Source: Kiritimatiellia bacterium
Lineage (GTDB): Bacteria > Verrucomicrobiota > Kiritimatiellia > RFP12 > UBA1067
Direction of reading: 5' to 3'
DNA length: 52,752 nt
Assembly: GCA_017525225.1 (NCBI GenBank)
Contig: JAFXTB010000012.1
Location: 1-52,752, forward strand
Below, in pieces: positions 1 to 52,752 of the stretch. The first letter of the stretch is position 1. Each line of letters starts with the position of its first letter. Both the position numbers and the translations under genes were made by a program. The notes under the pieces are model-generated. The model was not told the origin of the DNA. It did no database searches and saw nothing but the letters and a program-made list of their open reading frames with translations.

Positions 1-139
1 ATGGATGCGCTTGGCCGGTTTGAGGTGCGATAGCGTTCTGCGGCGGGTGTTCGGACCGCGTGGTCTGGGTCGTGGATGCCACGAAAAACGGGTTGAGCAG
101 ATTCTTCAACAGAGGAATTTAGGTTGAAAGGATTGTTCC
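1..139. other. Window edge, no confident gene
   Basis: A short frame-1 stretch ends in TAG at 31-33 and might be the tail of an upstream gene, but it is too short to recognise. The rest is the leader of the gene starting at 140, with a purine-rich GAAAGGA at about 126-132 as ribosome binding site. I see no convincing promoter. Confidence 0.3.
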
Positions 140-2962
140 ATGTGTAATCGTACAAGTGGCCTCATTTCGGTCCTCGTGGCTGCCGTTGCGCTCGGCATAT
201 CTGCTGCCGCACACGGCGAAACGCGCTATCGCGCACTGATGTCGAACTGCGGGGGTTCGTTCGTTCCCGGCCACATCATGCTATTTGACGTGAACTCAAA
301 TAAATGGGAGTATGTGCGCACCGTGGTCCATCCCTACGACGGACACTGCCGCATCCCGATGTCGGCCGCATACGTGAACGGTGTCGTGTATGTCGTCGAC
401 TACTGCGGATGGAACGCCACGACAGAGTCGGGTTTTCTGACCAACCCTGCCTACGTCTCCGCGCGCATCCTCAAGTACGACATCTATGGAAACTATCTCG
501 GCATGCTGGTCGATTCGATAGTCGATTCCGAAAACAAGAAGGTCAACAAGCTTGATTCGCTGGTGCCTTCGCCCGACGGCCAGTACCTCTATCTCGCGCA
601 ATCGAGCCAGTACAACAGCAACTCCAAGAGATGCGGCGTGTTCCGCTACAAGATATCCGACGGCAACGGCGGCTGCGTCATAACCGGCTTGAATGCGATT
701 CGTGGACCGGTGACTTTCGCGAAGAACGGCACGAGGCTCTATGTCTGTGCGCGCGACGCCAGCACTGTGTACTTCTACGACATAGACGGCGACACCTTCA
801 CGCGCGGCGCTACGACATACTACCACAACCAGGCCAACTGCGCGTATCTGGATGAAAGCGCGAACCGGCTCTATGTGTCCGGCTACAACTGCGGCGTCAG
901 CGCGTTCGATCTTTCAGGCGATGCCGTGACGGCGTCAAACCGTGTCATCAGCACCGGCAACTACATCCAGGTCAGGAAGGTCGGAGACTGGGTGTATGCG
1001 AGCACGTTCGACGGCACGTGCGTCAGTAGGATAGATCCCTCGACGCTGCAGACGGCGACGGTCATTGCCGACAAGCAGTACTATCTCTACAAGCTGCCGA
1101 ACTTCTACATGTTCAACGAATATGCGGTGGAGTTGCCTGCGGAGATCGCGCACTACAGGTTCGACGAGCCTGCGAATTCGCCCGTGTTCACGAACTCCAT
1201 ATCTTCGAAGTGGCCGATCAGGGCCCAATATCTGCGCAGCGGCGCCGCCGGCGTATCCGGCGGGGCTGTATGCTTCACCGAGAACAACGCCTGCGGAAAC
1301 ATCGAGAATTCAAGTAAGATGCTTGGGGCGGACTACGGCATATTCATGTGGCTCGTGACATCCCGCGAGCTGAAGTCCTGCTACCTCTTCTCGAACCGCA
1401 TGGGCGGACAGAACAGAGGCCGGATGAACTTCGACATCAAGGCCGACGGGAAGCTGGGGTTCTACAATTCGTTCTTTGGCGGCGATCTGTCGTTCAAGTG
1501 CGACGACCCGATGCCCGTTATCACCAACGGTGTGTGGCATCATCTGGGGCTTGTCAAGAACGGATCCTCGGTATCGCTGTACATCGACGGCGTCAAGGTG
1601 AAGACGCAAACCTACAGCGCGAGTTTGATTCTTGGCACGGACGATTCCGTAGATTTCACGCTTGGGGCGTCAGCGGAGAAGCGTTCGTTCTTCGTGCCTT
1701 CCGGCGTGTTCATCGACGAACTTCGCATCTTCGAAGGCGCGCCGTCGGACGTGGACGTGGCGGCGATCTACAACGAGCATTCCGCTGCCGCATCCGCGAT
1801 GGGGATGCCTTCCGTTCCCGCCGAACCCACCGTCGACAAGTCGATCGCGAACACGTACGGCACGTCCGTATGGCACACGTTCCCGCACAGGCTGCCACAC
1901 TCTCCGCCATCGCTTATCGCGCGGACCGATGGTTCCCTTGCGTTGCTTTCGGGGTATGACGACGGCACGCCGCTGCCGACATCCTCGCTCGGGGTGCAAT
2001 ACAGTCTCGATAAAGGGGCGTCGTCGTGGACTGCGAAAGGAAGCTCGTACGTGTACACAGGCACGTTGTTCGAAAACCCTGTCGACGGCGTTCTGTATTC
2101 CTTCGGCCGCACATGCTACGACAAGGGAACGACAAGCTACTGGGTCCAGCACGACAATCCCACGAACGGCTGCGATGCGAGGGTGGGGTACACGGTCTAC
2201 CGCCTCGAGCAGACAAAGGGGCGGAAGGCATACTTCACCAACACCGTCAACACGACGTATTTCGAGCAGGGCCAGACCGAGAGCGTGGACTACTACCACG
2301 AGAACAAGCTCATGCCCGGGACGGAGCTTCTGCTGGATGGGCGCTACTACCAGTCGTATCTCGTGGAAGGCAAGGTGGGCATCCTCTCTGGCGCGTTAAC
2401 GGCGGATGTCGGGCTTTCGGACTTCCGTCCTGAGAAGGTGGCCGTCGTGGCGGGACGGCCCTTCGCGGGGCCGGTGGTCTTAAACTCGGCGGGACACGTT
2501 GCGACGCTTGTGCCGATGGGCACGAACGCGGCCGGCGTCGCCACGCTGGCGCTCGCCTCGCGCGCGGCGATAGGCGACACGCTCGCCGTGGAGACGGCAG
2601 GCATCGAGCTTCCCGGTGCGGACGCCCCGTTCTCGGTGCGCTACGACGCGAGGAGGGGCCAGTGGTGGGCGGCGACGGTGGTCGGCGGCACGGAGCTCAG
2701 GCTCTATGCCTCGCGCGATCTCACGGACTGGACCCTCGCAACGAGCGTGTTCACCGTGTCGAACGCGGCGACGACGCGCGCAGCCACGCCGTCCATCGCG
2801 ATTCTCGAAAACGACATGTACATCGCCTTCAACCTCGCATGTCCAGACGGCGCGCCGGCCGTCTATTCGCTGGACGATGCGAACTTCACCATGGTGCGCA
2901 AGGTAGCGCACTTCCGCCAGCATTCGCCTTGGCCGACCGGCACGGCGATCCTTTTCCGCTGA
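140..2962 (+). CDS. Secreted multidomain protein: beta-propeller, LamG, sialidase-like C-terminus
   Basis: A 940-residue protein with an N-terminal signal peptide (hydrophobic, ending near AAAHGE). Residues about 30-330 form repeated short motifs such as SPDGQYLYLA and NRLYVSG, typical of a YVTN/NHL-like propeller. Residues about 335-550 begin with AHYRFDEP and end with FIDELRIFEG, the hallmarks of a LamG/concanavalin-like sandwich. The C-terminal third (SLIARTDGSLALLSGY, FSVRYDARRGQWW, LYASRDLTDWTL) resembles the sialidase/BNR propeller superfamily, but I cannot identify a full catalytic set. A role in binding or cleaving extracellular glycans is inference. It stands alone, followed by a strong terminator. 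The start is supported by GAAAGGA about 8 bases upstream. Confidence 0.75.
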   Translation: MCNRTSGLISVLVAAVALGISAAAHGETRYRALMSNCGGSFVPGHIMLFDVNSNKWEYVRTVVHPYDGHCRIPMSAAYVNGVVYVVDYCGWNATTESGFLTNPAYVSARILKYDIYGNYLGMLVDSIVDSENKKVNKLDSLVPSPDGQYLYLAQSSQYNSNSKRCGVFRYKISDGNGGCVITGLNAIRGPVTFAKNGTRLYVCARDASTVYFYDIDGDTFTRGATTYYHNQANCAYLDESANRLYVSGYNCGVSAFDLSGDAVTASNRVISTGNYIQVRKVGDWVYASTFDGTCVSRIDPSTLQTATVIADKQYYLYKLPNFYMFNEYAVELPAEIAHYRFDEPANSPVFTNSISSKWPIRAQYLRSGAAGVSGGAVCFTENNACGNIENSSKMLGADYGIFMWLVTSRELKSCYLFSNRMGGQNRGRMNFDIKADGKLGFYNSFFGGDLSFKCDDPMPVITNGVWHHLGLVKNGSSVSLYIDGVKVKTQTYSASLILGTDDSVDFTLGASAEKRSFFVPSGVFIDELRIFEGAPSDVDVAAIYNEHSAAASAMGMPSVPAEPTVDKSIANTYGTSVWHTFPHRLPHSPPSLIARTDGSLALLSGYDDGTPLPTSSLGVQYSLDKGASSWTAKGSSYVYTGTLFENPVDGVLYSFGRTCYDKGTTSYWVQHDNPTNGCDARVGYTVYRLEQTKGRKAYFTNTVNTTYFEQGQTESVDYYHENKLMPGTELLLDGRYYQSYLVEGKVGILSGALTADVGLSDFRPEKVAVVAGRPFAGPVVLNSAGHVATLVPMGTNAAGVATLALASRAAIGDTLAVETAGIELPGADAPFSVRYDARRGQWWAATVVGGTELRLYASRDLTDWTLATSVFTVSNAATTRAATPSIAILENDMYIAFNLACPDGAPAVYSLDDANFTMVRKVAHFRQHSPWPTGTAILFR

Positions 2963-3010
2963 GCGTCAACCATGTAGAAACCGGCGGATCCTGAAGGTCC
3001 GCGTAAAAAT

Positions 3011-3047
3011 GCGCCAATGGGCATCAACCCGTTGGCGCAATTTTTTT
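3011..3047 (+). terminator. Rho-independent terminator
   Basis: GCGCCAATGGG (3011-3021), loop CATCAA, CCCGTTGGCGC (3028-3038), then AA and seven T (3041-3047). The stem is 11 bp with a single T-G wobble. It closes the transcript of the propeller/LamG gene and isolates the mraZ promoter immediately downstream. Confidence 0.93.
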
Positions 3048-3059
3048 CAATTTTCACCC

Positions 3060-3104
3060 TTGACGGGCGTGGGGCGATGTGGCATAATGTGGGGCGAAGT
3101 GTGG
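3060..3104 (+). promoter_or_regulatory. mraZ promoter with MraZ box array
   Basis: TTGACG (3060-3065), 17 bp, CATAAT (3083-3088) preceded by TGG. GTGG recurs at 3069, 3079 and 3089, and a related GTGTGG lies at 3099: exact 10-bp phasing covering the spacer, the -10 and the start site. MraZ of other bacteria binds TGGG-like direct repeats at 10-bp spacing and represses its own operon. Autorepression here follows from that knowledge plus the layout. Confidence 0.88.
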
Positions 3105-3146
3105 CGGCAGTGTCTCTGTCGCCGGAAAAAAAGGAAAAAAGCCCAG

Positions 3147-3677
3147 ATGGCAGTCGAGGAAAAAGAACGGAAGGTGATGGTCGGCGGTCTCGTCGACACG
3201 TTCTACCATACCCTCGACGAGAAGAAGCGGCTGACCATCCCGACTTCGTGGCGCGATGCGATGGGCATGGATCCCGGTGCGAGCGACTCACGCGACTATG
3301 TATACGTGTTTCCGAACGAGACCGAGGACTGCCTTGACCTCGTGCCGGTGCGCGAGATGCGCAGTATAATCGAGGACGTCGGCAACGCCGACATCCTCGA
3401 GAACAACCCGACGGCCACGGCGCTTGCGCAGATCGCGCAGATGCTGAAGGTGGACAGCGCAGGGCGCATCCGCATCGGCGAGGATCTTCTTGAGTTCGCG
3501 GGTATCAAGAGCGAGCGCGGCGCGGAGGTGACGCTCATCGGTTCGTTCAACAAGGCCCAGATATGGTCCGGGCGCAAGCGTCCGAAGGGCCGCAAGCTGG
3601 ATGTGGCGGCGTACCGCGCGGCGCTGGCGAAGCGCAAGGCGGCGCGGGGTGCCGCGAAGGAGGGGTCGGCGAAATGA
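3147..3677 (+). CDS. mraZ: Transcriptional regulator MraZ
   Basis: A 176-residue member of the MraZ/SpoVT-AbrB family, the usual first gene of the division and wall cluster. The N-terminal repeat reads FYHTLDEKKRLTIPTSWR, and the second AbrB-like half contains VDSAGRIRIGEDLLEFAGI, both diagnostic. A lysine/arginine-rich tail (about residues 140-176) is longer than in typical 140-150 residue homologues. I chose the ATG at 3147, with AAGGA about 11 bases upstream. The ATG at 3177 gives the shorter canonical beginning MVGGLVDTFYH and is a real alternative. Its stop overlaps the rsmH start (ATGA). It should act in the cytoplasm as repressor of its own operon through the GTGG array upstream. Confidence 0.93.
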   Translation: MAVEEKERKVMVGGLVDTFYHTLDEKKRLTIPTSWRDAMGMDPGASDSRDYVYVFPNETEDCLDLVPVREMRSIIEDVGNADILENNPTATALAQIAQMLKVDSAGRIRIGEDLLEFAGIKSERGAEVTLIGSFNKAQIWSGRKRPKGRKLDVAAYRAALAKRKAARGAAKEGSAK

Positions 3678-4600
3678 CGCACGTGCCGGTTCTCCTGCAG
3701 GAAACGCTTGAGGCGCTCGCGGTGAAGGCGGGCGGCGTGTACGTGGATGGCACGCTGGGCCGGGCTGGCCATGCACGCGAGATGCTGCGGCGCGGAGCGG
3801 CGCGTGTGATCGGCATCGATCGCGACGACGCGGCGCTGGCGGAGGTGTCCGCGGCTCTGGACGGGATGTCCGAGGCCACGTCCGGGGAGTTGATTCTGAG
3901 AAAGGGATGCCACGGCGATCTCGCCGAGATCGTGCGGGCGGAGGGAATGGAGGAAGTCGATGGGATTCTGCTTGATCTGGGCGTTTCAAGCCCTCAACTG
4001 GATGACGCGTCCCGCGGATTCAGCTTCCGCGCGGATGGGCCGCTTGACATGCGGATGGATAGGTCGCGCGGGCTGACCGCGGCGGACATCGTGAATTCGC
4101 GCACGGCGGCGGAGCTTACGGAGATCTTCCGCACGCTCGGCGAGGAGCCGCATTCGCGGCGCATCGCCCTTGCGATAGAGAAGGCGCGCGCGCTCAGGCG
4201 CTTCGAGACGACGCTGCAGCTTGCCGGGCTTGTGGAGAGGATCGTAGGGAGGTCCGGCGCGCGGCATCCGGCCACGCGCGTGTTCCAGGCCCTCAGGATG
4301 GCGGTGAACGACGAGCTTGGGGAGCTGTCGCGCGCGCTCGTCGGCGGACTGGGGCTGCTGAAGCCAGGTGGAAGGTTCGCAGTCATAACATTCGAAAGCC
4401 TGACGGACCGCATGGTGAAGCGATTCTTCGCCGACCATGCGGGGAGGATGGTGTCGCTGCAGCAGGGTGGGGCCAGATGGGAGGGTGTGCTTCCGCGCGT
4501 CCGTCCCGTATGGCGCCGCGCGGTCACGGCGACGGTCGAGGAGAGAGGTGCAAACGCAAGAAGCCGCAGCGCCAGGCTGCGTGCGGTGGAAAGGGTATAG
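3674..4600 (+). CDS. rsmH: 16S rRNA (cytosine1402-N4)-methyltransferase
   Basis: A 308-residue enzyme of the RsmH (MraW) family, which uses S-adenosylmethionine to N4-methylate C1402 of 16S rRNA. It begins with MTHVPVLLQETLEAL, as homologues do. The SAM-binding motif YVDGTLGRAGHA comes at about residues 22-33, followed by IGIDRD and ILLDLGVSSPQLDDASRGFSF, all family signatures. Length is normal. The start overlaps the mraZ stop by four bases, so translation is probably coupled, and ftsL follows two bases after its stop. The longer open frame upstream runs inside mraZ and is not used. Confidence 0.96.
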   Translation: MTHVPVLLQETLEALAVKAGGVYVDGTLGRAGHAREMLRRGAARVIGIDRDDAALAEVSAALDGMSEATSGELILRKGCHGDLAEIVRAEGMEEVDGILLDLGVSSPQLDDASRGFSFRADGPLDMRMDRSRGLTAADIVNSRTAAELTEIFRTLGEEPHSRRIALAIEKARALRRFETTLQLAGLVERIVGRSGARHPATRVFQALRMAVNDELGELSRALVGGLGLLKPGGRFAVITFESLTDRMVKRFFADHAGRMVSLQQGGARWEGVLPRVRPVWRRAVTATVEERGANARSRSARLRAVERV

Positions 4601-4601
4601 C

Positions 4602-5072
4602 ATGAAGAGAAACAAGAGAGTGAAGAAGTATTCGCGCTGTGCGGTCAACTCCGTCAACGCGGTGGCGCTTCTCGTGCTCATGTTCTTCGCGATGATGGTG
4701 TACTGGGCCCAGGACGCGCACTGCAACGAGCTCTCACAGGAGATCGGCAAGGCCGAGAAGGAGCTTAAGAAGCTCGAGAGCGACTACGAGCGGGAGGTGT
4801 CCAGCTGGGACGAGCTGAAGACGCCGGACAATCTGCGGCAGGCGCTCATCCGCCATGGCATCGACATGGTGCAGACGAATCCCGGCCAGGTCATCAACAT
4901 GAATGCCAGCGGCAAACCCATGCCGGGGCAGATGTCGGTCGCGCGGATCCGCCAGCGCCAGGGTCGTGTGGATCGCGTGGCAAGCTCGCAGGTCGTTCCG
5001 CGCACGTACCCGGTGGCACCGCGCGCCGCCATGCCGCGCACCGTCCGCCGGTCCGCCACGACCCGCCGATGA
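4602..5072 (+). CDS. ftsL: FtsL-like cell division protein
   Basis: A 156-residue small bitopic membrane protein in the position of ftsL between rsmH and ftsI. A basic cytoplasmic N-terminus (MKRNKRVKKYSR) is followed by one membrane segment (about residues 20-40, AVALLVLMFFAMMVYW) and a heptad-like coiled coil (about 44-70, ISQ-type leucines with many Glu/Lys). It then has an FtsL-like stretch, LKTPDNLRQALIRHGIDMV. The proline/arginine-rich C-terminus is not conserved in the family as I know it. Known FtsL forms a complex with FtsB, FtsQ and FtsI/FtsW at the septum. Identity rests on topology and position more than on sequence. Confidence 0.8.
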   Translation: MKRNKRVKKYSRCAVNSVNAVALLVLMFFAMMVYWAQDAHCNELSQEIGKAEKELKKLESDYEREVSSWDELKTPDNLRQALIRHGIDMVQTNPGQVINMNASGKPMPGQMSVARIRQRQGRVDRVASSQVVPRTYPVAPRAAMPRTVRRSATTRR

Positions 5073-5099
5073 ACGCATGCCTGAGGGAACGCGCGGCGA

Positions 5100-6917
5100 A
5101 TGACCAGGCTTAGCGAGATCATCCGGTTCTATGTGGTGGTAGGCATACTTGCCTCCGTATCCTTTGCGCTTGCAGGCCGCCTGGTGGTCCTCCACGGCGA
5201 TCTCCTATCCAAGAAGCTGGACCAGCCGAACTACGGGTTCAAGCGCGACATGCAGGGTCTGCGCGGGGCCATCTATCCATCCAACCGCGGAAGCGCGCCG
5301 TTCGCGCGTTCGGTGCCGGTGTGGGTGTACCATGTGGATCCAGCCTCGGTGACGCTCAAGCAGCATACGCGCAGGGAGGTCGCCGAGACGGTGGCGGAGG
5401 CGCTGCAGATGCCGTTCGACGACGTGATGAAGGCATACAGCCGGGTGGATTCGAGGTATGTGTATCTGACGATGTCCTCCGACACCGAGGCCAACAAGGT
5501 GCTTTCCAATCCCAAGAAGGTGAGTGGGCTCAGGGCCGAGGAGATACAGATCCGGCGGTATCCGCAGGGCCGGCGCCTTTCGCACGTGCTGGGGTTCGTG
5601 TCCAAGGATCCCACTAACAGCGTGGGCTCGGCAGGCATCGAGATGCGCTACGAGCGGTATCTGCGCGGCATCCCCGGCAAGATCGAGGGCGAGGTGGATG
5701 CGCGTCGCGTGGAGCTGTACGACCGCAGGCTCGTATCCACCGACCCGCGGCCCGGGTGCGACGTGTACCTGACCATCGACCAGAACCTGCAGTACGAGGT
5801 GGAGACCGCGCTCGCGAAGGGCGTGGCGAAGTCACGCGCGCAGGCGGGCTGGGCGATCGTGCTGCAGGTGAAGACGGGCGCCGTGCTGGCGATGGCGTCG
5901 TTGCCCGACTACGAGCCCGAGACCTACAACCGCAGCAGCAGCTCCGCGAAGAAGAACCTCGCCGTGTGCGAGATCTACGAGCCGGGAAGCGTGATGAAGA
6001 CCATCACCGCGTGCGCCGCGCTCGACTGCGGCATCGCATCGCCGTCCACCACGTACAGCTCCAGCAGGAACGACACCCGGTACTACAGGCTTCCCACGGA
6101 TTCGCACGGCATGGATCCGGTGATGACCGTGGGCGAGGCGCTCGTGCATTCCTGTAACGTGGTCTATGGGAAGATCGGCGTGGATGTGGGACCGAAGCGG
6201 TTGTGGTCGTACATGGATGCCTTCGGGCTAGGACGCAAGACGGGCATAGACCTGCCCGGCGAGGAATACGGCATACTGCCTCGCTGGGAGAAGTGGGACA
6301 AGGTGAAGTGGTCGCGTGCACCCATCGGCCAGGGCGTCGCGGTGACTGGTATACAGATCGCGGCCGCCTACGCCGCCATAGCGAACGACGGTGAGCTGCT
6401 GAGGCCATACGTGGTTGAGAAGGTGGTGTCCAAGGATGAAGGCGTACTCTACCAGCATGTGCGCGACGTGCGGGGGCATCCCATCAAGGCTTCTACGGCG
6501 CGGAACGTCCGCGAGATGATGCTGGGGGTGGCGAAGAAGGGCGGTACGGCCCGCCGCGCCGCCGTGCAGGGGTATTCCGTCGCCGGCAAGACCGGTACCG
6601 CCCAGATGAAGGAAGGGCGCGGATACTCGTCGGTCAACTTCAACGCGTCGTTCGTGGGCATAGTACCGGCGTCGCGTCCGGAGCTTGTGATACTCGTGAC
6701 TCTTCAGAAGCCCTTCAACTGCCGGTCGTGGAAGCTGTCGCAGGAGACGGGCATCCCCCTCTACAACCATCAGGGCGGGGTGTGCGCTGCGCCCGTGTTC
6801 CGCCGCATCGCATGGACGGCGCTGAAGTACCTCGAGGTGCAGCCCGACCAACCCGACGATCTTCCCGAGGACATGGACATGGCCGAGTACGAGAGAAAGG
6901 TGATGGAGCTGGAATGA
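5100..6917 (+). CDS. ftsI: Septal peptidoglycan transpeptidase (class B PBP)
   Basis: A 605-residue class B penicillin-binding protein, periplasmic with one N-terminal anchor (about residues 8-27). The dimerisation domain runs to about 210. The transpeptidase domain shows the three active-site motifs: S297-VM-K300 in EPGSVMKT, S351-C-N353, and K497-T-G-T. These residues form the acyl-enzyme site that cross-links stem peptides and is the beta-lactam target. There is no PASTA domain. The start lies 27 bases after the ftsL stop, and the stop overlaps the murE start (ATGA). FtsI is the expected partner of FtsL and FtsW in septum synthesis; ftsW is not in this window. Confidence 0.95.
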   Translation: MTRLSEIIRFYVVVGILASVSFALAGRLVVLHGDLLSKKLDQPNYGFKRDMQGLRGAIYPSNRGSAPFARSVPVWVYHVDPASVTLKQHTRREVAETVAEALQMPFDDVMKAYSRVDSRYVYLTMSSDTEANKVLSNPKKVSGLRAEEIQIRRYPQGRRLSHVLGFVSKDPTNSVGSAGIEMRYERYLRGIPGKIEGEVDARRVELYDRRLVSTDPRPGCDVYLTIDQNLQYEVETALAKGVAKSRAQAGWAIVLQVKTGAVLAMASLPDYEPETYNRSSSSAKKNLAVCEIYEPGSVMKTITACAALDCGIASPSTTYSSSRNDTRYYRLPTDSHGMDPVMTVGEALVHSCNVVYGKIGVDVGPKRLWSYMDAFGLGRKTGIDLPGEEYGILPRWEKWDKVKWSRAPIGQGVAVTGIQIAAAYAAIANDGELLRPYVVEKVVSKDEGVLYQHVRDVRGHPIKASTARNVREMMLGVAKKGGTARRAAVQGYSVAGKTGTAQMKEGRGYSSVNFNASFVGIVPASRPELVILVTLQKPFNCRSWKLSQETGIPLYNHQGGVCAAPVFRRIAWTALKYLEVQPDQPDDLPEDMDMAEYERKVMELE

Positions 6918-8074
6918 GGATCTGGGGCGTCACCGGGACCAACGGCAAGACCACCACGGCATGGGTGCTTGGCGAGATGCTGGGGGGCGATACCGCATGT
7001 GGCCATGTGACGACCGTTGAGGTATGGACCGGGCGGCGGCGCTTCAGCTCCGGCTATACGACCCCGCCCCTGCCGGTGCTCAAGGAGATCTTTGCGGAGA
7101 TGGAGGGTGCCGGGCTTAAGCACTGCACGATCGAGGTGTCGAGCCACGCCATACACCAGCGGCGCACGGGCGACACCGTGTTCGCCGGCGGCGCGTTCAC
7201 GAACCTCACCGAGGACCATCTCGACTACCACAAGACGATGGACGCCTACTTCGAGGTCAAGGCCGATTTCTTCCGCAGGCTTGCGGCGGAGAATCCCGGT
7301 GCGCCGGCGGCGGTGTGCGTGGATGGCGGATATGGACGTCGCCTGGCCGACATCTGCCGTGCGCTGTCGCTAGACCTGGTGACCTTCTCCACGCAGGGCG
7401 AGGCCGATGTCATGGCACGCGACATTGCCGTCGCTCCGGAAGGGAGCGTGTTCACGCTTGATTCCGCGCGCCTTGGCGGCGCGCATGCGGTGCGCTGCCC
7501 GCTGGCCGGGCGCTACAACGTGGAGAACGTCCTAGCGGCGACGGCGCTGGCGTGCGGCGCTGGCGTGCCGCCGGATGGGATACTGGCGGCGATCCCGCGC
7601 CTCGAGCCGCGCTGGGGACGCCTCGAGCGCGTTGCCTCGGCATCGCCCGCGACGGTGTTCGTGGACTACGCCCATACCGACGATGCGCTCGCGAATGTGC
7701 TTTCCACGGTGAAGGGGTTCACGAAGGGACGAGTGTGGGCGGTGTTCGGCGCGGGCGGCGACCGCGATCGCAGGAAGCGTCCGTTGATGGGCGCGGCCGC
7801 GGCGGCGCATGCCGACCGCCTGGTGGTCACAAGCGACAATCCGCGCAGCGAGGATCCGGCGGCGATCATCGCCGAGATCGCGTCCGGCATACCCGAGGGG
7901 ACGCATGTGGACTATGAGCCGGACCGCGCGGCGGCGATACGCCTTGCGCTGGCGGGTGCCGAGGTGGGCGACAGCGTCGTGATCTGCGGCAAGGGGCATG
8001 AGACGACACAGGAGATATCCGGGGTGAAGCATCCGTTCGACGACCGCGAGCAGGTACGCGCGTTCACCTTCTGA
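6914..8074 (+). CDS. murE: MurE-type Mur ligase lacking the N-terminal domain
   Basis: A 386-residue Mur ligase that starts almost at the P-loop (MRIWGVTGTNGKTTT). It keeps the ATP-binding central domain (EVSSHA, TNLTEDHLDYH) and the C-terminal domain with SDNPRSEDP and GKGHETTQE. The DNPR motif is the signature of meso-diaminopimelate-specific MurE, so the predicted reaction is addition of meso-DAP to UDP-MurNAc-Ala-Glu in the cytoplasm. Usual MurE is about 490 residues, with an N-terminal UDP-substrate domain of about 90-100 residues that is absent here. No alternative upstream start recovers it, because the extended frame lies inside ftsI and is unlike MurE. Position in the operon supports the murE name. 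Confidence 0.9.
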   Translation: MRIWGVTGTNGKTTTAWVLGEMLGGDTACGHVTTVEVWTGRRRFSSGYTTPPLPVLKEIFAEMEGAGLKHCTIEVSSHAIHQRRTGDTVFAGGAFTNLTEDHLDYHKTMDAYFEVKADFFRRLAAENPGAPAAVCVDGGYGRRLADICRALSLDLVTFSTQGEADVMARDIAVAPEGSVFTLDSARLGGAHAVRCPLAGRYNVENVLAATALACGAGVPPDGILAAIPRLEPRWGRLERVASASPATVFVDYAHTDDALANVLSTVKGFTKGRVWAVFGAGGDRDRRKRPLMGAAAAAHADRLVVTSDNPRSEDPAAIIAEIASGIPEGTHVDYEPDRAAAIRLALAGAEVGDSVVICGKGHETTQEISGVKHPFDDREQVRAFTF

Positions 8075-8338
8075 GCACGCCTGTGGGCGCATCGTTTTAC
8101 ACTTGCGGAACCGGGCGACCTGGTGACGGTGAAGCTCTTTCGCGCGGCCGCCGACCCCAAGATACCCTTCCCGCTGAAAGGGTCGCTTCTCAACGGGTTC
8201 AGGCCGTCGCGCGTCATCGGGCCGGACACGGTAGAATTCCCACATGCCGCCGTGAAGCATGGGCGCAACGTATTCTCGATTGGTCCGCAGCGCGGATGCC
8301 ATGTGAGAGGCTGCGCGATAACACTTTCACCCAGGTGA
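8075..8338 (+). pseudogene. Orphan C-terminal fragment of an unrecognised protein
   Basis: Directly after the murE stop, and by chance in the same frame, about 87 sense codons run to TAG-free sequence ending in TGA at 8336-8338. The conceptual product contains FTLAEPGDLVTVKLFRA and SLLNGFRPSRVIGPD, then FSIGPQRG: short beta-strand-like stretches resembling the end of a beta-sandwich domain of a secreted glycan-active protein. There is no ATG or convincing ribosome site. A GTG at 8123 could start a 71-residue peptide. I read it as the decayed 3' end of a lost gene, not as a murE extension. The parent family is unknown to me. Confidence 0.4.
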
Positions 8339-8393
8339 GCGTGCTTTTCCGTTTCACAAGGAAAATGAAATACACTATCCTTAAATATGGGGC

Positions 8394-8459
8394 TTGATTC
8401 CGGTCGATTGGGTGTGGTATAATTTAAATTGAAACGACCGTTTCAGAAACGTGCGTTTC
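8394..8459 (+). promoter_or_regulatory. Promoter and tandem palindromic operator of the ATPase gene
   Basis: TTGATT (8394-8399), 18 bp, TATAAT (8418-8423) with TGG before it. Just downstream are two 14-bp palindromes separated by one base: GAAACGACCGTTTC (8431-8444) and GAAACGTGCGTTTC (8446-8459). Each has 6-bp arms GAAACG/CGTTTC around a 2-base centre, with centres 15 bp apart. They begin about where transcription starts and end just before the ribosome site GGGAGG (8468-8473), the expected place for a repressor. The regulator is not identifiable in the window. Confidence 0.8.
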
Positions 8460-8478
8460 AGTCTGATGGGAGGTGGAT

Positions 8479-9798
8479 ATGAAGTTTTTCGACAGAGTGC
8501 GGGAGCTGGAGCTCCTGAAGGAAATCGAAGAGCGTAGTCATCGGACGGCGCAGTTTACGGTTGTCGTCGGGCGTCGCCGGGTAGGCAAGACGTCGCTCAT
8601 TCTGAAAGCGTGCGAGGGCAAGGAATTCGCCTACCTTTTCGTAGAGAGGATGGCGGAGAGCGACTTGTGCGCGGTTTTCCAGCGGGAGCTTGAAGAGCGT
8701 TTTGGCGAGCAGATACTGGGGCGGGCCGAGAAGTTTACGGATGTCTTCGAGGCGATGATGAAGCTTTCGGTCAAGCGTCCGATTACCGTGGTCATTGACG
8801 AGTTTCAGGAATTTCGCAAGGTGAACATGTCCGTCTTTTCGGGAATTCAGAAGATTTGGGACCTCTACAAGGACAGGTCGAAGATCAACTTGATCGTTTC
8901 CGGTTCCGTGTACACGCTCATCCAGAAGATATTCAAGACGAAGAAGGCAGCTCTTTATGGTCGCGAGACGGCCTTCATCAAGATCGAGCCGTTCGGGGTC
9001 GCGGTGCTGAAGGAGATTCTTGCGGAATACAAGCCAAAGTACGGCAAGGAGGATCTTCTCGCCTTGTGGAGTTTGACGGGCGGCGTTGCCAAGTATGTGG
9101 AGATTTTGATGGATCGCGGGGCGACGTCCTTCGCACGGATGGTGCAGACGATCGTCCGTGAGGATTCCGTTCTCCTTGAGGAGGGCCGAGCTGTGCTGGT
9201 GGAAGAGTTCGAGAAGGAATACGGGGTTTATTTTTCAGTAATGTCGGCAATTGCCAGCGGGCGGAACACGCGCAATGAGATTTCACAGGCGCTTGGACGC
9301 GACGTGGGTGGCTATCTGACGCGCCTGGAGAGGGATTACGCGCTTATTTCGCGCAGGCAACCGCTTTTCGCCAAGGAATCGTCCAAGGGTGCACGCTATC
9401 AGATCGACGACTGTTTCTTCCGCTTCTGGTTCCGCTTCATCTACAAGTACAGTTTTCTGCTCCAGATCAAGGGATATGAAAAGCTGCGAGCGATCATTAC
9501 GCGGGATTATCCGCAGTTCAGCGGCCTGGCATTGGAAAGCTACTTCCGCGAGCTTTTTGCCGAAAGCGGTGAATGGACTCGCCTTGGCAACTGGTGGGAT
9601 CGCAAGGGAGGGAACGAGATCGACCTGATCGCCGAAGACGAGCTGAACGGACGGGTTCTGGTTGCGGAGGTCAAGCGCGAAAAAAGCCGGATCGACTTGG
9701 ATGCACTTCGTGAAAAGTTCAAGGCGTTCACCGAATCGACGGGCAGGTGGCGGAAGGCAAAGCCGGAGTTCGCGGCCCTTTCGATGTCCGAAATGTGA
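8479..9798 (+). CDS. AAA ATPase with C-terminal DUF234-type nuclease-like domain
   Basis: A 439-residue cytoplasmic protein of the archaeal-type ATPase family. Walker A is GRRRVGKT (31-38). Walker B with the following acidic residue is VVIDEFQEF (about 104-112). A middle winged-helix-like part follows (RNTRNEISQALGRDVGGYLTRLE). The C-terminal part, GGNEIDLIAE (about 377-386) and VAEVKRE (about 395-401), is the D...ExK core seen in DUF234 domains, which are related to PD-(D/E)XK nucleases. Known members are widespread but functionally obscure. I chose the ATG at 8479 because GGGAGG lies 5 bases upstream. It sits beside a restriction-modification pair and is lower in GC than the wall genes, so it may be part of a transferred block. 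Confidence 0.88.
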   Translation: MKFFDRVRELELLKEIEERSHRTAQFTVVVGRRRVGKTSLILKACEGKEFAYLFVERMAESDLCAVFQRELEERFGEQILGRAEKFTDVFEAMMKLSVKRPITVVIDEFQEFRKVNMSVFSGIQKIWDLYKDRSKINLIVSGSVYTLIQKIFKTKKAALYGRETAFIKIEPFGVAVLKEILAEYKPKYGKEDLLALWSLTGGVAKYVEILMDRGATSFARMVQTIVREDSVLLEEGRAVLVEEFEKEYGVYFSVMSAIASGRNTRNEISQALGRDVGGYLTRLERDYALISRRQPLFAKESSKGARYQIDDCFFRFWFRFIYKYSFLLQIKGYEKLRAIITRDYPQFSGLALESYFRELFAESGEWTRLGNWWDRKGGNEIDLIAEDELNGRVLVAEVKREKSRIDLDALREKFKAFTESTGRWRKAKPEFAALSMSEM

Positions 9799-9855
9799 CG
9801 TGCAAAGAATTATTAATCGTGTGATTTAGAACATACTCCACCATTCAGAATTTGC

Positions 9856-9861
9856 TATAAT
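9856..9861 (+). promoter_or_regulatory. -10 box of the restriction gene
   Basis: TATAAT ends 8 bases before the ATG at 9870, so the predicted mRNA would start within about two bases of the start codon. No ribosome binding site fits. A -35 is not evident. Confidence 0.65.
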
Positions 9862-9869
9862 GTCGCGCC

Positions 9870-10961
9870 ATGAAGAAGCACTCTGCCAGATTTGAACTTC
9901 ATTCCGCAGGCAAGATGCGGATAGAGGATTTGTTCGTAGATTCGCAAGCGGAAACTGGTGTAAGCATTCCAACGAACGTTCGTACAGACATCAACGATGT
10001 CATAAACGGTACGCACAAGACGTTCAGGTATATGCTTGTCACGGGGTTGCTTGCCGCTGTCACCGACGAAAAGCTGCATCCCCGTTGCCTTCAGGTCACC
10101 TCCGGTGTCGATGGAGCGTTTGACGCGCGATCATTCTGCCAGGCTGTGATCGTTCCCTTCGAGAAGACGTTCTTGAAGGGGCGGCTTGGTGGATCCAATG
10201 AACCTTATGCCAACAAGCCCGCTCGCTTCGAGATGATTGAAAAATCGAATAAAGTCAGAAAAGGCGGAGATGCGATCCTTCTGAATAAGCTCTATGATGT
10301 ACTTGAGTATGTCCGTTCGCTTCGCATGAAAGAGCGCGAAATCGTGTTCAAATATGCAATGCACCTTGTCATACTGCGGACGCCAAGTACGGCAAGTGTC
10401 GCCAAACTTACCCCTATTGATGGCAGTAAAATATCAACGGACAACTTCTTTGATTTCTTTCAGACCCCAACAAAGGGCGAGTCTGCTGTTGCAACTCTTA
10501 CCGCATTTTTTAGCATATTTTATGGCAGGGATACGAAAGTGGTTGTTCATCCATCGACAGAGTCCGGTGCAAGTAGTAATGAAGTGGGTGACATTGACTT
10601 GATATTCGCTGATGGAAGACGCTATGCGGTTGAAGTCAAGGACAAGGCTTTCACAAAGATTGACGTTGACCATGCATGCGGCAAGGCTGTGATTGCAGGA
10701 GTACGCCGTGTTATCTTTGCCATAGGTAATGCCGCCGAGAAAGTTAATGTTGCAGAGGGCGCACTTGCCGACAAATGGGCGATGAAGGGAATCGAATTGA
10801 CGTTTCTGAGGATTTCTTCATTGTTGGGTGTGGGCATGGCATTGTCAGATGAGAAGACAAGGGGTACAATGGTTCGCGAAGTACTGTCCTCGCTACTTAA
10901 GATGAATGCGTGCGACAGCACGATGAGAGTATTCAAGAATACATTCAAGGTTGACCTCTGA
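9870..10961 (+). CDS. Type II restriction endonuclease, SacI family
   Basis: A 363-residue protein whose LGGSNEPYANKPARFEM stretch (about residues 109-125) and neighbouring conserved block match my memory of the SacI restriction endonuclease family. A PD-(D/E)XK-like catalytic core is visible: D243 in GDIDLIF, then E255-V-K257 in YAVEVKDK. It should cut unmethylated DNA; SacI itself recognises GAGCTC, but the specificity here is untested. The stop shares one base with the start of the downstream C5 methyltransferase (TGATG), the expected restriction-modification arrangement. The gene is visibly AT-richer than the surrounding chromosome and uses AT-ending codons more freely, which suggests recent acquisition. 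The -10 box sits 8 bases upstream, suggesting a leaderless message. Confidence 0.82.
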   Translation: MKKHSARFELHSAGKMRIEDLFVDSQAETGVSIPTNVRTDINDVINGTHKTFRYMLVTGLLAAVTDEKLHPRCLQVTSGVDGAFDARSFCQAVIVPFEKTFLKGRLGGSNEPYANKPARFEMIEKSNKVRKGGDAILLNKLYDVLEYVRSLRMKEREIVFKYAMHLVILRTPSTASVAKLTPIDGSKISTDNFFDFFQTPTKGESAVATLTAFFSIFYGRDTKVVVHPSTESGASSNEVGDIDLIFADGRRYAVEVKDKAFTKIDVDHACGKAVIAGVRRVIFAIGNAAEKVNVAEGALADKWAMKGIELTFLRISSLLGVGMALSDEKTRGTMVREVLSSLLKMNACDSTMRVFKNTFKVDL

Positions 10962-12007
10962 TGAAACGAAATAGGACTATTCGTGCAGTTTCGCTGTTTA
11001 GTGGTGCTGGCGGCATGGATCTCGGCTTTCAGAAAGCCGGTTTCAATATCGTCTGGGCAAATGATTTCAACAAGGCGGCGTGTGAAACTCATGCCGCGAA
11101 TTTCGATTGCGAGATCAAACAGGGCGAAATAGAAGGTTTCGATTACGCGAAAGACATTCCTGATTGCGCGCTTGTTTTTGGTGGTCCGCCCTGCCAAGGG
11201 TTTTCCGTTGCGGGCAAGATGGACCCCAACGACCCTCGAAGCCGATTGGTGTTTGAGTTCCAAAAGGTCGTGGCGGCAAAGCGACCGCGTTACTTTGTCA
11301 TGGAAAACGTATCCGCCCTTGCTAGGTTGGAGAAGTTTGAGGATGTAAGGGCTCGTCTTTTGGACGGATATTCGCGTTTGGGGTACAATGTCGAGTTTCG
11401 TGTTCTTGACAGCCAGTATTTTCTTACGCCTCAGCGAAGAGAACGCATGATTATGATAGGGACTACCGATAGTCTCACATCTTTTCCGTTCCCTCGTCCC
11501 CACAAGAAATTGATTTCGGCACGTAGCATACTTGCTGGATTTGATGCTCCCGGTACAGGAAACAACCTTGGTCGTTGTGATGCGAGGATAACGCTTGCGA
11601 AACGTCCTGTTCTTCGGACGTCTGCCTATGCAGGAATGCTTTTTAACGGTCTAGGCAGACCGATAGACCTTGATCGTCCTTGTCAGACGTTACCAGCGTC
11701 AATGGGAGGGAACAAGACACCATTTATAGACACGCATTGGTTGAGAAATCCATCGGGCGACAATTGGCTGAAGAAGATTCATGCTATTGCCATGTCTGGA
11801 AAATCAATTAGCAATTTATCTGTTCCGTCATATGTCAGGCGTATAACAGTGTCCGAGGCCGCTGCGCTTCAGGGTTTCCCCAAGTCTTTCAAATTCTGCG
11901 GCTCTCGCTGTGACCAGTATAGACAAATTGGAAATTCAGTTCCTCCTCCGTTTGCTTACTGCATTGCCGTCGAGGTCATGAAAAGGTTTGTTGCAGAGCA
12001 AAAGTGA
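10961..12007 (+). CDS. DNA (cytosine-5)-methyltransferase
   Basis: A 348-residue C5-methyltransferase. Motif I is SLFSGAGGMDLGF (about residues 12-24) for S-adenosylmethionine. Motif IV GGPPCQGFS carries the catalytic Cys78, motif VI MENVSAL, motif VIII RRERM, and motif X QIGNSVPPPFA near the end. The target-recognition region lies between motifs VIII and IX. It is the cognate modification enzyme for the SacI-family nuclease with which it overlaps by one base, protecting host DNA. Codon usage and base composition resemble the nuclease gene, so the two probably moved together. Its 3' end abuts the tail of a different methyltransferase gene. Confidence 0.95.
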   Translation: MKRNRTIRAVSLFSGAGGMDLGFQKAGFNIVWANDFNKAACETHAANFDCEIKQGEIEGFDYAKDIPDCALVFGGPPCQGFSVAGKMDPNDPRSRLVFEFQKVVAAKRPRYFVMENVSALARLEKFEDVRARLLDGYSRLGYNVEFRVLDSQYFLTPQRRERMIMIGTTDSLTSFPFPRPHKKLISARSILAGFDAPGTGNNLGRCDARITLAKRPVLRTSAYAGMLFNGLGRPIDLDRPCQTLPASMGGNKTPFIDTHWLRNPSGDNWLKKIHAIAMSGKSISNLSVPSYVRRITVSEAAALQGFPKSFKFCGSRCDQYRQIGNSVPPPFAYCIAVEVMKRFVAEQK

Positions 12008-12029
12008 AATGGTTTTATGTGGTGGAACC

Positions 12030-12224
12030 GTCATAAGGCGTCCGACTCTCCCAGCGGTGACCACCTTGCCGCCCATACCCATGCCGCCGGACTTGGTGAA
12101 GGCACACGCGTACCTCGACGCGCTCGTGGACAAGGCATACGGTCTTTCGCCGTCCTGTACCGATGCGGACCGCGTCGCCCATCTCTTCAAGCTTTACGCC
12201 GAAAAGGTGAATACCCGTAAATGA
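12030..12224 (+). pseudogene. Tail remnant of an MmeI-like class I DNA methyltransferase
   Basis: One open frame ending at 12224 encodes MPPDLVKAHAYLDALVDKAY and then DADRVAHLFKLYAEKV. This is very like the conserved C-terminal end of large MmeI/type IIG-style methyltransferases (pattern: PP.L.KAH..LD..VD.AYG ... D.ERV..LF..Y). Everything upstream of it has been replaced by the C5-methyltransferase gene. The reading frame could start inside that gene at 11988 and make 78 residues, but the first third is unlike the family. I call it a gene relic left where an older restriction system was exchanged for the SacI-type one. Confidence 0.7.
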
Positions 12225-12404
12225 TACGGGACAGAAAGCAGCACAAAAGAGACCTTTGGACATTTCGCTGACATTCACCCATTTTCCGATATTCTGAATG
12301 AAGGTGATTTGCGGCTGAAATGTGTGAAACCTCTATTTCTCAGCCCTTTCCGTGCCGCACATGGGTGCGTTTCGGAGTATTCAGTGGTTGGAATCTGCAA
12401 ACGT

Positions 12405-12468
12405 TGAATCATGTGCCAGTGGTTTGCGAAGGCGGCCCGCTCGGCGAGCGGGCCCTACCACTGATTCA
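12405..12468. repeat. REP-like imperfect palindrome
   Basis: A perfect core hairpin GGCCCGCTC (12434-12442), loop GGC, GAGCGGGCC (12446-12454) is nested in outer arms CAGTGGT (12417-12423)/ACCACTG (12457-12463) and TGAATCA (12405-12411)/TGATTCA (12462-12468). No T-run follows, so it is a poor terminator. Size and shape recall REP or small MITE relics. The rest of 12225-12537 holds no gene I can support. Confidence 0.55.
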
Positions 12469-12534
12469 CCCTGCACGATTCGCGGATGCGCCCGTCAGGA
12501 AGAACGAAAAACTCTATGCGCCGCCGTCCGTTTT

Positions 12535-12543
12535 TGGTAGACT
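12535..12543 (+). promoter_or_regulatory. Extended -10 of the nucleoside hydrolase gene
   Basis: TGG followed by TAGACT (12538-12543). Six bases separate it from the ATG at 12550, so transcription should begin at or beside that start codon. The -35 is weak. Confidence 0.55.
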
Positions 12544-12549
12544 ATGCGC

Positions 12550-13614
12550 ATGGACAAAAAAGCTAGAAAGACGGCCTGCCTGGCGGCATCCGCTGCATTG
12601 GCCCTGTTCGCGCTGGGCGCCGGGCCGGCCAAGGTGGTGTTCGATACCGACATGTATACGGACTTCGATGATGCGGGCGCGCTGGCGATACTCCACGCGA
12701 TGGCCGACGCCGGCGAGTGCGAGATCCTTGCGACAGTCGCCAACACGCGCGATTGCATGAGCGTCGCCATGTGCGAGATAATCAACGCCTACTACGGCAG
12801 GGCCGACATACCCGTAGGATGTTCGCGGGAACTGGGCAAGTCGGGCGCCTGCCCCGGCCACCTCAAGCGCTACCAGGCCGTGGTGGACCGCTACGGCAAA
12901 TGGGTGAAGCACCGCAATTCCAGCGACGCGCCCGACGCGAACGAGGTTTACCGCCGCGTGCTGGCCGCGCAGCCGGACGGAAGCGTGACCATCTGCTCCG
13001 TAGGATTCCTGACGAACCTCCGTCGCCTTCTGGAGACGAAGCCGGACGCGATCTCGCCCTTGGACGGCAGGGCGCTCGTCGCGCGGAAGGTGCGCCTCTG
13101 GGTGGCGATGGCATGCAAATACCCGAACGGTAAGGAATACAATTCGATGATGGATCCGGAATCCTCGCGCATCGCCATCGACAACTGGCCAACGCCCGTG
13201 GTGTTCACCGACTTCGAGTATGGCAGGGACTGCTTTGCGGGAAGGGTACTCGCGGAATCCGGCGTGGCCGGGAACCCTGTAGCCGACGTGTTTTCCGGCA
13301 ACATCCCATCCCGCGACGAGGTGCGCAGAGATTCCGCCAAGCTGCTGCGAAGCTGCTACGGCATGGGGGGGCGCGCGGCATGGGACGAGACGGCCGTACT
13401 CATAGCGGTCCGCGGGACGAAGCCATACTTCAACGTCGAACGCGGCCGTTACAGCATGGTGGGGACCGATGGCGCCGACGAGTGGGCGCCAGACGCCGAG
13501 AACGGCCCGCACATCCGCGTCACCGAGAAGATGTCCAAGGCCGAGGTCGGCCGTGTAATCGACGAGCTGCTCTGCCGTCCGCCGGCAAATGTCGGACGAT
13601 ACCCGTTGAACTGA
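12550..13614 (+). CDS. Secreted inosine/uridine-preferring nucleoside hydrolase-like protein
   Basis: A 354-residue protein with a signal peptide (about residues 1-27). The family calcium- and ribose-binding motif is present as D32-T-D34 plus D38, D40 and D41 in VFDTDMYTDFDDAGAL. The SVGFLTNLRRLLE block also belongs to this family, and NYSF-like text is replaced by ESSRIAIDNWPTPVVF. Family members hydrolyse the N-glycosidic bond of ribonucleosides. Export to the periplasm or surface suggests nucleoside scavenging (inference). I prefer the ATG at 12550 over the in-frame ATG at 12544 because the -10 box leaves no room for the earlier one in the transcript. The next gene begins 59 bases downstream. 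Confidence 0.87.
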   Translation: MDKKARKTACLAASAALALFALGAGPAKVVFDTDMYTDFDDAGALAILHAMADAGECEILATVANTRDCMSVAMCEIINAYYGRADIPVGCSRELGKSGACPGHLKRYQAVVDRYGKWVKHRNSSDAPDANEVYRRVLAAQPDGSVTICSVGFLTNLRRLLETKPDAISPLDGRALVARKVRLWVAMACKYPNGKEYNSMMDPESSRIAIDNWPTPVVFTDFEYGRDCFAGRVLAESGVAGNPVADVFSGNIPSRDEVRRDSAKLLRSCYGMGGRAAWDETAVLIAVRGTKPYFNVERGRYSMVGTDGADEWAPDAENGPHIRVTEKMSKAEVGRVIDELLCRPPANVGRYPLN

Positions 13615-13673
13615 TACCATGCCGGAACAGCGCCACAATGCGGGTGTGAGACCGGAAGGGATTGGGGTAGGAG

Positions 13674-14438
13674 ATGTATGTCGTAAACAAGATCGCAGGA
13701 TGGTTGCTCAGCCCGGTGGCGCCGGGGCTGCTGCTCGTGCTGTTGGCGGCGGTGGCAGTATGGTTGAACCGCCGCCGGACGGCATTCTGGCTCATGCTGG
13801 CGGCGGCGGCGTGGCAGTGGGTGTGGGGCACTGCGGCGTGGTGCCGCCTGATCGGCCTGCCGCTCGAGCGCATCTATCCCGTGGTGAAGGCGGAGGATTC
13901 CCCCGAGGCGGACGCGATCGTGGTGCTGGGTGGCGGGATGGCGTCCAACCCGGACATCTATCCCTACGCCGACATGAGCGAAGGCGCCGACCGCGTCTGG
14001 CACGCGGCGCGCCTCTATCGCGCTGGCAAGGCGCCTCTCGTTGTGCCCACGGGTTGCAGCGACATGGATTCCACGGTGCCGCTGCTGGTCGATCTTGGGG
14101 TGCCGAGGGAAGCCATCCGCGTGGAGAACGCGGCACGCAACACCGAGGAGAACGCCCGTTTCGCGGCAAGCCTGCTTGCGGACGCGATAAAGGGCCGCAG
14201 GCCGAAGGTGCTGCTTGTCACGAGTGCGCAGCACATGCGTCGCGCCATGCTGATGTACAGCCGCTACGCGCCGGGTCTCGACATCATACCGGTGGCGACG
14301 GATTACAACGTGACGGTATGCACGGACCGTCCGTTCAAGATCTCCGACTTCTTCCCCAACACCGACTACCAGCAGAAGAACGGTTGCCTGCTGAAGGAGC
14401 TTGTGGGGTACTGGGGGTACCGGATCTTCAGGCGATGA
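13674..14438 (+). CDS. YdcF/ElyC-like DUF218 membrane protein
   Basis: A 254-residue protein with two N-terminal membrane segments (about 10-30 and 36-55) followed by a DUF218 domain. The domain shows DAIVVLGGGMA, the ADRVWHAARLYRAGKAPLVVPTG block and NTEENARF, all typical of the YdcF/SanA/ElyC family. E. coli ElyC is linked to envelope biogenesis, but no reaction is settled for the family. The ribosome site GTAGGAG lies about 5 bases before the ATG. A glycosyltransferase gene follows within 13 bases, so a shared role in surface polysaccharide is plausible but unproven. Confidence 0.85.
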   Translation: MYVVNKIAGWLLSPVAPGLLLVLLAAVAVWLNRRRTAFWLMLAAAAWQWVWGTAAWCRLIGLPLERIYPVVKAEDSPEADAIVVLGGGMASNPDIYPYADMSEGADRVWHAARLYRAGKAPLVVPTGCSDMDSTVPLLVDLGVPREAIRVENAARNTEENARFAASLLADAIKGRRPKVLLVTSAQHMRRAMLMYSRYAPGLDIIPVATDYNVTVCTDRPFKISDFFPNTDYQQKNGCLLKELVGYWGYRIFRR

Positions 14439-14451
14439 ACGGAGCGGCTGC

Positions 14452-15447
14452 TTGAGCGCCATAACAGTAGTGATGCCGGTCTTCAACGCCGCCGCCTATC
14501 TTGAGGAGGCGCTCGGCTCGTTGCGCTCCCAGACGTTCACCGACTGGGACTGCGTGTGCGTGGACGACGGCTCCACCGATGGTTCCGCGGAGATACTGGC
14601 GCGCGCTGCCGCCGCGGATCCGCGCTTCAGCGTGACGACGCAGTCCAACCATGGCCTGTCGCATGCGCGCAACACGGGTTTCGACATGGCCAAAGGCACA
14701 TGGCTCACCTTCCTCGATGCCGACGACCTCCTGGACCAGGCGGCGCTCGGCACGTTGCACTCCCTCGCCGAACGCGCCGGCGCCGATGTCGCATGGGGGC
14801 AGTATTCGCGCAGCGCCACCGGGCCGGGAAGCGGCGCGGAGATGGTATTCGATGGGCGCAGCCTCGAAAGGCTGCTCGAGAGGAGGTTCGGCTGCGGACG
14901 TCCTGCTGAGAAGGGGCGGCCTTTCGACAACGTGCCGATGACGGTGTGGAACAAGCTCTATTCGCGCAAGTTCCTGCTGGAGCATGGCATCCGCCACGAG
15001 GATGCGATGCGCCGCGGGGAGGACATAGTGTTCCAGGCGCGCGTGATGCGCCATGCGCGGCGTGTCGCCGCGACCGATGCCGTCACGTACCTCTACCGCT
15101 TCGTGCCCGGCTCACTGTTCCTCTCCGGCACGTATTCGGGGTTGAGCCAGATGGTCGCATCGGTAGTCCGCTTCGCGGAGGAGAATGCCGGCGGCAGACC
15201 GGATTTGCGCGGGTTCCTGGCACGCCGATGGACGCTGTCGTGGCTGCGGGCGGCGTTGCGATGTGGCGGGCTTGCGGACGATGCGGATGTGCGTCGGCTC
15301 TTCGCGGACGACTGCCTCCGCCTCGCCGATGCGTTCGCAGGCTGTGCCGCGCCGCTTTCGCGCGTTGCGCTGGCCGTGGCCCCGTCTGCGTGCCAGATGC
15401 TTTTCCCGCTTGTCGGATGTTGGCGGCACGGGCGATGTGTGGTATAA
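14452..15447 (+). CDS. Family 2 glycosyltransferase
   Basis: A 331-residue GT-A fold enzyme. It starts SAITVVMPVFNAAAYLEEAL, then has CVDDGSTDGS for nucleotide binding, GLSHARNTGFD, and the metal-binding LTFLDADD (about residues 85-92), all standard GT2 features. The acceptor is unknown. I chose the TTG at 14452 because GGAG lies 7 bases upstream and the family core starts right after it; no ATG or GTG fits. It follows the DUF218 gene closely and is likely co-transcribed. The -10 box of the next gene overlaps its last codons. Confidence 0.9.
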   Translation: MSAITVVMPVFNAAAYLEEALGSLRSQTFTDWDCVCVDDGSTDGSAEILARAAAADPRFSVTTQSNHGLSHARNTGFDMAKGTWLTFLDADDLLDQAALGTLHSLAERAGADVAWGQYSRSATGPGSGAEMVFDGRSLERLLERRFGCGRPAEKGRPFDNVPMTVWNKLYSRKFLLEHGIRHEDAMRRGEDIVFQARVMRHARRVAATDAVTYLYRFVPGSLFLSGTYSGLSQMVASVVRFAEENAGGRPDLRGFLARRWTLSWLRAALRCGGLADDADVRRLFADDCLRLADAFAGCAAPLSRVALAVAPSACQMLFPLVGCWRHGRCVV

Positions 15448-15448
15448 T
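15420..15448 (+). promoter_or_regulatory. Promoter of the GH109-like gene
   Basis: TTGGCG (15420-15425), 17 bp, TATAAT (15443-15448) with TGG directly before it. It lies in the 3' end of the glycosyltransferase gene. The predicted leader is about 45 bases, with AAAGGA before the ATG at 15500. Confidence 0.85.
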
Positions 15449-15499
15449 AGGCGGGTGTTCCGTAAACAAGTAAACCAAACAAGGCAAAGGATTGTCCAA

Positions 15500-16975
15500 A
15501 TGGAATCTAATCGCAGGGATTTCCTCAAGGGAATGGCATGGATGGGGGCCGCGGCCATGGCCGCAGGCTGCAACACCGGCCGGGTAGCCACAGGGCTTGG
15601 CGCGCCGATGCAGGCGTTCGCCGCGCCGCCGCTGAAGAAGGTGCGCGTGGGCGTGGTGGGCCTGGGACAGCGCGGTCCGGGCGCTGTACACAGAATCGCC
15701 GGCATTCCGGGCGTCGAGGTGTGCGCACTGTGCGACATCTACGAGCAGCGTGTCGCCAGGCAGGTCAAGTGGCTCAAGGACAACGGCAAGCCCGCGCCCA
15801 AGACCTTCTATGGATCGAAGGAGGAATGGCGGAAGATGTGCGAGTGGGACGGCATCGACGTCGTCTACAACACCACGTGCTGGGACATGCACGTGCCGGT
15901 CGCCCTCTACGCCATGGAGTGCGGGAAGCACGTGTTCATCGAGGTCCCCGCTGCCATGACGATCGAGGACTGCTTCGCGCTCATCGATGCCAGCGAACGC
16001 ACGCAGCGCCACTGCATGCAGCTTGAGAACTGCTGCTACGGCGAGGCCGAGATGTTCGCGCTCAACCTCTGCCGCCAGGGCATCCTCGGCGAGCTGGTGC
16101 ATGGCGAGGGCGCGTACATACACGACCTCCGCTCGCACTGCTACAAGACGCAGGCGGAGGGCAGTTACTACAACAGCTGGCGCCTCAGGTGGAACATCGC
16201 GCACAAGGGTAACCAGTACCCCACCCACGGCCTTGGGCCGGTGTGCCAGTACATGAACATCAACCGCGGCGACAGGTTCGAGTATCTCGTGTCGCTGGAG
16301 TCCAACCAGTTCAACTACGAGTCCTACGGGCGCCTGGCCTATCCGGCGGGCGACTGGCGCCACACCCAGAAGGTGGGCATGGGCGACATGAACACCACGC
16401 TCGTGAAGACGGCGCTCGGAAGGTCCATCCTGATCCAGCACGATGTCTCCAGCCCGCGTCCCTACAGCCGCATAAACAAGATAACCGGCACCAAGGGCAC
16501 CTTCACCGGCGGCTTCTTCGGCCAGCCCGAGGCGATGGCCAGAAGCGAGTGGCCTGGCCGCATGACGTGGGAGGATGCTCCCGGTGACGGCAAGACGCAC
16601 GAATACTTCGATCCTAAGAAGGCGGCGGCGATGCGCGAGAAGTACCGCCATCCGCTGTGGAAGACGGCTGGCGAGATCGCCAAGAAGGTAGGCGGGCACG
16701 GGGGCATGGACTTCCTGATGGATCTTAGGTGGGCGTTCTGCCTGCAGAACGGCCTGCCGCTGGACATGGACGTCTACGACCTCGCCGCCTGGTGCTCGAT
16801 ATGCGAGCTGTCCGAACGCTCGGTGCGTAGCCACAGCGCCCCGCAGGAGGTGCCCGACTTCACGAACGGAGGCTGGCGCACGGCGAAGCCGCTCGGGATC
16901 GTCGACGTGGATCTCCAGAAGATGAACTTCGATGCCGGAAAGGCCAAGGCCGACAAGTCCGCGCTGAATGTCTGA
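15500..16975 (+). CDS. GH109-like alpha-N-acetylgalactosaminidase, Tat-exported
   Basis: A 491-residue Gfo/Idh/MocA-fold protein with the GH109 pattern. The twin-arginine signal NRRDFLKG is at residues 4-11. The NAD-binding GVVGLGQRGPGAV comes at about 52-64, then CWDMHVPVALYAM, GKHVFIEVPAAMTIEDC, HCMQLENCCYG and GAYIHDLR. Characterised GH109 enzymes use bound NAD to remove terminal alpha-GalNAc with retention, for example from mucin O-glycans and blood group A antigen. Substrate here is not proven. It has its own strong promoter and is followed 12 bases later by a GH28-like gene. Export by Tat fits a protein that folds around NAD in the cytoplasm. Confidence 0.88.
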   Translation: MESNRRDFLKGMAWMGAAAMAAGCNTGRVATGLGAPMQAFAAPPLKKVRVGVVGLGQRGPGAVHRIAGIPGVEVCALCDIYEQRVARQVKWLKDNGKPAPKTFYGSKEEWRKMCEWDGIDVVYNTTCWDMHVPVALYAMECGKHVFIEVPAAMTIEDCFALIDASERTQRHCMQLENCCYGEAEMFALNLCRQGILGELVHGEGAYIHDLRSHCYKTQAEGSYYNSWRLRWNIAHKGNQYPTHGLGPVCQYMNINRGDRFEYLVSLESNQFNYESYGRLAYPAGDWRHTQKVGMGDMNTTLVKTALGRSILIQHDVSSPRPYSRINKITGTKGTFTGGFFGQPEAMARSEWPGRMTWEDAPGDGKTHEYFDPKKAAAMREKYRHPLWKTAGEIAKKVGGHGGMDFLMDLRWAFCLQNGLPLDMDVYDLAAWCSICELSERSVRSHSAPQEVPDFTNGGWRTAKPLGIVDVDLQKMNFDAGKAKADKSALNV

Positions 16976-16987
16976 CCGGGGGATGCC

Positions 16988-18793
16988 ATGACGCGGTGGG
17001 AAGATGTGTCGACGATTCCGGTGGCGAGGCTGCTGTGCCTGTTGGCGGCGGCCTGTGCGCTGCTGGCATCGGCGGCGGTGCCCGTCGTCACGTTCGACTC
17101 TGCGCCGGTGAGGGTGGAGGAGATGACCGTCTCGGCCATCCCGTTCAACCGCTACTGGCCGGGGCATCAGCGTCCAAGGGACCAGACGAAGAAAGCCTAC
17201 TTCGCGGCGTTCGATACGGATCGCGGCGGACTGCTTCAGGTGGACGGGGAGAAGCGGGTCATAGACGGCCCTGGAAAGCATACCTTCATGGTGGATGGCG
17301 GCAGAACGGAGCTTCACGTCTTCGCCGATCCGCCATGGAGGCATGAAAAGACGCCTGGCGAACTCTATTTCGGACCGGGCGAGCATTTCCCCGGGCTGAT
17401 TCTGCCGGAAGACGGCCAGACGGTCGTGATCGACAGGGGTGCGGTCGTGCACGGCACCGTGTTCATCTACCGCAAGCGTGGCGTGAGGATCGTGGGCCGC
17501 GGCATACTGGACCTCTCCGACCTGGCCCGCGCCGACAAGTCGTCGAAGGTCTACGCATACGTGGAGTCGCTGGGGTTGCCGCCGAACGAGCTGGGCGACA
17601 ACGAGAAGGACGCCGGAATGAGCTGCACGGCGATTGTCGCCTACGGGGCGCGCGATCTGAGGATAGAGGGGATCACGATCCGCGACTCGCCGCGCTGGAC
17701 CATAATGGTCCGCAACGACTCGAGGGGCGTGACGATCGACAACGTGAAGATACTCGGAAGCTGGCGCTACAACAGCGACGGCATCGACATCTGCTCCTCC
17801 AGCGAGATAAACGTGAGGAACTGCTTCGTGCGCACGTACGACGATGCGTTCGTCGTGCGCGCACCGTTCCTGACGGGCGAACGTACCGACTGCCGCGACA
17901 TACTCGTGGAGGATTCGGTCACGTGGAACGACTGGGGCTGTACGATGGGCGTGGCGCAACAGCGTCTCCCCAGCGCCATCTCCGGCGTCACGTTCCGGCG
18001 CATCAGGGCGGAGCGCGTCTCGTCGGCCCTGTCTACCGTGCACGTGTCGATGGGCAGCACGAATTCCGTGATAAGGGACGTCCTGTTCGAGGACATCGAG
18101 GCATACAACGTGCCGGGCCGTTTGGAGCAGGCTCTGCAGAAGTCGGACGACGACAGGTTCATCCCGAAGGTGCCGAAGACGATCTGCCTTGCCACGGTCG
18201 GCTCGCGCAGGATAGGCCGTTGGACGAACAACCAGACGATCGTCAACGACGTCCCCGATGACTGGTACCGCTTCGATTTCGACAACATCGTGTTCCGTCG
18301 GTTCCGCGTGCACGGGTCGCACTCCGAGCCGATCTGCCACCTGGCGACAAGGATGCCGCGGCATACGGTGCGAAACCTGGTCCTCGAGGACATGCCGCCG
18401 AACATGCGTACGACCGAGAAGGGCGACATCATCCGCATTCCCGTCGCGCCGCCCGACAGAAACTCCTTCTCGCTGCCGGGAGGACGCAAGGTCGCCTTCC
18501 GCATCGATCTCGGCAAATCCTGCTTCCCCACCCCGGTGCGGACCGTACTGGCGCGCGAGATGCGCGACTTCTCGGCGTCGACAGACGCGTCTGGCCGCGT
18601 GTCGCTGGTCTGGAAGGGACATCCGCTGTGCGGGGACGGTTTCAAGGTCTTCGGCGAGTGCGACCCAGGCAAGGGCAGGTTCTCGATTCGCACCGAAGGC
18701 AATTCGAGCGGATACGAGGTGCAGAGGGTGGTTTTCCCTGAACCGGTTCCCGCATGCGGCGGGGCGCGAATGGAGGCCAAGTGCAGTCGATGA
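16988..18793 (+). CDS. Secreted GH28-like right-handed beta-helix protein
   Basis: A 601-residue protein with a signal peptide (about 12-30). Residues 40-150 form a lead-in sandwich-like part. Residues about 150-470 show parallel beta-helix repeats with GH28-like signatures: YNSDGIDICSS, then RTYDDAFVVR, the region that supplies catalytic aspartates in polygalacturonases. The remaining part ends in short beta strands. The likely role is hydrolysis of uronic-acid or related polysaccharides, but the substrate cannot be read from sequence. It follows the GH109-like gene, and its stop overlaps the start of tadC (ATGA). In-frame earlier starts are not available; the second Met-less region argues for the ATG at 16988. 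Confidence 0.8.
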   Translation: MTRWEDVSTIPVARLLCLLAAACALLASAAVPVVTFDSAPVRVEEMTVSAIPFNRYWPGHQRPRDQTKKAYFAAFDTDRGGLLQVDGEKRVIDGPGKHTFMVDGGRTELHVFADPPWRHEKTPGELYFGPGEHFPGLILPEDGQTVVIDRGAVVHGTVFIYRKRGVRIVGRGILDLSDLARADKSSKVYAYVESLGLPPNELGDNEKDAGMSCTAIVAYGARDLRIEGITIRDSPRWTIMVRNDSRGVTIDNVKILGSWRYNSDGIDICSSSEINVRNCFVRTYDDAFVVRAPFLTGERTDCRDILVEDSVTWNDWGCTMGVAQQRLPSAISGVTFRRIRAERVSSALSTVHVSMGSTNSVIRDVLFEDIEAYNVPGRLEQALQKSDDDRFIPKVPKTICLATVGSRRIGRWTNNQTIVNDVPDDWYRFDFDNIVFRRFRVHGSHSEPICHLATRMPRHTVRNLVLEDMPPNMRTTEKGDIIRIPVAPPDRNSFSLPGGRKVAFRIDLGKSCFPTPVRTVLAREMRDFSASTDASGRVSLVWKGHPLCGDGFKVFGECDPGKGRFSIRTEGNSSGYEVQRVVFPEPVPACGGARMEAKCSR

Positions 18794-19704
18794 CGCTCCT
18801 TCAGACACTTGCGATCGCCTCATGGGCGCTGTGCGTTGCGGGTTTCGCCGCCTACGCCGCTTCGGTGGCGCAGGAGATCACGTATGTTACGCTGGCGGAC
18901 GGCCGCAAGACCGAGCGCCGCCTGCCGCTCGTGTTCCGCCTGCTGCTGCCGTTCGCCGCGAACTTCAGGCCTTGGCTCGCGCGGCCGGCGTTCGCGGCCC
19001 GTGTCGCCGCTGTGGACAGGATGCTCGTCTCGGCGGGCATGGAGGGGCTTCTTTCCGGGGCCGAATTCATGGCTCTCAAGTTCCTGGTACCCATCGCGGT
19101 AGGAGGGGGATGGGCATTGCTCGTGCTTGTGCTCTCATCGCTGCTGCCGGGTTCGTTCCTTACGCATCTGCGCCTGCCGCTGATGGTCCTTGGCTTCGCA
19201 TACGGCTACCTGATCCCAATGTCGTGGCTCAGGCGCACGCTCAAGCGGCGGCATCTTGAGATAATGAAGGCGTTGCCGTTCGTGCTGGATCTGCTCACGT
19301 TGAGCGTGGAGGCTGGCATGGACTTCATGGGTGCGCTGCAGCGCAACTGCGCCCGCCGCCGGCTCGATCCGCTGAACGAGGAACTGATACGCATGATGCG
19401 CGAGATACAGGTGGGCACGCCGCGCCGCGTGGCGCTTAGGAACCTTTCCGCGCGCGTGGGGCAGAGCGACCTCACGGCCGTGGCGCATGCGCTCGTGCAG
19501 GCCGACGAGCTGGGCGTATCCATCGGTTCCATACTGCGCATACAGGCCGAACAGATGCGCGACCGCCGTTTCGACCGCGCCGAGAAGCAGGCCAACGAGG
19601 CACCGGTGAAGATGCTGGGCCCTCTCATGCTATGCATTTTCCCTGCAGTCTTCGTGATCCTGCTCGGCCCGTTGGTGCTGCAGGCCGCAAGGAGCCTTTT
19701 CTGA
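18790..19704 (+). CDS. TadC-like type II/IV secretion inner-membrane protein
   Basis: A 304-residue GspF/TadC family membrane protein. It has an N-terminal membrane segment (about 5-25), a central pair of hydrophobic segments (about 95-140), the cytoplasmic GspF domain (LPFVLDLLTLSVEAGMDF, VALRNLSARVG, ADELGVSIGSIL), and a C-terminal membrane pair with PVKMLGPLMLCIFPAVF. These are the standard TadC signatures. It should form the platform of a Tad (Flp pilus-like) machine, whose other genes are outside the window. I chose the ATG at 18790, which overlaps the GH28 stop as ATGA; an upstream in-frame ATG at 18754 lies deep in the previous gene. Confidence 0.9.
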   Translation: MTLLQTLAIASWALCVAGFAAYAASVAQEITYVTLADGRKTERRLPLVFRLLLPFAANFRPWLARPAFAARVAAVDRMLVSAGMEGLLSGAEFMALKFLVPIAVGGGWALLVLVLSSLLPGSFLTHLRLPLMVLGFAYGYLIPMSWLRRTLKRRHLEIMKALPFVLDLLTLSVEAGMDFMGALQRNCARRRLDPLNEELIRMMREIQVGTPRRVALRNLSARVGQSDLTAVAHALVQADELGVSIGSILRIQAEQMRDRRFDRAEKQANEAPVKMLGPLMLCIFPAVFVILLGPLVLQAARSLF

Positions 19705-19716
19705 GGAATCATCGCA

Positions 19717-21111
19717 ATGAATACGCCAAAGCTTGAACTTGTCGTGTCGGCGGGTCCGCTGAAGGGACGGCGCTACACGGTTTCCGAGACGGGGACTCGT
19801 CTCGGCAGGTCCTCCTCCTGCGAGATCGCCGTGCCTGATCCTGCGCTCTCGCGCAGCCACTGTCTCTTCGAGATGCGCAATGGCGAGATCTGGGTGACGG
19901 ATCTCGCAAGCGCGAACGGGACGATCGTCAACGGCACCGAGCTGGGATCAGATTCCGTGAAGCTGGCGCCTGGCGACATCGTTCTCGCTGGCGATACCGA
20001 GATCAAGGTGGCGATGGACAAGGCGCAGGCCGCCGTGGACGCGGGTGTTGAACAAGGCGGTGATGTAGGCGCGCAGCCTACCGTCGAGACGGAAGCTGAG
20101 CCTGCCGGCGGGCCGATAGACCTTGGCCTGGGCGGCGGAGATGCCGTGGAGCCAGCCGATGCAGGCGATGGCCCCGTGAAGCCGAACGTGATGCGCCTTG
20201 CGCTGTGGGCGGTGGCTGGGCTGGCGGTCCTTGCGGCGGCGTTCATGATCCTCGGCACGCCGCCGGCCGCGGACGAGCCTGAGGTGCGGCCCGTGGCCGC
20301 GGTAGAGCCGGTGTCGTCCGGAAGGCTTCTGGCCGTGTCCTACGAGAAGATCCGCGCCTCTTCCGAGGGCATATACAGATTCGCGCTCTCGTATTCGCAG
20401 GATGGGATGCTGTCGGCCATGATAGACGACGTGCCGAAGACGGACCGCCATGTGGACAAGACCCTGAAGCTTTCGCCTGCAAAGGTAGAGCGCCTCGATT
20501 CGCAGCTCAAGGACGCCGCGTTGTATTCCCTGCAGTCGGCGTACGTGGGCGCGTCGCTGCGGCCGGACGAGCTGAAGTCGGTGCGACTGCGGATCGTCCG
20601 GACAACTGGCGCATTCGAGACGAGCGTCGAGAACATGCAGGAGCCGGAGGCCCTGCGCGATGCGCGGGAGAGGCTTGAGGCCTTCGCCAAGAACGAGCTG
20701 GGAATATGGGGCATCGACAAATCCGTGGACGAGCTGAAGGCTATGAGCGCAGATGCGCGCCGCAACGGAGACGCCAAATGGGAGGAGCGCGATGTGCAGC
20801 ACGGCAATCTCGCCCAGGCCATCGCCGCCTACGACGAGGCAGCCATGCTGCTGGAGACCGTAAACCCCAAGCCTGACGGATTCGATTCCCTGCTGCAGCG
20901 GATACGCGAGGCCAAGGCGGAGCTTGACAGGCGCTATCGAGAGCAATGCTTCCGCGCCGACAAGGCCATCAACCTGAAGGACTGGTCCACTGCGCTCATC
21001 GAGCTGAGAACGCTGTGCGACCTCGTGCCGGACGATCGCGACCCCAGGCACGCCGAGGCCAACGCGAAGCTGCTGGATGTGGAGTCGCGCCAGAAGGGAG
21101 GCAGGAAGTGA
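19717..21111 (+). CDS. FHA-domain membrane protein
   Basis: A 464-residue protein. An FHA domain lies at about residues 5-100, with GTRLGRSSSCEIAV, SRSHCLFE and ASANGTIVNG, the phosphothreonine-peptide binding signature. An acidic Ala/Gly-rich linker, one membrane segment (about 165-185, LALWAVAGLAVLAAAFMIL) and a C-terminal region with helical repeat-like text (about 330-460) follow. FHA proteins often accompany Tad/type II-like secretion systems, and this one sits 12 bases after tadC. A role in signalling to that machine is inference. No kinase is in the window. Confidence 0.85.
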   Translation: MNTPKLELVVSAGPLKGRRYTVSETGTRLGRSSSCEIAVPDPALSRSHCLFEMRNGEIWVTDLASANGTIVNGTELGSDSVKLAPGDIVLAGDTEIKVAMDKAQAAVDAGVEQGGDVGAQPTVETEAEPAGGPIDLGLGGGDAVEPADAGDGPVKPNVMRLALWAVAGLAVLAAAFMILGTPPAADEPEVRPVAAVEPVSSGRLLAVSYEKIRASSEGIYRFALSYSQDGMLSAMIDDVPKTDRHVDKTLKLSPAKVERLDSQLKDAALYSLQSAYVGASLRPDELKSVRLRIVRTTGAFETSVENMQEPEALRDARERLEAFAKNELGIWGIDKSVDELKAMSADARRNGDAKWEERDVQHGNLAQAIAAYDEAAMLLETVNPKPDGFDSLLQRIREAKAELDRRYREQCFRADKAINLKDWSTALIELRTLCDLVPDDRDPRHAEANAKLLDVESRQKGGRK

Positions 21112-21113
21112 AC

Positions 21114-22436
21114 ATGTTCGGCTTCAAGGGTCTTGTAGGCGTTGTCTGCCTTGCCACTTTAGTTGCGTCGGCGCGCAAGGTGTCCACGCATGTGGAGGTG
21201 ACCACGCAGCCGGAAGCCGCCCGCGTGGCGGTGGACGGCGAATCGCGCGGACTTGCGCCGCTGCAGCTGTTCAACCTGGCGCCGGGAAGGCATCTCTTCC
21301 ATGTCGAGTCGAAGGGTTTTCGCTCCATAGACGAGATAGTGACGGTGGAAGACGGGGTAATGCTACAGAAGAACTTCGAGCTTGAGCCGGAGAAGGCGCT
21401 TGTGCTGGTGCGTACCGAGCCGTCCGGGGCCGAAGTGAAGTTCAGGGGAGTCGTGCTGGGGCAGACGCCTCTGTTCGTATCCTCCCTGCCCACGGACGAC
21501 ACGCATACGCTGGAGCTGCTGCTGCCTGGATACCGTCCGGCGAAGATACAGGTCCGTCCCGAAGGCCGCAGGCCGTTTGTGGCCACGGAGAAGCTCATGA
21601 TCGATTCAGGCACGCTCGAGTGCGTGACGGATCCGCCGGGCGCGGAGGTCGTGGTCAACGGCATAGCCCACGGCGTCACGCCGACAACCGTGTCCAACGT
21701 GGCGAAGGGCGGGGCCACGGTGTCGTTCCGTCTGCGCGGCTATCGCAGCGAGACGCGCCAGGTGGTGGTGTCTCCGGACGGCCGTACGCAGAGGGTGGAA
21801 GTAAAGATGGTGGGGCTGCCAGGCGTGCTAAGGCTTGTATCCACGCCGGAGGGGGCGAAGGCGTTCGTGGACGGCAACTACCAGGGCAAGACGCCTACCA
21901 CCGCCCCGGACCTGGCCGCCGGCGAACACAAGGTGCGTCTTGAACTCGACGGCCATGCCACGCAGGAAAGGACGGTGGTCACCGAGAACGGCGGCGACAC
22001 CACGGAGACTTTCACGATGGAGAGCGTCCTTGGCCGGATCGAGGTGTCGACGGTGCCGGCAGGGGCCAAGATCACCATAGACGGCAAGGCCGTGGGCACG
22101 ACACGCTCCGTGCCGGGTTCGTCGAAGTCCGCCGTGCTGGCGGTGGAGAAGGTGTCGGCCGGTGAACGCTCCGTGGTCGCATCCGCCATCGGCTGCCAGG
22201 ACGTCTCGCGCAAGGTGAAGGTGCCGCCGAAAGGCACGGCGAGCGTCACCATCATGCTGAAGCGACTCTTTGTGCCGGATACGGAGATCGAGACAATACA
22301 GGGCACGATGCGTCGCGGCGTGCTGATAGGCGACGGCAAGGATCTGGACGGCGTGCATCTCGAGGTGTCGCCGGGCGTGGAGCAGGTGTTCCCGCACGAC
22401 CAGATACGCAAGCTGCGCCAGCTGTCGCGCGAATGA
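21114..22436 (+). CDS. PEGA-repeat exported protein
   Basis: A 440-residue protein with a short signal-like N-terminus (MFGFKGLVGVVCLATLVAS). It has at least five PEGA-type repeats of about 70-80 residues, each with a variant of PxGAxVxVDGxxxGxTP (for example EPSGAEVKFRGVVLGQTP, PPGAEVVVNGIAHGVTP, TPEGAKAFVDGNYQGKTP, VPAGAKITIDGKAVGTT). PEGA domains are thought to be surface or periplasmic adhesion modules. It lies just after the FHA gene. A GTG at 21108, preceded by GGGAGG at a 6-base spacing and overlapping the FHA stop, is a good alternative start. Confidence 0.88.
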   Translation: MFGFKGLVGVVCLATLVASARKVSTHVEVTTQPEAARVAVDGESRGLAPLQLFNLAPGRHLFHVESKGFRSIDEIVTVEDGVMLQKNFELEPEKALVLVRTEPSGAEVKFRGVVLGQTPLFVSSLPTDDTHTLELLLPGYRPAKIQVRPEGRRPFVATEKLMIDSGTLECVTDPPGAEVVVNGIAHGVTPTTVSNVAKGGATVSFRLRGYRSETRQVVVSPDGRTQRVEVKMVGLPGVLRLVSTPEGAKAFVDGNYQGKTPTTAPDLAAGEHKVRLELDGHATQERTVVTENGGDTTETFTMESVLGRIEVSTVPAGAKITIDGKAVGTTRSVPGSSKSAVLAVEKVSAGERSVVASAIGCQDVSRKVKVPPKGTASVTIMLKRLFVPDTEIETIQGTMRRGVLIGDGKDLDGVHLEVSPGVEQVFPHDQIRKLRQLSRE

Positions 22437-23173
22437 TGAAGGTCCGCCTCGACACATTGCTGGCCGAACGTGGCCTTGCACCATCGCGCACGGCCGCGCA
22501 GGCGCTTGTCCTCGAGGGCAAGGTCCGTGTCGGCGGGCAGGTGGAGACGAAGTGCGGGCGCATGGTGCCTGCGGATGCATCGCTCGAAGTGGAGACTCCG
22601 CCGCGTTTCGTGTCGCGTGGCGGCGAGAAGCTGGAGGGCGCCTTCGCCGCGTTCCCGTCCTGGACCGTCGAGGGGCATGTCTGCCTGGACGTCGGCTCCT
22701 CCACGGGTGGTTTCACCGACTGCATGCTCCAGCATGGCGCAAGGCGCGTGATGGCCGTGGACGTCGGCACCAACCAGCTCGCGTACAGGCTGCGCACCGA
22801 TCCGAGGGTGTGGGTGCGGGAGAACTTCAACGCGCGGAACCTGACGGTCGGCGATCTGCCTGAAAGGCCGTCCCGCGCCGTGACCGACGTGAGCTTCATC
22901 TCCCTCAGGCTCATACTGTCCCCGATGGCGGAAGTCCTTCTGCCTGGCGGCGAGATGGTTTCGCTGGTGAAGCCGCAGTTCGAGGCGGGAAGGGGACAGG
23001 CCCCTGGCGGAGTGGTGACCGATCCAGAGGTCCGCCGGCGCGTGCTGGCGGACATTTCAGCCTTTGGCGTGGAGACGCTCGGGCTGGAACTGCTGGGAAC
23101 CGCCGAATCCCCCATACGTGGCCGCGAGAAGGGCAATCTGGAGTATCTGGTCCACTGGCGGAAGCATGTTTGA
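22433..23173 (+). CDS. tlyA: TlyA family rRNA 2'-O-methyltransferase/hemolysin-like
   Basis: A 246-residue protein with an N-terminal S4 RNA-binding domain (about residues 2-60, VRLDTLLAERGLAPSR and VRVGGQ) and an FtsJ-like methyltransferase domain (CLDVGSSTGGFTDCMLQHGA, AVDVGTNQLAYRLRTD). The KDK..-type catalytic context is seen in VSRGGEKLEGAF and DVSFISLRLIL. TlyA of mycobacteria 2'-O-methylates 16S and 23S rRNA. Length is normal for the family. It overlaps the PEGA gene stop as ATGA, so it is probably the last gene of the tadC-FHA-PEGA transcript. Confidence 0.93.
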   Translation: MMKVRLDTLLAERGLAPSRTAAQALVLEGKVRVGGQVETKCGRMVPADASLEVETPPRFVSRGGEKLEGAFAAFPSWTVEGHVCLDVGSSTGGFTDCMLQHGARRVMAVDVGTNQLAYRLRTDPRVWVRENFNARNLTVGDLPERPSRAVTDVSFISLRLILSPMAEVLLPGGEMVSLVKPQFEAGRGQAPGGVVTDPEVRRRVLADISAFGVETLGLELLGTAESPIRGREKGNLEYLVHWRKHV

Positions 23174-23246
23174 ACTGGATGCGTGCAGAATCGTAGGGCG
23201 AGATCGTCCGATGTGCCCCCGTCCCGTCCTCCGCGCTATACCCCTC

Positions 23247-23275
23247 TTGCGTTAAGTGCGCCGATTTGGCATAAT
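23247..23275 (+). promoter_or_regulatory. Promoter of the GH28-DUF6259 gene
   Basis: TTGCGT (23247-23252), 17 bp, CATAAT (23270-23275) preceded by TGG. The ribosome site AAGGAG (23300-23305) lies 5 bases before a GTG start, so the leader is about 28 bases. Confidence 0.83.
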
Positions 23276-23310
23276 AGGCGCATCGGACACGTCAACTGGA
23301 AGGAGAATGC

Positions 23311-26300
23311 GTGAAAAGGCTTGAGACAGGGAAGATGGCATGGGGATCGGCGCTGCTGGCGGCCGCATGGGGGGCTTTCGCCTCCTGCGCCGCAACGCTG
23401 GATGTGACGCGCTTCGGAGCCAAGGCGGATGGCTCCACGGACTCCACCGCCGCCATCCAGAAGGCAATCGACGAATGCTGCGCATCCGGCGGCGGGCGTG
23501 TGCTGGTGCCTGCCGGCGGCGTGTACAAGACCTACACGCTCAACCTCAAGAACAACGTGGAGCTACACATCGATCGCGGCGCAACGCTCAAGTCCGGCGA
23601 GGATCCGTACAAGTTCCCCGAGTTCGCCCCCACCGACGTGTGGAACGTGGAGAGGTCCCCGCGCTTCAACAGGCGCGCCATGTTCTACACGGTAGGCCAG
23701 ACCAATGTCGCCATCACTGGCGCCGGCACGATTGACGGCAACGCCGAGGCGTACCACGAGCGCGTGGACGGCCGCTGGCGGCGGATAAGCCACACAAACA
23801 TCACAGGACGATGCATCTTCTTCGTGGGCTGCCGCGACGTGCGCCTCGACGACGTTCTCATATACCATCCATGCGGATGGAGCACGTGGTTCCTGGACTG
23901 CGACCGCGTCGGCTGCAGGGGTGTGCGCGTGGAGTGCCACCGCGAATTCCCCAACGGCGACGGTCTGCACTTCGGCGGCTGCCGCGACGTGGTGGTGAGC
24001 GACTGCTCGATCGATGCGCAGGATGACGCCCTCATCGTGCGTACGCACCAGGAGCAGATGCGCGTGTCGCGGCCATGCGAGAGGATGGTGTTCGCCAACT
24101 GCATACTGCGCTCCAACCAGAGCGCGATACGCATGGGCTGGACCGGCGACGGTCCCATCCGCGACGTGTCCTTCGACAACATCGTGTGCACCTACTCCCG
24201 GCTTGGCGTGCAGTTCTTCCTGCCGCCGGAACCGCCGCCGCCCGGAGAGTGCGTGGATCCGCCGCGTGGAAGGGGGCTTGTGCCGCCGCCGCGCTCGTCG
24301 CGCCTGCCGTTCTCCGCCGAGAACATCCGCTTCTCCAACATGTCCATCCGCAGCTTCGAGGCCCCGGTGTTCATCGACATCGGTCGCACTGAGAACGTGG
24401 CGTTCATAAGGGATGTCTCGTTCTCGCACTGCCGCTTCAAGGCGCAGAGGCCGCCCGTGGTGAACTGCCGACCGGAGGATGGTGTATCGGACTGGCGTTT
24501 CTCGGATGTCGTATTCGAGATAGCCAAGCCGCGTGGACAGCCGTCCGGACCGCGTTCCGACCGATATGCTTCCTGCGGCTGGTTCGAGAACGTGGGGGGC
24601 GTGGTGCTGGACAACGTGAAATGGACATGGCTTCCACAGGATACGCCGGAGTGGAGCCTCATTCTGGAGCAGGAAGGCTCGAGCAGGCGTGTCTTGGTGC
24701 AGGGGGCACGGCAGAGCTGCCGCGTGGATGAAAGCCGAGGCGGCAGGAAGCGCTACGTATATGATTCGCTTACGGACGGCGAAAAGTCGTGGAAGATAGC
24801 GGTGACGCTCGAATCGACGCCCGTTCCCGGAGGTGTATCCTGGCGCGGCGAAGTTGCGAACAAGGATCCCGGAATGCGCGTGACGGAGTTCGAGGGGCCT
24901 TTCTGCGATGGCATACGTGTTGATCCATCGGAGGCGACGCTCTATGTGCCAGAGGGTATGGGAAGGCGGCTTCGCTTCTTCCCCACGGAAAGGCAGTTCT
25001 CGTCGCTCGCGCCTTTGAAGGGCTGGCATGCGCCGTCATTCTGGCGCAGTACCGGCGATGGAAGGGCGGCCATCTCCACGCCGACCTACCCTTCCTCGCT
25101 CTTCACCATGCCGTGGGTGGCGTTCGACACCGGCTTTGGCACGCGCTATGCAGGCGTGCACGACCCTGCCGCCGCTGCGAAGCGGGCGCAGGTGCGGTGG
25201 AGCCCGCGCGAGAACTCGGCGGCGATCGCCTTCAAGCACTTCATCTCGCTTCCGTCGGGCGGCGCATGGAAGATCCCCGAGACAGTGTTCTCGGAGGAGG
25301 ATGGCGGATGGCACGCCGCCGCGAGGCGCTACCGCGCATGGTACGACTCCGTGCACTCCATGCGCGCCGCAGCGCCTGACTGGACGCGCGACCTCACCGG
25401 CTGGCTGCTCGTCATCATGAAGCAGCAGAACGAAGAGCTCATGTGGCCCTACACCGACATCCCGAAGCTCTGCGATGCCGCCGAGAGGCGCGGCCTCAAC
25501 TGCATCGGGCTATTCGGCTGGACGGTTGGCGGGCACGACCATCTCTATCCCGACTACGATGCCGACCCGAAGATGGGTGGCGCCGAGGCGCTCAAGGCTG
25601 GGATCGCGGAAGCCCGCCGCCGCGGCATCCGCGTGTGCATCTATGCGAATGGACAGCTCCAGCAGGTAGGCGCCACGAAGTTCTGGGAGGAGCACGGCCG
25701 CAGGCTCGCTATCCGCAACAGGGATGGTTCGCCGGTGATACAGACATACCACAAGTTCAAGGACATCCCGAAGTACGAGTTTGCTCTCGGCTGCCTTCGC
25801 GGCCAGCCGTGGCACGATCGGATGCTCTCGCTCGCCCGCCAGGCCTCTGGCTTCGGCGCGGATGCCATAATCTACGACCAGCTCGGCATGTTCGCGCCCT
25901 TCGAATGCTGGGGCGAGGGTCACGGACATCCCACGCCCTGCTATACCTACGGCGTGGAGCGGCCAGGATTCCTGCGCTCCATTGCGGATGCCATCCACAA
26001 TGAGAACCCCGGCTTCGCGGTGTTCACGGAGGGACTGCACGATACGGTGCTGGATTCAGTCGCATTCTTCCACGGCTGCGTGTACGGCACGTTCCCGGCA
26101 GAGACGGCATCGGTTCGCGCAAGGGCGTCGGGGAAGAAGGAGAAGTCCGACGCGTTCCCCGAACTAAGTCGCTACACCTTCCCCGAGGTACTGTCGACGA
26201 TACGCTTCTCGACGCCGATGGACACGCGCTCGCTGGTGAACTATGCGGCTGTGATGGGGTTGCGCCATGAGATAGAGGTGCGCTACGCCCCGGACAGGAG

Positions 26301-26703
26301 GTATCTGCTGGAGGACAGGGTGCCTGCGCGGGAGGACTACGGGACCGTGAACCATCTGCCATCGCTGGCCGACATGCGCAGCGTACCGCCGGCGGAGGCG
26401 AGCGCGTACCTGAAGGCGATGTGCGATTTCCAGCGTGTGCACGCGAAGCATATGATGCGCGGCCGGTTCGTGGACGATGAAGGCTTCACATGTGCCGATG
26501 CCGGGCTTGTGGCGAAGCGTTTCGTGGCGGAGGACGGTACGAGCGCGGTATGCGTGTGGAATATCGGCGAGAAGCATGCGGAGGTGAAGATCGATGGCCT
26601 GGGCGCGCAGACCGGCGTGTTCGCGCCGGGCGGCGAACCAACCGAAGGACCGCTCGCACCCGATTCGATCCGGCTCTACACTTTCAAGAAGGATACACCG
26701 TGA
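23311..26703 (+). CDS. Secreted fusion of GH28-like beta-helix and DUF6259-like TIM barrel
   Basis: A 1130-residue protein. After a signal peptide (about 8-28) comes a pectate-lyase/GH28 beta-helix (about 29-470). It begins LDVTRFGAKADGSTDSTAAIQKAI and has FPNGDGLHFGGC and DAQDDALIVRTH, where the aspartates match the GH28 active-site positions. From about 500 to 1120 follows a beta-sandwich plus barrel of DUF6259 type (GWLLVIMKQQNEELMWPY, IGLFGWTVGGHD, GADAIIYDQLGM), ending in a small beta domain. The downstream gene encodes a separate protein of the same barrel type. The start is GTG, set by AAGGAG 5 bases upstream; an ATG at 23307 is out of frame and stops at once. Substrate unknown. Confidence 0.82.
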   Translation: MKRLETGKMAWGSALLAAAWGAFASCAATLDVTRFGAKADGSTDSTAAIQKAIDECCASGGGRVLVPAGGVYKTYTLNLKNNVELHIDRGATLKSGEDPYKFPEFAPTDVWNVERSPRFNRRAMFYTVGQTNVAITGAGTIDGNAEAYHERVDGRWRRISHTNITGRCIFFVGCRDVRLDDVLIYHPCGWSTWFLDCDRVGCRGVRVECHREFPNGDGLHFGGCRDVVVSDCSIDAQDDALIVRTHQEQMRVSRPCERMVFANCILRSNQSAIRMGWTGDGPIRDVSFDNIVCTYSRLGVQFFLPPEPPPPGECVDPPRGRGLVPPPRSSRLPFSAENIRFSNMSIRSFEAPVFIDIGRTENVAFIRDVSFSHCRFKAQRPPVVNCRPEDGVSDWRFSDVVFEIAKPRGQPSGPRSDRYASCGWFENVGGVVLDNVKWTWLPQDTPEWSLILEQEGSSRRVLVQGARQSCRVDESRGGRKRYVYDSLTDGEKSWKIAVTLESTPVPGGVSWRGEVANKDPGMRVTEFEGPFCDGIRVDPSEATLYVPEGMGRRLRFFPTERQFSSLAPLKGWHAPSFWRSTGDGRAAISTPTYPSSLFTMPWVAFDTGFGTRYAGVHDPAAAAKRAQVRWSPRENSAAIAFKHFISLPSGGAWKIPETVFSEEDGGWHAAARRYRAWYDSVHSMRAAAPDWTRDLTGWLLVIMKQQNEELMWPYTDIPKLCDAAERRGLNCIGLFGWTVGGHDHLYPDYDADPKMGGAEALKAGIAEARRRGIRVCIYANGQLQQVGATKFWEEHGRRLAIRNRDGSPVIQTYHKFKDIPKYEFALGCLRGQPWHDRMLSLARQASGFGADAIIYDQLGMFAPFECWGEGHGHPTPCYTYGVERPGFLRSIADAIHNENPGFAVFTEGLHDTVLDSVAFFHGCVYGTFPAETASVRARASGKKEKSDAFPELSRYTFPEVLSTIRFSTPMDTRSLVNYAAVMGLRHEIEVRYAPDRRYLLEDRVPAREDYGTVNHLPSLADMRSVPPAEASAYLKAMCDFQRVHAKHMMRGRFVDDEGFTCADAGLVAKRFVAEDGTSAVCVWNIGEKHAEVKIDGLGAQTGVFAPGGEPTEGPLAPDSIRLYTFKKDTP

Positions 26704-26714
26704 AAGGGAACACC

Positions 26715-28823
26715 ATGAAATCGTTGATAGGAGCGGTCGCGTTCGTGTTCGCTTTCGCTGCATCGGCGGCGATTGAGTTCAAGACGGAAGGGGCGGTGCT
26801 TCGCCTTTCGGACGCATGCGGCGCTGTGGAGTCGCTTGCCGCCCGCGATGGCGCGCAGCGCGTGGTGCCGGCGGCGGAGGCGTTCACGCTGCAGCTTCTG
26901 GACGGCAAAGGCGAGCCGTCGCTGTTCAAGTCGTCGGACTTCTCCTTTTCGCATGAGGGCGGACGCCTCGCATGGCGGCACGCGAACGGGCTTGCCGTCC
27001 AGATGGAGGTTACGGCATCGGACGGCGAATTCCGCTTCAGGCCGTCCATCGCGGGCATCCCAGCCGGAATGCTTCTCGAGTGGTTCGACGGCCCGCAGGT
27101 GTGCATCTCCCCTGACAATGCGCTTTTCTGGCCTGAATGGGACGGAATCGAGGTGACGAAGTTCGCGCACAGGTATCGTCCCGCAGGATACAGGGCGCGG
27201 TTTTCGGGCAACAGCCCGTCGCTATATCCCGGACTTGCCCAGATGCAGTTCATGGCGGCGTACAGGGATGGGCACGGCGTCTACTTTTCCGCCGTGGACG
27301 GACGCCACACGCCCAAGGCAGTCGATTGGGAGGAAGTGGACGCCAGGACGGTGCGGCTCACGCTCCAGACGTTCTGCGGCGACTTGGACGTGGACGGCGC
27401 GTGGCGGCCGCAATTCCACTATTCGCTCCGTCCGTACATGGGCGGCTGGATGGAAGCATGCGAGATCTACCGCGACTGGGTGCGTACCTTGCCCGACTTC
27501 GCAAAGCGGCCTAAGCGTCCGAAATGGATGTACGATTCGCCGGTCAACCTGATCTATCCTGTGCGCGGAGACGGTCGCGACTGCGGCCGCGGCATGAAGC
27601 CCAACCGGCTCTTCCCCTACATGAACGCGATGCCTGCGGTGGAGAAGTATGGAAAACTTCTCGATTCGCGGATAATGGCGCTTCTGATGCATTGGGAGGG
27701 GACCGCCCCCTGGGCGCCACCATACGTGTGGCCGCCATACGGCGGCGAAGAGGCGCTTGCCCGGTTCCGCGACGCGCTCCATGCACGCGGCGATCTTCTC
27801 GGCGTATACTGCTCGGGCACGGCCTGGACGCAGATCTCGAGCATCGTCCCGAGATATTCGCTGGAGCAGCGATTCGAGGACGAACATCTCGGCCGCCACA
27901 TGATGCGTGGTCCGAAGGGCGAGATCACGGCCAACATCTGCAACGGCCATGATGCGCAGAAGCTCGGCTACGACATGTGCCTTGCTGAAGACTGGTGCAT
28001 CGGTGAGATCGTCGCCGAGGCGGAGAAGCTTTCGCGCTTCGGCATCGACTACAGCCAGTTCTTCGACCAGAACATGGGCGGCGGGTGGCTTCTCTGCTAT
28101 GCGAAGCACCATAGACATCCGCCGATTCCCGGCGCGTGGGCGGTAGATGCGATGCTTGCGCTCCAGCGGCGGCTCGTAGGTTCCGGGAAAACAGGCGGCA
28201 TGGTGTTCGGCTGCGAGCAGACCGCCGCCACTCCATACGTGCCGAATCTCCCCTACAGCGATGTCCGTCCGATGCCCGGGCTTATGTTCTACGGACGTCC
28301 CGTTCCCGGTTCGGCGTTCGTGTTCCACGAATGGATGTGCAACTTCACGGGAAACATGTGCGGAATGACCAAGCGCATGGATGCCTTCTGGCGCTGGACG
28401 AGCGGTTTCCACAACGGCGACATGTTCTCGCTCGTACTCAACGACAGGGGGGAGGCCGTCTGCGGATGGCCGTCTCTCTGGGACGAACCGTTTCCCGAGC
28501 GGGAGAGGCTTGTCCAGTTGATAGGCAGATTGAACGCCATAAGGAAGAAGCATCCGTCGTTCCTGCTTGAAGGCAGGATGATACGTCCTTTCGTAAAGTG
28601 CGAGTCGCGTCCCGCGAAGGTCGAATTCGAAGGATGGCGAAGCGGGACGGTGGCGACAGTCGAGGTGCTGACGTCGTTCTGGGAGAATGCGAAGGGCGAG
28701 AGGATCGGCTTCGCGTCCAACTGGCGGAGCGATTCTTCCGATCTCAAGATCACGCACAAGGACGGCCGCGTGGAGACGCGCCGCCTCGCACCGCTTGAAA
28801 CGATCGAGCTCAAAGGTGAATGA
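26715..28823 (+). CDS. Secreted DUF6259-type putative glycoside hydrolase
   Basis: A 702-residue protein with a signal peptide (MKSLIGAVAFVFAFAASA). The N-terminal half is a beta-sandwich (about 20-230) with YRDGHGVYFSAVDGRHTPK. A TIM-barrel-like region (about 260-600) contains LMHWEGTAPWAPPYVWPPYGG, LLGVYCSGTAW, and FGIDYSQFFDQNMGG, where an aspartate pair may be catalytic. A short beta domain ends it. The fold and motifs suggest a DUF6259 glycosidase, but no activity is known to me for this branch. It starts 11 bases after the fusion gene, with AAAGGG as ribosome site. A GTG at 26700 overlapping the previous stop is less likely. Confidence 0.8.
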   Translation: MKSLIGAVAFVFAFAASAAIEFKTEGAVLRLSDACGAVESLAARDGAQRVVPAAEAFTLQLLDGKGEPSLFKSSDFSFSHEGGRLAWRHANGLAVQMEVTASDGEFRFRPSIAGIPAGMLLEWFDGPQVCISPDNALFWPEWDGIEVTKFAHRYRPAGYRARFSGNSPSLYPGLAQMQFMAAYRDGHGVYFSAVDGRHTPKAVDWEEVDARTVRLTLQTFCGDLDVDGAWRPQFHYSLRPYMGGWMEACEIYRDWVRTLPDFAKRPKRPKWMYDSPVNLIYPVRGDGRDCGRGMKPNRLFPYMNAMPAVEKYGKLLDSRIMALLMHWEGTAPWAPPYVWPPYGGEEALARFRDALHARGDLLGVYCSGTAWTQISSIVPRYSLEQRFEDEHLGRHMMRGPKGEITANICNGHDAQKLGYDMCLAEDWCIGEIVAEAEKLSRFGIDYSQFFDQNMGGGWLLCYAKHHRHPPIPGAWAVDAMLALQRRLVGSGKTGGMVFGCEQTAATPYVPNLPYSDVRPMPGLMFYGRPVPGSAFVFHEWMCNFTGNMCGMTKRMDAFWRWTSGFHNGDMFSLVLNDRGEAVCGWPSLWDEPFPERERLVQLIGRLNAIRKKHPSFLLEGRMIRPFVKCESRPAKVEFEGWRSGTVATVEVLTSFWENAKGERIGFASNWRSDSSDLKITHKDGRVETRRLAPLETIELKGE

Positions 28824-28856
28824 AGTGCAATACGTGCCTGGTGAATGAAGTCCAAT
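28815..28856 (+). repeat. Tandem duplication at a gene junction
   Basis: GGTGAATGAAGTGCAAT (28815-28831) and GGTGAATGAAGTCCAAT (28840-28856) match at 16 of 17 bases with a 25-bp period. The first copy carries the stop codon of the DUF6259 gene and the second the start codon of the MATE gene. Confidence 0.8.
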
Positions 28857-30248
28857 GACAGAATGAAGGCTCTTGCGGAGGCGCCCATAGGACGCCTCCT
28901 GTTTGCGTATTCATGGCCTGCGCTCGTTTCGATGTCGCTGAATGCGCTCTATTCGGTGGTGGATCGATTCTTCATAGGTCGGGGTTGCGGGGCGGATGCG
29001 ATGGCGGGGCTTACCTTGGCCATGCCCATCGTGATGGCATTCGGCGCGTTCGGCGTCTTCATTGGCGCAGGCCATTCCGCGGTCCTGTCGATCAAGCTTG
29101 GCTTGGGCGACCGCGTTTCGTCCGAAAAGGTGCTGGGCCAGCTCGTGGCCTTCAAGCTGCTGTTCTTTCTTGTGCTGCCGCCGCTTGTGTTCTTCAATCT
29201 TGACACGGTGCTTGGCTGGTGCGGCGGCGCGAAGGTGACGCCAGGTGCCTACGCCGCGGCCACGGAATACCTGAAGCTCGTGCTGTTCTTCCATCTCTTC
29301 TCGCACTTGGCGTTCGGACTTTCCGCGATGATGCGTGGCGAAGGTGCCGCCGTGCAGTCGATGACGTGCCTGGCGATCGGATTCGGACTCAACTTCCTGC
29401 TTGATCCGCTCTTGATCTTCGGATTTGGGATGGGGATCGCCGGTGCGGCGTGGGCGACGAACATTTCGATGGCGGTCAGCTGCGCATGGGCGTTGTCGTA
29501 CTATGTCCGGCGGCGGAGCGTGGTACGGCTCCGTCTTGGACGGATCGGATTCCATCGCGGACTTGTCCTGCGCGCCGCCGGAATAGGCGTCGCACCGTTC
29601 CTCCAGCAGCTGGCCGGCGCCGTGATCAACTTCGCGCTCGTAGCCGCATTCGCCAAGTGGGCCACGGACGGTACCGCCGCAACGCGGCAGATCGCTTCGC
29701 TCGGCGTGTTCCAGAGCGCGTTCATGCTGGTGTTCATGCCGGTGCTGGGCGCACAGCAGGGACTGGCCCCGATCATCGGCTATAATTGGGGCGCAAGGAA
29801 TTTCGGACGTGTGCGGCGCACCTTCCTGATGGGGCTGTGGGCCACTACGGCGCTATGCGTCCTGGCCTGCGTCGTCCAGACCGTGCCACCGCTGCATCAT
29901 GCGCTCGTCGCCTGTTTCGTTTCGTCGTCCGACATCGCCTTGCGCCAGCTTGCCGCCTCGGATCTGCAGCTCGCCAACTGCATGCTGTGGTGCATCAGCC
30001 TGAACGTCGTCTCGACGACGTATTTCCAGTCCATCGGCCACCCCAAGACCGCCATCGCGCTTTCCGCGCTGCGGCAGTTCGGATGCCTCCTGCCGTGCCT
30101 GTGGATATTCCCGTACTTCTTCGACGACCACACTTTTGGAATCTGGGTGGCGCTGCCGGTCTCGGATGTCCTGGCCAATCTGGCCACCATCGTGCCGTTC
30201 TTCCTGCAGATGCGGTTCCTCGGGCGTCTTGCCAAGCGTGGAAGGTAG
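28845..30248 (+). CDS. MATE family efflux transporter
   Basis: A 467-residue inner-membrane protein with about twelve hydrophobic segments in two similar halves. The N-terminus reads PIGRLLFAYSWPALVSMSLNALYSVVDRFFIG, the characteristic MATE beginning. Motifs such as GAGHSAVLSIKLG and QQGLAPIIGYNWGA are also conserved in the NorM/DinF-like branches. These proteins export cationic drugs or metabolites in exchange for sodium ions or protons; the substrate here is unknown. It follows the DUF6259 gene by 21 bases that contain a small duplication and no good ribosome site. A second Met at 28863 could be the true start. Confidence 0.93.
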   Translation: MKSNDRMKALAEAPIGRLLFAYSWPALVSMSLNALYSVVDRFFIGRGCGADAMAGLTLAMPIVMAFGAFGVFIGAGHSAVLSIKLGLGDRVSSEKVLGQLVAFKLLFFLVLPPLVFFNLDTVLGWCGGAKVTPGAYAAATEYLKLVLFFHLFSHLAFGLSAMMRGEGAAVQSMTCLAIGFGLNFLLDPLLIFGFGMGIAGAAWATNISMAVSCAWALSYYVRRRSVVRLRLGRIGFHRGLVLRAAGIGVAPFLQQLAGAVINFALVAAFAKWATDGTAATRQIASLGVFQSAFMLVFMPVLGAQQGLAPIIGYNWGARNFGRVRRTFLMGLWATTALCVLACVVQTVPPLHHALVACFVSSSDIALRQLAASDLQLANCMLWCISLNVVSTTYFQSIGHPKTAIALSALRQFGCLLPCLWIFPYFFDDHTFGIWVALPVSDVLANLATIVPFFLQMRFLGRLAKRGR

Positions 30249-30307
30249 AGCTACCCCTCAGTTGACCGCAGAATTCAAGATCGTCCGACTGGGGAAGAAG
30301 GTGGGAA

Positions 30308-30381
30308 TGGTTGCCTCATATGGACTCGAACCATAACAAGCAGATTCAGAATCTGCGGTGCTACCATTACACCATGAGGCA
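30308..30381 (-). tRNA. tRNA-Gln(CTG)
   Basis: Read on the minus strand, 74 bases fold into a complete cloverleaf. The acceptor is TGCCTCA/TGAGGCA with a U1-A72 pair as usual for tRNA-Gln. The D-arm is around GTAATGGTAG, the anticodon arm GCAGA-TTCTGAA-TCTGC with anticodon CTG (30347-30349 on the plus strand), and the T-arm TATGG-TTCGAGT-CCATA. The discriminator is A and CCA is encoded (30310-30308). It lies alone between the MATE gene and murA. Confidence 0.95.
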
Positions 30382-30418
30382 ATGCGGTGAAAACGGGTGG
30401 TATTATATCAAAGACCCC

Positions 30419-30447
30419 TTGCGGACGCAAGCGGGAAAAGGTATAAT
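30419..30447 (+). promoter_or_regulatory. murA promoter
   Basis: TTGCGG (30419-30424), 17 bp, TATAAT (30442-30447). Only 8 bases separate the -10 from the GTG at 30456, so the transcript is predicted to start at or one or two bases before the start codon. Confidence 0.83.
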
Positions 30448-30455
30448 CTTGGGCC

Positions 30456-31745
30456 GTGGGTAGATTCCATATAAAAGGACGCATGACGGTCTCCGGTACG
30501 CACCGGGTGCCGGGCAACAAGAACGCCGCACTGCCGATGATAGCGGCGGCGCTGCTGTCGTCGGAGCCAGTGACGCTCAAGAACGTGCCCGACATATCGG
30601 ATGTCGCCAACATGCTCGAATGTGCATCGCGCTTCGGCGCTTCTGTCTCGCGCGACCGCGCCGCGCGGACGGTGCGCATAGAGGCGCGTCGGCTCAGGAC
30701 GGTCCGGCTGGATCCGGCGCTCGCCCGCGCAATCCGCACATCGGTCCTGTTCGCCGGGCCGCTTCTCGCGCGCGCCGGCGGCGTGACGCTTCCGCCCCCT
30801 GGCGGCGACGGCATAGGCCATCGGCGCCTCGACACGCACTTCGACGGTTTCGCGGCGCTCGGGGCGAAGGTGAAGTGCGGCAGGCGGATCCTTTCCGTGA
30901 AGGCGCCGCGCGGGCTTTCCGGCGCATCGATCATGCTCGACGAGGCGAGCGTCACCGCTACGGAGAATATCCTGATGGCCGCATCGCTCGCGAGAGGCGT
31001 CACGGAGATATACAACGCCGCCTGTGAGCCGCACGTGCAGGATCTTGCCGCCATGCTCAACGGCATGGGCGCGAAGATATCGGGTGCAGGCACCAACCGC
31101 ATCGTCGTCAAGGGCGTGGAACGCCTGCATGGTGCCACGGCGCGGGTAGGATGCGACTACATCGAGGGTGCCAGCTACCTTACGGCGGCGGCCGTGACGG
31201 GTGGCGAGATCACGCTTACGGAGATAGACCCGGCGGCGTTCAGCGTCCTTGAGAAGCCGTTCGCTCGGTTCGGGGTCAGATGGACCGTGGACGCCGCGCG
31301 GCGTACGCTGCACATGCCAGCGAGGAAGCGCCGCAAGATGCGCTACGACCTCGGCGATGCGATACCCTCGGTCGCGGACGGACCCTGGCCGATGTTCCCT
31401 TCGGACCTCGTGGCCATCCTGATAGTCCTTGCCACGCAGACGCGCGGCACGTGCCTATTCTTCGAGAAGATGTTCGAAAGCCGCCTCTATTTCGTGGACC
31501 ATCTGATCGGCATGGGGGCGAAGATCGTGCAGTGCGATCCGCACCGCGTCGTGGTGACGGGCCCCACGGTGCTTTCCGGCACCACGGTCACCTCGCCCGA
31601 CATCCGCGCGGGGATCTCGCTCATACTCGCCGCGCTATGCGCGAAAGGGGAGACGACCATACTCAACGCCGAATCCATCGACCGAGGCTACGAATCCGTA
31701 GATCGCGAGCTCACCGCCCTTGGCGCAAGCATCCGCCGCCAGTGA
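30456..31745 (+). CDS. murA: UDP-N-acetylglucosamine 1-carboxyvinyltransferase with Cys-to-Asp active site
   Basis: A 429-residue MurA, which transfers enolpyruvate from PEP to UDP-GlcNAc, the first committed step of peptidoglycan synthesis. The family beginning MGRFHIKG fits the GTG start, and GNKNAALPMIAAALL holds the conserved Lys-Asn pair. In the active-site loop GGDGIGHRRLD, residue 118 is Asp (GAC at 30807-30809) where most MurA proteins have the fosfomycin-reactive Cys. Mycobacterial and chlamydial MurA have Asp there and are naturally fosfomycin-insensitive. The promoter predicts a leaderless message. Length is normal. murA stands apart from the wall cluster at 3-8 kb. Confidence 0.95.
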   Translation: MGRFHIKGRMTVSGTHRVPGNKNAALPMIAAALLSSEPVTLKNVPDISDVANMLECASRFGASVSRDRAARTVRIEARRLRTVRLDPALARAIRTSVLFAGPLLARAGGVTLPPPGGDGIGHRRLDTHFDGFAALGAKVKCGRRILSVKAPRGLSGASIMLDEASVTATENILMAASLARGVTEIYNAACEPHVQDLAAMLNGMGAKISGAGTNRIVVKGVERLHGATARVGCDYIEGASYLTAAAVTGGEITLTEIDPAAFSVLEKPFARFGVRWTVDAARRTLHMPARKRRKMRYDLGDAIPSVADGPWPMFPSDLVAILIVLATQTRGTCLFFEKMFESRLYFVDHLIGMGAKIVQCDPHRVVVTGPTVLSGTTVTSPDIRAGISLILAALCAKGETTILNAESIDRGYESVDRELTALGASIRRQ

Positions 31746-31752
31746 GGGAGGC

Positions 31753-31781
31753 TTGCGTGGCAGGGGCGGATTTGGTAAAAT
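31753..31781 (+). promoter_or_regulatory. Promoter of the lipoprotein oxidoreductase gene
   Basis: TTGCGT (31753-31758), 17 bp, TAAAAT (31776-31781) preceded by TGG. The leader to the ATG at 31830 is about 42 bases, with a purine-rich AAGAGA. Confidence 0.83.
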
Positions 31782-31829
31782 CAGACCGTCGCTAGACGGA
31801 AAAGGAACACGCAAGAAAAGAGACACGTA

Positions 31830-33215
31830 ATGAAAATGAACAAGCTCATGGTCATCGGAACTGTGGCGGCCGTTGCCGCCGGATGCTGCAACGAGTGCAG
31901 CAAGGTGGAGCGCAAGCCGGTCAAGGACGTCTCCTTCATTGAACTGGATCCCGGCCACTTCCACGCCGCGCTGGTGTTGAACCGCTCCTACGACGGCGTA
32001 TCGAAGGATGTGCGCGTGTTTGCGCCGAAGGGGCCGGATGTCGAGTCGCACACGAAGCTCGTCGCCGCGTTCAACTCGCGCAAGGACAACCCCACCGCAT
32101 GGAACGAGATCGTCTACACGGGCGACGACTATCTGCAGAAGGCGCTGGCCGTCAAGGACAGGTATTCATCCGTGGTGGTGCTGGCCGGAAAGAACAACCT
32201 CAAGGCGGACTACTATCTCGAGGCGGTCAAGGCCGGGTTCCATGTCCTGTCCGACAAGCCGATGGCGATCACCCCCGACGCCTTCGCCAAGCTCGAGGAG
32301 GCCGCCGCCATCGCCGAGAAGAAGGGACTCTACTTCGCAGACATCATGACCGAGCGCAACGAGATAACGACGATCCTCCATCGTTCGCTCGTCGCCGCGA
32401 AGGATCTGTATGGCGAGCAGGAAAAGGGCACGCCCGAGGATCCTGCTGTGACGAAGGTGTCGGTGCACCACTTCTGCAAGCTCGTGAACGGCAAGCCGCT
32501 GCAGCGTCCGGGCTGGTACTACGACACCGACCAGCAGGGCGAGGCGATCGTGGACGTGACGACGCATCTCACGGACCTCGTGCAGTGGGAGACCTTCCCT
32601 GGCCAGATCCTCTCCAAGAGCGACGTGAAGATGTGCTCCGCGCGCGTATGGCCCACGCCCATCACGGCGGCGGACTACGAGAAGTCGACAGGCCTCAAGA
32701 CGTGGCCGGACTTCCTCAAGAAGGACGTGGACAAGAACAACGTGCTGCAGTGCAAGGCCAACGGCGAGTTCACTTACGCGTTGAAGGGCGTGCATGCCAA
32801 GGTGTCGGTGGAGTGGCACTTCATGGCGCCGCCCGGCACGGGCGATACCCACTATTCGCTCATGCGTGGTACCAAGGCCGAAGTGCTCATCCGCCAGGGC
32901 AAGGAGGAGGGGTACAAGCCGAAGGTGTACGTGATGCCGCGCAAGGGGCAGGACAAGGCCGCTCTCGAGAAGGCCCTTGCCGCCGCCGTGGCCGAGTTCA
33001 ACAAGACCTATCCCGGCATCGCCTACAGGCCGCATGGCGATGGCTGGATAATGGACGTACCGCAGAAGTACGAGATCGGCCACGAGGCGCACTTCAGCCA
33101 GGTGATGAAGATGTATCTCGGCTGGATGCGCAAGGGCGAGCAGCCGGTGGACTATCTGCCCAACATGCTCGTGAAGTACTACACGATCACCGAGGCGTGG
33201 AAGAAGAGCCGTTGA
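31830..33215 (+). CDS. Gfo/Idh/MocA-like oxidoreductase lipoprotein
   Basis: A 461-residue protein with a lipoprotein signal (MKMNKLMVIGTVAAVAAGC, Cys19 at the lipobox). The dinucleotide-fold part (about 35-170) contains DPGHFHAALVLNRSYDG and GFHVLSDKPMAITPDAF, the second being the classic motif with the catalytic lysine of the family. The C-terminal half matches the secreted putative oxidoreductase C-terminal type (HFCKLVNGKPLQRPGWYYDTDQQGEAIVDVTTHL). Such proteins are common in Bacteroidota and PVC glycan loci; whether this one is redox-active or hydrolytic is unknown. It converges with tilS, only four bases apart. Confidence 0.87.
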   Translation: MKMNKLMVIGTVAAVAAGCCNECSKVERKPVKDVSFIELDPGHFHAALVLNRSYDGVSKDVRVFAPKGPDVESHTKLVAAFNSRKDNPTAWNEIVYTGDDYLQKALAVKDRYSSVVVLAGKNNLKADYYLEAVKAGFHVLSDKPMAITPDAFAKLEEAAAIAEKKGLYFADIMTERNEITTILHRSLVAAKDLYGEQEKGTPEDPAVTKVSVHHFCKLVNGKPLQRPGWYYDTDQQGEAIVDVTTHLTDLVQWETFPGQILSKSDVKMCSARVWPTPITAADYEKSTGLKTWPDFLKKDVDKNNVLQCKANGEFTYALKGVHAKVSVEWHFMAPPGTGDTHYSLMRGTKAEVLIRQGKEEGYKPKVYVMPRKGQDKAALEKALAAAVAEFNKTYPGIAYRPHGDGWIMDVPQKYEIGHEAHFSQVMKMYLGWMRKGEQPVDYLPNMLVKYYTITEAWKKSR

Positions 33216-33219
33216 GGCG

Positions 33220-34269
33220 TCAGGCTTCCGTCATCTCCAGGCGCCAGCTGCCGGCATCGGGCGATTCCACGGCGGCGGCCAGGGCGACGCGGTAGCCGGG
33301 TACCCAGAGGATTTCGCCCGTTGCCGCGTCCGCCAGCAGCGGAAGGTGCCGCCGGACATCCGGCGGCACCTTCGCCGTTACGAATACGTCCTGTATCTTG
33401 CGGGACTTTCCATCCATGCCGGTGGGGGCGATGCGGTCGCCTGCGCGCCAGGGGCGCAACTCAAGCGTGCGCCCGGCGAGCGCCCGCCTGCCCAGGAACG
33501 CCACGGCCGGCATGCGGCCGATGGCCTGCGGTGCACGGTCGAATCCCGTGGCGGGCGAGATGCGCAGTATGAATCTGGGCCGTGGCGCGGGTGGCGTCGG
33601 CGGCGCGGGCGGTGGTGGCGGCGTGAGCTCGCCGCGCAAGATGGCCGCGGTCTTGCAGATGTGTTCCGAAATCCTCGGGTCGAGATTCTCGCGAAGCCAG
33701 GGCAGCACGACATGTCGTACCTTGTTGCGCAGGATGGAGGTGTCGGCATTGGTGGAATCCTCGCGCCAGGGCATGCCCTGGCGGTAGAGGAAGTCCTTCA
33801 GTTCGGCGTCGCGCAGGCATAGCAACGGACGTATGAACGTGATGCCGTCCACCTTCGAGATGCGCTTGAGACCGGCGAGGCCGTCTGGCCCGGATCCTCG
33901 CGCCAGTCGCATGAGGAACGTCTCGGCGACGTCGTCGGCGTGGTGGCCGGTGGCGATCGCATCGAGCTTCAGGCGCGCCGACATGCGAGCGAAGAAGGCG
34001 AGCCTTTCGCGACGTGCGGCCATCTCAAGCGACTCGCCGCGCCTGCGAACGACCTTGACGCGCGTACCGTGGAATGGCAGGCCGAGCCGGCGCGCGAGCG
34101 AACGCACGAAGCGCGCATCGTCCCCGGAGTCATTCCTGATGCCGTGGTCGACATGCAGCACGACCGCCCTGAAGCCATGCGTCTTCTGCAATGCGGCCAT
34201 GACGACGGCCAGCGCGGTTGAGTCCGCGCCACCCGAGACGGCCAGTCCGATCTTCCATCTTCTTTTCAT
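33220..34269 (-). CDS. tilS: tRNA(Ile)-lysidine synthase
   Basis: A 349-residue PP-loop ATPase that converts C34 of the CAU anticodon of tRNA-Ile2 to lysidine. The ATP-binding SGGADS is at residues 12-17, then VLHVDHGIR, ATGHHADDVAETFLMRLARGSG and PLL, and REDSTNAD, all TilS hallmarks. After the catalytic domain comes a proline-rich run (about residues 216-230, TPPPPPAPPTPP) that looks like a flexible linker before the C-terminal domain. The start is supported by the family N-terminus and a -10 box (TGGTAAAAT on the minus strand) only 9 bases upstream, leaving no room for a ribosome site. Confidence 0.94.
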   Translation of the reverse strand: MKRRWKIGLAVSGGADSTALAVVMAALQKTHGFRAVVLHVDHGIRNDSGDDARFVRSLARRLGLPFHGTRVKVVRRRGESLEMAARRERLAFFARMSARLKLDAIATGHHADDVAETFLMRLARGSGPDGLAGLKRISKVDGITFIRPLLCLRDAELKDFLYRQGMPWREDSTNADTSILRNKVRHVVLPWLRENLDPRISEHICKTAAILRGELTPPPPPAPPTPPAPRPRFILRISPATGFDRAPQAIGRMPAVAFLGRRALAGRTLELRPWRAGDRIAPTGMDGKSRKIQDVFVTAKVPPDVRRHLPLLADAATGEILWVPGYRVALAAAVESPDAGSWRLEMTEA

Positions 34270-34278
34270 CGGTCGATT

Positions 34279-34287
34279 ATTTTACCA
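34279..34287 (-). promoter_or_regulatory. Extended -10 of tilS
   Basis: TGGTAAAAT on the minus strand, ending 9 bases before the tilS ATG. It is divergent from an identical extended -10 at 34334-34342. Confidence 0.65.
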
Positions 34288-34333
34288 TAAATGCGGCGGT
34301 TGCGAAATTGCCACACCTTAAATCACGGAATTA

Positions 34334-34342
34334 TGGTAAAAT
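34334..34342 (+). promoter_or_regulatory. Extended -10 of the secreted propeller gene
   Basis: TGGTAAAAT, ending 7 bases before the ATG at 34350. Predicted leaderless. No good -35 at 16-18 bp, as is common for extended -10 promoters. Confidence 0.65.
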
Positions 34343-34349
34343 ATCCGTC

Positions 34350-35306
34350 ATGAACTTGACGAAACCATATCGCGGACTTCCCGTCTGCGGTTTCAGAAAA
34401 TGGATGACCGTGGCGGCGGTGGCCTCGGCGATGTACTGCGGTATGGCAGGGAGCGCGAAGATGGAAGCCGTACTGACCGTACCGCACGAGCTGGACTGCC
34501 TTCTGAAGTCAGGCCACATACAGGGGGCGTGCTGCTCCGAGCAGGGCATATACCTTTCGCATTCCCTCGGCATCGACAAGATCGGATGGGATGGACGACT
34601 CATCAAGCACATCGACGTGCCAGAGCATCTTGGCGACAGCGCGTATGCGAACGGTAGAATATACGGGGCGTTCGTTTTGCGCAAGCAGAAGGACCGCAAG
34701 GATGGCAAGATCGGCCTGGTGCGCGTGTGGGACGAGGATCTCAACCAGGTCGACGAGGCATGGTTCGACGAGGCCCTGGATGGAATCGTCGTACTGGGCG
34801 ACACGGTGTACGTGGGCGTGGACAGGTGGGGGCACAATCCCCATCCGCTCTGCTGTGTCAAGCGTCTGGGCCTGGACCTTTCAGACAGAGGCAACCTGGA
34901 CATTGACCTCGGCTACAACCTGCATTACGGAGTGCAGACGATGGCCACCGACGGCAAGGACATATTCTTCGGCAACTACGGAGCCGGCCGGGACGCGGGG
35001 AATCCCAAAGGGTTCAACTGTTCCCGTCTTACGCCGAAGCTGGAGCTGCTGGAAAACATCAAGTTCCATTGCAGCGAGGGCTTCGGCCTCGTGCCGAGGT
35101 CCGTGTCGAAGTCCGACGTCCCTGTCTTCTTCGCGGTCCGCGCGCTGGGCGGAAACATGCAGGGCTGGCGCAAGGATCCCACGAACAATCCACCGCGTAT
35201 CCGCATCGATTTCTACGAGTGGAAGGAAGGCAGGATGCGCTCCATCAGCGGTACCAGGATATCGTCTTGCAAAAAGGAAAACAGACAGGAGAAGGAAAAG
35301 AAATGA
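34350..35306 (+). CDS. Secreted propeller-like protein of unknown function
   Basis: A 318-residue protein with a basic N-terminus and hydrophobic stretch (about 17-35) serving as signal. The rest consists of short beta-strand repeats (GIYLSHSLGIDKIGWDGRLIKHID, GDTVYVGVDRWG, DIFFGNYGAG), which suggests a beta-propeller; I recognise no named family. The C-terminus is strongly charged (KKENRQEKEKK). The ATG at 34350 is chosen over longer upstream frames because it is the first codon after the -10 box. Its stop overlaps the next start (ATGA), so the two secreted proteins are probably made together. Confidence 0.7.
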   Translation: MNLTKPYRGLPVCGFRKWMTVAAVASAMYCGMAGSAKMEAVLTVPHELDCLLKSGHIQGACCSEQGIYLSHSLGIDKIGWDGRLIKHIDVPEHLGDSAYANGRIYGAFVLRKQKDRKDGKIGLVRVWDEDLNQVDEAWFDEALDGIVVLGDTVYVGVDRWGHNPHPLCCVKRLGLDLSDRGNLDIDLGYNLHYGVQTMATDGKDIFFGNYGAGRDAGNPKGFNCSRLTPKLELLENIKFHCSEGFGLVPRSVSKSDVPVFFAVRALGGNMQGWRKDPTNNPPRIRIDFYEWKEGRMRSISGTRISSCKKENRQEKEKK

Positions 35307-36862
35307 GATCGATCAACAATACCCGGTTCAACGCCGGGCGTATCTATGGCGTTTTCGCGGCGTTCGCATGCCTCGTGGCCGCAAATGCGGCAGTGGTGGA
35401 GCCGAAGGCGACAGACGAGATACTCTGCAATCCCGGCATGGGGTTCTTCCACTTCTGCTACTCCGGCCGTCTCTGGGCCTACGGCGGCGAGCTGAAGCCG
35501 GGCGACACCCTGGACTGGATGCCCGGTACGACCGTCACGTACATGCGCCTGCCCTGGAGTTATCTCGAACCCGAGGAAGGCGTCTACAGATGGGATCTCT
35601 TCGAGGCGAAGGCCCGTCCCTGGCTGGCTGCAGGAAAGAAGCTGGGTTTCCGCATAAGCTGCATGAACATCTCAATCGCGTCCACTCCGCAGTGGGTGCT
35701 GGACGCCGGCGCGAAGGGCGTCTGGCGGGACTACAGCAACACGGGCACGAAGTCGATGGTGTGGGAGCCTGTGTGGGACGATCCGGTGTACCTGGCCAAA
35801 TACGAGAACTTCCTCAAGGCGTTCGCGGAGCGCTACGACGGCAATCCCGACGTCGCGTTCGTGGATCTCGGTTCGTTCGGCAAGTTCGGCGAGGGGCATA
35901 GCGACATCCTCAACAAGATGCGCAGCTCTAGCGATCCGGCGCAGCGCAAGGAATACGAACGCATCTGCAAGCTGCACATAGACCTTCTGCGCCGCTGCCT
36001 GCCCAACACGTATCTCGTGGTATCCGACGACATCGGCGGCGGCGGCTGGATGAAGGATCCAAAGACGGGCAAGCCGATAGCCGACCATCCAATCTTCGAA
36101 TACTGCCGTTCGCTCGGGATCGGTCTGCGCGACGACTCCATAATGTGCGCGCCGCCGCCAAACCACTGGGCAAGCGCCCATTTCGGGCGCAAGTTCGCCG
36201 AGACGACGCCTGTCATCATCGAGACTGGGCAGATTACACGGCGGCTGGAGAAGGGGATATGGGATCCGGAGAAGCTGCTGCTCTGCCTCGAGGACTACCA
36301 TGCAAGCTATCTCGGCGTTCACGGCTTCCCTGATCTCTGCTGGGAGAAGAACAAGCACGTATGGCGGAAGACGGCCAACCGCATGGGATATCGTTTCGAA
36401 TTGCGCCGCGTGGAATATCCAGATGCGGTAAAGGTGTCCGAGCCGGTGGTCATACGCTCGACATGGGTGAACACGGGCGTGGCGCCGCAGTATGCGAACT
36501 CCTCGCTTACGTGGAACCTGCTCAACGATGAAGGCGTCGTGTGCTGGAGCGTTACCGACACGCGCGTCGGCATGAGGTCGCTCGCGCCGAAATGGGACGG
36601 GGTGGAGAAGCCCCAGACGCTGGAGTCGCGCTGCACGTTCGGCTACACGGCGCCCGTGCCGGACGGCGGCAAGGACGTCATCCTGAACTGGTGCCGCAAG
36701 CACCACAGGAACGACCCTGGCGAGATCATCGAGCTTCTGAAGCCGGGGACCTACACGCTTGCCGTGTCGGTAGGGCGCAAGGACGGCAAGCCGGAGATAG
36801 CGCTCCCGCTGGCGGGCGGCGTGAATCGCGTCTATCCGATAGGCAAGATCGTCGTGAGGTGA
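35303..36862 (+). CDS. Secreted DUF4832 TIM-barrel protein
   Basis: A 519-residue protein with a signal peptide (about 12-32). It begins with ILCNPGMGFFHF, continues with TYMRLPWSYLEPEEGVYRWDLFE (a glycoside hydrolase-like barrel strand pattern), then FVDLGSFGKFGEGH, where a Glu could be catalytic. The C-terminal DUF4832 region (about 250-519) includes HGFPDLCWEKNKHVWRKTANRMGYRF and a final beta domain. No activity is established for this family as far as I know. GAAGG before the ATG is a ribosome site. The gene overlaps the upstream stop by four bases. Confidence 0.82.
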   Translation: MRSINNTRFNAGRIYGVFAAFACLVAANAAVVEPKATDEILCNPGMGFFHFCYSGRLWAYGGELKPGDTLDWMPGTTVTYMRLPWSYLEPEEGVYRWDLFEAKARPWLAAGKKLGFRISCMNISIASTPQWVLDAGAKGVWRDYSNTGTKSMVWEPVWDDPVYLAKYENFLKAFAERYDGNPDVAFVDLGSFGKFGEGHSDILNKMRSSSDPAQRKEYERICKLHIDLLRRCLPNTYLVVSDDIGGGGWMKDPKTGKPIADHPIFEYCRSLGIGLRDDSIMCAPPPNHWASAHFGRKFAETTPVIIETGQITRRLEKGIWDPEKLLLCLEDYHASYLGVHGFPDLCWEKNKHVWRKTANRMGYRFELRRVEYPDAVKVSEPVVIRSTWVNTGVAPQYANSSLTWNLLNDEGVVCWSVTDTRVGMRSLAPKWDGVEKPQTLESRCTFGYTAPVPDGGKDVILNWCRKHHRNDPGEIIELLKPGTYTLAVSVGRKDGKPEIALPLAGGVNRVYPIGKIVVR

Positions 36863-36894
36863 CGCTGCGCCGGCTTTCAGTCCGGGGCGAAATA

Positions 36895-36903
36895 TGGTAG
36901 AAT
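36895..36903 (+). promoter_or_regulatory. hisS extended -10
   Basis: TGG plus TAGAAT (36898-36903). The ATG at 36929 has AAGGAG about 12 bases upstream. The -35 region (TTTCAG at 36875-36880) is weak. Confidence 0.65.
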
Positions 36904-36928
36904 CTATGCGCAAGGAGATTCCAGGCAG

Positions 36929-38191
36929 ATGGCAGAGAGTATTTCTTTCGAGCCGCCGCGCGGCATGAGGGATTTCTATCCCGAGGACATGGCGTGGCGC
37001 AACAGGGTGTTCGACGCGTTCCGCGCGGCCGGGGCGGCATACGGATTCGAGCCGTACGACGCCTGCGTGGTGGAGAGCTACGACCTTCTCGCGCGCAAGG
37101 CGGGCGAGGAGGTGGGCGAGCAGATCTACCACTTCCGCGACAAGAGCGACCGCCACATCGCCCTGCGCGCGGAGATGACGCCCACGCTTGCGCGCATGGT
37201 GGCGCAGCGCCAGGGTTCGCTCGCGTTCCCGCTCAAATGGACGACCATCGCGCAATGCTTCCGCTATGAGCGCATGACCAAGGGCCGCAAGCGCGAGCAC
37301 TACCAGTGGAACTGCGACATCATCGGCGAGGAGAGCATGCTGGCGGAGGTGGAGGTGCTCGGCGCCGCGTGCGACGCGCTGAGGCGCATGGGGCTGTCGT
37401 CCGCAGACTTCAAGGTGCATGTCTCGAACCGCGCGCTGCTCTCGGAGCTGCTGGCGGCAGGTGGGATACCGTCCGCCAGCCATCCGCAGGTCTTTCTTGC
37501 GCTCGACAAGCGTGGCAAGATGCCGGACGAGGAGTTGTGCGCGATGATGCGCGAGAACGGCCTCTCCGATGAAGACGTGGAAAGGACGTTCAAGATACTC
37601 GACATCTCGTCGCTCGACGACGCGGCGGCGCTCGTGGCCCCGGATTCGCCCGCAGTGGCGAACCTGCGCGAACTCTTCCGTCTTGCGGAAGTGTCCGGCT
37701 TCGCGCAGTGCCTCGAGTTCGACATATCCGTCATACGCGGCCTCAGCTACTACACGGGCATCGTGTTCGAATGCTTCGACGTGAAGCGCGAGTTTCGCGC
37801 CATCTTCGGCGGCGGACGCTACGATAACCTGCTCACGACGATCGGCGGCGCGCCTGCCACGGCTGTCGGGCTGGGTTTCGGCGACGTGGTAGTGACCGAG
37901 CTCCTGAAGGCGCGACTAGGCGCAGATGCCGCCGCCGAGAAGAAGGGCGTGTACGTTGGCTTCATGTTCCCGGAGCAGCGCGACGCCGCGCTCCGGCTGG
38001 CGGCCAGGCTGCGCGCGCAGGGAGAGTGCGTCAACCTCGCCCTGCGCAAGGCGAAGCCCAAGCAGTTCTTCGCCCGCGCCGGCGCAAGCCAGTGCGCGAA
38101 GGCCGTGTTCATCGGTCCGGACGACGTGGTCGCCGGACAGGCCAGGCTCAAGGATCTCGCCACGCGAGAGGAAACAACGGTGGAGATTTGA
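36929..38191 (+). CDS. hisS: Histidyl-tRNA synthetase
   Basis: A 420-residue class II synthetase that charges tRNA-His. It opens with PPRGMRDFYPEDM. Motif 2 region is AQCFRYERMTKGRKREHYQWNCDIIGE. The histidine-specific signatures are GLSYYTGIVFECFD (HisA-like motif) and FGGGRYDNLLTTIGG. A C-terminal anticodon-binding domain (about 330-420) follows. Length is normal. The stop overlaps a TTG start of the next gene. Confidence 0.96.
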   Translation: MAESISFEPPRGMRDFYPEDMAWRNRVFDAFRAAGAAYGFEPYDACVVESYDLLARKAGEEVGEQIYHFRDKSDRHIALRAEMTPTLARMVAQRQGSLAFPLKWTTIAQCFRYERMTKGRKREHYQWNCDIIGEESMLAEVEVLGAACDALRRMGLSSADFKVHVSNRALLSELLAAGGIPSASHPQVFLALDKRGKMPDEELCAMMRENGLSDEDVERTFKILDISSLDDAAALVAPDSPAVANLRELFRLAEVSGFAQCLEFDISVIRGLSYYTGIVFECFDVKREFRAIFGGGRYDNLLTTIGGAPATAVGLGFGDVVVTELLKARLGADAAAEKKGVYVGFMFPEQRDAALRLAARLRAQGECVNLALRKAKPKQFFARAGASQCAKAVFIGPDDVVAGQARLKDLATREETTVEI

Positions 38192-39288
38192 CGAACCATC
38201 GCTCCATAGTGGCCTTAATGGCCTTTTTGCCGGCGGCGGCTTTCGCGGTCGATCTGGCGGCGCCGATCGAGCGGCTTTTGAACTCGCGATCGGCCGGGTC
38301 GCCGCGCGCATACGCCGAGGCCGCCGAGTCCGTGGCCGATGCAGCAAGGAAGGGCAGGCCGCTGCAGAAGTACATCATCGCGCTGATCTCCCGCGACCAG
38401 GATGCCCCGCCTGCCGCCCGGATATCCGCGGCGACGCGCGAGCGCTACTTCGCCGAAAGCAGGCCCACGATCAAAAGGCTCGCCCAGGAGCGCAACAACC
38501 CGCTTGCCTGGTATCTGCTGTCGGTAGATTCCGGAGATACAAACCTGCTGCGGCGCGCCGCCGAAGGCGGAAACGTGCAGGCGCTCAACGCCTGGGGCAC
38601 GGCGCTTCTCGACCACGCGATGAACTCCCCTACGCGGGACACCGAAGGCGTCCGCGAGGCGGCGGCATGCTTCCGCCGGGCATCCGGCCTTGGCGATGCG
38701 AACGGCTCCTACAACCTGGGCATGATGTATGCGCGTGGACTTGGAATGCCCCGCGACGACGGCCGAGCCTTCGCCTGTTTCCGCACGGCCGCGGAGAAGG
38801 GCCATCCCGAGGCGATCAACTCTCTGGGCTGGTTCTTCCGCGAGGGACGGGTCTTCGCGAAGGACCTGGAGCTGGCGGCGCAGTGGTTCGAGAAGTCCGC
38901 AAGCTACGGCAATCCGTACGGACAGCTCAACTGGGGGCTTGCGCTCCAGCGCGGCGAAGGCGTGGAGAAGGACGCCACCAAGGCCGCGGAGCAGTTCCGT
39001 CGGGCGGCGGAGGGCGGCTGCATAGAGGCCATGACGGCGTACGGAGTTGCGCTGGCGCGGGGCGACGGCGTGGACGAGGATGCGGCACGGGCGGTTGAGT
39101 GGTTCAGGAAGGCGGCCAGCACCGGCTATCCGCCAGCGATGGAAAACCTTGCCGAATGCTATGCCAGGGGGAAAGGCGTGCCGGAGGACAACCGCCTGGC
39201 ACTCGAATGGAAATTCCGCTCGCGCGCGGCGCGCGGCGACCGCGCGGCGGCCAAATGGCTGGAGGAGGAAGCGCTGAGGCGGAAGTAG
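38188..39288 (+). CDS. Exported Sel1-like repeat protein
   Basis: A 366-residue protein with a signal peptide (about 1-20, ending AFA). Its main body (about 170-350) has at least five Sel1-like TPR repeats of 36 residues, for example GSYNLGMMYARGLGMPRDDGRAFACFRTAAEKG and close variants with GEGVEKD, GDGVDED and GKGVPED. These alpha solenoids mediate protein contacts. The TTG at 38188 overlaps the hisS stop (TTGA) and has GTGGAG just upstream. An ATG at 38218 would leave a shorter signal peptide. Confidence 0.85.
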   Translation: MTNHRSIVALMAFLPAAAFAVDLAAPIERLLNSRSAGSPRAYAEAAESVADAARKGRPLQKYIIALISRDQDAPPAARISAATRERYFAESRPTIKRLAQERNNPLAWYLLSVDSGDTNLLRRAAEGGNVQALNAWGTALLDHAMNSPTRDTEGVREAAACFRRASGLGDANGSYNLGMMYARGLGMPRDDGRAFACFRTAAEKGHPEAINSLGWFFREGRVFAKDLELAAQWFEKSASYGNPYGQLNWGLALQRGEGVEKDATKAAEQFRRAAEGGCIEAMTAYGVALARGDGVDEDAARAVEWFRKAASTGYPPAMENLAECYARGKGVPEDNRLALEWKFRSRAARGDRAAAKWLEEEALRRK

Positions 39289-39306
39289 CGCAAGGCATGA
39301 ATGGGC

Positions 39307-39335
39307 TTGCCTTTGCGCCGCCAATCGTGTAAAAT
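39307..39335 (+). promoter_or_regulatory. Promoter of the ROK kinase cluster
   Basis: TTGCCT (39307-39312), 17 bp, TAAAAT (39330-39335). The leader is about 70 bases with AAAGGAG before the ATG at 39412. It probably drives the following five genes. Confidence 0.78.
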
Positions 39336-39411
39336 CGTTTTCACGGCATCAACGCCGGGAATCTGAAGTAGAAAACTAGAAATTCCAAAAGAAAAATCAA
39401 AGGAGACAACA

Positions 39412-40794
39412 ATGGCCAAGAAGTGCTGCTGCATCAAGGATACCGGATTCCAGTCGCCCGCCAGGGCGGTGGACTTCCTGCGCGCCCACGCAGGCGACAA
39501 GCCCGCGTACGTGGCGATCGCATGGGAACGCGAGGATGGCCATGTCTACCGCTACGATCTCGCCATCCCCCGCCGCATCGATCCGGCGTGTCTGCCGGGC
39601 GTACGCCATCTGGCCGAACGCATCGTGAAGTTCGTCCTGTGGGCGGCTGGCGGCTGGAAGCTCTATCTGGCCGGCTCGGACGAGATCGTCAAGCCCATCG
39701 CGAAGGACTACACGAAGAAGGGCCGTCGCGCGTTCGACTATGGCTTCTACAACGACCTCTATGGCAAGCCGTTCGAGGTGGTGATCCTTCCCTACAAGAA
39801 GATGCCGGTCACGAACGAGCGCGAGGTGATCGTCAAGAACAACACGAACGGCAACCGCATCGGTTTCGACCTTGGCGCGAGCGACTTCAAGATCTCCGCG
39901 CTCAAGAAGGGCAAGGTGGTGTTCTCCAAGGAGTTCCCGTGGGATCCGCGTCCGCAGGCCGATCCCGAATACCACTACACGAAGCTTTCCGCCGGTCTCG
40001 AGGAGGCCGCGCAGGCGCTTGGCGGCAAGGTGGACGCCATCGGCGGCTCCACGGCCGGCACGCTGGTGGGCAAGAAGCTCGGCGTGGCCTCGCTCATCCG
40101 CGGCGTGAAGGAGAAGAATCCCGCCAAGTATGGAGTTGCGCAGCATCTCTTCGACCGCATCGAGGAGGAGTGGCAGGTGCCTTTCGAGGTGTTCAACGAT
40201 GGCGACGTCACCGCCCTCGCCGGCGCGATCACGACGAAGCGCAACGGCATACTGGGCGTGGCGATGGGCTCTTCCGAGGCTGTCGGCTACATCAACCCGA
40301 AGGGCGCGCTCACGGGTCGCATCAGCGAACTTGCGTTCGCGCCCGTGGACCTCAATCCGAACGCCGCCACCGATGAATGGTCGGGTGACTTCGGCGTAGG
40401 CGCGATGTACTTCTCGCAGCAGGCGGTGAACTTCCTCGCGGAGCGCTTCGGCTTCAAGTTCCCGAAGTCGATGAAGCTGCCCGAGCGTCTCAAGGTCGTC
40501 CAGGCCGCGATGGCCGAAGGCGACGAGAAGGCCCTACGGATATATCTGATGATCGGCCGGTACCTGGCCAACGCCACGAAGTGGTACCACGAGTTCTACG
40601 ACTTCCAGAACCTCATGATCCTCGGCAGGGTCACGTCCGGCCTGGGCGGCTCGATAATCCTCGAGACCGCGAAGATGGGCCTGGAGGCGATCGACCCCGT
40701 GCTGGCGGAACAGGTCGAGATCTTCATGCCGGACGAGAAGGCCCGCCGCCTCGGCCAGTCCGTGGCGGCCGCCCAGATCCCGGTTGTGAAGTGA
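39412..40794 (+). CDS. ROK family sugar kinase-like protein
   Basis: A 460-residue protein. An extra N-terminal domain of about 150 residues precedes an actin-like ROK/hexokinase core: phosphate-1-like GFDLGASDFKISALKKGKVV (about 155), VFNDGDVTALAGAI (about 262), and GVAMGSSEAVGYINPKG with the adenosine-type GLGGS near the end. I do not see the usual CXCGXXGC zinc motif of ROK regulators, nor a helix-turn-helix. The likely reaction is ATP-dependent phosphorylation of a sugar. It starts a run with an N-acetylhexosamine kinase-like gene, so amino sugar use is plausible. Confidence 0.78.
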   Translation: MAKKCCCIKDTGFQSPARAVDFLRAHAGDKPAYVAIAWEREDGHVYRYDLAIPRRIDPACLPGVRHLAERIVKFVLWAAGGWKLYLAGSDEIVKPIAKDYTKKGRRAFDYGFYNDLYGKPFEVVILPYKKMPVTNEREVIVKNNTNGNRIGFDLGASDFKISALKKGKVVFSKEFPWDPRPQADPEYHYTKLSAGLEEAAQALGGKVDAIGGSTAGTLVGKKLGVASLIRGVKEKNPAKYGVAQHLFDRIEEEWQVPFEVFNDGDVTALAGAITTKRNGILGVAMGSSEAVGYINPKGALTGRISELAFAPVDLNPNAATDEWSGDFGVGAMYFSQQAVNFLAERFGFKFPKSMKLPERLKVVQAAMAEGDEKALRIYLMIGRYLANATKWYHEFYDFQNLMILGRVTSGLGGSIILETAKMGLEAIDPVLAEQVEIFMPDEKARRLGQSVAAAQIPVVK

Positions 40795-40813
40795 CGGCAT
40801 GGGGGCAGCGACG

Positions 40814-42112
40814 ATGAGGCGCATCCTTTCGGCAGCCTGCGCGGTGGCCGCGATCTTCTCCGTTGCGGCGGAGGAGCTCGCGCCGTTCCCGAAGTGGGGC
40901 GAGCCGTATGCGATCACGAAGGGACCCCACGAGCACCTGTTCGCGAGCTATTTCGCGATAGATTCGTGGAGCCCGAACCATCGCTACGTATCCGTGCTGG
41001 AGACCGACCTCAACGGTCGTCTGCCGGAGGCTGGCGAGCGTTGCACGCTCGGGCTTGTCGATCTCCAGGACGGCAACAGGTTCATCCCGATCTCCACCAC
41101 CGCCTGCTGGAACTTCCAGGAGGCGGCGATGGCGCATTGGATCGACGACGACACGATCCTCTTCAACGACCTGCGCGATGGCAGGTTCGTCACCGTGATT
41201 CTCAACTGGAAGACAAAGGCGGAACGCATAGTGCCGTATCCGGTGAGCGCCGTCTCTGCGGACCGTACATGGGCCGTCTCCATAAACTACGCGCGCCTCT
41301 CGCTCACGCGGCCCGACTACGGCTACGCCGGCCCCGGGCAGGATTCGCGCGAGACGGTCACATGGCCCGAGGACGACGGTCTCTGGGTCGTAGACCTCAA
41401 GACAGACGAGGCGAAGCTGATCCTCAGCGTGGCGCAGGGGCGCAGCCAGATGCCGGCCGTGAAGACCGTCCCCGGGAAGCCTGGTTGCCCGCTCGCGTAC
41501 TACTGCCACACCGTCATATCAAAGGACGACCGGAAGATATTCTTCCTCGCCCGTTCCGTGGACTGGTACGAGAAGACGACGCACAAGGCATCGACTTGGC
41601 ACACCACGGCGTTCACGATCGACAAGGACGGCACCTGCCTGCGCCGCTGCTTCAAGGACGGCTGGGCGGGGTCCCACTTCAACTGGGCGCCGGACGGTTC
41701 GCACAAGATGCTCGTGACCGTCATCTGGGATGGCGAGAAGCACGAACACTGGACCCGTTCCGCATGGAGTCCGGTCGAATTCACGGTAGGGCAGGAGGAC
41801 AAGGTTCGCCGCATAGGTGCCGGCGTGCTAGACCTCGACTGGCACTGCGTCTATTCGCCCGACGGTAAGTTCATGAGCGGCGACACCTACTGGACCAGGA
41901 ACTTCGAACGTCCGTGGGTGCTGGTGCGCCTGGCCGACGGCATGACGATGCCGATGGGGGCGTTCTATGTACCGCCGGCCTACCGCCAGGGATACTGGCG
42001 TTGCGACCTGCATGCTCGGTATCGTTCCGATGGCAGGCAGATAGGCATCAATTCGGTCCATGAGGGAAGCCGCCAGGTGTATGTGCGCGACATAGTTCCG
42101 GCGGCGCGTTAA
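40814..42112 (+). CDS. Secreted beta-propeller protein, oligogalacturonate lyase-like
   Basis: A 432-residue protein with a signal peptide (MRRILSAACAVAAIFSVAAEE). It has propeller blades such as SPNHRYVSVLETDLNGRLPE, FNWAPDGSHKMLVTVIWDG, HCVYSPDGKFMSGD and RSDGRQIGINSVHEGSRQVYVRDI. The overall pattern recalls PL22 oligogalacturonate lyase-like and WD40-like PD40 propellers, but I do not see enough active-site detail to claim lyase activity. The in-frame ATG at 40799 is an alternative start. It is 19 bases after the ROK gene, and the next gene follows after an excellent AAGGAGG. Confidence 0.75.
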   Translation: MRRILSAACAVAAIFSVAAEELAPFPKWGEPYAITKGPHEHLFASYFAIDSWSPNHRYVSVLETDLNGRLPEAGERCTLGLVDLQDGNRFIPISTTACWNFQEAAMAHWIDDDTILFNDLRDGRFVTVILNWKTKAERIVPYPVSAVSADRTWAVSINYARLSLTRPDYGYAGPGQDSRETVTWPEDDGLWVVDLKTDEAKLILSVAQGRSQMPAVKTVPGKPGCPLAYYCHTVISKDDRKIFFLARSVDWYEKTTHKASTWHTTAFTIDKDGTCLRRCFKDGWAGSHFNWAPDGSHKMLVTVIWDGEKHEHWTRSAWSPVEFTVGQEDKVRRIGAGVLDLDWHCVYSPDGKFMSGDTYWTRNFERPWVLVRLADGMTMPMGAFYVPPAYRQGYWRCDLHARYRSDGRQIGINSVHEGSRQVYVRDIVPAAR

Positions 42113-42128
42113 CAAGGAGGAAGCGACA

Positions 42129-43172
42129 ATGTCCAACAGGACGTACGGCGATGAGGAACTCCGCTCGGTGCTGGCGGGGATGGGCGTCAAGGACGTGCTG
42201 TCCGTGGCGAGATACGGCAGCGGACACATCAACGACACCTTCAAGGTGGACTGCGCATCCGGCGCGAGCTACATACTCCAGCGGATAAACACGGACATCT
42301 TCGATCCGGACATGGTGATGGACAACATACGCCGCGTCACGGAGCACATCCGCGGCAAGGGCAGGCAGTCGCTCGAGGTGGTGGCGTACGAGAAACCCTG
42401 GCGGCTCTACGTGTTCATCAGGGGCGCGCACACTGTTGATCTTATAACCGAGGCCGGACAGGCGTTCAAGGCCGCCAGCGCCTTCGCCGACTTCCAGAAC
42501 GCGCTTGCGGATCTGCCCGCACCGCGCCTCAGGGACATCATTCCCAACTTCCACAACACCGTCTCGCGGCTCGCCCAGCTCGATGCAGCGCTCAAGGCCG
42601 ACGTCAAGGGCCGCGCCGCCACGTGCCGTCCTGAGCTCGACTTTGTGGATGCGCGCCGCGAGGAGGCCGCCCGCATCGTGAACCTCATGGCCGCCGGCGA
42701 CATCCCCGAGCGAACCACGCACAACGACACCAAGATCAACAACGTGATGCTCGATGATTCCACCGGCGAGGGTACATGCGTCATCGACCTGGACACCACC
42801 ATGCCCGGCTGCGCGCTGTACGACTTCGGCGACATGGTCCGCACGTCGACCGCCAACGCCGCCGAGGACGAGAAGGATCTCTCCAAGGTGTTCTCGCGCA
42901 AGGAGTATTTCGAGCAGCTGGTGAGGGGGTATCTAGGCAAGGCCGGATTCCTCAACGAGGCCGAGCGCGCTAACCTCGCCTTCTCAGGCAGGCTCATAAC
43001 CCTTACGATCGGCATACGCTTCCTCGCCGACTATCTCGCGGGCGACACCTACTTCCATACGGCCTACGACGACCACAACCTCGTGCGATGCCGCACGCAG
43101 CTGAAGATGGTGCGTTCCATGGAGGAGCAGTCCGCGGAATACGAGGCGATCGTGCGCGCCTGTGCCGGATGA
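42129..43172 (+). CDS. N-acetylhexosamine 1-kinase-like phosphotransferase
   Basis: A 347-residue protein kinase-like fold (APH family) with NahK features. The N-lobe is GSGHINDTFKVD and YILQRINTDIFDPDMVMDNI. The catalytic loop is THNDTKINNVMLDD (about 197-210, Asp and Asn for catalysis and metal), followed by CVIDLDTTMPG with the metal-binding Asp and YDFGDMVR. NahK of bifidobacteria phosphorylates GlcNAc/GalNAc at C1 in the lacto-N-biose pathway. That substrate fits the GH109-like enzyme elsewhere in the window but is inference. AAGGAGG (42114-42120) is a strong ribosome site. The stop overlaps the next start as ATGA. Confidence 0.85.
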   Translation: MSNRTYGDEELRSVLAGMGVKDVLSVARYGSGHINDTFKVDCASGASYILQRINTDIFDPDMVMDNIRRVTEHIRGKGRQSLEVVAYEKPWRLYVFIRGAHTVDLITEAGQAFKAASAFADFQNALADLPAPRLRDIIPNFHNTVSRLAQLDAALKADVKGRAATCRPELDFVDARREEAARIVNLMAAGDIPERTTHNDTKINNVMLDDSTGEGTCVIDLDTTMPGCALYDFGDMVRTSTANAAEDEKDLSKVFSRKEYFEQLVRGYLGKAGFLNEAERANLAFSGRLITLTIGIRFLADYLAGDTYFHTAYDDHNLVRCRTQLKMVRSMEEQSAEYEAIVRACAG

Positions 43173-46100
43173 CGGCCATGAAGCTGCAACTGCTCGCAAC
43201 GTGCGCCTTCGCGGCGCTGGTCGCCTCGGCGGCCGATGCGGTGCTGGTTCCAGACGTGAAGCCTGGCGCACGGGCCGCGGCAAGTGCGGCGCTTGCCGCC
43301 GTGCCGGAGGTGGTGTACGTGACGCATGCCGCGTTCCATCCCGACCACCACAACACGGCAACCATATTCCAGCGCGGAGAGATCAACGAAGGCAGCTACG
43401 ATACACAGGGAGCGCTCAAGGCATGGAACCCGGCGACCGGCGCGACACGTGTGATCGTGCCGGAGAAGAAGGGCCGCACCATCCGCGATCCGGAGGTGGA
43501 CTGGGATGGACGACGGATCGTGTTTGCCATGCGCGACGGCCGGCCCGACGACTACCACATCTACGTGGTGAACGCGGACGGCACAGGTCTCAGGCAGCTC
43601 ACGCGCGAGAAGGGCGTTTCCGACATAGACCCCGCCTTCCTGCCGGATGGCGACATCGTGTTTGCGTCCACGCGCAACCCCAAGTACTGCATGTGCAACC
43701 GCCATATCATGGCGAACCTCTACCGCATGGAGGCGGATGGCGCCAACATCCATCAGATAGGGGTGTCAACGCTCTTCGAGGGACATCCGTCGATCCTGCC
43801 CGATGGTCGCGTGCTCTACGACCGATGGGAGTACGTTGACCGCAACTTCGGGGATGCGCAGGGACTGTGGACATGCAATCCGGATGGCACCCGGCACGCC
43901 ATCTGGTGGGGCAACAACACCACGAGCCCGGGCGGCGTCATCAATGCGCGCGCCGTGGGCGGCGATTCCACCAAGGCGATCGCGATCCTCGGAAGCTGCC
44001 ATGACAGGCCGTGGGGGGCGCTGGGTCTCATCGACCGGACGCGCGGCGTGGATGGACGCGACCCGGTGCTTCGTACATGGCCGGCATCCTATCGCGACCG
44101 CATCCATGATGGCGGCAAGGAGGACTTCGATTCCACACGGTCGCTGCCGTGCAAGTATGCGGATCCATTCCCGATAGACGACTCGCACTTCCTGGCCGTC
44201 CGCATGAAAGACCGCGGCGGCGAGATGTCGCTTGTGTATCTGGATCTCGACGGCAACGAGGTTGAACTGCTTGCCGACGCGCCGGGCATCTGGTCGCCGG
44301 TGGCGCTGCGGCCATCGAGAAAGCCCGTGGTGCAGAGCCGCCAGAGGAACTTCGACGCGCCCAATGCGCCCGGACGCTTCTATCTGCAGAATGTCCATGT
44401 GAGCACGCACATGCAGGGCGTGGAGCCGGGTACGGTGAAGGCGTTGCGCGTGGTGGAGTCGCCGGAGAAACGCACATGGACCGGTCCAAGTGGCTGGTTC
44501 GGCCATGGCGAGGAAGCGCCGGCGATGAACTGGCATTCCTTCGAGAACAAGCGCGTACTCGGCACCGTACCGGTAGAGGAGGATGGAAGCGCGTACTTCG
44601 AGGTGCCTGCGAACACGTTCGTATATTTCCAGGCGCTTGACGCGGAGGGGAAGATGGTGCAGTCGATGCGCTCGGGCGTGTTCGTGCAGCCTGGCGAGAC
44701 ATACGGATGCGTCGGCTGCCACGAGAACCGCGTGGGCGAGGCCGCGCCAGTCGCCGCCAAGCCCCTCGCCATGCGCCGCGAACCGTCCAGACTGGACGGC
44801 GCCTACAACCTCGCCGGGCTGGAGAAGGGCACGCCGCCGCATTTCTACAGCTTCCAGCGCGAGGTACAGCCAGTCTTCACGGCTCGTTGCGCCAGCTGCC
44901 ACGACTATGGCACCAAGGCCGGTGAGAAGCTGAACCTCAGCGGAGATCGCGGTGCGTTCTTCTGTACCAGCTATGTAGACCTGTGGGCGCTGGGATATGT
45001 GAAGTGCATTGGGGGCGGTCCTGCGCCAATACAGCCCGCATACAGCTGGGGTGCGCATGCCTCGAGACTCACGAAGAAGCTCTATGGACACGCCCGGGTG
45101 AACCTTACGGACGAGGAACGTGCTCGCATCATCACATGGATGGACCTGAACGCTCCATACTATCCAAGATATGAATGCGCCTATCCTTCCAATCCCGGGG
45201 GGCGCATGCCGCTCACCTTCAAGGAGCGCAAGACCCTCGAGGAGCTCTGCGGCGCCGCCATCGCGAACGTGCACGGCAAGCGGCAGCGTGAACAGCTGGA
45301 TTTCGACAGGCCCGCCTGCTCGCGCATCCTGGCAGGCATCGCGGGCACTTCCGCCCACGCGCAGGCGCTCGCCATCATAGAGGAGGGGGCGGCGCGCCTT
45401 CGCGCCCGTCCGCGCTGCGACATGGATGGGTTCGTGCCATGCGAGATCGACCAGTCCCGTGAAGCGAGATACCAGCGGCGCCTTGAATCCGAACGCCGTG
45501 TCTACGATGCGATCCGCGCAGGACGGAAGGTCTATGATGATGCGGACGCGGTCGTGTTCCATGCAGGCCGGACGGAGATCGTGGTCGAATCCAACGCCTG
45601 TGACACGGTACGCCTCGCGGCGGAGGAAGCGCGCGAATTCATGGGCGGTGTGCTGGGCTGCGACGTGCCGATAGTGACAACGCCCACGCCTTCGCGCACG
45701 GCGCTCTTCCTGGGTCCAAGCCGCTGGGCGGACGCCGATGGCGTCACGACCAACGGTCTGAAGCGGGATGGGTTCAGGATCCGCACGGCGGCGAACAGGG
45801 TCTACGTAGTGGGTATCGACGATCCGGTGGTGAATGCGCACCGCAACCGACAGAAAGGCGGCATCTGGCTCCAGAACTTCGAGAGGGCGACCGTGTTTGG
45901 CGTGTATGACTTCCTGGAGCGTTTCGCGGGGGTGAGGTTCTATTTCCCTGGCGAGCTGGGTACGGTGGTCCCGAAGTCCGCGAAGATAGAGGTGCCGCCG
46001 ACCGACATCGTGGAGGCCCCAGCCAACACGGTTCGCCGCTATACGATATACGAATCGGGCTGTCCATACTTCGAGGGAGAGAAACCTGACGAGCTGCGCC

Positions 46101-47752
46101 ATCCGATGAAGACTGTGAACTGGTGGCGGACGCGCATGGAGACGGAGTACATGCCATGCTGCCACGGGCAGGTCAAGTTCCGCTACATCGAGCGTTTCGC
46201 CAAGTCGCATCCGGAGTACTTCGCGCTGCTCGAAGACGGACGCCGCCACAATTCCTTCAAGATCACCTATCCAGGGCATCCAGGCCAGCTCTGCCACACG
46301 TCGGCCGTCTGGGAGGAGCTGTACCAGGACGTGAAAAGCTACCTTTCCGGCGAGGATGCGTCCGCCCGCCTGCTGCCGGCCTATGGTTCGCCTGGCTCCG
46401 CAGGAAAGGTCAGGTACGGCTGGGGCGTCAACTGCCAGCGCCGCGACATCGTGGACGTGATGCCGCAGGACGGGATGATCAAGTGTGCGTGCGAGCGGTG
46501 CAAGGCTGAGTGGGCGAAGGCCCCGGAGATAGGGTGGGCGTCCGATCTCATCTGGGGGAACGTGGTCCGCCTGGCCAATCGGCTCAAGGCGGAGGGGGTG
46601 AAGGGACGCGTCTCCATGATGGCCTACAGCAAGTATCGACGGGTTCCCGACTTCCCGTTCCCCGACAATGTGGAGGTAATGGTGGCGGAACGCGGCCCGT
46701 GGACCGAGAACGACCCGCCCGAACGCGCCAGGGAGCTTTCGGAGATCCGTGCCTGGCACGACAAGATCGGTCGCAAGGTCTCGCTATGGACCTACCTGAA
46801 CAAGCCGAATTGCCTGCCGGACGTGCCGAATTGCACTCCAAAGGCGATTGCCAGATACTACCAGCAACTCGCGCCGCTCATATACGGGTCGTTCATGCAG
46901 GACTTCTCCGACCACTGGCTCAGCCAGTACCTTGGCCGCTACGTCTTCGGTAAGGTGATGTGGAACCCTGCCGTGGACGTGGAGGCGATCCTCGACGAGC
47001 ACCACCGCCTGATGTTCGGTCCGGCGGCACCGGAGATGAAACGCTTCTTCGAGGAGATTGAGAGGATCTACATCACGCGCGTGGCCGGACGGACGATCGA
47101 CACGGCGCTCGGACCGCAGTCGGAGAAGCCGAGCCCGTACGATCTCTTTGTCCGCATATACACGCCAGAAACCGTGAATGCGCTTGAAGCGCTCTTCGAT
47201 GCAGCGTCTGCGAAGGTAGCCGCGGGTTCTCTCGAGGCGAGGCGCATCGCTCTGATCCGCCGCGAGTTGTTCGATCCGCTCGCTCGGCGGGCGAGAGAGT
47301 ACGTGTCGTCAATCGACGTGGAGAAGGGGCTTGCGCGCGACATGGCGTCGAAGAAGCCGAATCTCGTGCCGGTCAAAGTCGTACCTGACGGCAACGGACA
47401 TCTTGTCGGGAAGCCGCCGCAGACGCTCTTCGGCATAACGCTGCGCGACGCCGGTGGAAAGTCGTCGCTGAAGCCAGGCAGGCGCTACCGGCTGTCCTAT
47501 TGCGTGAGACTCGAGAACGTCAAGCCGGTCAAGTTAAACGGCGGCGTGAACGTCAGCGTCTGGGCGGGCATGAACTTCTGGATGCCGCAAGTGCCGTTCT
47601 CGGGCACGCAGGACCGGACCTACCAGAGCTTCGAGTTCACGGCGGGGGCGGACTCCATCACGAAAGGACCGTCGCTGCTGCGGTTGAGGCTGGTCAATGC
47701 GACCGGTGACGCCTGGTTCGACAACGTACGAATCGAGGAAGTCGATGATTGA
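43169..47752 (+). CDS. Giant secreted fusion: PD40 propeller, HzsA-like di-haem region, DUF4838, C-terminal CBM
   Basis: A 1527-residue protein with a signal peptide (KLQLLATCAFAALVASAADA). Residues about 40-430 are a propeller (VDWDGRRIVFAMRDGRPDDYHIYVVNADG, SILPDGRVLYDRWEYVDR). Residues about 440-700 resemble the middle part of hydrazine synthase alpha-like proteins (VPVEEDGSAYFEVPA, FVYFQALDAEG) and carry two haem c sites, CVGCH (514-518) and CASCH (574-578). From about 780 to 1330 a DUF4838/alpha-glucuronidase-like region follows (TVRLAAEEAREFMGGVLGC, FERATVFGVYDFLERFAGVRFYFPGE). About 1390-1527 is a carbohydrate-binding-like sandwich. The start at 43169 overlaps the kinase stop; 43178 is possible. 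Redox or glycan function is open. Confidence 0.85.
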   Translation: MTAMKLQLLATCAFAALVASAADAVLVPDVKPGARAAASAALAAVPEVVYVTHAAFHPDHHNTATIFQRGEINEGSYDTQGALKAWNPATGATRVIVPEKKGRTIRDPEVDWDGRRIVFAMRDGRPDDYHIYVVNADGTGLRQLTREKGVSDIDPAFLPDGDIVFASTRNPKYCMCNRHIMANLYRMEADGANIHQIGVSTLFEGHPSILPDGRVLYDRWEYVDRNFGDAQGLWTCNPDGTRHAIWWGNNTTSPGGVINARAVGGDSTKAIAILGSCHDRPWGALGLIDRTRGVDGRDPVLRTWPASYRDRIHDGGKEDFDSTRSLPCKYADPFPIDDSHFLAVRMKDRGGEMSLVYLDLDGNEVELLADAPGIWSPVALRPSRKPVVQSRQRNFDAPNAPGRFYLQNVHVSTHMQGVEPGTVKALRVVESPEKRTWTGPSGWFGHGEEAPAMNWHSFENKRVLGTVPVEEDGSAYFEVPANTFVYFQALDAEGKMVQSMRSGVFVQPGETYGCVGCHENRVGEAAPVAAKPLAMRREPSRLDGAYNLAGLEKGTPPHFYSFQREVQPVFTARCASCHDYGTKAGEKLNLSGDRGAFFCTSYVDLWALGYVKCIGGGPAPIQPAYSWGAHASRLTKKLYGHARVNLTDEERARIITWMDLNAPYYPRYECAYPSNPGGRMPLTFKERKTLEELCGAAIANVHGKRQREQLDFDRPACSRILAGIAGTSAHAQALAIIEEGAARLRARPRCDMDGFVPCEIDQSREARYQRRLESERRVYDAIRAGRKVYDDADAVVFHAGRTEIVVESNACDTVRLAAEEAREFMGGVLGCDVPIVTTPTPSRTALFLGPSRWADADGVTTNGLKRDGFRIRTAANRVYVVGIDDPVVNAHRNRQKGGIWLQNFERATVFGVYDFLERFAGVRFYFPGELGTVVPKSAKIEVPPTDIVEAPANTVRRYTIYESGCPYFEGEKPDELRHPMKTVNWWRTRMETEYMPCCHGQVKFRYIERFAKSHPEYFALLEDGRRHNSFKITYPGHPGQLCHTSAVWEELYQDVKSYLSGEDASARLLPAYGSPGSAGKVRYGWGVNCQRRDIVDVMPQDGMIKCACERCKAEWAKAPEIGWASDLIWGNVVRLANRLKAEGVKGRVSMMAYSKYRRVPDFPFPDNVEVMVAERGPWTENDPPERARELSEIRAWHDKIGRKVSLWTYLNKPNCLPDVPNCTPKAIARYYQQLAPLIYGSFMQDFSDHWLSQYLGRYVFGKVMWNPAVDVEAILDEHHRLMFGPAAPEMKRFFEEIERIYITRVAGRTIDTALGPQSEKPSPYDLFVRIYTPETVNALEALFDAASAKVAAGSLEARRIALIRRELFDPLARRAREYVSSIDVEKGLARDMASKKPNLVPVKVVPDGNGHLVGKPPQTLFGITLRDAGGKSSLKPGRRYRLSYCVRLENVKPVKLNGGVNVSVWAGMNFWMPQVPFSGTQDRTYQSFEFTAGADSITKGPSLLRLRLVNATGDAWFDNVRIEEVDD

Positions 47753-47802
47753 CGAGTCGGTCAACCAGCCCTGACAACAACCAGAAGGGAAAGAGGTAGA
47801 CA

Positions 47803-48909
47803 GTGAAGAGAGTGTTTGCATGCGCCATGCTGCTGACTGCGGGGGGCGCTTGCGCCGCACCCCTTGCAAACACAAATGAACTCGTCTGGACGGACGGGAC
47901 GAACCTCCCGCAGGAAGGACGTGCATTTTCCGATACGCAAAGTCCGTACTGGCGCATCGGGAAGAAGCATCTTGCGAGCATTGCACCTGTCAACCGCGGC
48001 GTTGCGGGGCATGCCTCAGAGACCTCCGGGATCTGCTACAGGTTCGTCACGGACGCGGACGAGCTGACCTTGCGGTGGTCGCTTTCCCGCGCCAAACTGG
48101 AATTTCCCCACATGCCGGCGACTGGCGTGAGCGGCATCGACATCTACGCATGGACGCCCGAAGGGGGGTGGCGCTACGTTAACTGGCGCTTTACCAGTCC
48201 ACGCAACTACCCTACGCAGCAGAAGGGGAACTTCTATACAATCAGATGGAAGCCGGGCCAGCCGTGCTGGATATATCTGCCGTTGTACAACGGTATCACC
48301 GATTTCGCGGTCGGCGTCGCCAAGGGGAAGGTCCTAAAGCCGCTTCCACCGCGCGGCAACGGCGTGACGAACCCCGTCGTGTTCTACGGATCGTCGATCA
48401 CTCAGGGCGGATGCGCTTCGCGTCCGGGTCTGTCGTTTACCGCCATTGCCGGACGGCTGGGCGACTTCCCCGTGGTGAACATGGGCTTCTCCGGAAGTGC
48501 GCACATGGAGCCCGAGATCTGCGACATGCTGGCGGATATCGACGCGAGCTGCTATGTACTCGATCCCCTTGGAAACATGGATGTGGGCGAGGTGAACGCG
48601 CGCTACGAGAGGTTCGTTCGCAGGCTGCATGTGGCAAGGCCGGACGTTCCGATCGTCCTTACAGCCGTCAGCTGGCAATTGGACCGCCGTCCATCGCCGC
48701 GCGTGAAGGCGGCGCATGCGATATACGAGCGACTCAAGCGCGAGGATCCTCGCGAATGGCGCAATCTCCACTGGATCTCCGAGGACGAGCTTGCGCAGGA
48801 CGACGGCGAATGTACCGTGGACGGATGCCATGCGAACGACTGGGGCATGATCCAGATGGGGCGAGCCTGCGCCAAGACCGTGCGAGCGGCGCTGGGGCTC
48901 CAACGTTGA
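47803..48909 (+). CDS. Secreted SGNH/GDSL hydrolase
   Basis: A 368-residue protein with a signal peptide (MKRVFACAMLLTAGGACAA). An N-terminal beta-sandwich (about 25-180) with WRYVNWRFTSPRNYP precedes an SGNH hydrolase domain. Block I is FYGSSITQGGCASRPG with the nucleophile serine, then NMGFSGSAHMEPE (block II glycine), LDPLGNMD (block III), and DGCHANDWGM with the Asp-His pair. Members deacetylate or de-esterify glycans; substrate unknown. It starts with GTG, 50 bases after the giant fusion gene and behind AAAGAGG. Its 3' end is 29 bases from the tRNA-Ala fragment. Confidence 0.88.
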   Translation: MKRVFACAMLLTAGGACAAPLANTNELVWTDGTNLPQEGRAFSDTQSPYWRIGKKHLASIAPVNRGVAGHASETSGICYRFVTDADELTLRWSLSRAKLEFPHMPATGVSGIDIYAWTPEGGWRYVNWRFTSPRNYPTQQKGNFYTIRWKPGQPCWIYLPLYNGITDFAVGVAKGKVLKPLPPRGNGVTNPVVFYGSSITQGGCASRPGLSFTAIAGRLGDFPVVNMGFSGSAHMEPEICDMLADIDASCYVLDPLGNMDVGEVNARYERFVRRLHVARPDVPIVLTAVSWQLDRRPSPRVKAAHAIYERLKREDPREWRNLHWISEDELAQDDGECTVDGCHANDWGMIQMGRACAKTVRAALGLQR

Positions 48910-48938
48910 ATCATGCCGTGCGAAGGGCACTTTCGGGA

Positions 48939-48983
<45 letters not shown>

Positions 48984-49215
48984 GGGCGGTCGAAAACCCT
49001 TTTAAAAAGGAATATGAGGAATCGTACAAAAAGAGCTTGAAGGCAAATATTTCGAGCCATCCCCAAATCCATTTGACCGAGAACGCCTGCTTCACGATGA
49101 GGTCGTCTGGTTCAAGCGGGCGTGTGTCCTCAATCGTCTTGCGGCAGATTTCCGCTATCTTGTCGAAATCGGGCATCCGTCTCGCTCCGGCGGGTACATC
49201 GTCTTTCCTGCTCAT
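48984..49215 (-). CDS. Element gene whose frame runs through the attachment site
   Basis: From the ATG at 49215 the minus-strand frame encodes MSRKDDVPAGARRMPDFDK, then DDLIVKQAFSVKWIWGWLEIF and a Ser/Phe/Leu-rich stretch. It then reads on without a stop through the tRNA fragment and antisense to the SGNH gene to a stop at 48334-48336. The part within the element is about 77 codons. In the excised circular form a different sequence would complete the frame. The start overlaps the upstream gene stop (ATGA). I do not recognise a family. The given end is the attachment core, not a stop codon. Confidence 0.5.
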
Positions 49216-49475
49216 GCTTCGTCCTCCTCGCTGTCGTCGCTATCCTCGTCGTCCTCAAACCGCAGTCCGAGGCTTCGTTTCATCTCCGCTTCCTGTTCGC
49301 CGAAACAGTCCTCTTCCATTGGAATCCCCGTGTCGATCTCGTGGCGGCGGCGCAACTTGTACACCTCCTCGCCAAAGAGCGCGGGGTCGCGGGTTATGCT
49401 GCTGTCGAGCATCCCCACCATCTTGTTCAAGGACATCTTCTCGGTGTCCAGTTTCAGTATTTCGTCTGCTGTCAT
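49212..49475 (-). CDS. Small acidic-tailed element protein, unknown
   Basis: An 87-residue protein (MTADEILKLDTEKMSLNKMVGML ... ) ending in a run of Asp, Glu and Ser. It is mostly helical by composition, with a conserved-looking core LFGEEVYKLRRRHEIDTGIP. The start at 49475 overlaps the upstream gene stop, and the stop overlaps the next start, both as ATGA, so it is translated as part of a coupled chain. The longer frame upstream to 49760 is a shadow of the neighbouring gene. Function not recognised. Confidence 0.7.
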   Translation of the reverse strand: MTADEILKLDTEKMSLNKMVGMLDSSITRDPALFGEEVYKLRRRHEIDTGIPMEEDCFGEQEAEMKRSLGLRFEDDEDSDDSEEDEA

Positions 49476-50041
49476 TGCTTGCGTTTTCCTTTCTTTGTGG
49501 TTTCTGAAGCTGGTATTGCGGCATGGGGCGCAAGGTGCGGAAGCACTTTGCCGTACATGAAGTGTTCCATCGTCCCTTCCGGGAACGGATTGCTGAAACG
49601 CCGCCGCCGAAAGTAGAGTTTCATGCGCGGGTCGTCGTGGTTCACCTTGAACGGCTCTCCGTCCGCCACGCTGACGGGCGGCACGGGAACATCGCAGTCT
49701 GCGAGTATCGCATCCGCTTCGGACATGGGCGGCAGATCGACCTTCTCGTCGAACTTGCAATGCCTGTCGATGTCACCGTCCTTCAGATACCGTGCGCAGA
49801 ACGCAAGCAGGGGCTTGTAGGCGCATACGAACTGCGTTTTCCTGTCGCCGAAGCAGTTTGACACCAAGTTGTCCGCAATGGTCAGGAGAAGCCATCCCTT
49901 GTCCTTCACAAGACGGGGCTTGCCGTATGCGTAGTAGGTTATCCCGTCCGCCGACAGGATGCGGAAGGACAGCCGCAGGAACGGTTCTTCCGTATCGCAT
50001 ACGACCTCCTTCGCGTCGCCTATGTCAAACAGATACTTCAT
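49472..50041 (-). CDS. Element protein of unknown function
   Basis: A 189-residue soluble protein. Beta-rich N-terminal half (LRLSFRILSADGITYYAYGKPRLVKDKGWLLLTI) and a C-terminal half with SEADAILADCDVPVPP and a basic tail KKGKRKQ. No signal peptide or membrane segment. Both ends overlap neighbours as ATGA, which fixes the start at 50041. I do not recognise a family; a structural or DNA-processing accessory role would be a guess. Confidence 0.72.
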   Translation of the reverse strand: MKYLFDIGDAKEVVCDTEEPFLRLSFRILSADGITYYAYGKPRLVKDKGWLLLTIADNLVSNCFGDRKTQFVCAYKPLLAFCARYLKDGDIDRHCKFDEKVDLPPMSEADAILADCDVPVPPVSVADGEPFKVNHDDPRMKLYFRRRRFSNPFPEGTMEHFMYGKVLPHLAPHAAIPASETTKKGKRKQ

Positions 50042-50253
50042 GGCACGATGTCCTCGTCAAGGTACATGTCTGCGGTGACGTCATCGCTGTACCGTCTGTA
50101 GAACGCCTCCGTCACTTCATGGTTCATGTACGCCTCAAGAAGCGTGTCCATGAACTTTTCCCGCGTCACCGTGCCGCGCTTGTATTGGCGGTGGAGCGTC
50201 TTCAGCTCCGCCGTCCGTGTTGCCGTGTTCGCCGGCTTCTTCTCATTGCCCAT
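50038..50253 (-). CDS. Small helical element protein
   Basis: A 71-residue protein with a basic N-terminus (MGNEKKPANTATRTAELKTLHRQYKRGTVTREKF) and an acidic C-terminus ending DEDIVP. Probably all-helical. The ATG at 50253 overlaps the upstream FtsK-like gene by 11 bases and has AAAGGAACG before it. The stop overlaps the next start as ATGA. The pattern AELKTLHRQYKRGTVTREKFMD resembles short scaffold-like helical modules, but I cannot name it. Confidence 0.68.
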   Translation of the reverse strand: MGNEKKPANTATRTAELKTLHRQYKRGTVTREKFMDTLLEAYMNHEVTEAFYRRYSDDVTADMYLDEDIVP

Positions 50254-51025
50254 TTTCCGTCGTTCCTTTCTCCTTGTCTCGTACGTTGAAGTAGGTGATT
50301 TTCGGTGCCGTCCGTGCGGCTGATGCCGTATCGGGGGGAAGATCGAGTACGGCACATGAGCGGAGTTTCAGCGCGGCTATGAGCGCGGCAGTCGAATCCG
50401 TGCCGCCCACGTCGCGTGATACGAACACGAAACGGAAGCCCGCCGCAGCGCCAAACGCAAACAACCGTTCCATGCAGCTGAAGAACTCGCTTTCGGGGAA
50501 ATCCAGACTTTCGTCGACGCCATCCACGCAGACGACGACGTAAGGCAACGGGCGGTCGGTAGCCTTGGCGTTGTACCGTTCCAAGTCCCGCGTTCCGGCG
50601 GCGGCGAAGAGCTGAAGCCGCAATTCCATCTCAAGCCGTAGCATGGTGCCGATCATCCGGCAAGCCAATTCCCCGTCCGTACACGGGTTCTCGATGCGCG
50701 GGAGCCGCCTGCCTTGTTCCTCCGCCTGCCGCCGCACAAGCGGCGGACAGACGGGTTGCACGAGGGGCAAGGACGGCAACTGACGCAACCGCCCCGCATC
50801 GTCCCCGAAGGCGTACGCCATCGCCTCGTCGGCCGAACGGTTCGCCGCCAACGACGAAAGCAGTCCCTTCAGACATTGGAGCTTGGCATCTTCGGATGCC
50901 GCACCCGCTATCAGAAGCGGGCTGTTGCGCCGTTCGCCGAGATCAATGACATGTTCCATGCCGTTCCCCAGTCGCCCAAGCGAGAAGGGCAGCAGCATGT
51001 TCGTTTCGTCATTCTTCAATTTCAT
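50243..51025 (-). CDS. FtsK/SpoIIIE-like protein with degenerate Walker A
   Basis: A 260-residue protein aligned by eye with the FtsK/SpoIIIE motor core. LPFSLGRLGNG and VIDLGERRNSPLLIAGA match the lead-in to the P-loop. The P-loop itself reads GAASEDAKL instead of GATGSGKS, so the phosphate-binding Gly-Lys-Ser is gone. LPSLPLVQPVCPP then echoes the PHLL.PVVTD block. MLRLEMELRLQLFAAAGTRDLERYNAK matches the EMERRY...GVRNIxxYN block, and LPYVVVCVDGVDE stands for Walker B. It is shorter than typical motors. Loss of ATP binding suggests a structural subunit or partner for another motor (inference). Confidence 0.72.
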   Translation of the reverse strand: MKLKNDETNMLLPFSLGRLGNGMEHVIDLGERRNSPLLIAGAASEDAKLQCLKGLLSSLAANRSADEAMAYAFGDDAGRLRQLPSLPLVQPVCPPLVRRQAEEQGRRLPRIENPCTDGELACRMIGTMLRLEMELRLQLFAAAGTRDLERYNAKATDRPLPYVVVCVDGVDESLDFPESEFFSCMERLFAFGAAAGFRFVFVSRDVGGTDSTAALIAALKLRSCAVLDLPPDTASAARTAPKITYFNVRDKEKGTTENGQ

Positions 51026-51054
51026 TGTTTCTTTCTGTCTTGTCGTTCAATGGT

Positions 51055-51387
51055 TCAGTAGTCGAGTGCGTCCTGCGCCCCGCGCAGGTCGCTCCACACC
51101 TCCATGTACGCATCGTCGCGCACCGTGCCGTCGTGGGCGGCATCCTTGAAGTTGTCGTAGTCGATAGCCGCCGCTTCTTCGGCGGCGATGCGTGCCCATT
51201 CTGCGCGGGGAAAGTCCATGCGCCAGCGGTAGTCGCCCGTTGGCGTGGACTGTACGCGCGGTTTCACGCCGTGCGCTTGGCACAGCCGTTCAAGATCGCC
51301 CGCGAACCGTGCGCGGACGTGTATCGTGTCCGGCTTGGCGTTGTGCTGCACCGCGCTGAAGAATCCCGATTTTACGAACATCCACAT
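51055..51387 (-). CDS. Conserved small protein of the MWxF-start family
   Basis: A 110-residue cytoplasmic protein: MWMFVKSGFFSAVQH, DTIHVRARFAGDLERL, TPTGDYRWRMDFPRAEWARI and AIDYDNFKDAAHD...DAYMEVWSDLR. This arrangement (MW-F start, LVRAR-like strand, IDY-NFK, YxxVW end) belongs to a small uncharacterised family that I recall from many bacterial and mobile genomes. It lies between the FtsK-like gene and the 298-residue protein gene, three bases from the latter. No reaction is known. Confidence 0.78.
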   Translation of the reverse strand: MWMFVKSGFFSAVQHNAKPDTIHVRARFAGDLERLCQAHGVKPRVQSTPTGDYRWRMDFPRAEWARIAAEEAAAIDYDNFKDAAHDGTVRDDAYMEVWSDLRGAQDALDY

Positions 51388-51390
51388 GGT

Positions 51391-52287
51391 TTATTTCTCC
51401 TTCCGTTCTGTCGCCTTGCGCGCGTTCATGTGTTTCAAAGGGAAGAAAAGCGTTGGGTGGACGTATCTGTTGAACCATTTGCAATACGCGCTGTAGCCGG
51501 GTCTGGCGAAGCACCATGCCGCGCCAGGGTTCCGCCCTTGAAGTCGTCGAATCTGCCAGTCGGCGGCGGCACGTCCCATCAGGCAACCGAAGCCACGTCG
51601 CCGCTCCAATTCAGACATCTTGCGTTCGAGAAGGGCTTTGCGTTCGGCGAGGCAGGCGTCGGTATTTTCGCGCTCTATCGCCTTGTGCAACCGTTCGGTG
51701 ATGAAACTGACCGTCGGACGCTCATGCTCGAAGTCCAGTACGTAGCACCATTCTCGCGCGGCAATCCATGCGGCGAGCATGGCACGGTATTCAAGCACCG
51801 TCTTGGCGTATTTCGTTTCGGGATGACGCGAAAACCAACGCGAGAAGCAGAACCATTCCCGTGCGCCGGCAGTCGCGTTCGCGTAGCGGTCGCGTGTCTT
51901 CGGGGATTCCTGCAACACCTTTGCTTCCGCTTTCAGCAGGGAATAGTCGAAGAGTTCACGATGTGCCTTCTCCTCCCACAGTTCGGCGAAATGCTGTTGC
52001 GCGTGTTCGTTGTAGTCGTTGCGGACGAGGTAGAGCAGATCATCCAGAGATAGGCTGTTCTCGATTCCTTTCCGCAACCGTCGGTAGAGGAGGAGATCGA
52101 AGTCCGGCTCGCCGTGGCGTTCGGAGAAGCAGAACGAAAGCGCAAGGCGCATCTTCGCGCCTTCGGGCGCATTGTCGTAGATGCGCTTCCAGTAGGGGTT
52201 GGCGATGAACTCCCGCGTTGCGGCGGCGATGTCCTCCGCCCATTTCCGGCATGTCGTCTCGTCCGGCATCTTGTCGTGTTCGCTCAT
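51391..52287 (-). CDS. Large element protein of unknown function
   Basis: A 298-residue protein, mainly helical and rich in Trp, Arg and Glu (KWAEDIAAATREFIANPYWKRIY, LLYRRLRKGIENSLSLDDLLYLVRND, WFCFSRWFSRHPETKYAKTVLEY). The C-terminus is basic. No signal peptide. I do not recognise a family. The start at 52287 overlaps the stop of the RHH-like gene as ATGA, which decides it; longer frames run into that gene. Its position next to an RHH-like gene would fit a replication or mobilisation protein, but no relaxase or primase motif is visible. Confidence 0.68.
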   Translation of the reverse strand: MSEHDKMPDETTCRKWAEDIAAATREFIANPYWKRIYDNAPEGAKMRLALSFCFSERHGEPDFDLLLYRRLRKGIENSLSLDDLLYLVRNDYNEHAQQHFAELWEEKAHRELFDYSLLKAEAKVLQESPKTRDRYANATAGAREWFCFSRWFSRHPETKYAKTVLEYRAMLAAWIAAREWCYVLDFEHERPTVSFITERLHKAIERENTDACLAERKALLERKMSELERRRGFGCLMGRAAADWQIRRLQGRNPGAAWCFARPGYSAYCKWFNRYVHPTLFFPLKHMNARKATERKEK

Positions 52288-52610
52288 GGCTGCCGCTCCT
52301 CCCCGTCTGCCGCTGTCGCAACCTTGTCCGCAAACCGTTTGGTCTGCTCCCATCCCGGCTTGCGGTCGCATCCCGCATGGACGCGCTCGTCCACCGCCTT
52401 GCGCCGCGCCGTGTTCACGGCGAGGCGTTCCGCCGCCCATGCCTTTGCGCTCGGGGATGCTTTCGCCTTGCGGACGGCTTCGTGTACGAGCCGCGCCACC
52501 CAGACGCTCATCGTCACGCCTTGCGCATCCGCCAATGTCCAGACCTTCGCCGCATCGCCGAGTTCGCATCGGCACATGAGCGCGTAGGTCGTCGGTTTCG
52601 CCTGTCTCAT
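52284..52610 (-). CDS. Ribbon-helix-helix-like DNA-binding protein
   Basis: A 108-residue protein. The stretch CELGDAAKVWTLADAQGVTMSVWVARLVHEAVRKA (about residues 14-48; shown pieces only) has the strand plus two-helix pattern of CopG/MobC-like ribbon-helix-helix proteins, such as GVTMSVWVARLV. The remainder is Ala/Arg/Lys-rich. The start at 52610 follows AAGGAG at a good spacing; an upstream frame start at 52715 would fall in a hairpin. Such proteins commonly autoregulate element operons or assist relaxases. It is the first gene of the coupled chain seen here. Confidence 0.7.
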   Translation of the reverse strand: MRQAKPTTYALMCRCELGDAAKVWTLADAQGVTMSVWVARLVHEAVRKAKASPSAKAWAAERLAVNTARRKAVDERVHAGCDRKPGWEQTKRFADKVATAADGEERQP

Positions 52611-52628
52611 TTCTGTTCTCCTTCTTTT

Positions 52629-52643
52629 TCCGGCTTCGCCGGA
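52629..52643 (-). promoter_or_regulatory. Leader hairpin before the RHH-like gene
   Basis: TCCGGC, loop of three, GCCGGA: a perfect 6-bp stem a few bases upstream of the ribosome binding site of the RHH-like gene. It is not followed by a T-run on the minus strand. It may influence translation or message stability. Confidence 0.4.
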
Positions 52644-52685
52644 GGGTTGAAGAGAACATCTCGAATGGTCTGCCTTTTGAACGAC

Positions 52686-52723
52686 GAAAGACCGAGCATC
52701 CCATACGAGACGCACGGTCTTTC
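52686..52723. repeat. Inverted repeat GAAAGACCG/CGGTCTTTC
   Basis: Perfect 9-bp arms at 52686-52694 and 52715-52723 with a 20-base centre, upstream of the element operon. It could be an operator for the RHH-like protein or a bidirectional terminator arm. Confidence 0.5.
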
Positions 52724-52752
52724 TCCGTTGGAACCTTTTTTCCTCTTCTCCA

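Follow-up and report, generated by a model that had tools for sequence, protein, structure and literature searches.

A di-haem HzsA-like protein joined to a DUF4838 glycosidase-type module in a Kiritimatiellia bacterium: a probably genuine and rare fusion

Introduction

What would a haem protein related to hydrazine synthase do if it were joined, in one chain, to a module of glycosidase type? The question is raised by a gene of a Kiritimatiellia bacterium (assembly GCA_017525225.1, contig JAFXTB010000012.1) that lies in a stretch of 52,752 nucleotides, which was analysed as a whole and which we call the window. An earlier note, made from the letters alone, had read this gene as a propeller, an HzsA-like region with two haem c sites, a DUF4838 region and a C-terminal sandwich, and had proposed oxidative or electron-linked glycan processing.

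Covalent attachment of a haem domain to a carbohydrate-active domain is known from cellobiose dehydrogenase and from cytochrome-linked LPMOs, where the haem domain serves a flavin or copper centre. The protein described here is unlike these, as its folds and cofactors are unrelated and it has no sign of a flavin or copper centre. In PVC bacteria, planctomycete-type (PSCyt) cytochromes, encoded near glycan genes, join haem c to carbohydrate-binding modules (PMC5615132), and the principle thus has precedent. The present protein resembles them in joining a haem c domain to a carbohydrate-related module, but its haem domain is different (no Pfam match to PSCyt, DUF1549 or DUF1553 was found in it up to an E value of 0.1), and the module joined to it has a complete fold of glycosidase type, beyond a mere binding module. 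In the literature searched, we found no HzsA-like protein combined with a glycosidase fold, no established function for non-anammox relatives of hydrazine synthase alpha, nothing on hydrazine synthase in Kiritimatiellota and a single mention of DUF4838, in one paper.

Results

The gene is one uninterrupted frame, from the ATG at 43169 to a stop ending at 47752. Its stop-to-stop frame extends 5′ into the upstream kinase gene, and the ATG overlaps the stop of that gene as ATGA; an alternative ATG at 43178 would retain the signal peptide. The features of the gene and its neighbours are as follows.

42129..43172, + strand: neighbouring N-acetylhexosamine 1-kinase (NahK; PDB 4ocj, E 2.5e-82), overlapping the fusion gene by 4 bases
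43169..47752, + strand: whole fusion gene, HzsA-like di-haem half and DUF4838 half, 1527 aa
43169..43234, + strand: signal peptide, residues about 1-22 (peak hydrophobicity in residues 4-28; read from the sequence)
43298..44398, + strand: beta-propeller of TolB/HZS-alpha type, residues about 44-410 (model pLDDT 85.6; TolB Z 27, 5c2v_A Z 34.3)
44429..44725, + strand: HZS_alpha middle domain, residues 421-519 (Pfam PF18582, 121.7 bits against a cut-off of 26.6)
44708..44722, + strand: haem site I, CVGCH, residues 514-518 (residue 522 is Val, against Tyr591 in HZS; PMC12758564)
44846..45163, + strand: cytochrome-c-like domain, residues about 560-665 (alignment to 5c2v; model)
44888..44902, + strand: haem site II, CASCH, residues 574-578 (distal ligand likely H641, which aligns with HZS His772)
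45206..45538, + strand: helical tail, conserved, residues 680-790, at which unfused orthologs naturally end
45536..45544, + strand: fusion junction, KVYDD followed directly by ADAVV, residues 790-792, without a linker
45542..46003, + strand: N-terminal alpha/beta domain of the DUF4838 half, GH67/GH84/GH115 type, residues about 792-945
46034..47038, + strand: DUF4838 barrel core, residues about 956-1290 (D1101 invariant; Q1244, against Glu in most relatives)
47423..47740, + strand: C-terminal beta-sandwich, CBM-like, residues about 1419-1524 (4d0q profile match, E 1.6e-5; weak matches to CBM chains; model)
47803..48909, + strand: neighbouring exported SGNH/GDSL hydrolase with a GxDLY domain, 3′ of the fusion gene

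The domain order of the earlier note proved correct by Pfam and by the structural models, the single exported chain was borne out by one open frame with a signal peptide, and both CXXCH motifs were confirmed where it had placed them; no other CXXCH occurs in the 1527 residues. Its remark that the gene lies downstream of sugar kinases held only in part: NahK is clear, but the frame at 39412-40794 has only a weak ROK match, and that at 40799-42112, which by eye resembles an exported propeller-type protein, gave no match in database searches. No gene for a redox partner linked to the fusion gene was found in the window. Elsewhere in the window, a further multi-module protein joins a GH28/pectate-lyase-like half to DUF6259 (23311-26703, + strand), and adjoining genes for an AAA ATPase, a SacI-type restriction endonuclease and a C5 cytosine methylase form a restriction-modification island (8473-12007, + strand).

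The HzsA-like identity of the N-terminal half was upheld by the Pfam match and by the AlphaFold model of residues 1-791 (mean pLDDT 85.6), which matches hydrazine synthase alpha (5c2v_A) with a Z score of 34.3 over 570 residues at 2.9 A. As in anammox HzsA (PDB 5C2V), a propeller is followed by an HZS_alpha middle domain and a cytochrome-c-like domain, with two CXXCH sites and an equivalent of His772, H641. Both CXXCH sites are invariant in 37/37 relatives and H641 is kept in at least 90% of them; haem I is probably ligated by His518, and haem II probably retains both His578 and His641 as its ligands. The half is thus predicted to be a c-type cytochrome, with an export signal and, in the genome, the means of maturation: the cytochrome c maturation genes that the earlier note had suggested seeking, and whose absence would have overturned its reading, are present. 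A single open frame has WWQFDPKEMWSL and matches both ResB and CcsA; it encodes a CcsBA-type system II cytochrome c synthase.

The same half could be taken for a hydrazine-synthase-like nitrogen enzyme, given its HZS_alpha domain and fold and a single propeller-MauG (beta-gamma-like) homolog in the genome. That homolog, however, lies on a different contig (C72), away from the window, and no beta or gamma genes stand alongside the fusion gene. The position of Tyr591, four residues past the CXXCH His of haem I, is Val522 (CVGCHENRVG), with an ENRV-type motif also in close orthologs, and the score against the NCBIfam hydrazine synthase alpha equivalog (NF052339) is 67.5 bits against a cut-off of 800; on these two grounds the half is not a hydrazine synthase. 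Key residues are likewise missing from published non-anammox homologs, which lack Tyr591 and were judged incapable of hydrazine formation (PMC12758564). A nitrogen enzyme is, therefore, scarcely credible. These homologs, from Planctomycetota and Desulfobacterota, have lost Tyr591 and in some cases have two haem sites, with propeller-MauG partners near some (PMC12758564). The haem half of the fusion is like them in having two haem sites without Tyr591, and unlike them in that the distal His is retained, the orthologs lie in sugar clusters and one is joined to a glycosidase-type domain; sugar or carbohydrate genes did not come up in a term search of the text of PMC12758564.

The C-terminal half is of the DUF4838 glycan type, as the earlier note had it: Pfam DUF4838 (PF16126) matches with 104.9 bits (cut-off 26.6; best stretch 1093-1294), and the predicted fold (AlphaFold model of residues 792-1527, pLDDT 88.5) resembles GH115 (Z 18.9), GH84 (Z 16.0) and GH67 (Z 12.9). 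Like these families, the modelled half has an N-terminal alpha/beta domain followed by a barrel, although at 11-15% identity the likeness is one of fold level. The last 110 residues resemble carbohydrate-binding sandwiches by weak profile matches. In an alignment of 22 DUF4838 sequences D1096 and D1101 are invariant, whereas position 1244, a Glu in 18/22, is Gln in the window, in the G128 relative and in one paralog. The replacement of this conserved Glu makes glycosidase activity doubtful; if the Glu is catalytic, the present copy is altered or binding-only. DUF4838 might act as a lectin-like glycan binder that localizes the cytochrome without hydrolase activity, a variant compatible with our preferred explanation below. 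This is consistent with Q1244, shared with the G128 ortholog, and with the CBM-like sandwich C-terminal to DUF4838; we consider it unlikely, since the acidic D1096 and D1101 are still present and the adjacent Asp, D1245, could substitute.

Is the join genuine? Nearly all HzsA-like orthologs that reach their own end terminate within about 10 residues of query residue 790, and the alignment of unfused DUF4838 proteins to the query starts at about residue 793, immediately past their signal peptide; this makes the join look genuine. The DUF4838 half has no signal peptide of its own, and the chain has no internal one. GC, GC3 and codon use are alike in the two halves, and like those of neighbouring genes. 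Pairwise dN/dS is about 0.10 for the DUF4838 half (against G128) and about 0.16 for the HzsA-like half (against G057), which suggests purifying selection on both halves. The pattern fits a natural fusion via a deletion between co-oriented genes. The earlier note had named two genes run together by a sequencing error as a finding that would overturn its reading; from the sequence this appears unlikely, because the in-frame join falls at natural protein ends and codon use matches. An assembly chimera, with the contig uniting two separate loci or organisms, would agree with the fragmentation of the source assembly (180 contigs), with the absence of the exact join from other genomes searched and with the different genera of the closest relatives of the two halves. 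It would not explain why the join is in frame, precisely where one protein naturally ends and the mature form of the other begins, why GC and codon use are equal across it, or why exact 14-base words at the join are common to only one unrelated locus among the loci compared, and we regard a chimera as very improbable. The fusion is, in our judgement, very probably genuine.

The join was queried against 115 genomes of the family and 388 genomes from across the phylum, partly overlapping sets that together make roughly 490 genomes. One half, the other, or both apart were found in 59 of the 115 and 43 of the 388 (counts that include the genome of the window). No gene spanning the join was found in the other genomes of either set, and a scan of the genome contigs found DUF4838 attached to the HzsA-like ortholog in 0/56 orthologous loci. 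The same fusion, which the earlier note had suggested seeking in other Kiritimatiellota, is so far specific to the genome of the window. The fusion is thus probably young, rare and lineage-specific. In the tree, G001 and three g13 genomes form a group with the HzsA-like half (support 0.98); the DUF4838 half falls with G128, of another genus (support 1.0).

Other fusions of the same haem protein were found. In G001, the sole congener among the compared genomes, GH123 and an SGNH hydrolase are N-terminal to the same ortholog; in G055 the ortholog carries DUF5696 at its C-terminus (L080:656-5743:-), and in G047 (L081:4735-9147:+) and G045 PATR-type repeats are C-terminal to it. The G001 protein is one frame of 1951 residues on contig C2 (L042:6372-12224:-), near which we noted by eye a Cas9-like frame (1675-5409) and perhaps Cas1 (774-1670).

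In this lineage DUF4838 itself has expanded as a family and is prone to fusion. It runs in frame, without a stop, from an RluB-type pseudouridine synthase in G001 (L049:4654-7722:-) and from a bacterial sugar transferase in G128 (L078:5765-8578:+), in both cases with the DUF4838 gene keeping its own signal peptide; such joins with unrelated genes indicate that DUF4838 fuses promiscuously. In the genome of the window the RluB ortholog is separate from DUF4838. Other chains hold two DUF4838 copies (L043:4021-8664:+), an FAD oxidoreductase with DUF4838 (L046:4264-9120:-) and an esterase with DUF4838 (L038:3525-7982:-). A long open frame upstream of DUF4838 in L092 resembles reverse-strand noise and was excluded as a fusion.

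These observations bear on an accidental or near-neutral origin, in which a deletion joined neighbouring genes for exported proteins and the halves remain independent, sharing only the signal peptide. Such an origin would fit the occurrence in a single genome, the missing linker, the lack of DUF4838 adjacency in relatives and, in G001 and G128, the in-frame joins of DUF4838 with cytosolic or membrane genes that are clearly unrelated. We find it somewhat unlikely, however, given the clean removal of the signal peptide, the low dN/dS of both halves and the fact that carbohydrate-active domains are also the partners in two further fusions of this haem protein.

The unfused orthologs repeatedly adjoin genes for IclR, Fe-alcohol dehydrogenase, short-chain dehydrogenase, DeoC aldolase and FGGY kinase. 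Neighbourhoods with IclR, Fe-alcohol dehydrogenase, DeoC and FGGY kinase were seen in Kiritimatiellota, Planctomycetota and Bacteroidota, including a polysaccharide locus of Parabacteroides faecalis AGMB00274 (L145) that has, in this order, SusD, IclR, Fe-alcohol dehydrogenase, the HzsA-like gene, GH2, DeoC and FGGY kinase. The link with sugar-catabolism genes is suggestive to strong; the tally consists of counts without a control set, so that the support from synteny is unquantified and is given without a probability. No DUF4838 gene adjoined the unfused orthologs in the flanks examined, and NahK was found in ortholog flanks in one distant case (L117, 34% identity).

Discussion

The fusion probably represents a genuine, new and rare architecture built from known families. 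Tentatively, and at somewhat less than an even chance, we favour a real and probably recent lineage-specific event by which an HzsA-like di-haem c protein gained a DUF4838 module and became a glycan-tethered redox unit. An exported DUF4838 protein, with a GH115/GH84/GH67-like barrel and a CBM-like sandwich, would have lost its signal peptide, and its mature part would have been added to the HzsA-like periplasmic protein where the latter naturally ends. Export would then depend on the HzsA-like signal peptide, and the CcsBA synthase would attach the haem. Haem I, probably ligated by His518, may handle a sugar-derived substrate, while haem II (His578/His641) may give electrons to a partner in the periplasm or take them from it. 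The DUF4838/CBM half would tether the unit to a glycan, perhaps one with hexosamine or uronate, or trim it. Both halves may act on one substrate, and redox chemistry on the released sugar would occur at the glycan.

The fold matches of both halves, the natural protein ends at the join, the low dN/dS, the CcsBA synthase, the sugar-gene neighbourhoods of the orthologs, fusion of the HzsA-like ortholog also to GH123 and SGNH in G001 and to DUF5696 in G055, and the overlap of NahK with the fusion gene from upstream, favour this explanation. Against it stand the presence of the exact fusion in one fragmented assembly only, the lack of DUF4838 next to unfused orthologs in the flanks examined, the promiscuity of DUF4838, Q1244, the lack of a linked redox partner and the absence of NahK near nearly all orthologs. 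Of the interpretation in the earlier note, the di-haem half, the DUF4838 half, export and the maturation system stand. Oxidative or electron-linked glycan processing did not gain the same support: it is plausible, and the Gln at 1244, the occurrence of the fusion in one genome and the absence of DUF4838 beside unfused orthologs count against it. The sugar-catabolism genes near the orthologs and the fusions of the same ortholog to further carbohydrate-active domains, which the earlier note could not draw on, support it indirectly. Most likely the protein serves sugar catabolism in the periplasm, as a di-haem oxidoreductase or as an electron carrier, and is here held to a glycan module. Sugar-breakdown genes often adjoin its unfused relatives in several phyla, and it is, therefore, probably an electron-handling part of sugar metabolism. 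Unlike HzsA, a distant relative, it lacks the Tyr591 ligand and linked beta and gamma genes, falls far under the equivalog cut-off and is joined to DUF4838.

The host of the fusion is a gut-type bacterium. A broader proposal, which we put forward as quite unlikely at present, is that in PVC bacteria and Bacteroidota the HzsA-like di-haem proteins form an unrecognized class of periplasmic enzymes, oxidoreductases of sugars or polyols, whose genes lie with IclR/Fe-alcohol dehydrogenase/DeoC/FGGY cassettes and in polysaccharide loci; anammox HzsA would share their ancestry, and the present gene would add a glycosidase-type module covalently. If true, this would bear on the origin of the anammox enzyme. 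The HzsA-like proteins in sugar-catabolism clusters are a more valuable lead than the fusion itself, and Parabacteroides faecalis is a cultured carrier of such a gene. Their placement among sugar genes in three phyla, together with the carbohydrate-active fusions, suggests that they carry out haem-based sugar chemistry in bacteria that degrade glycans, a concrete role that can be tested.
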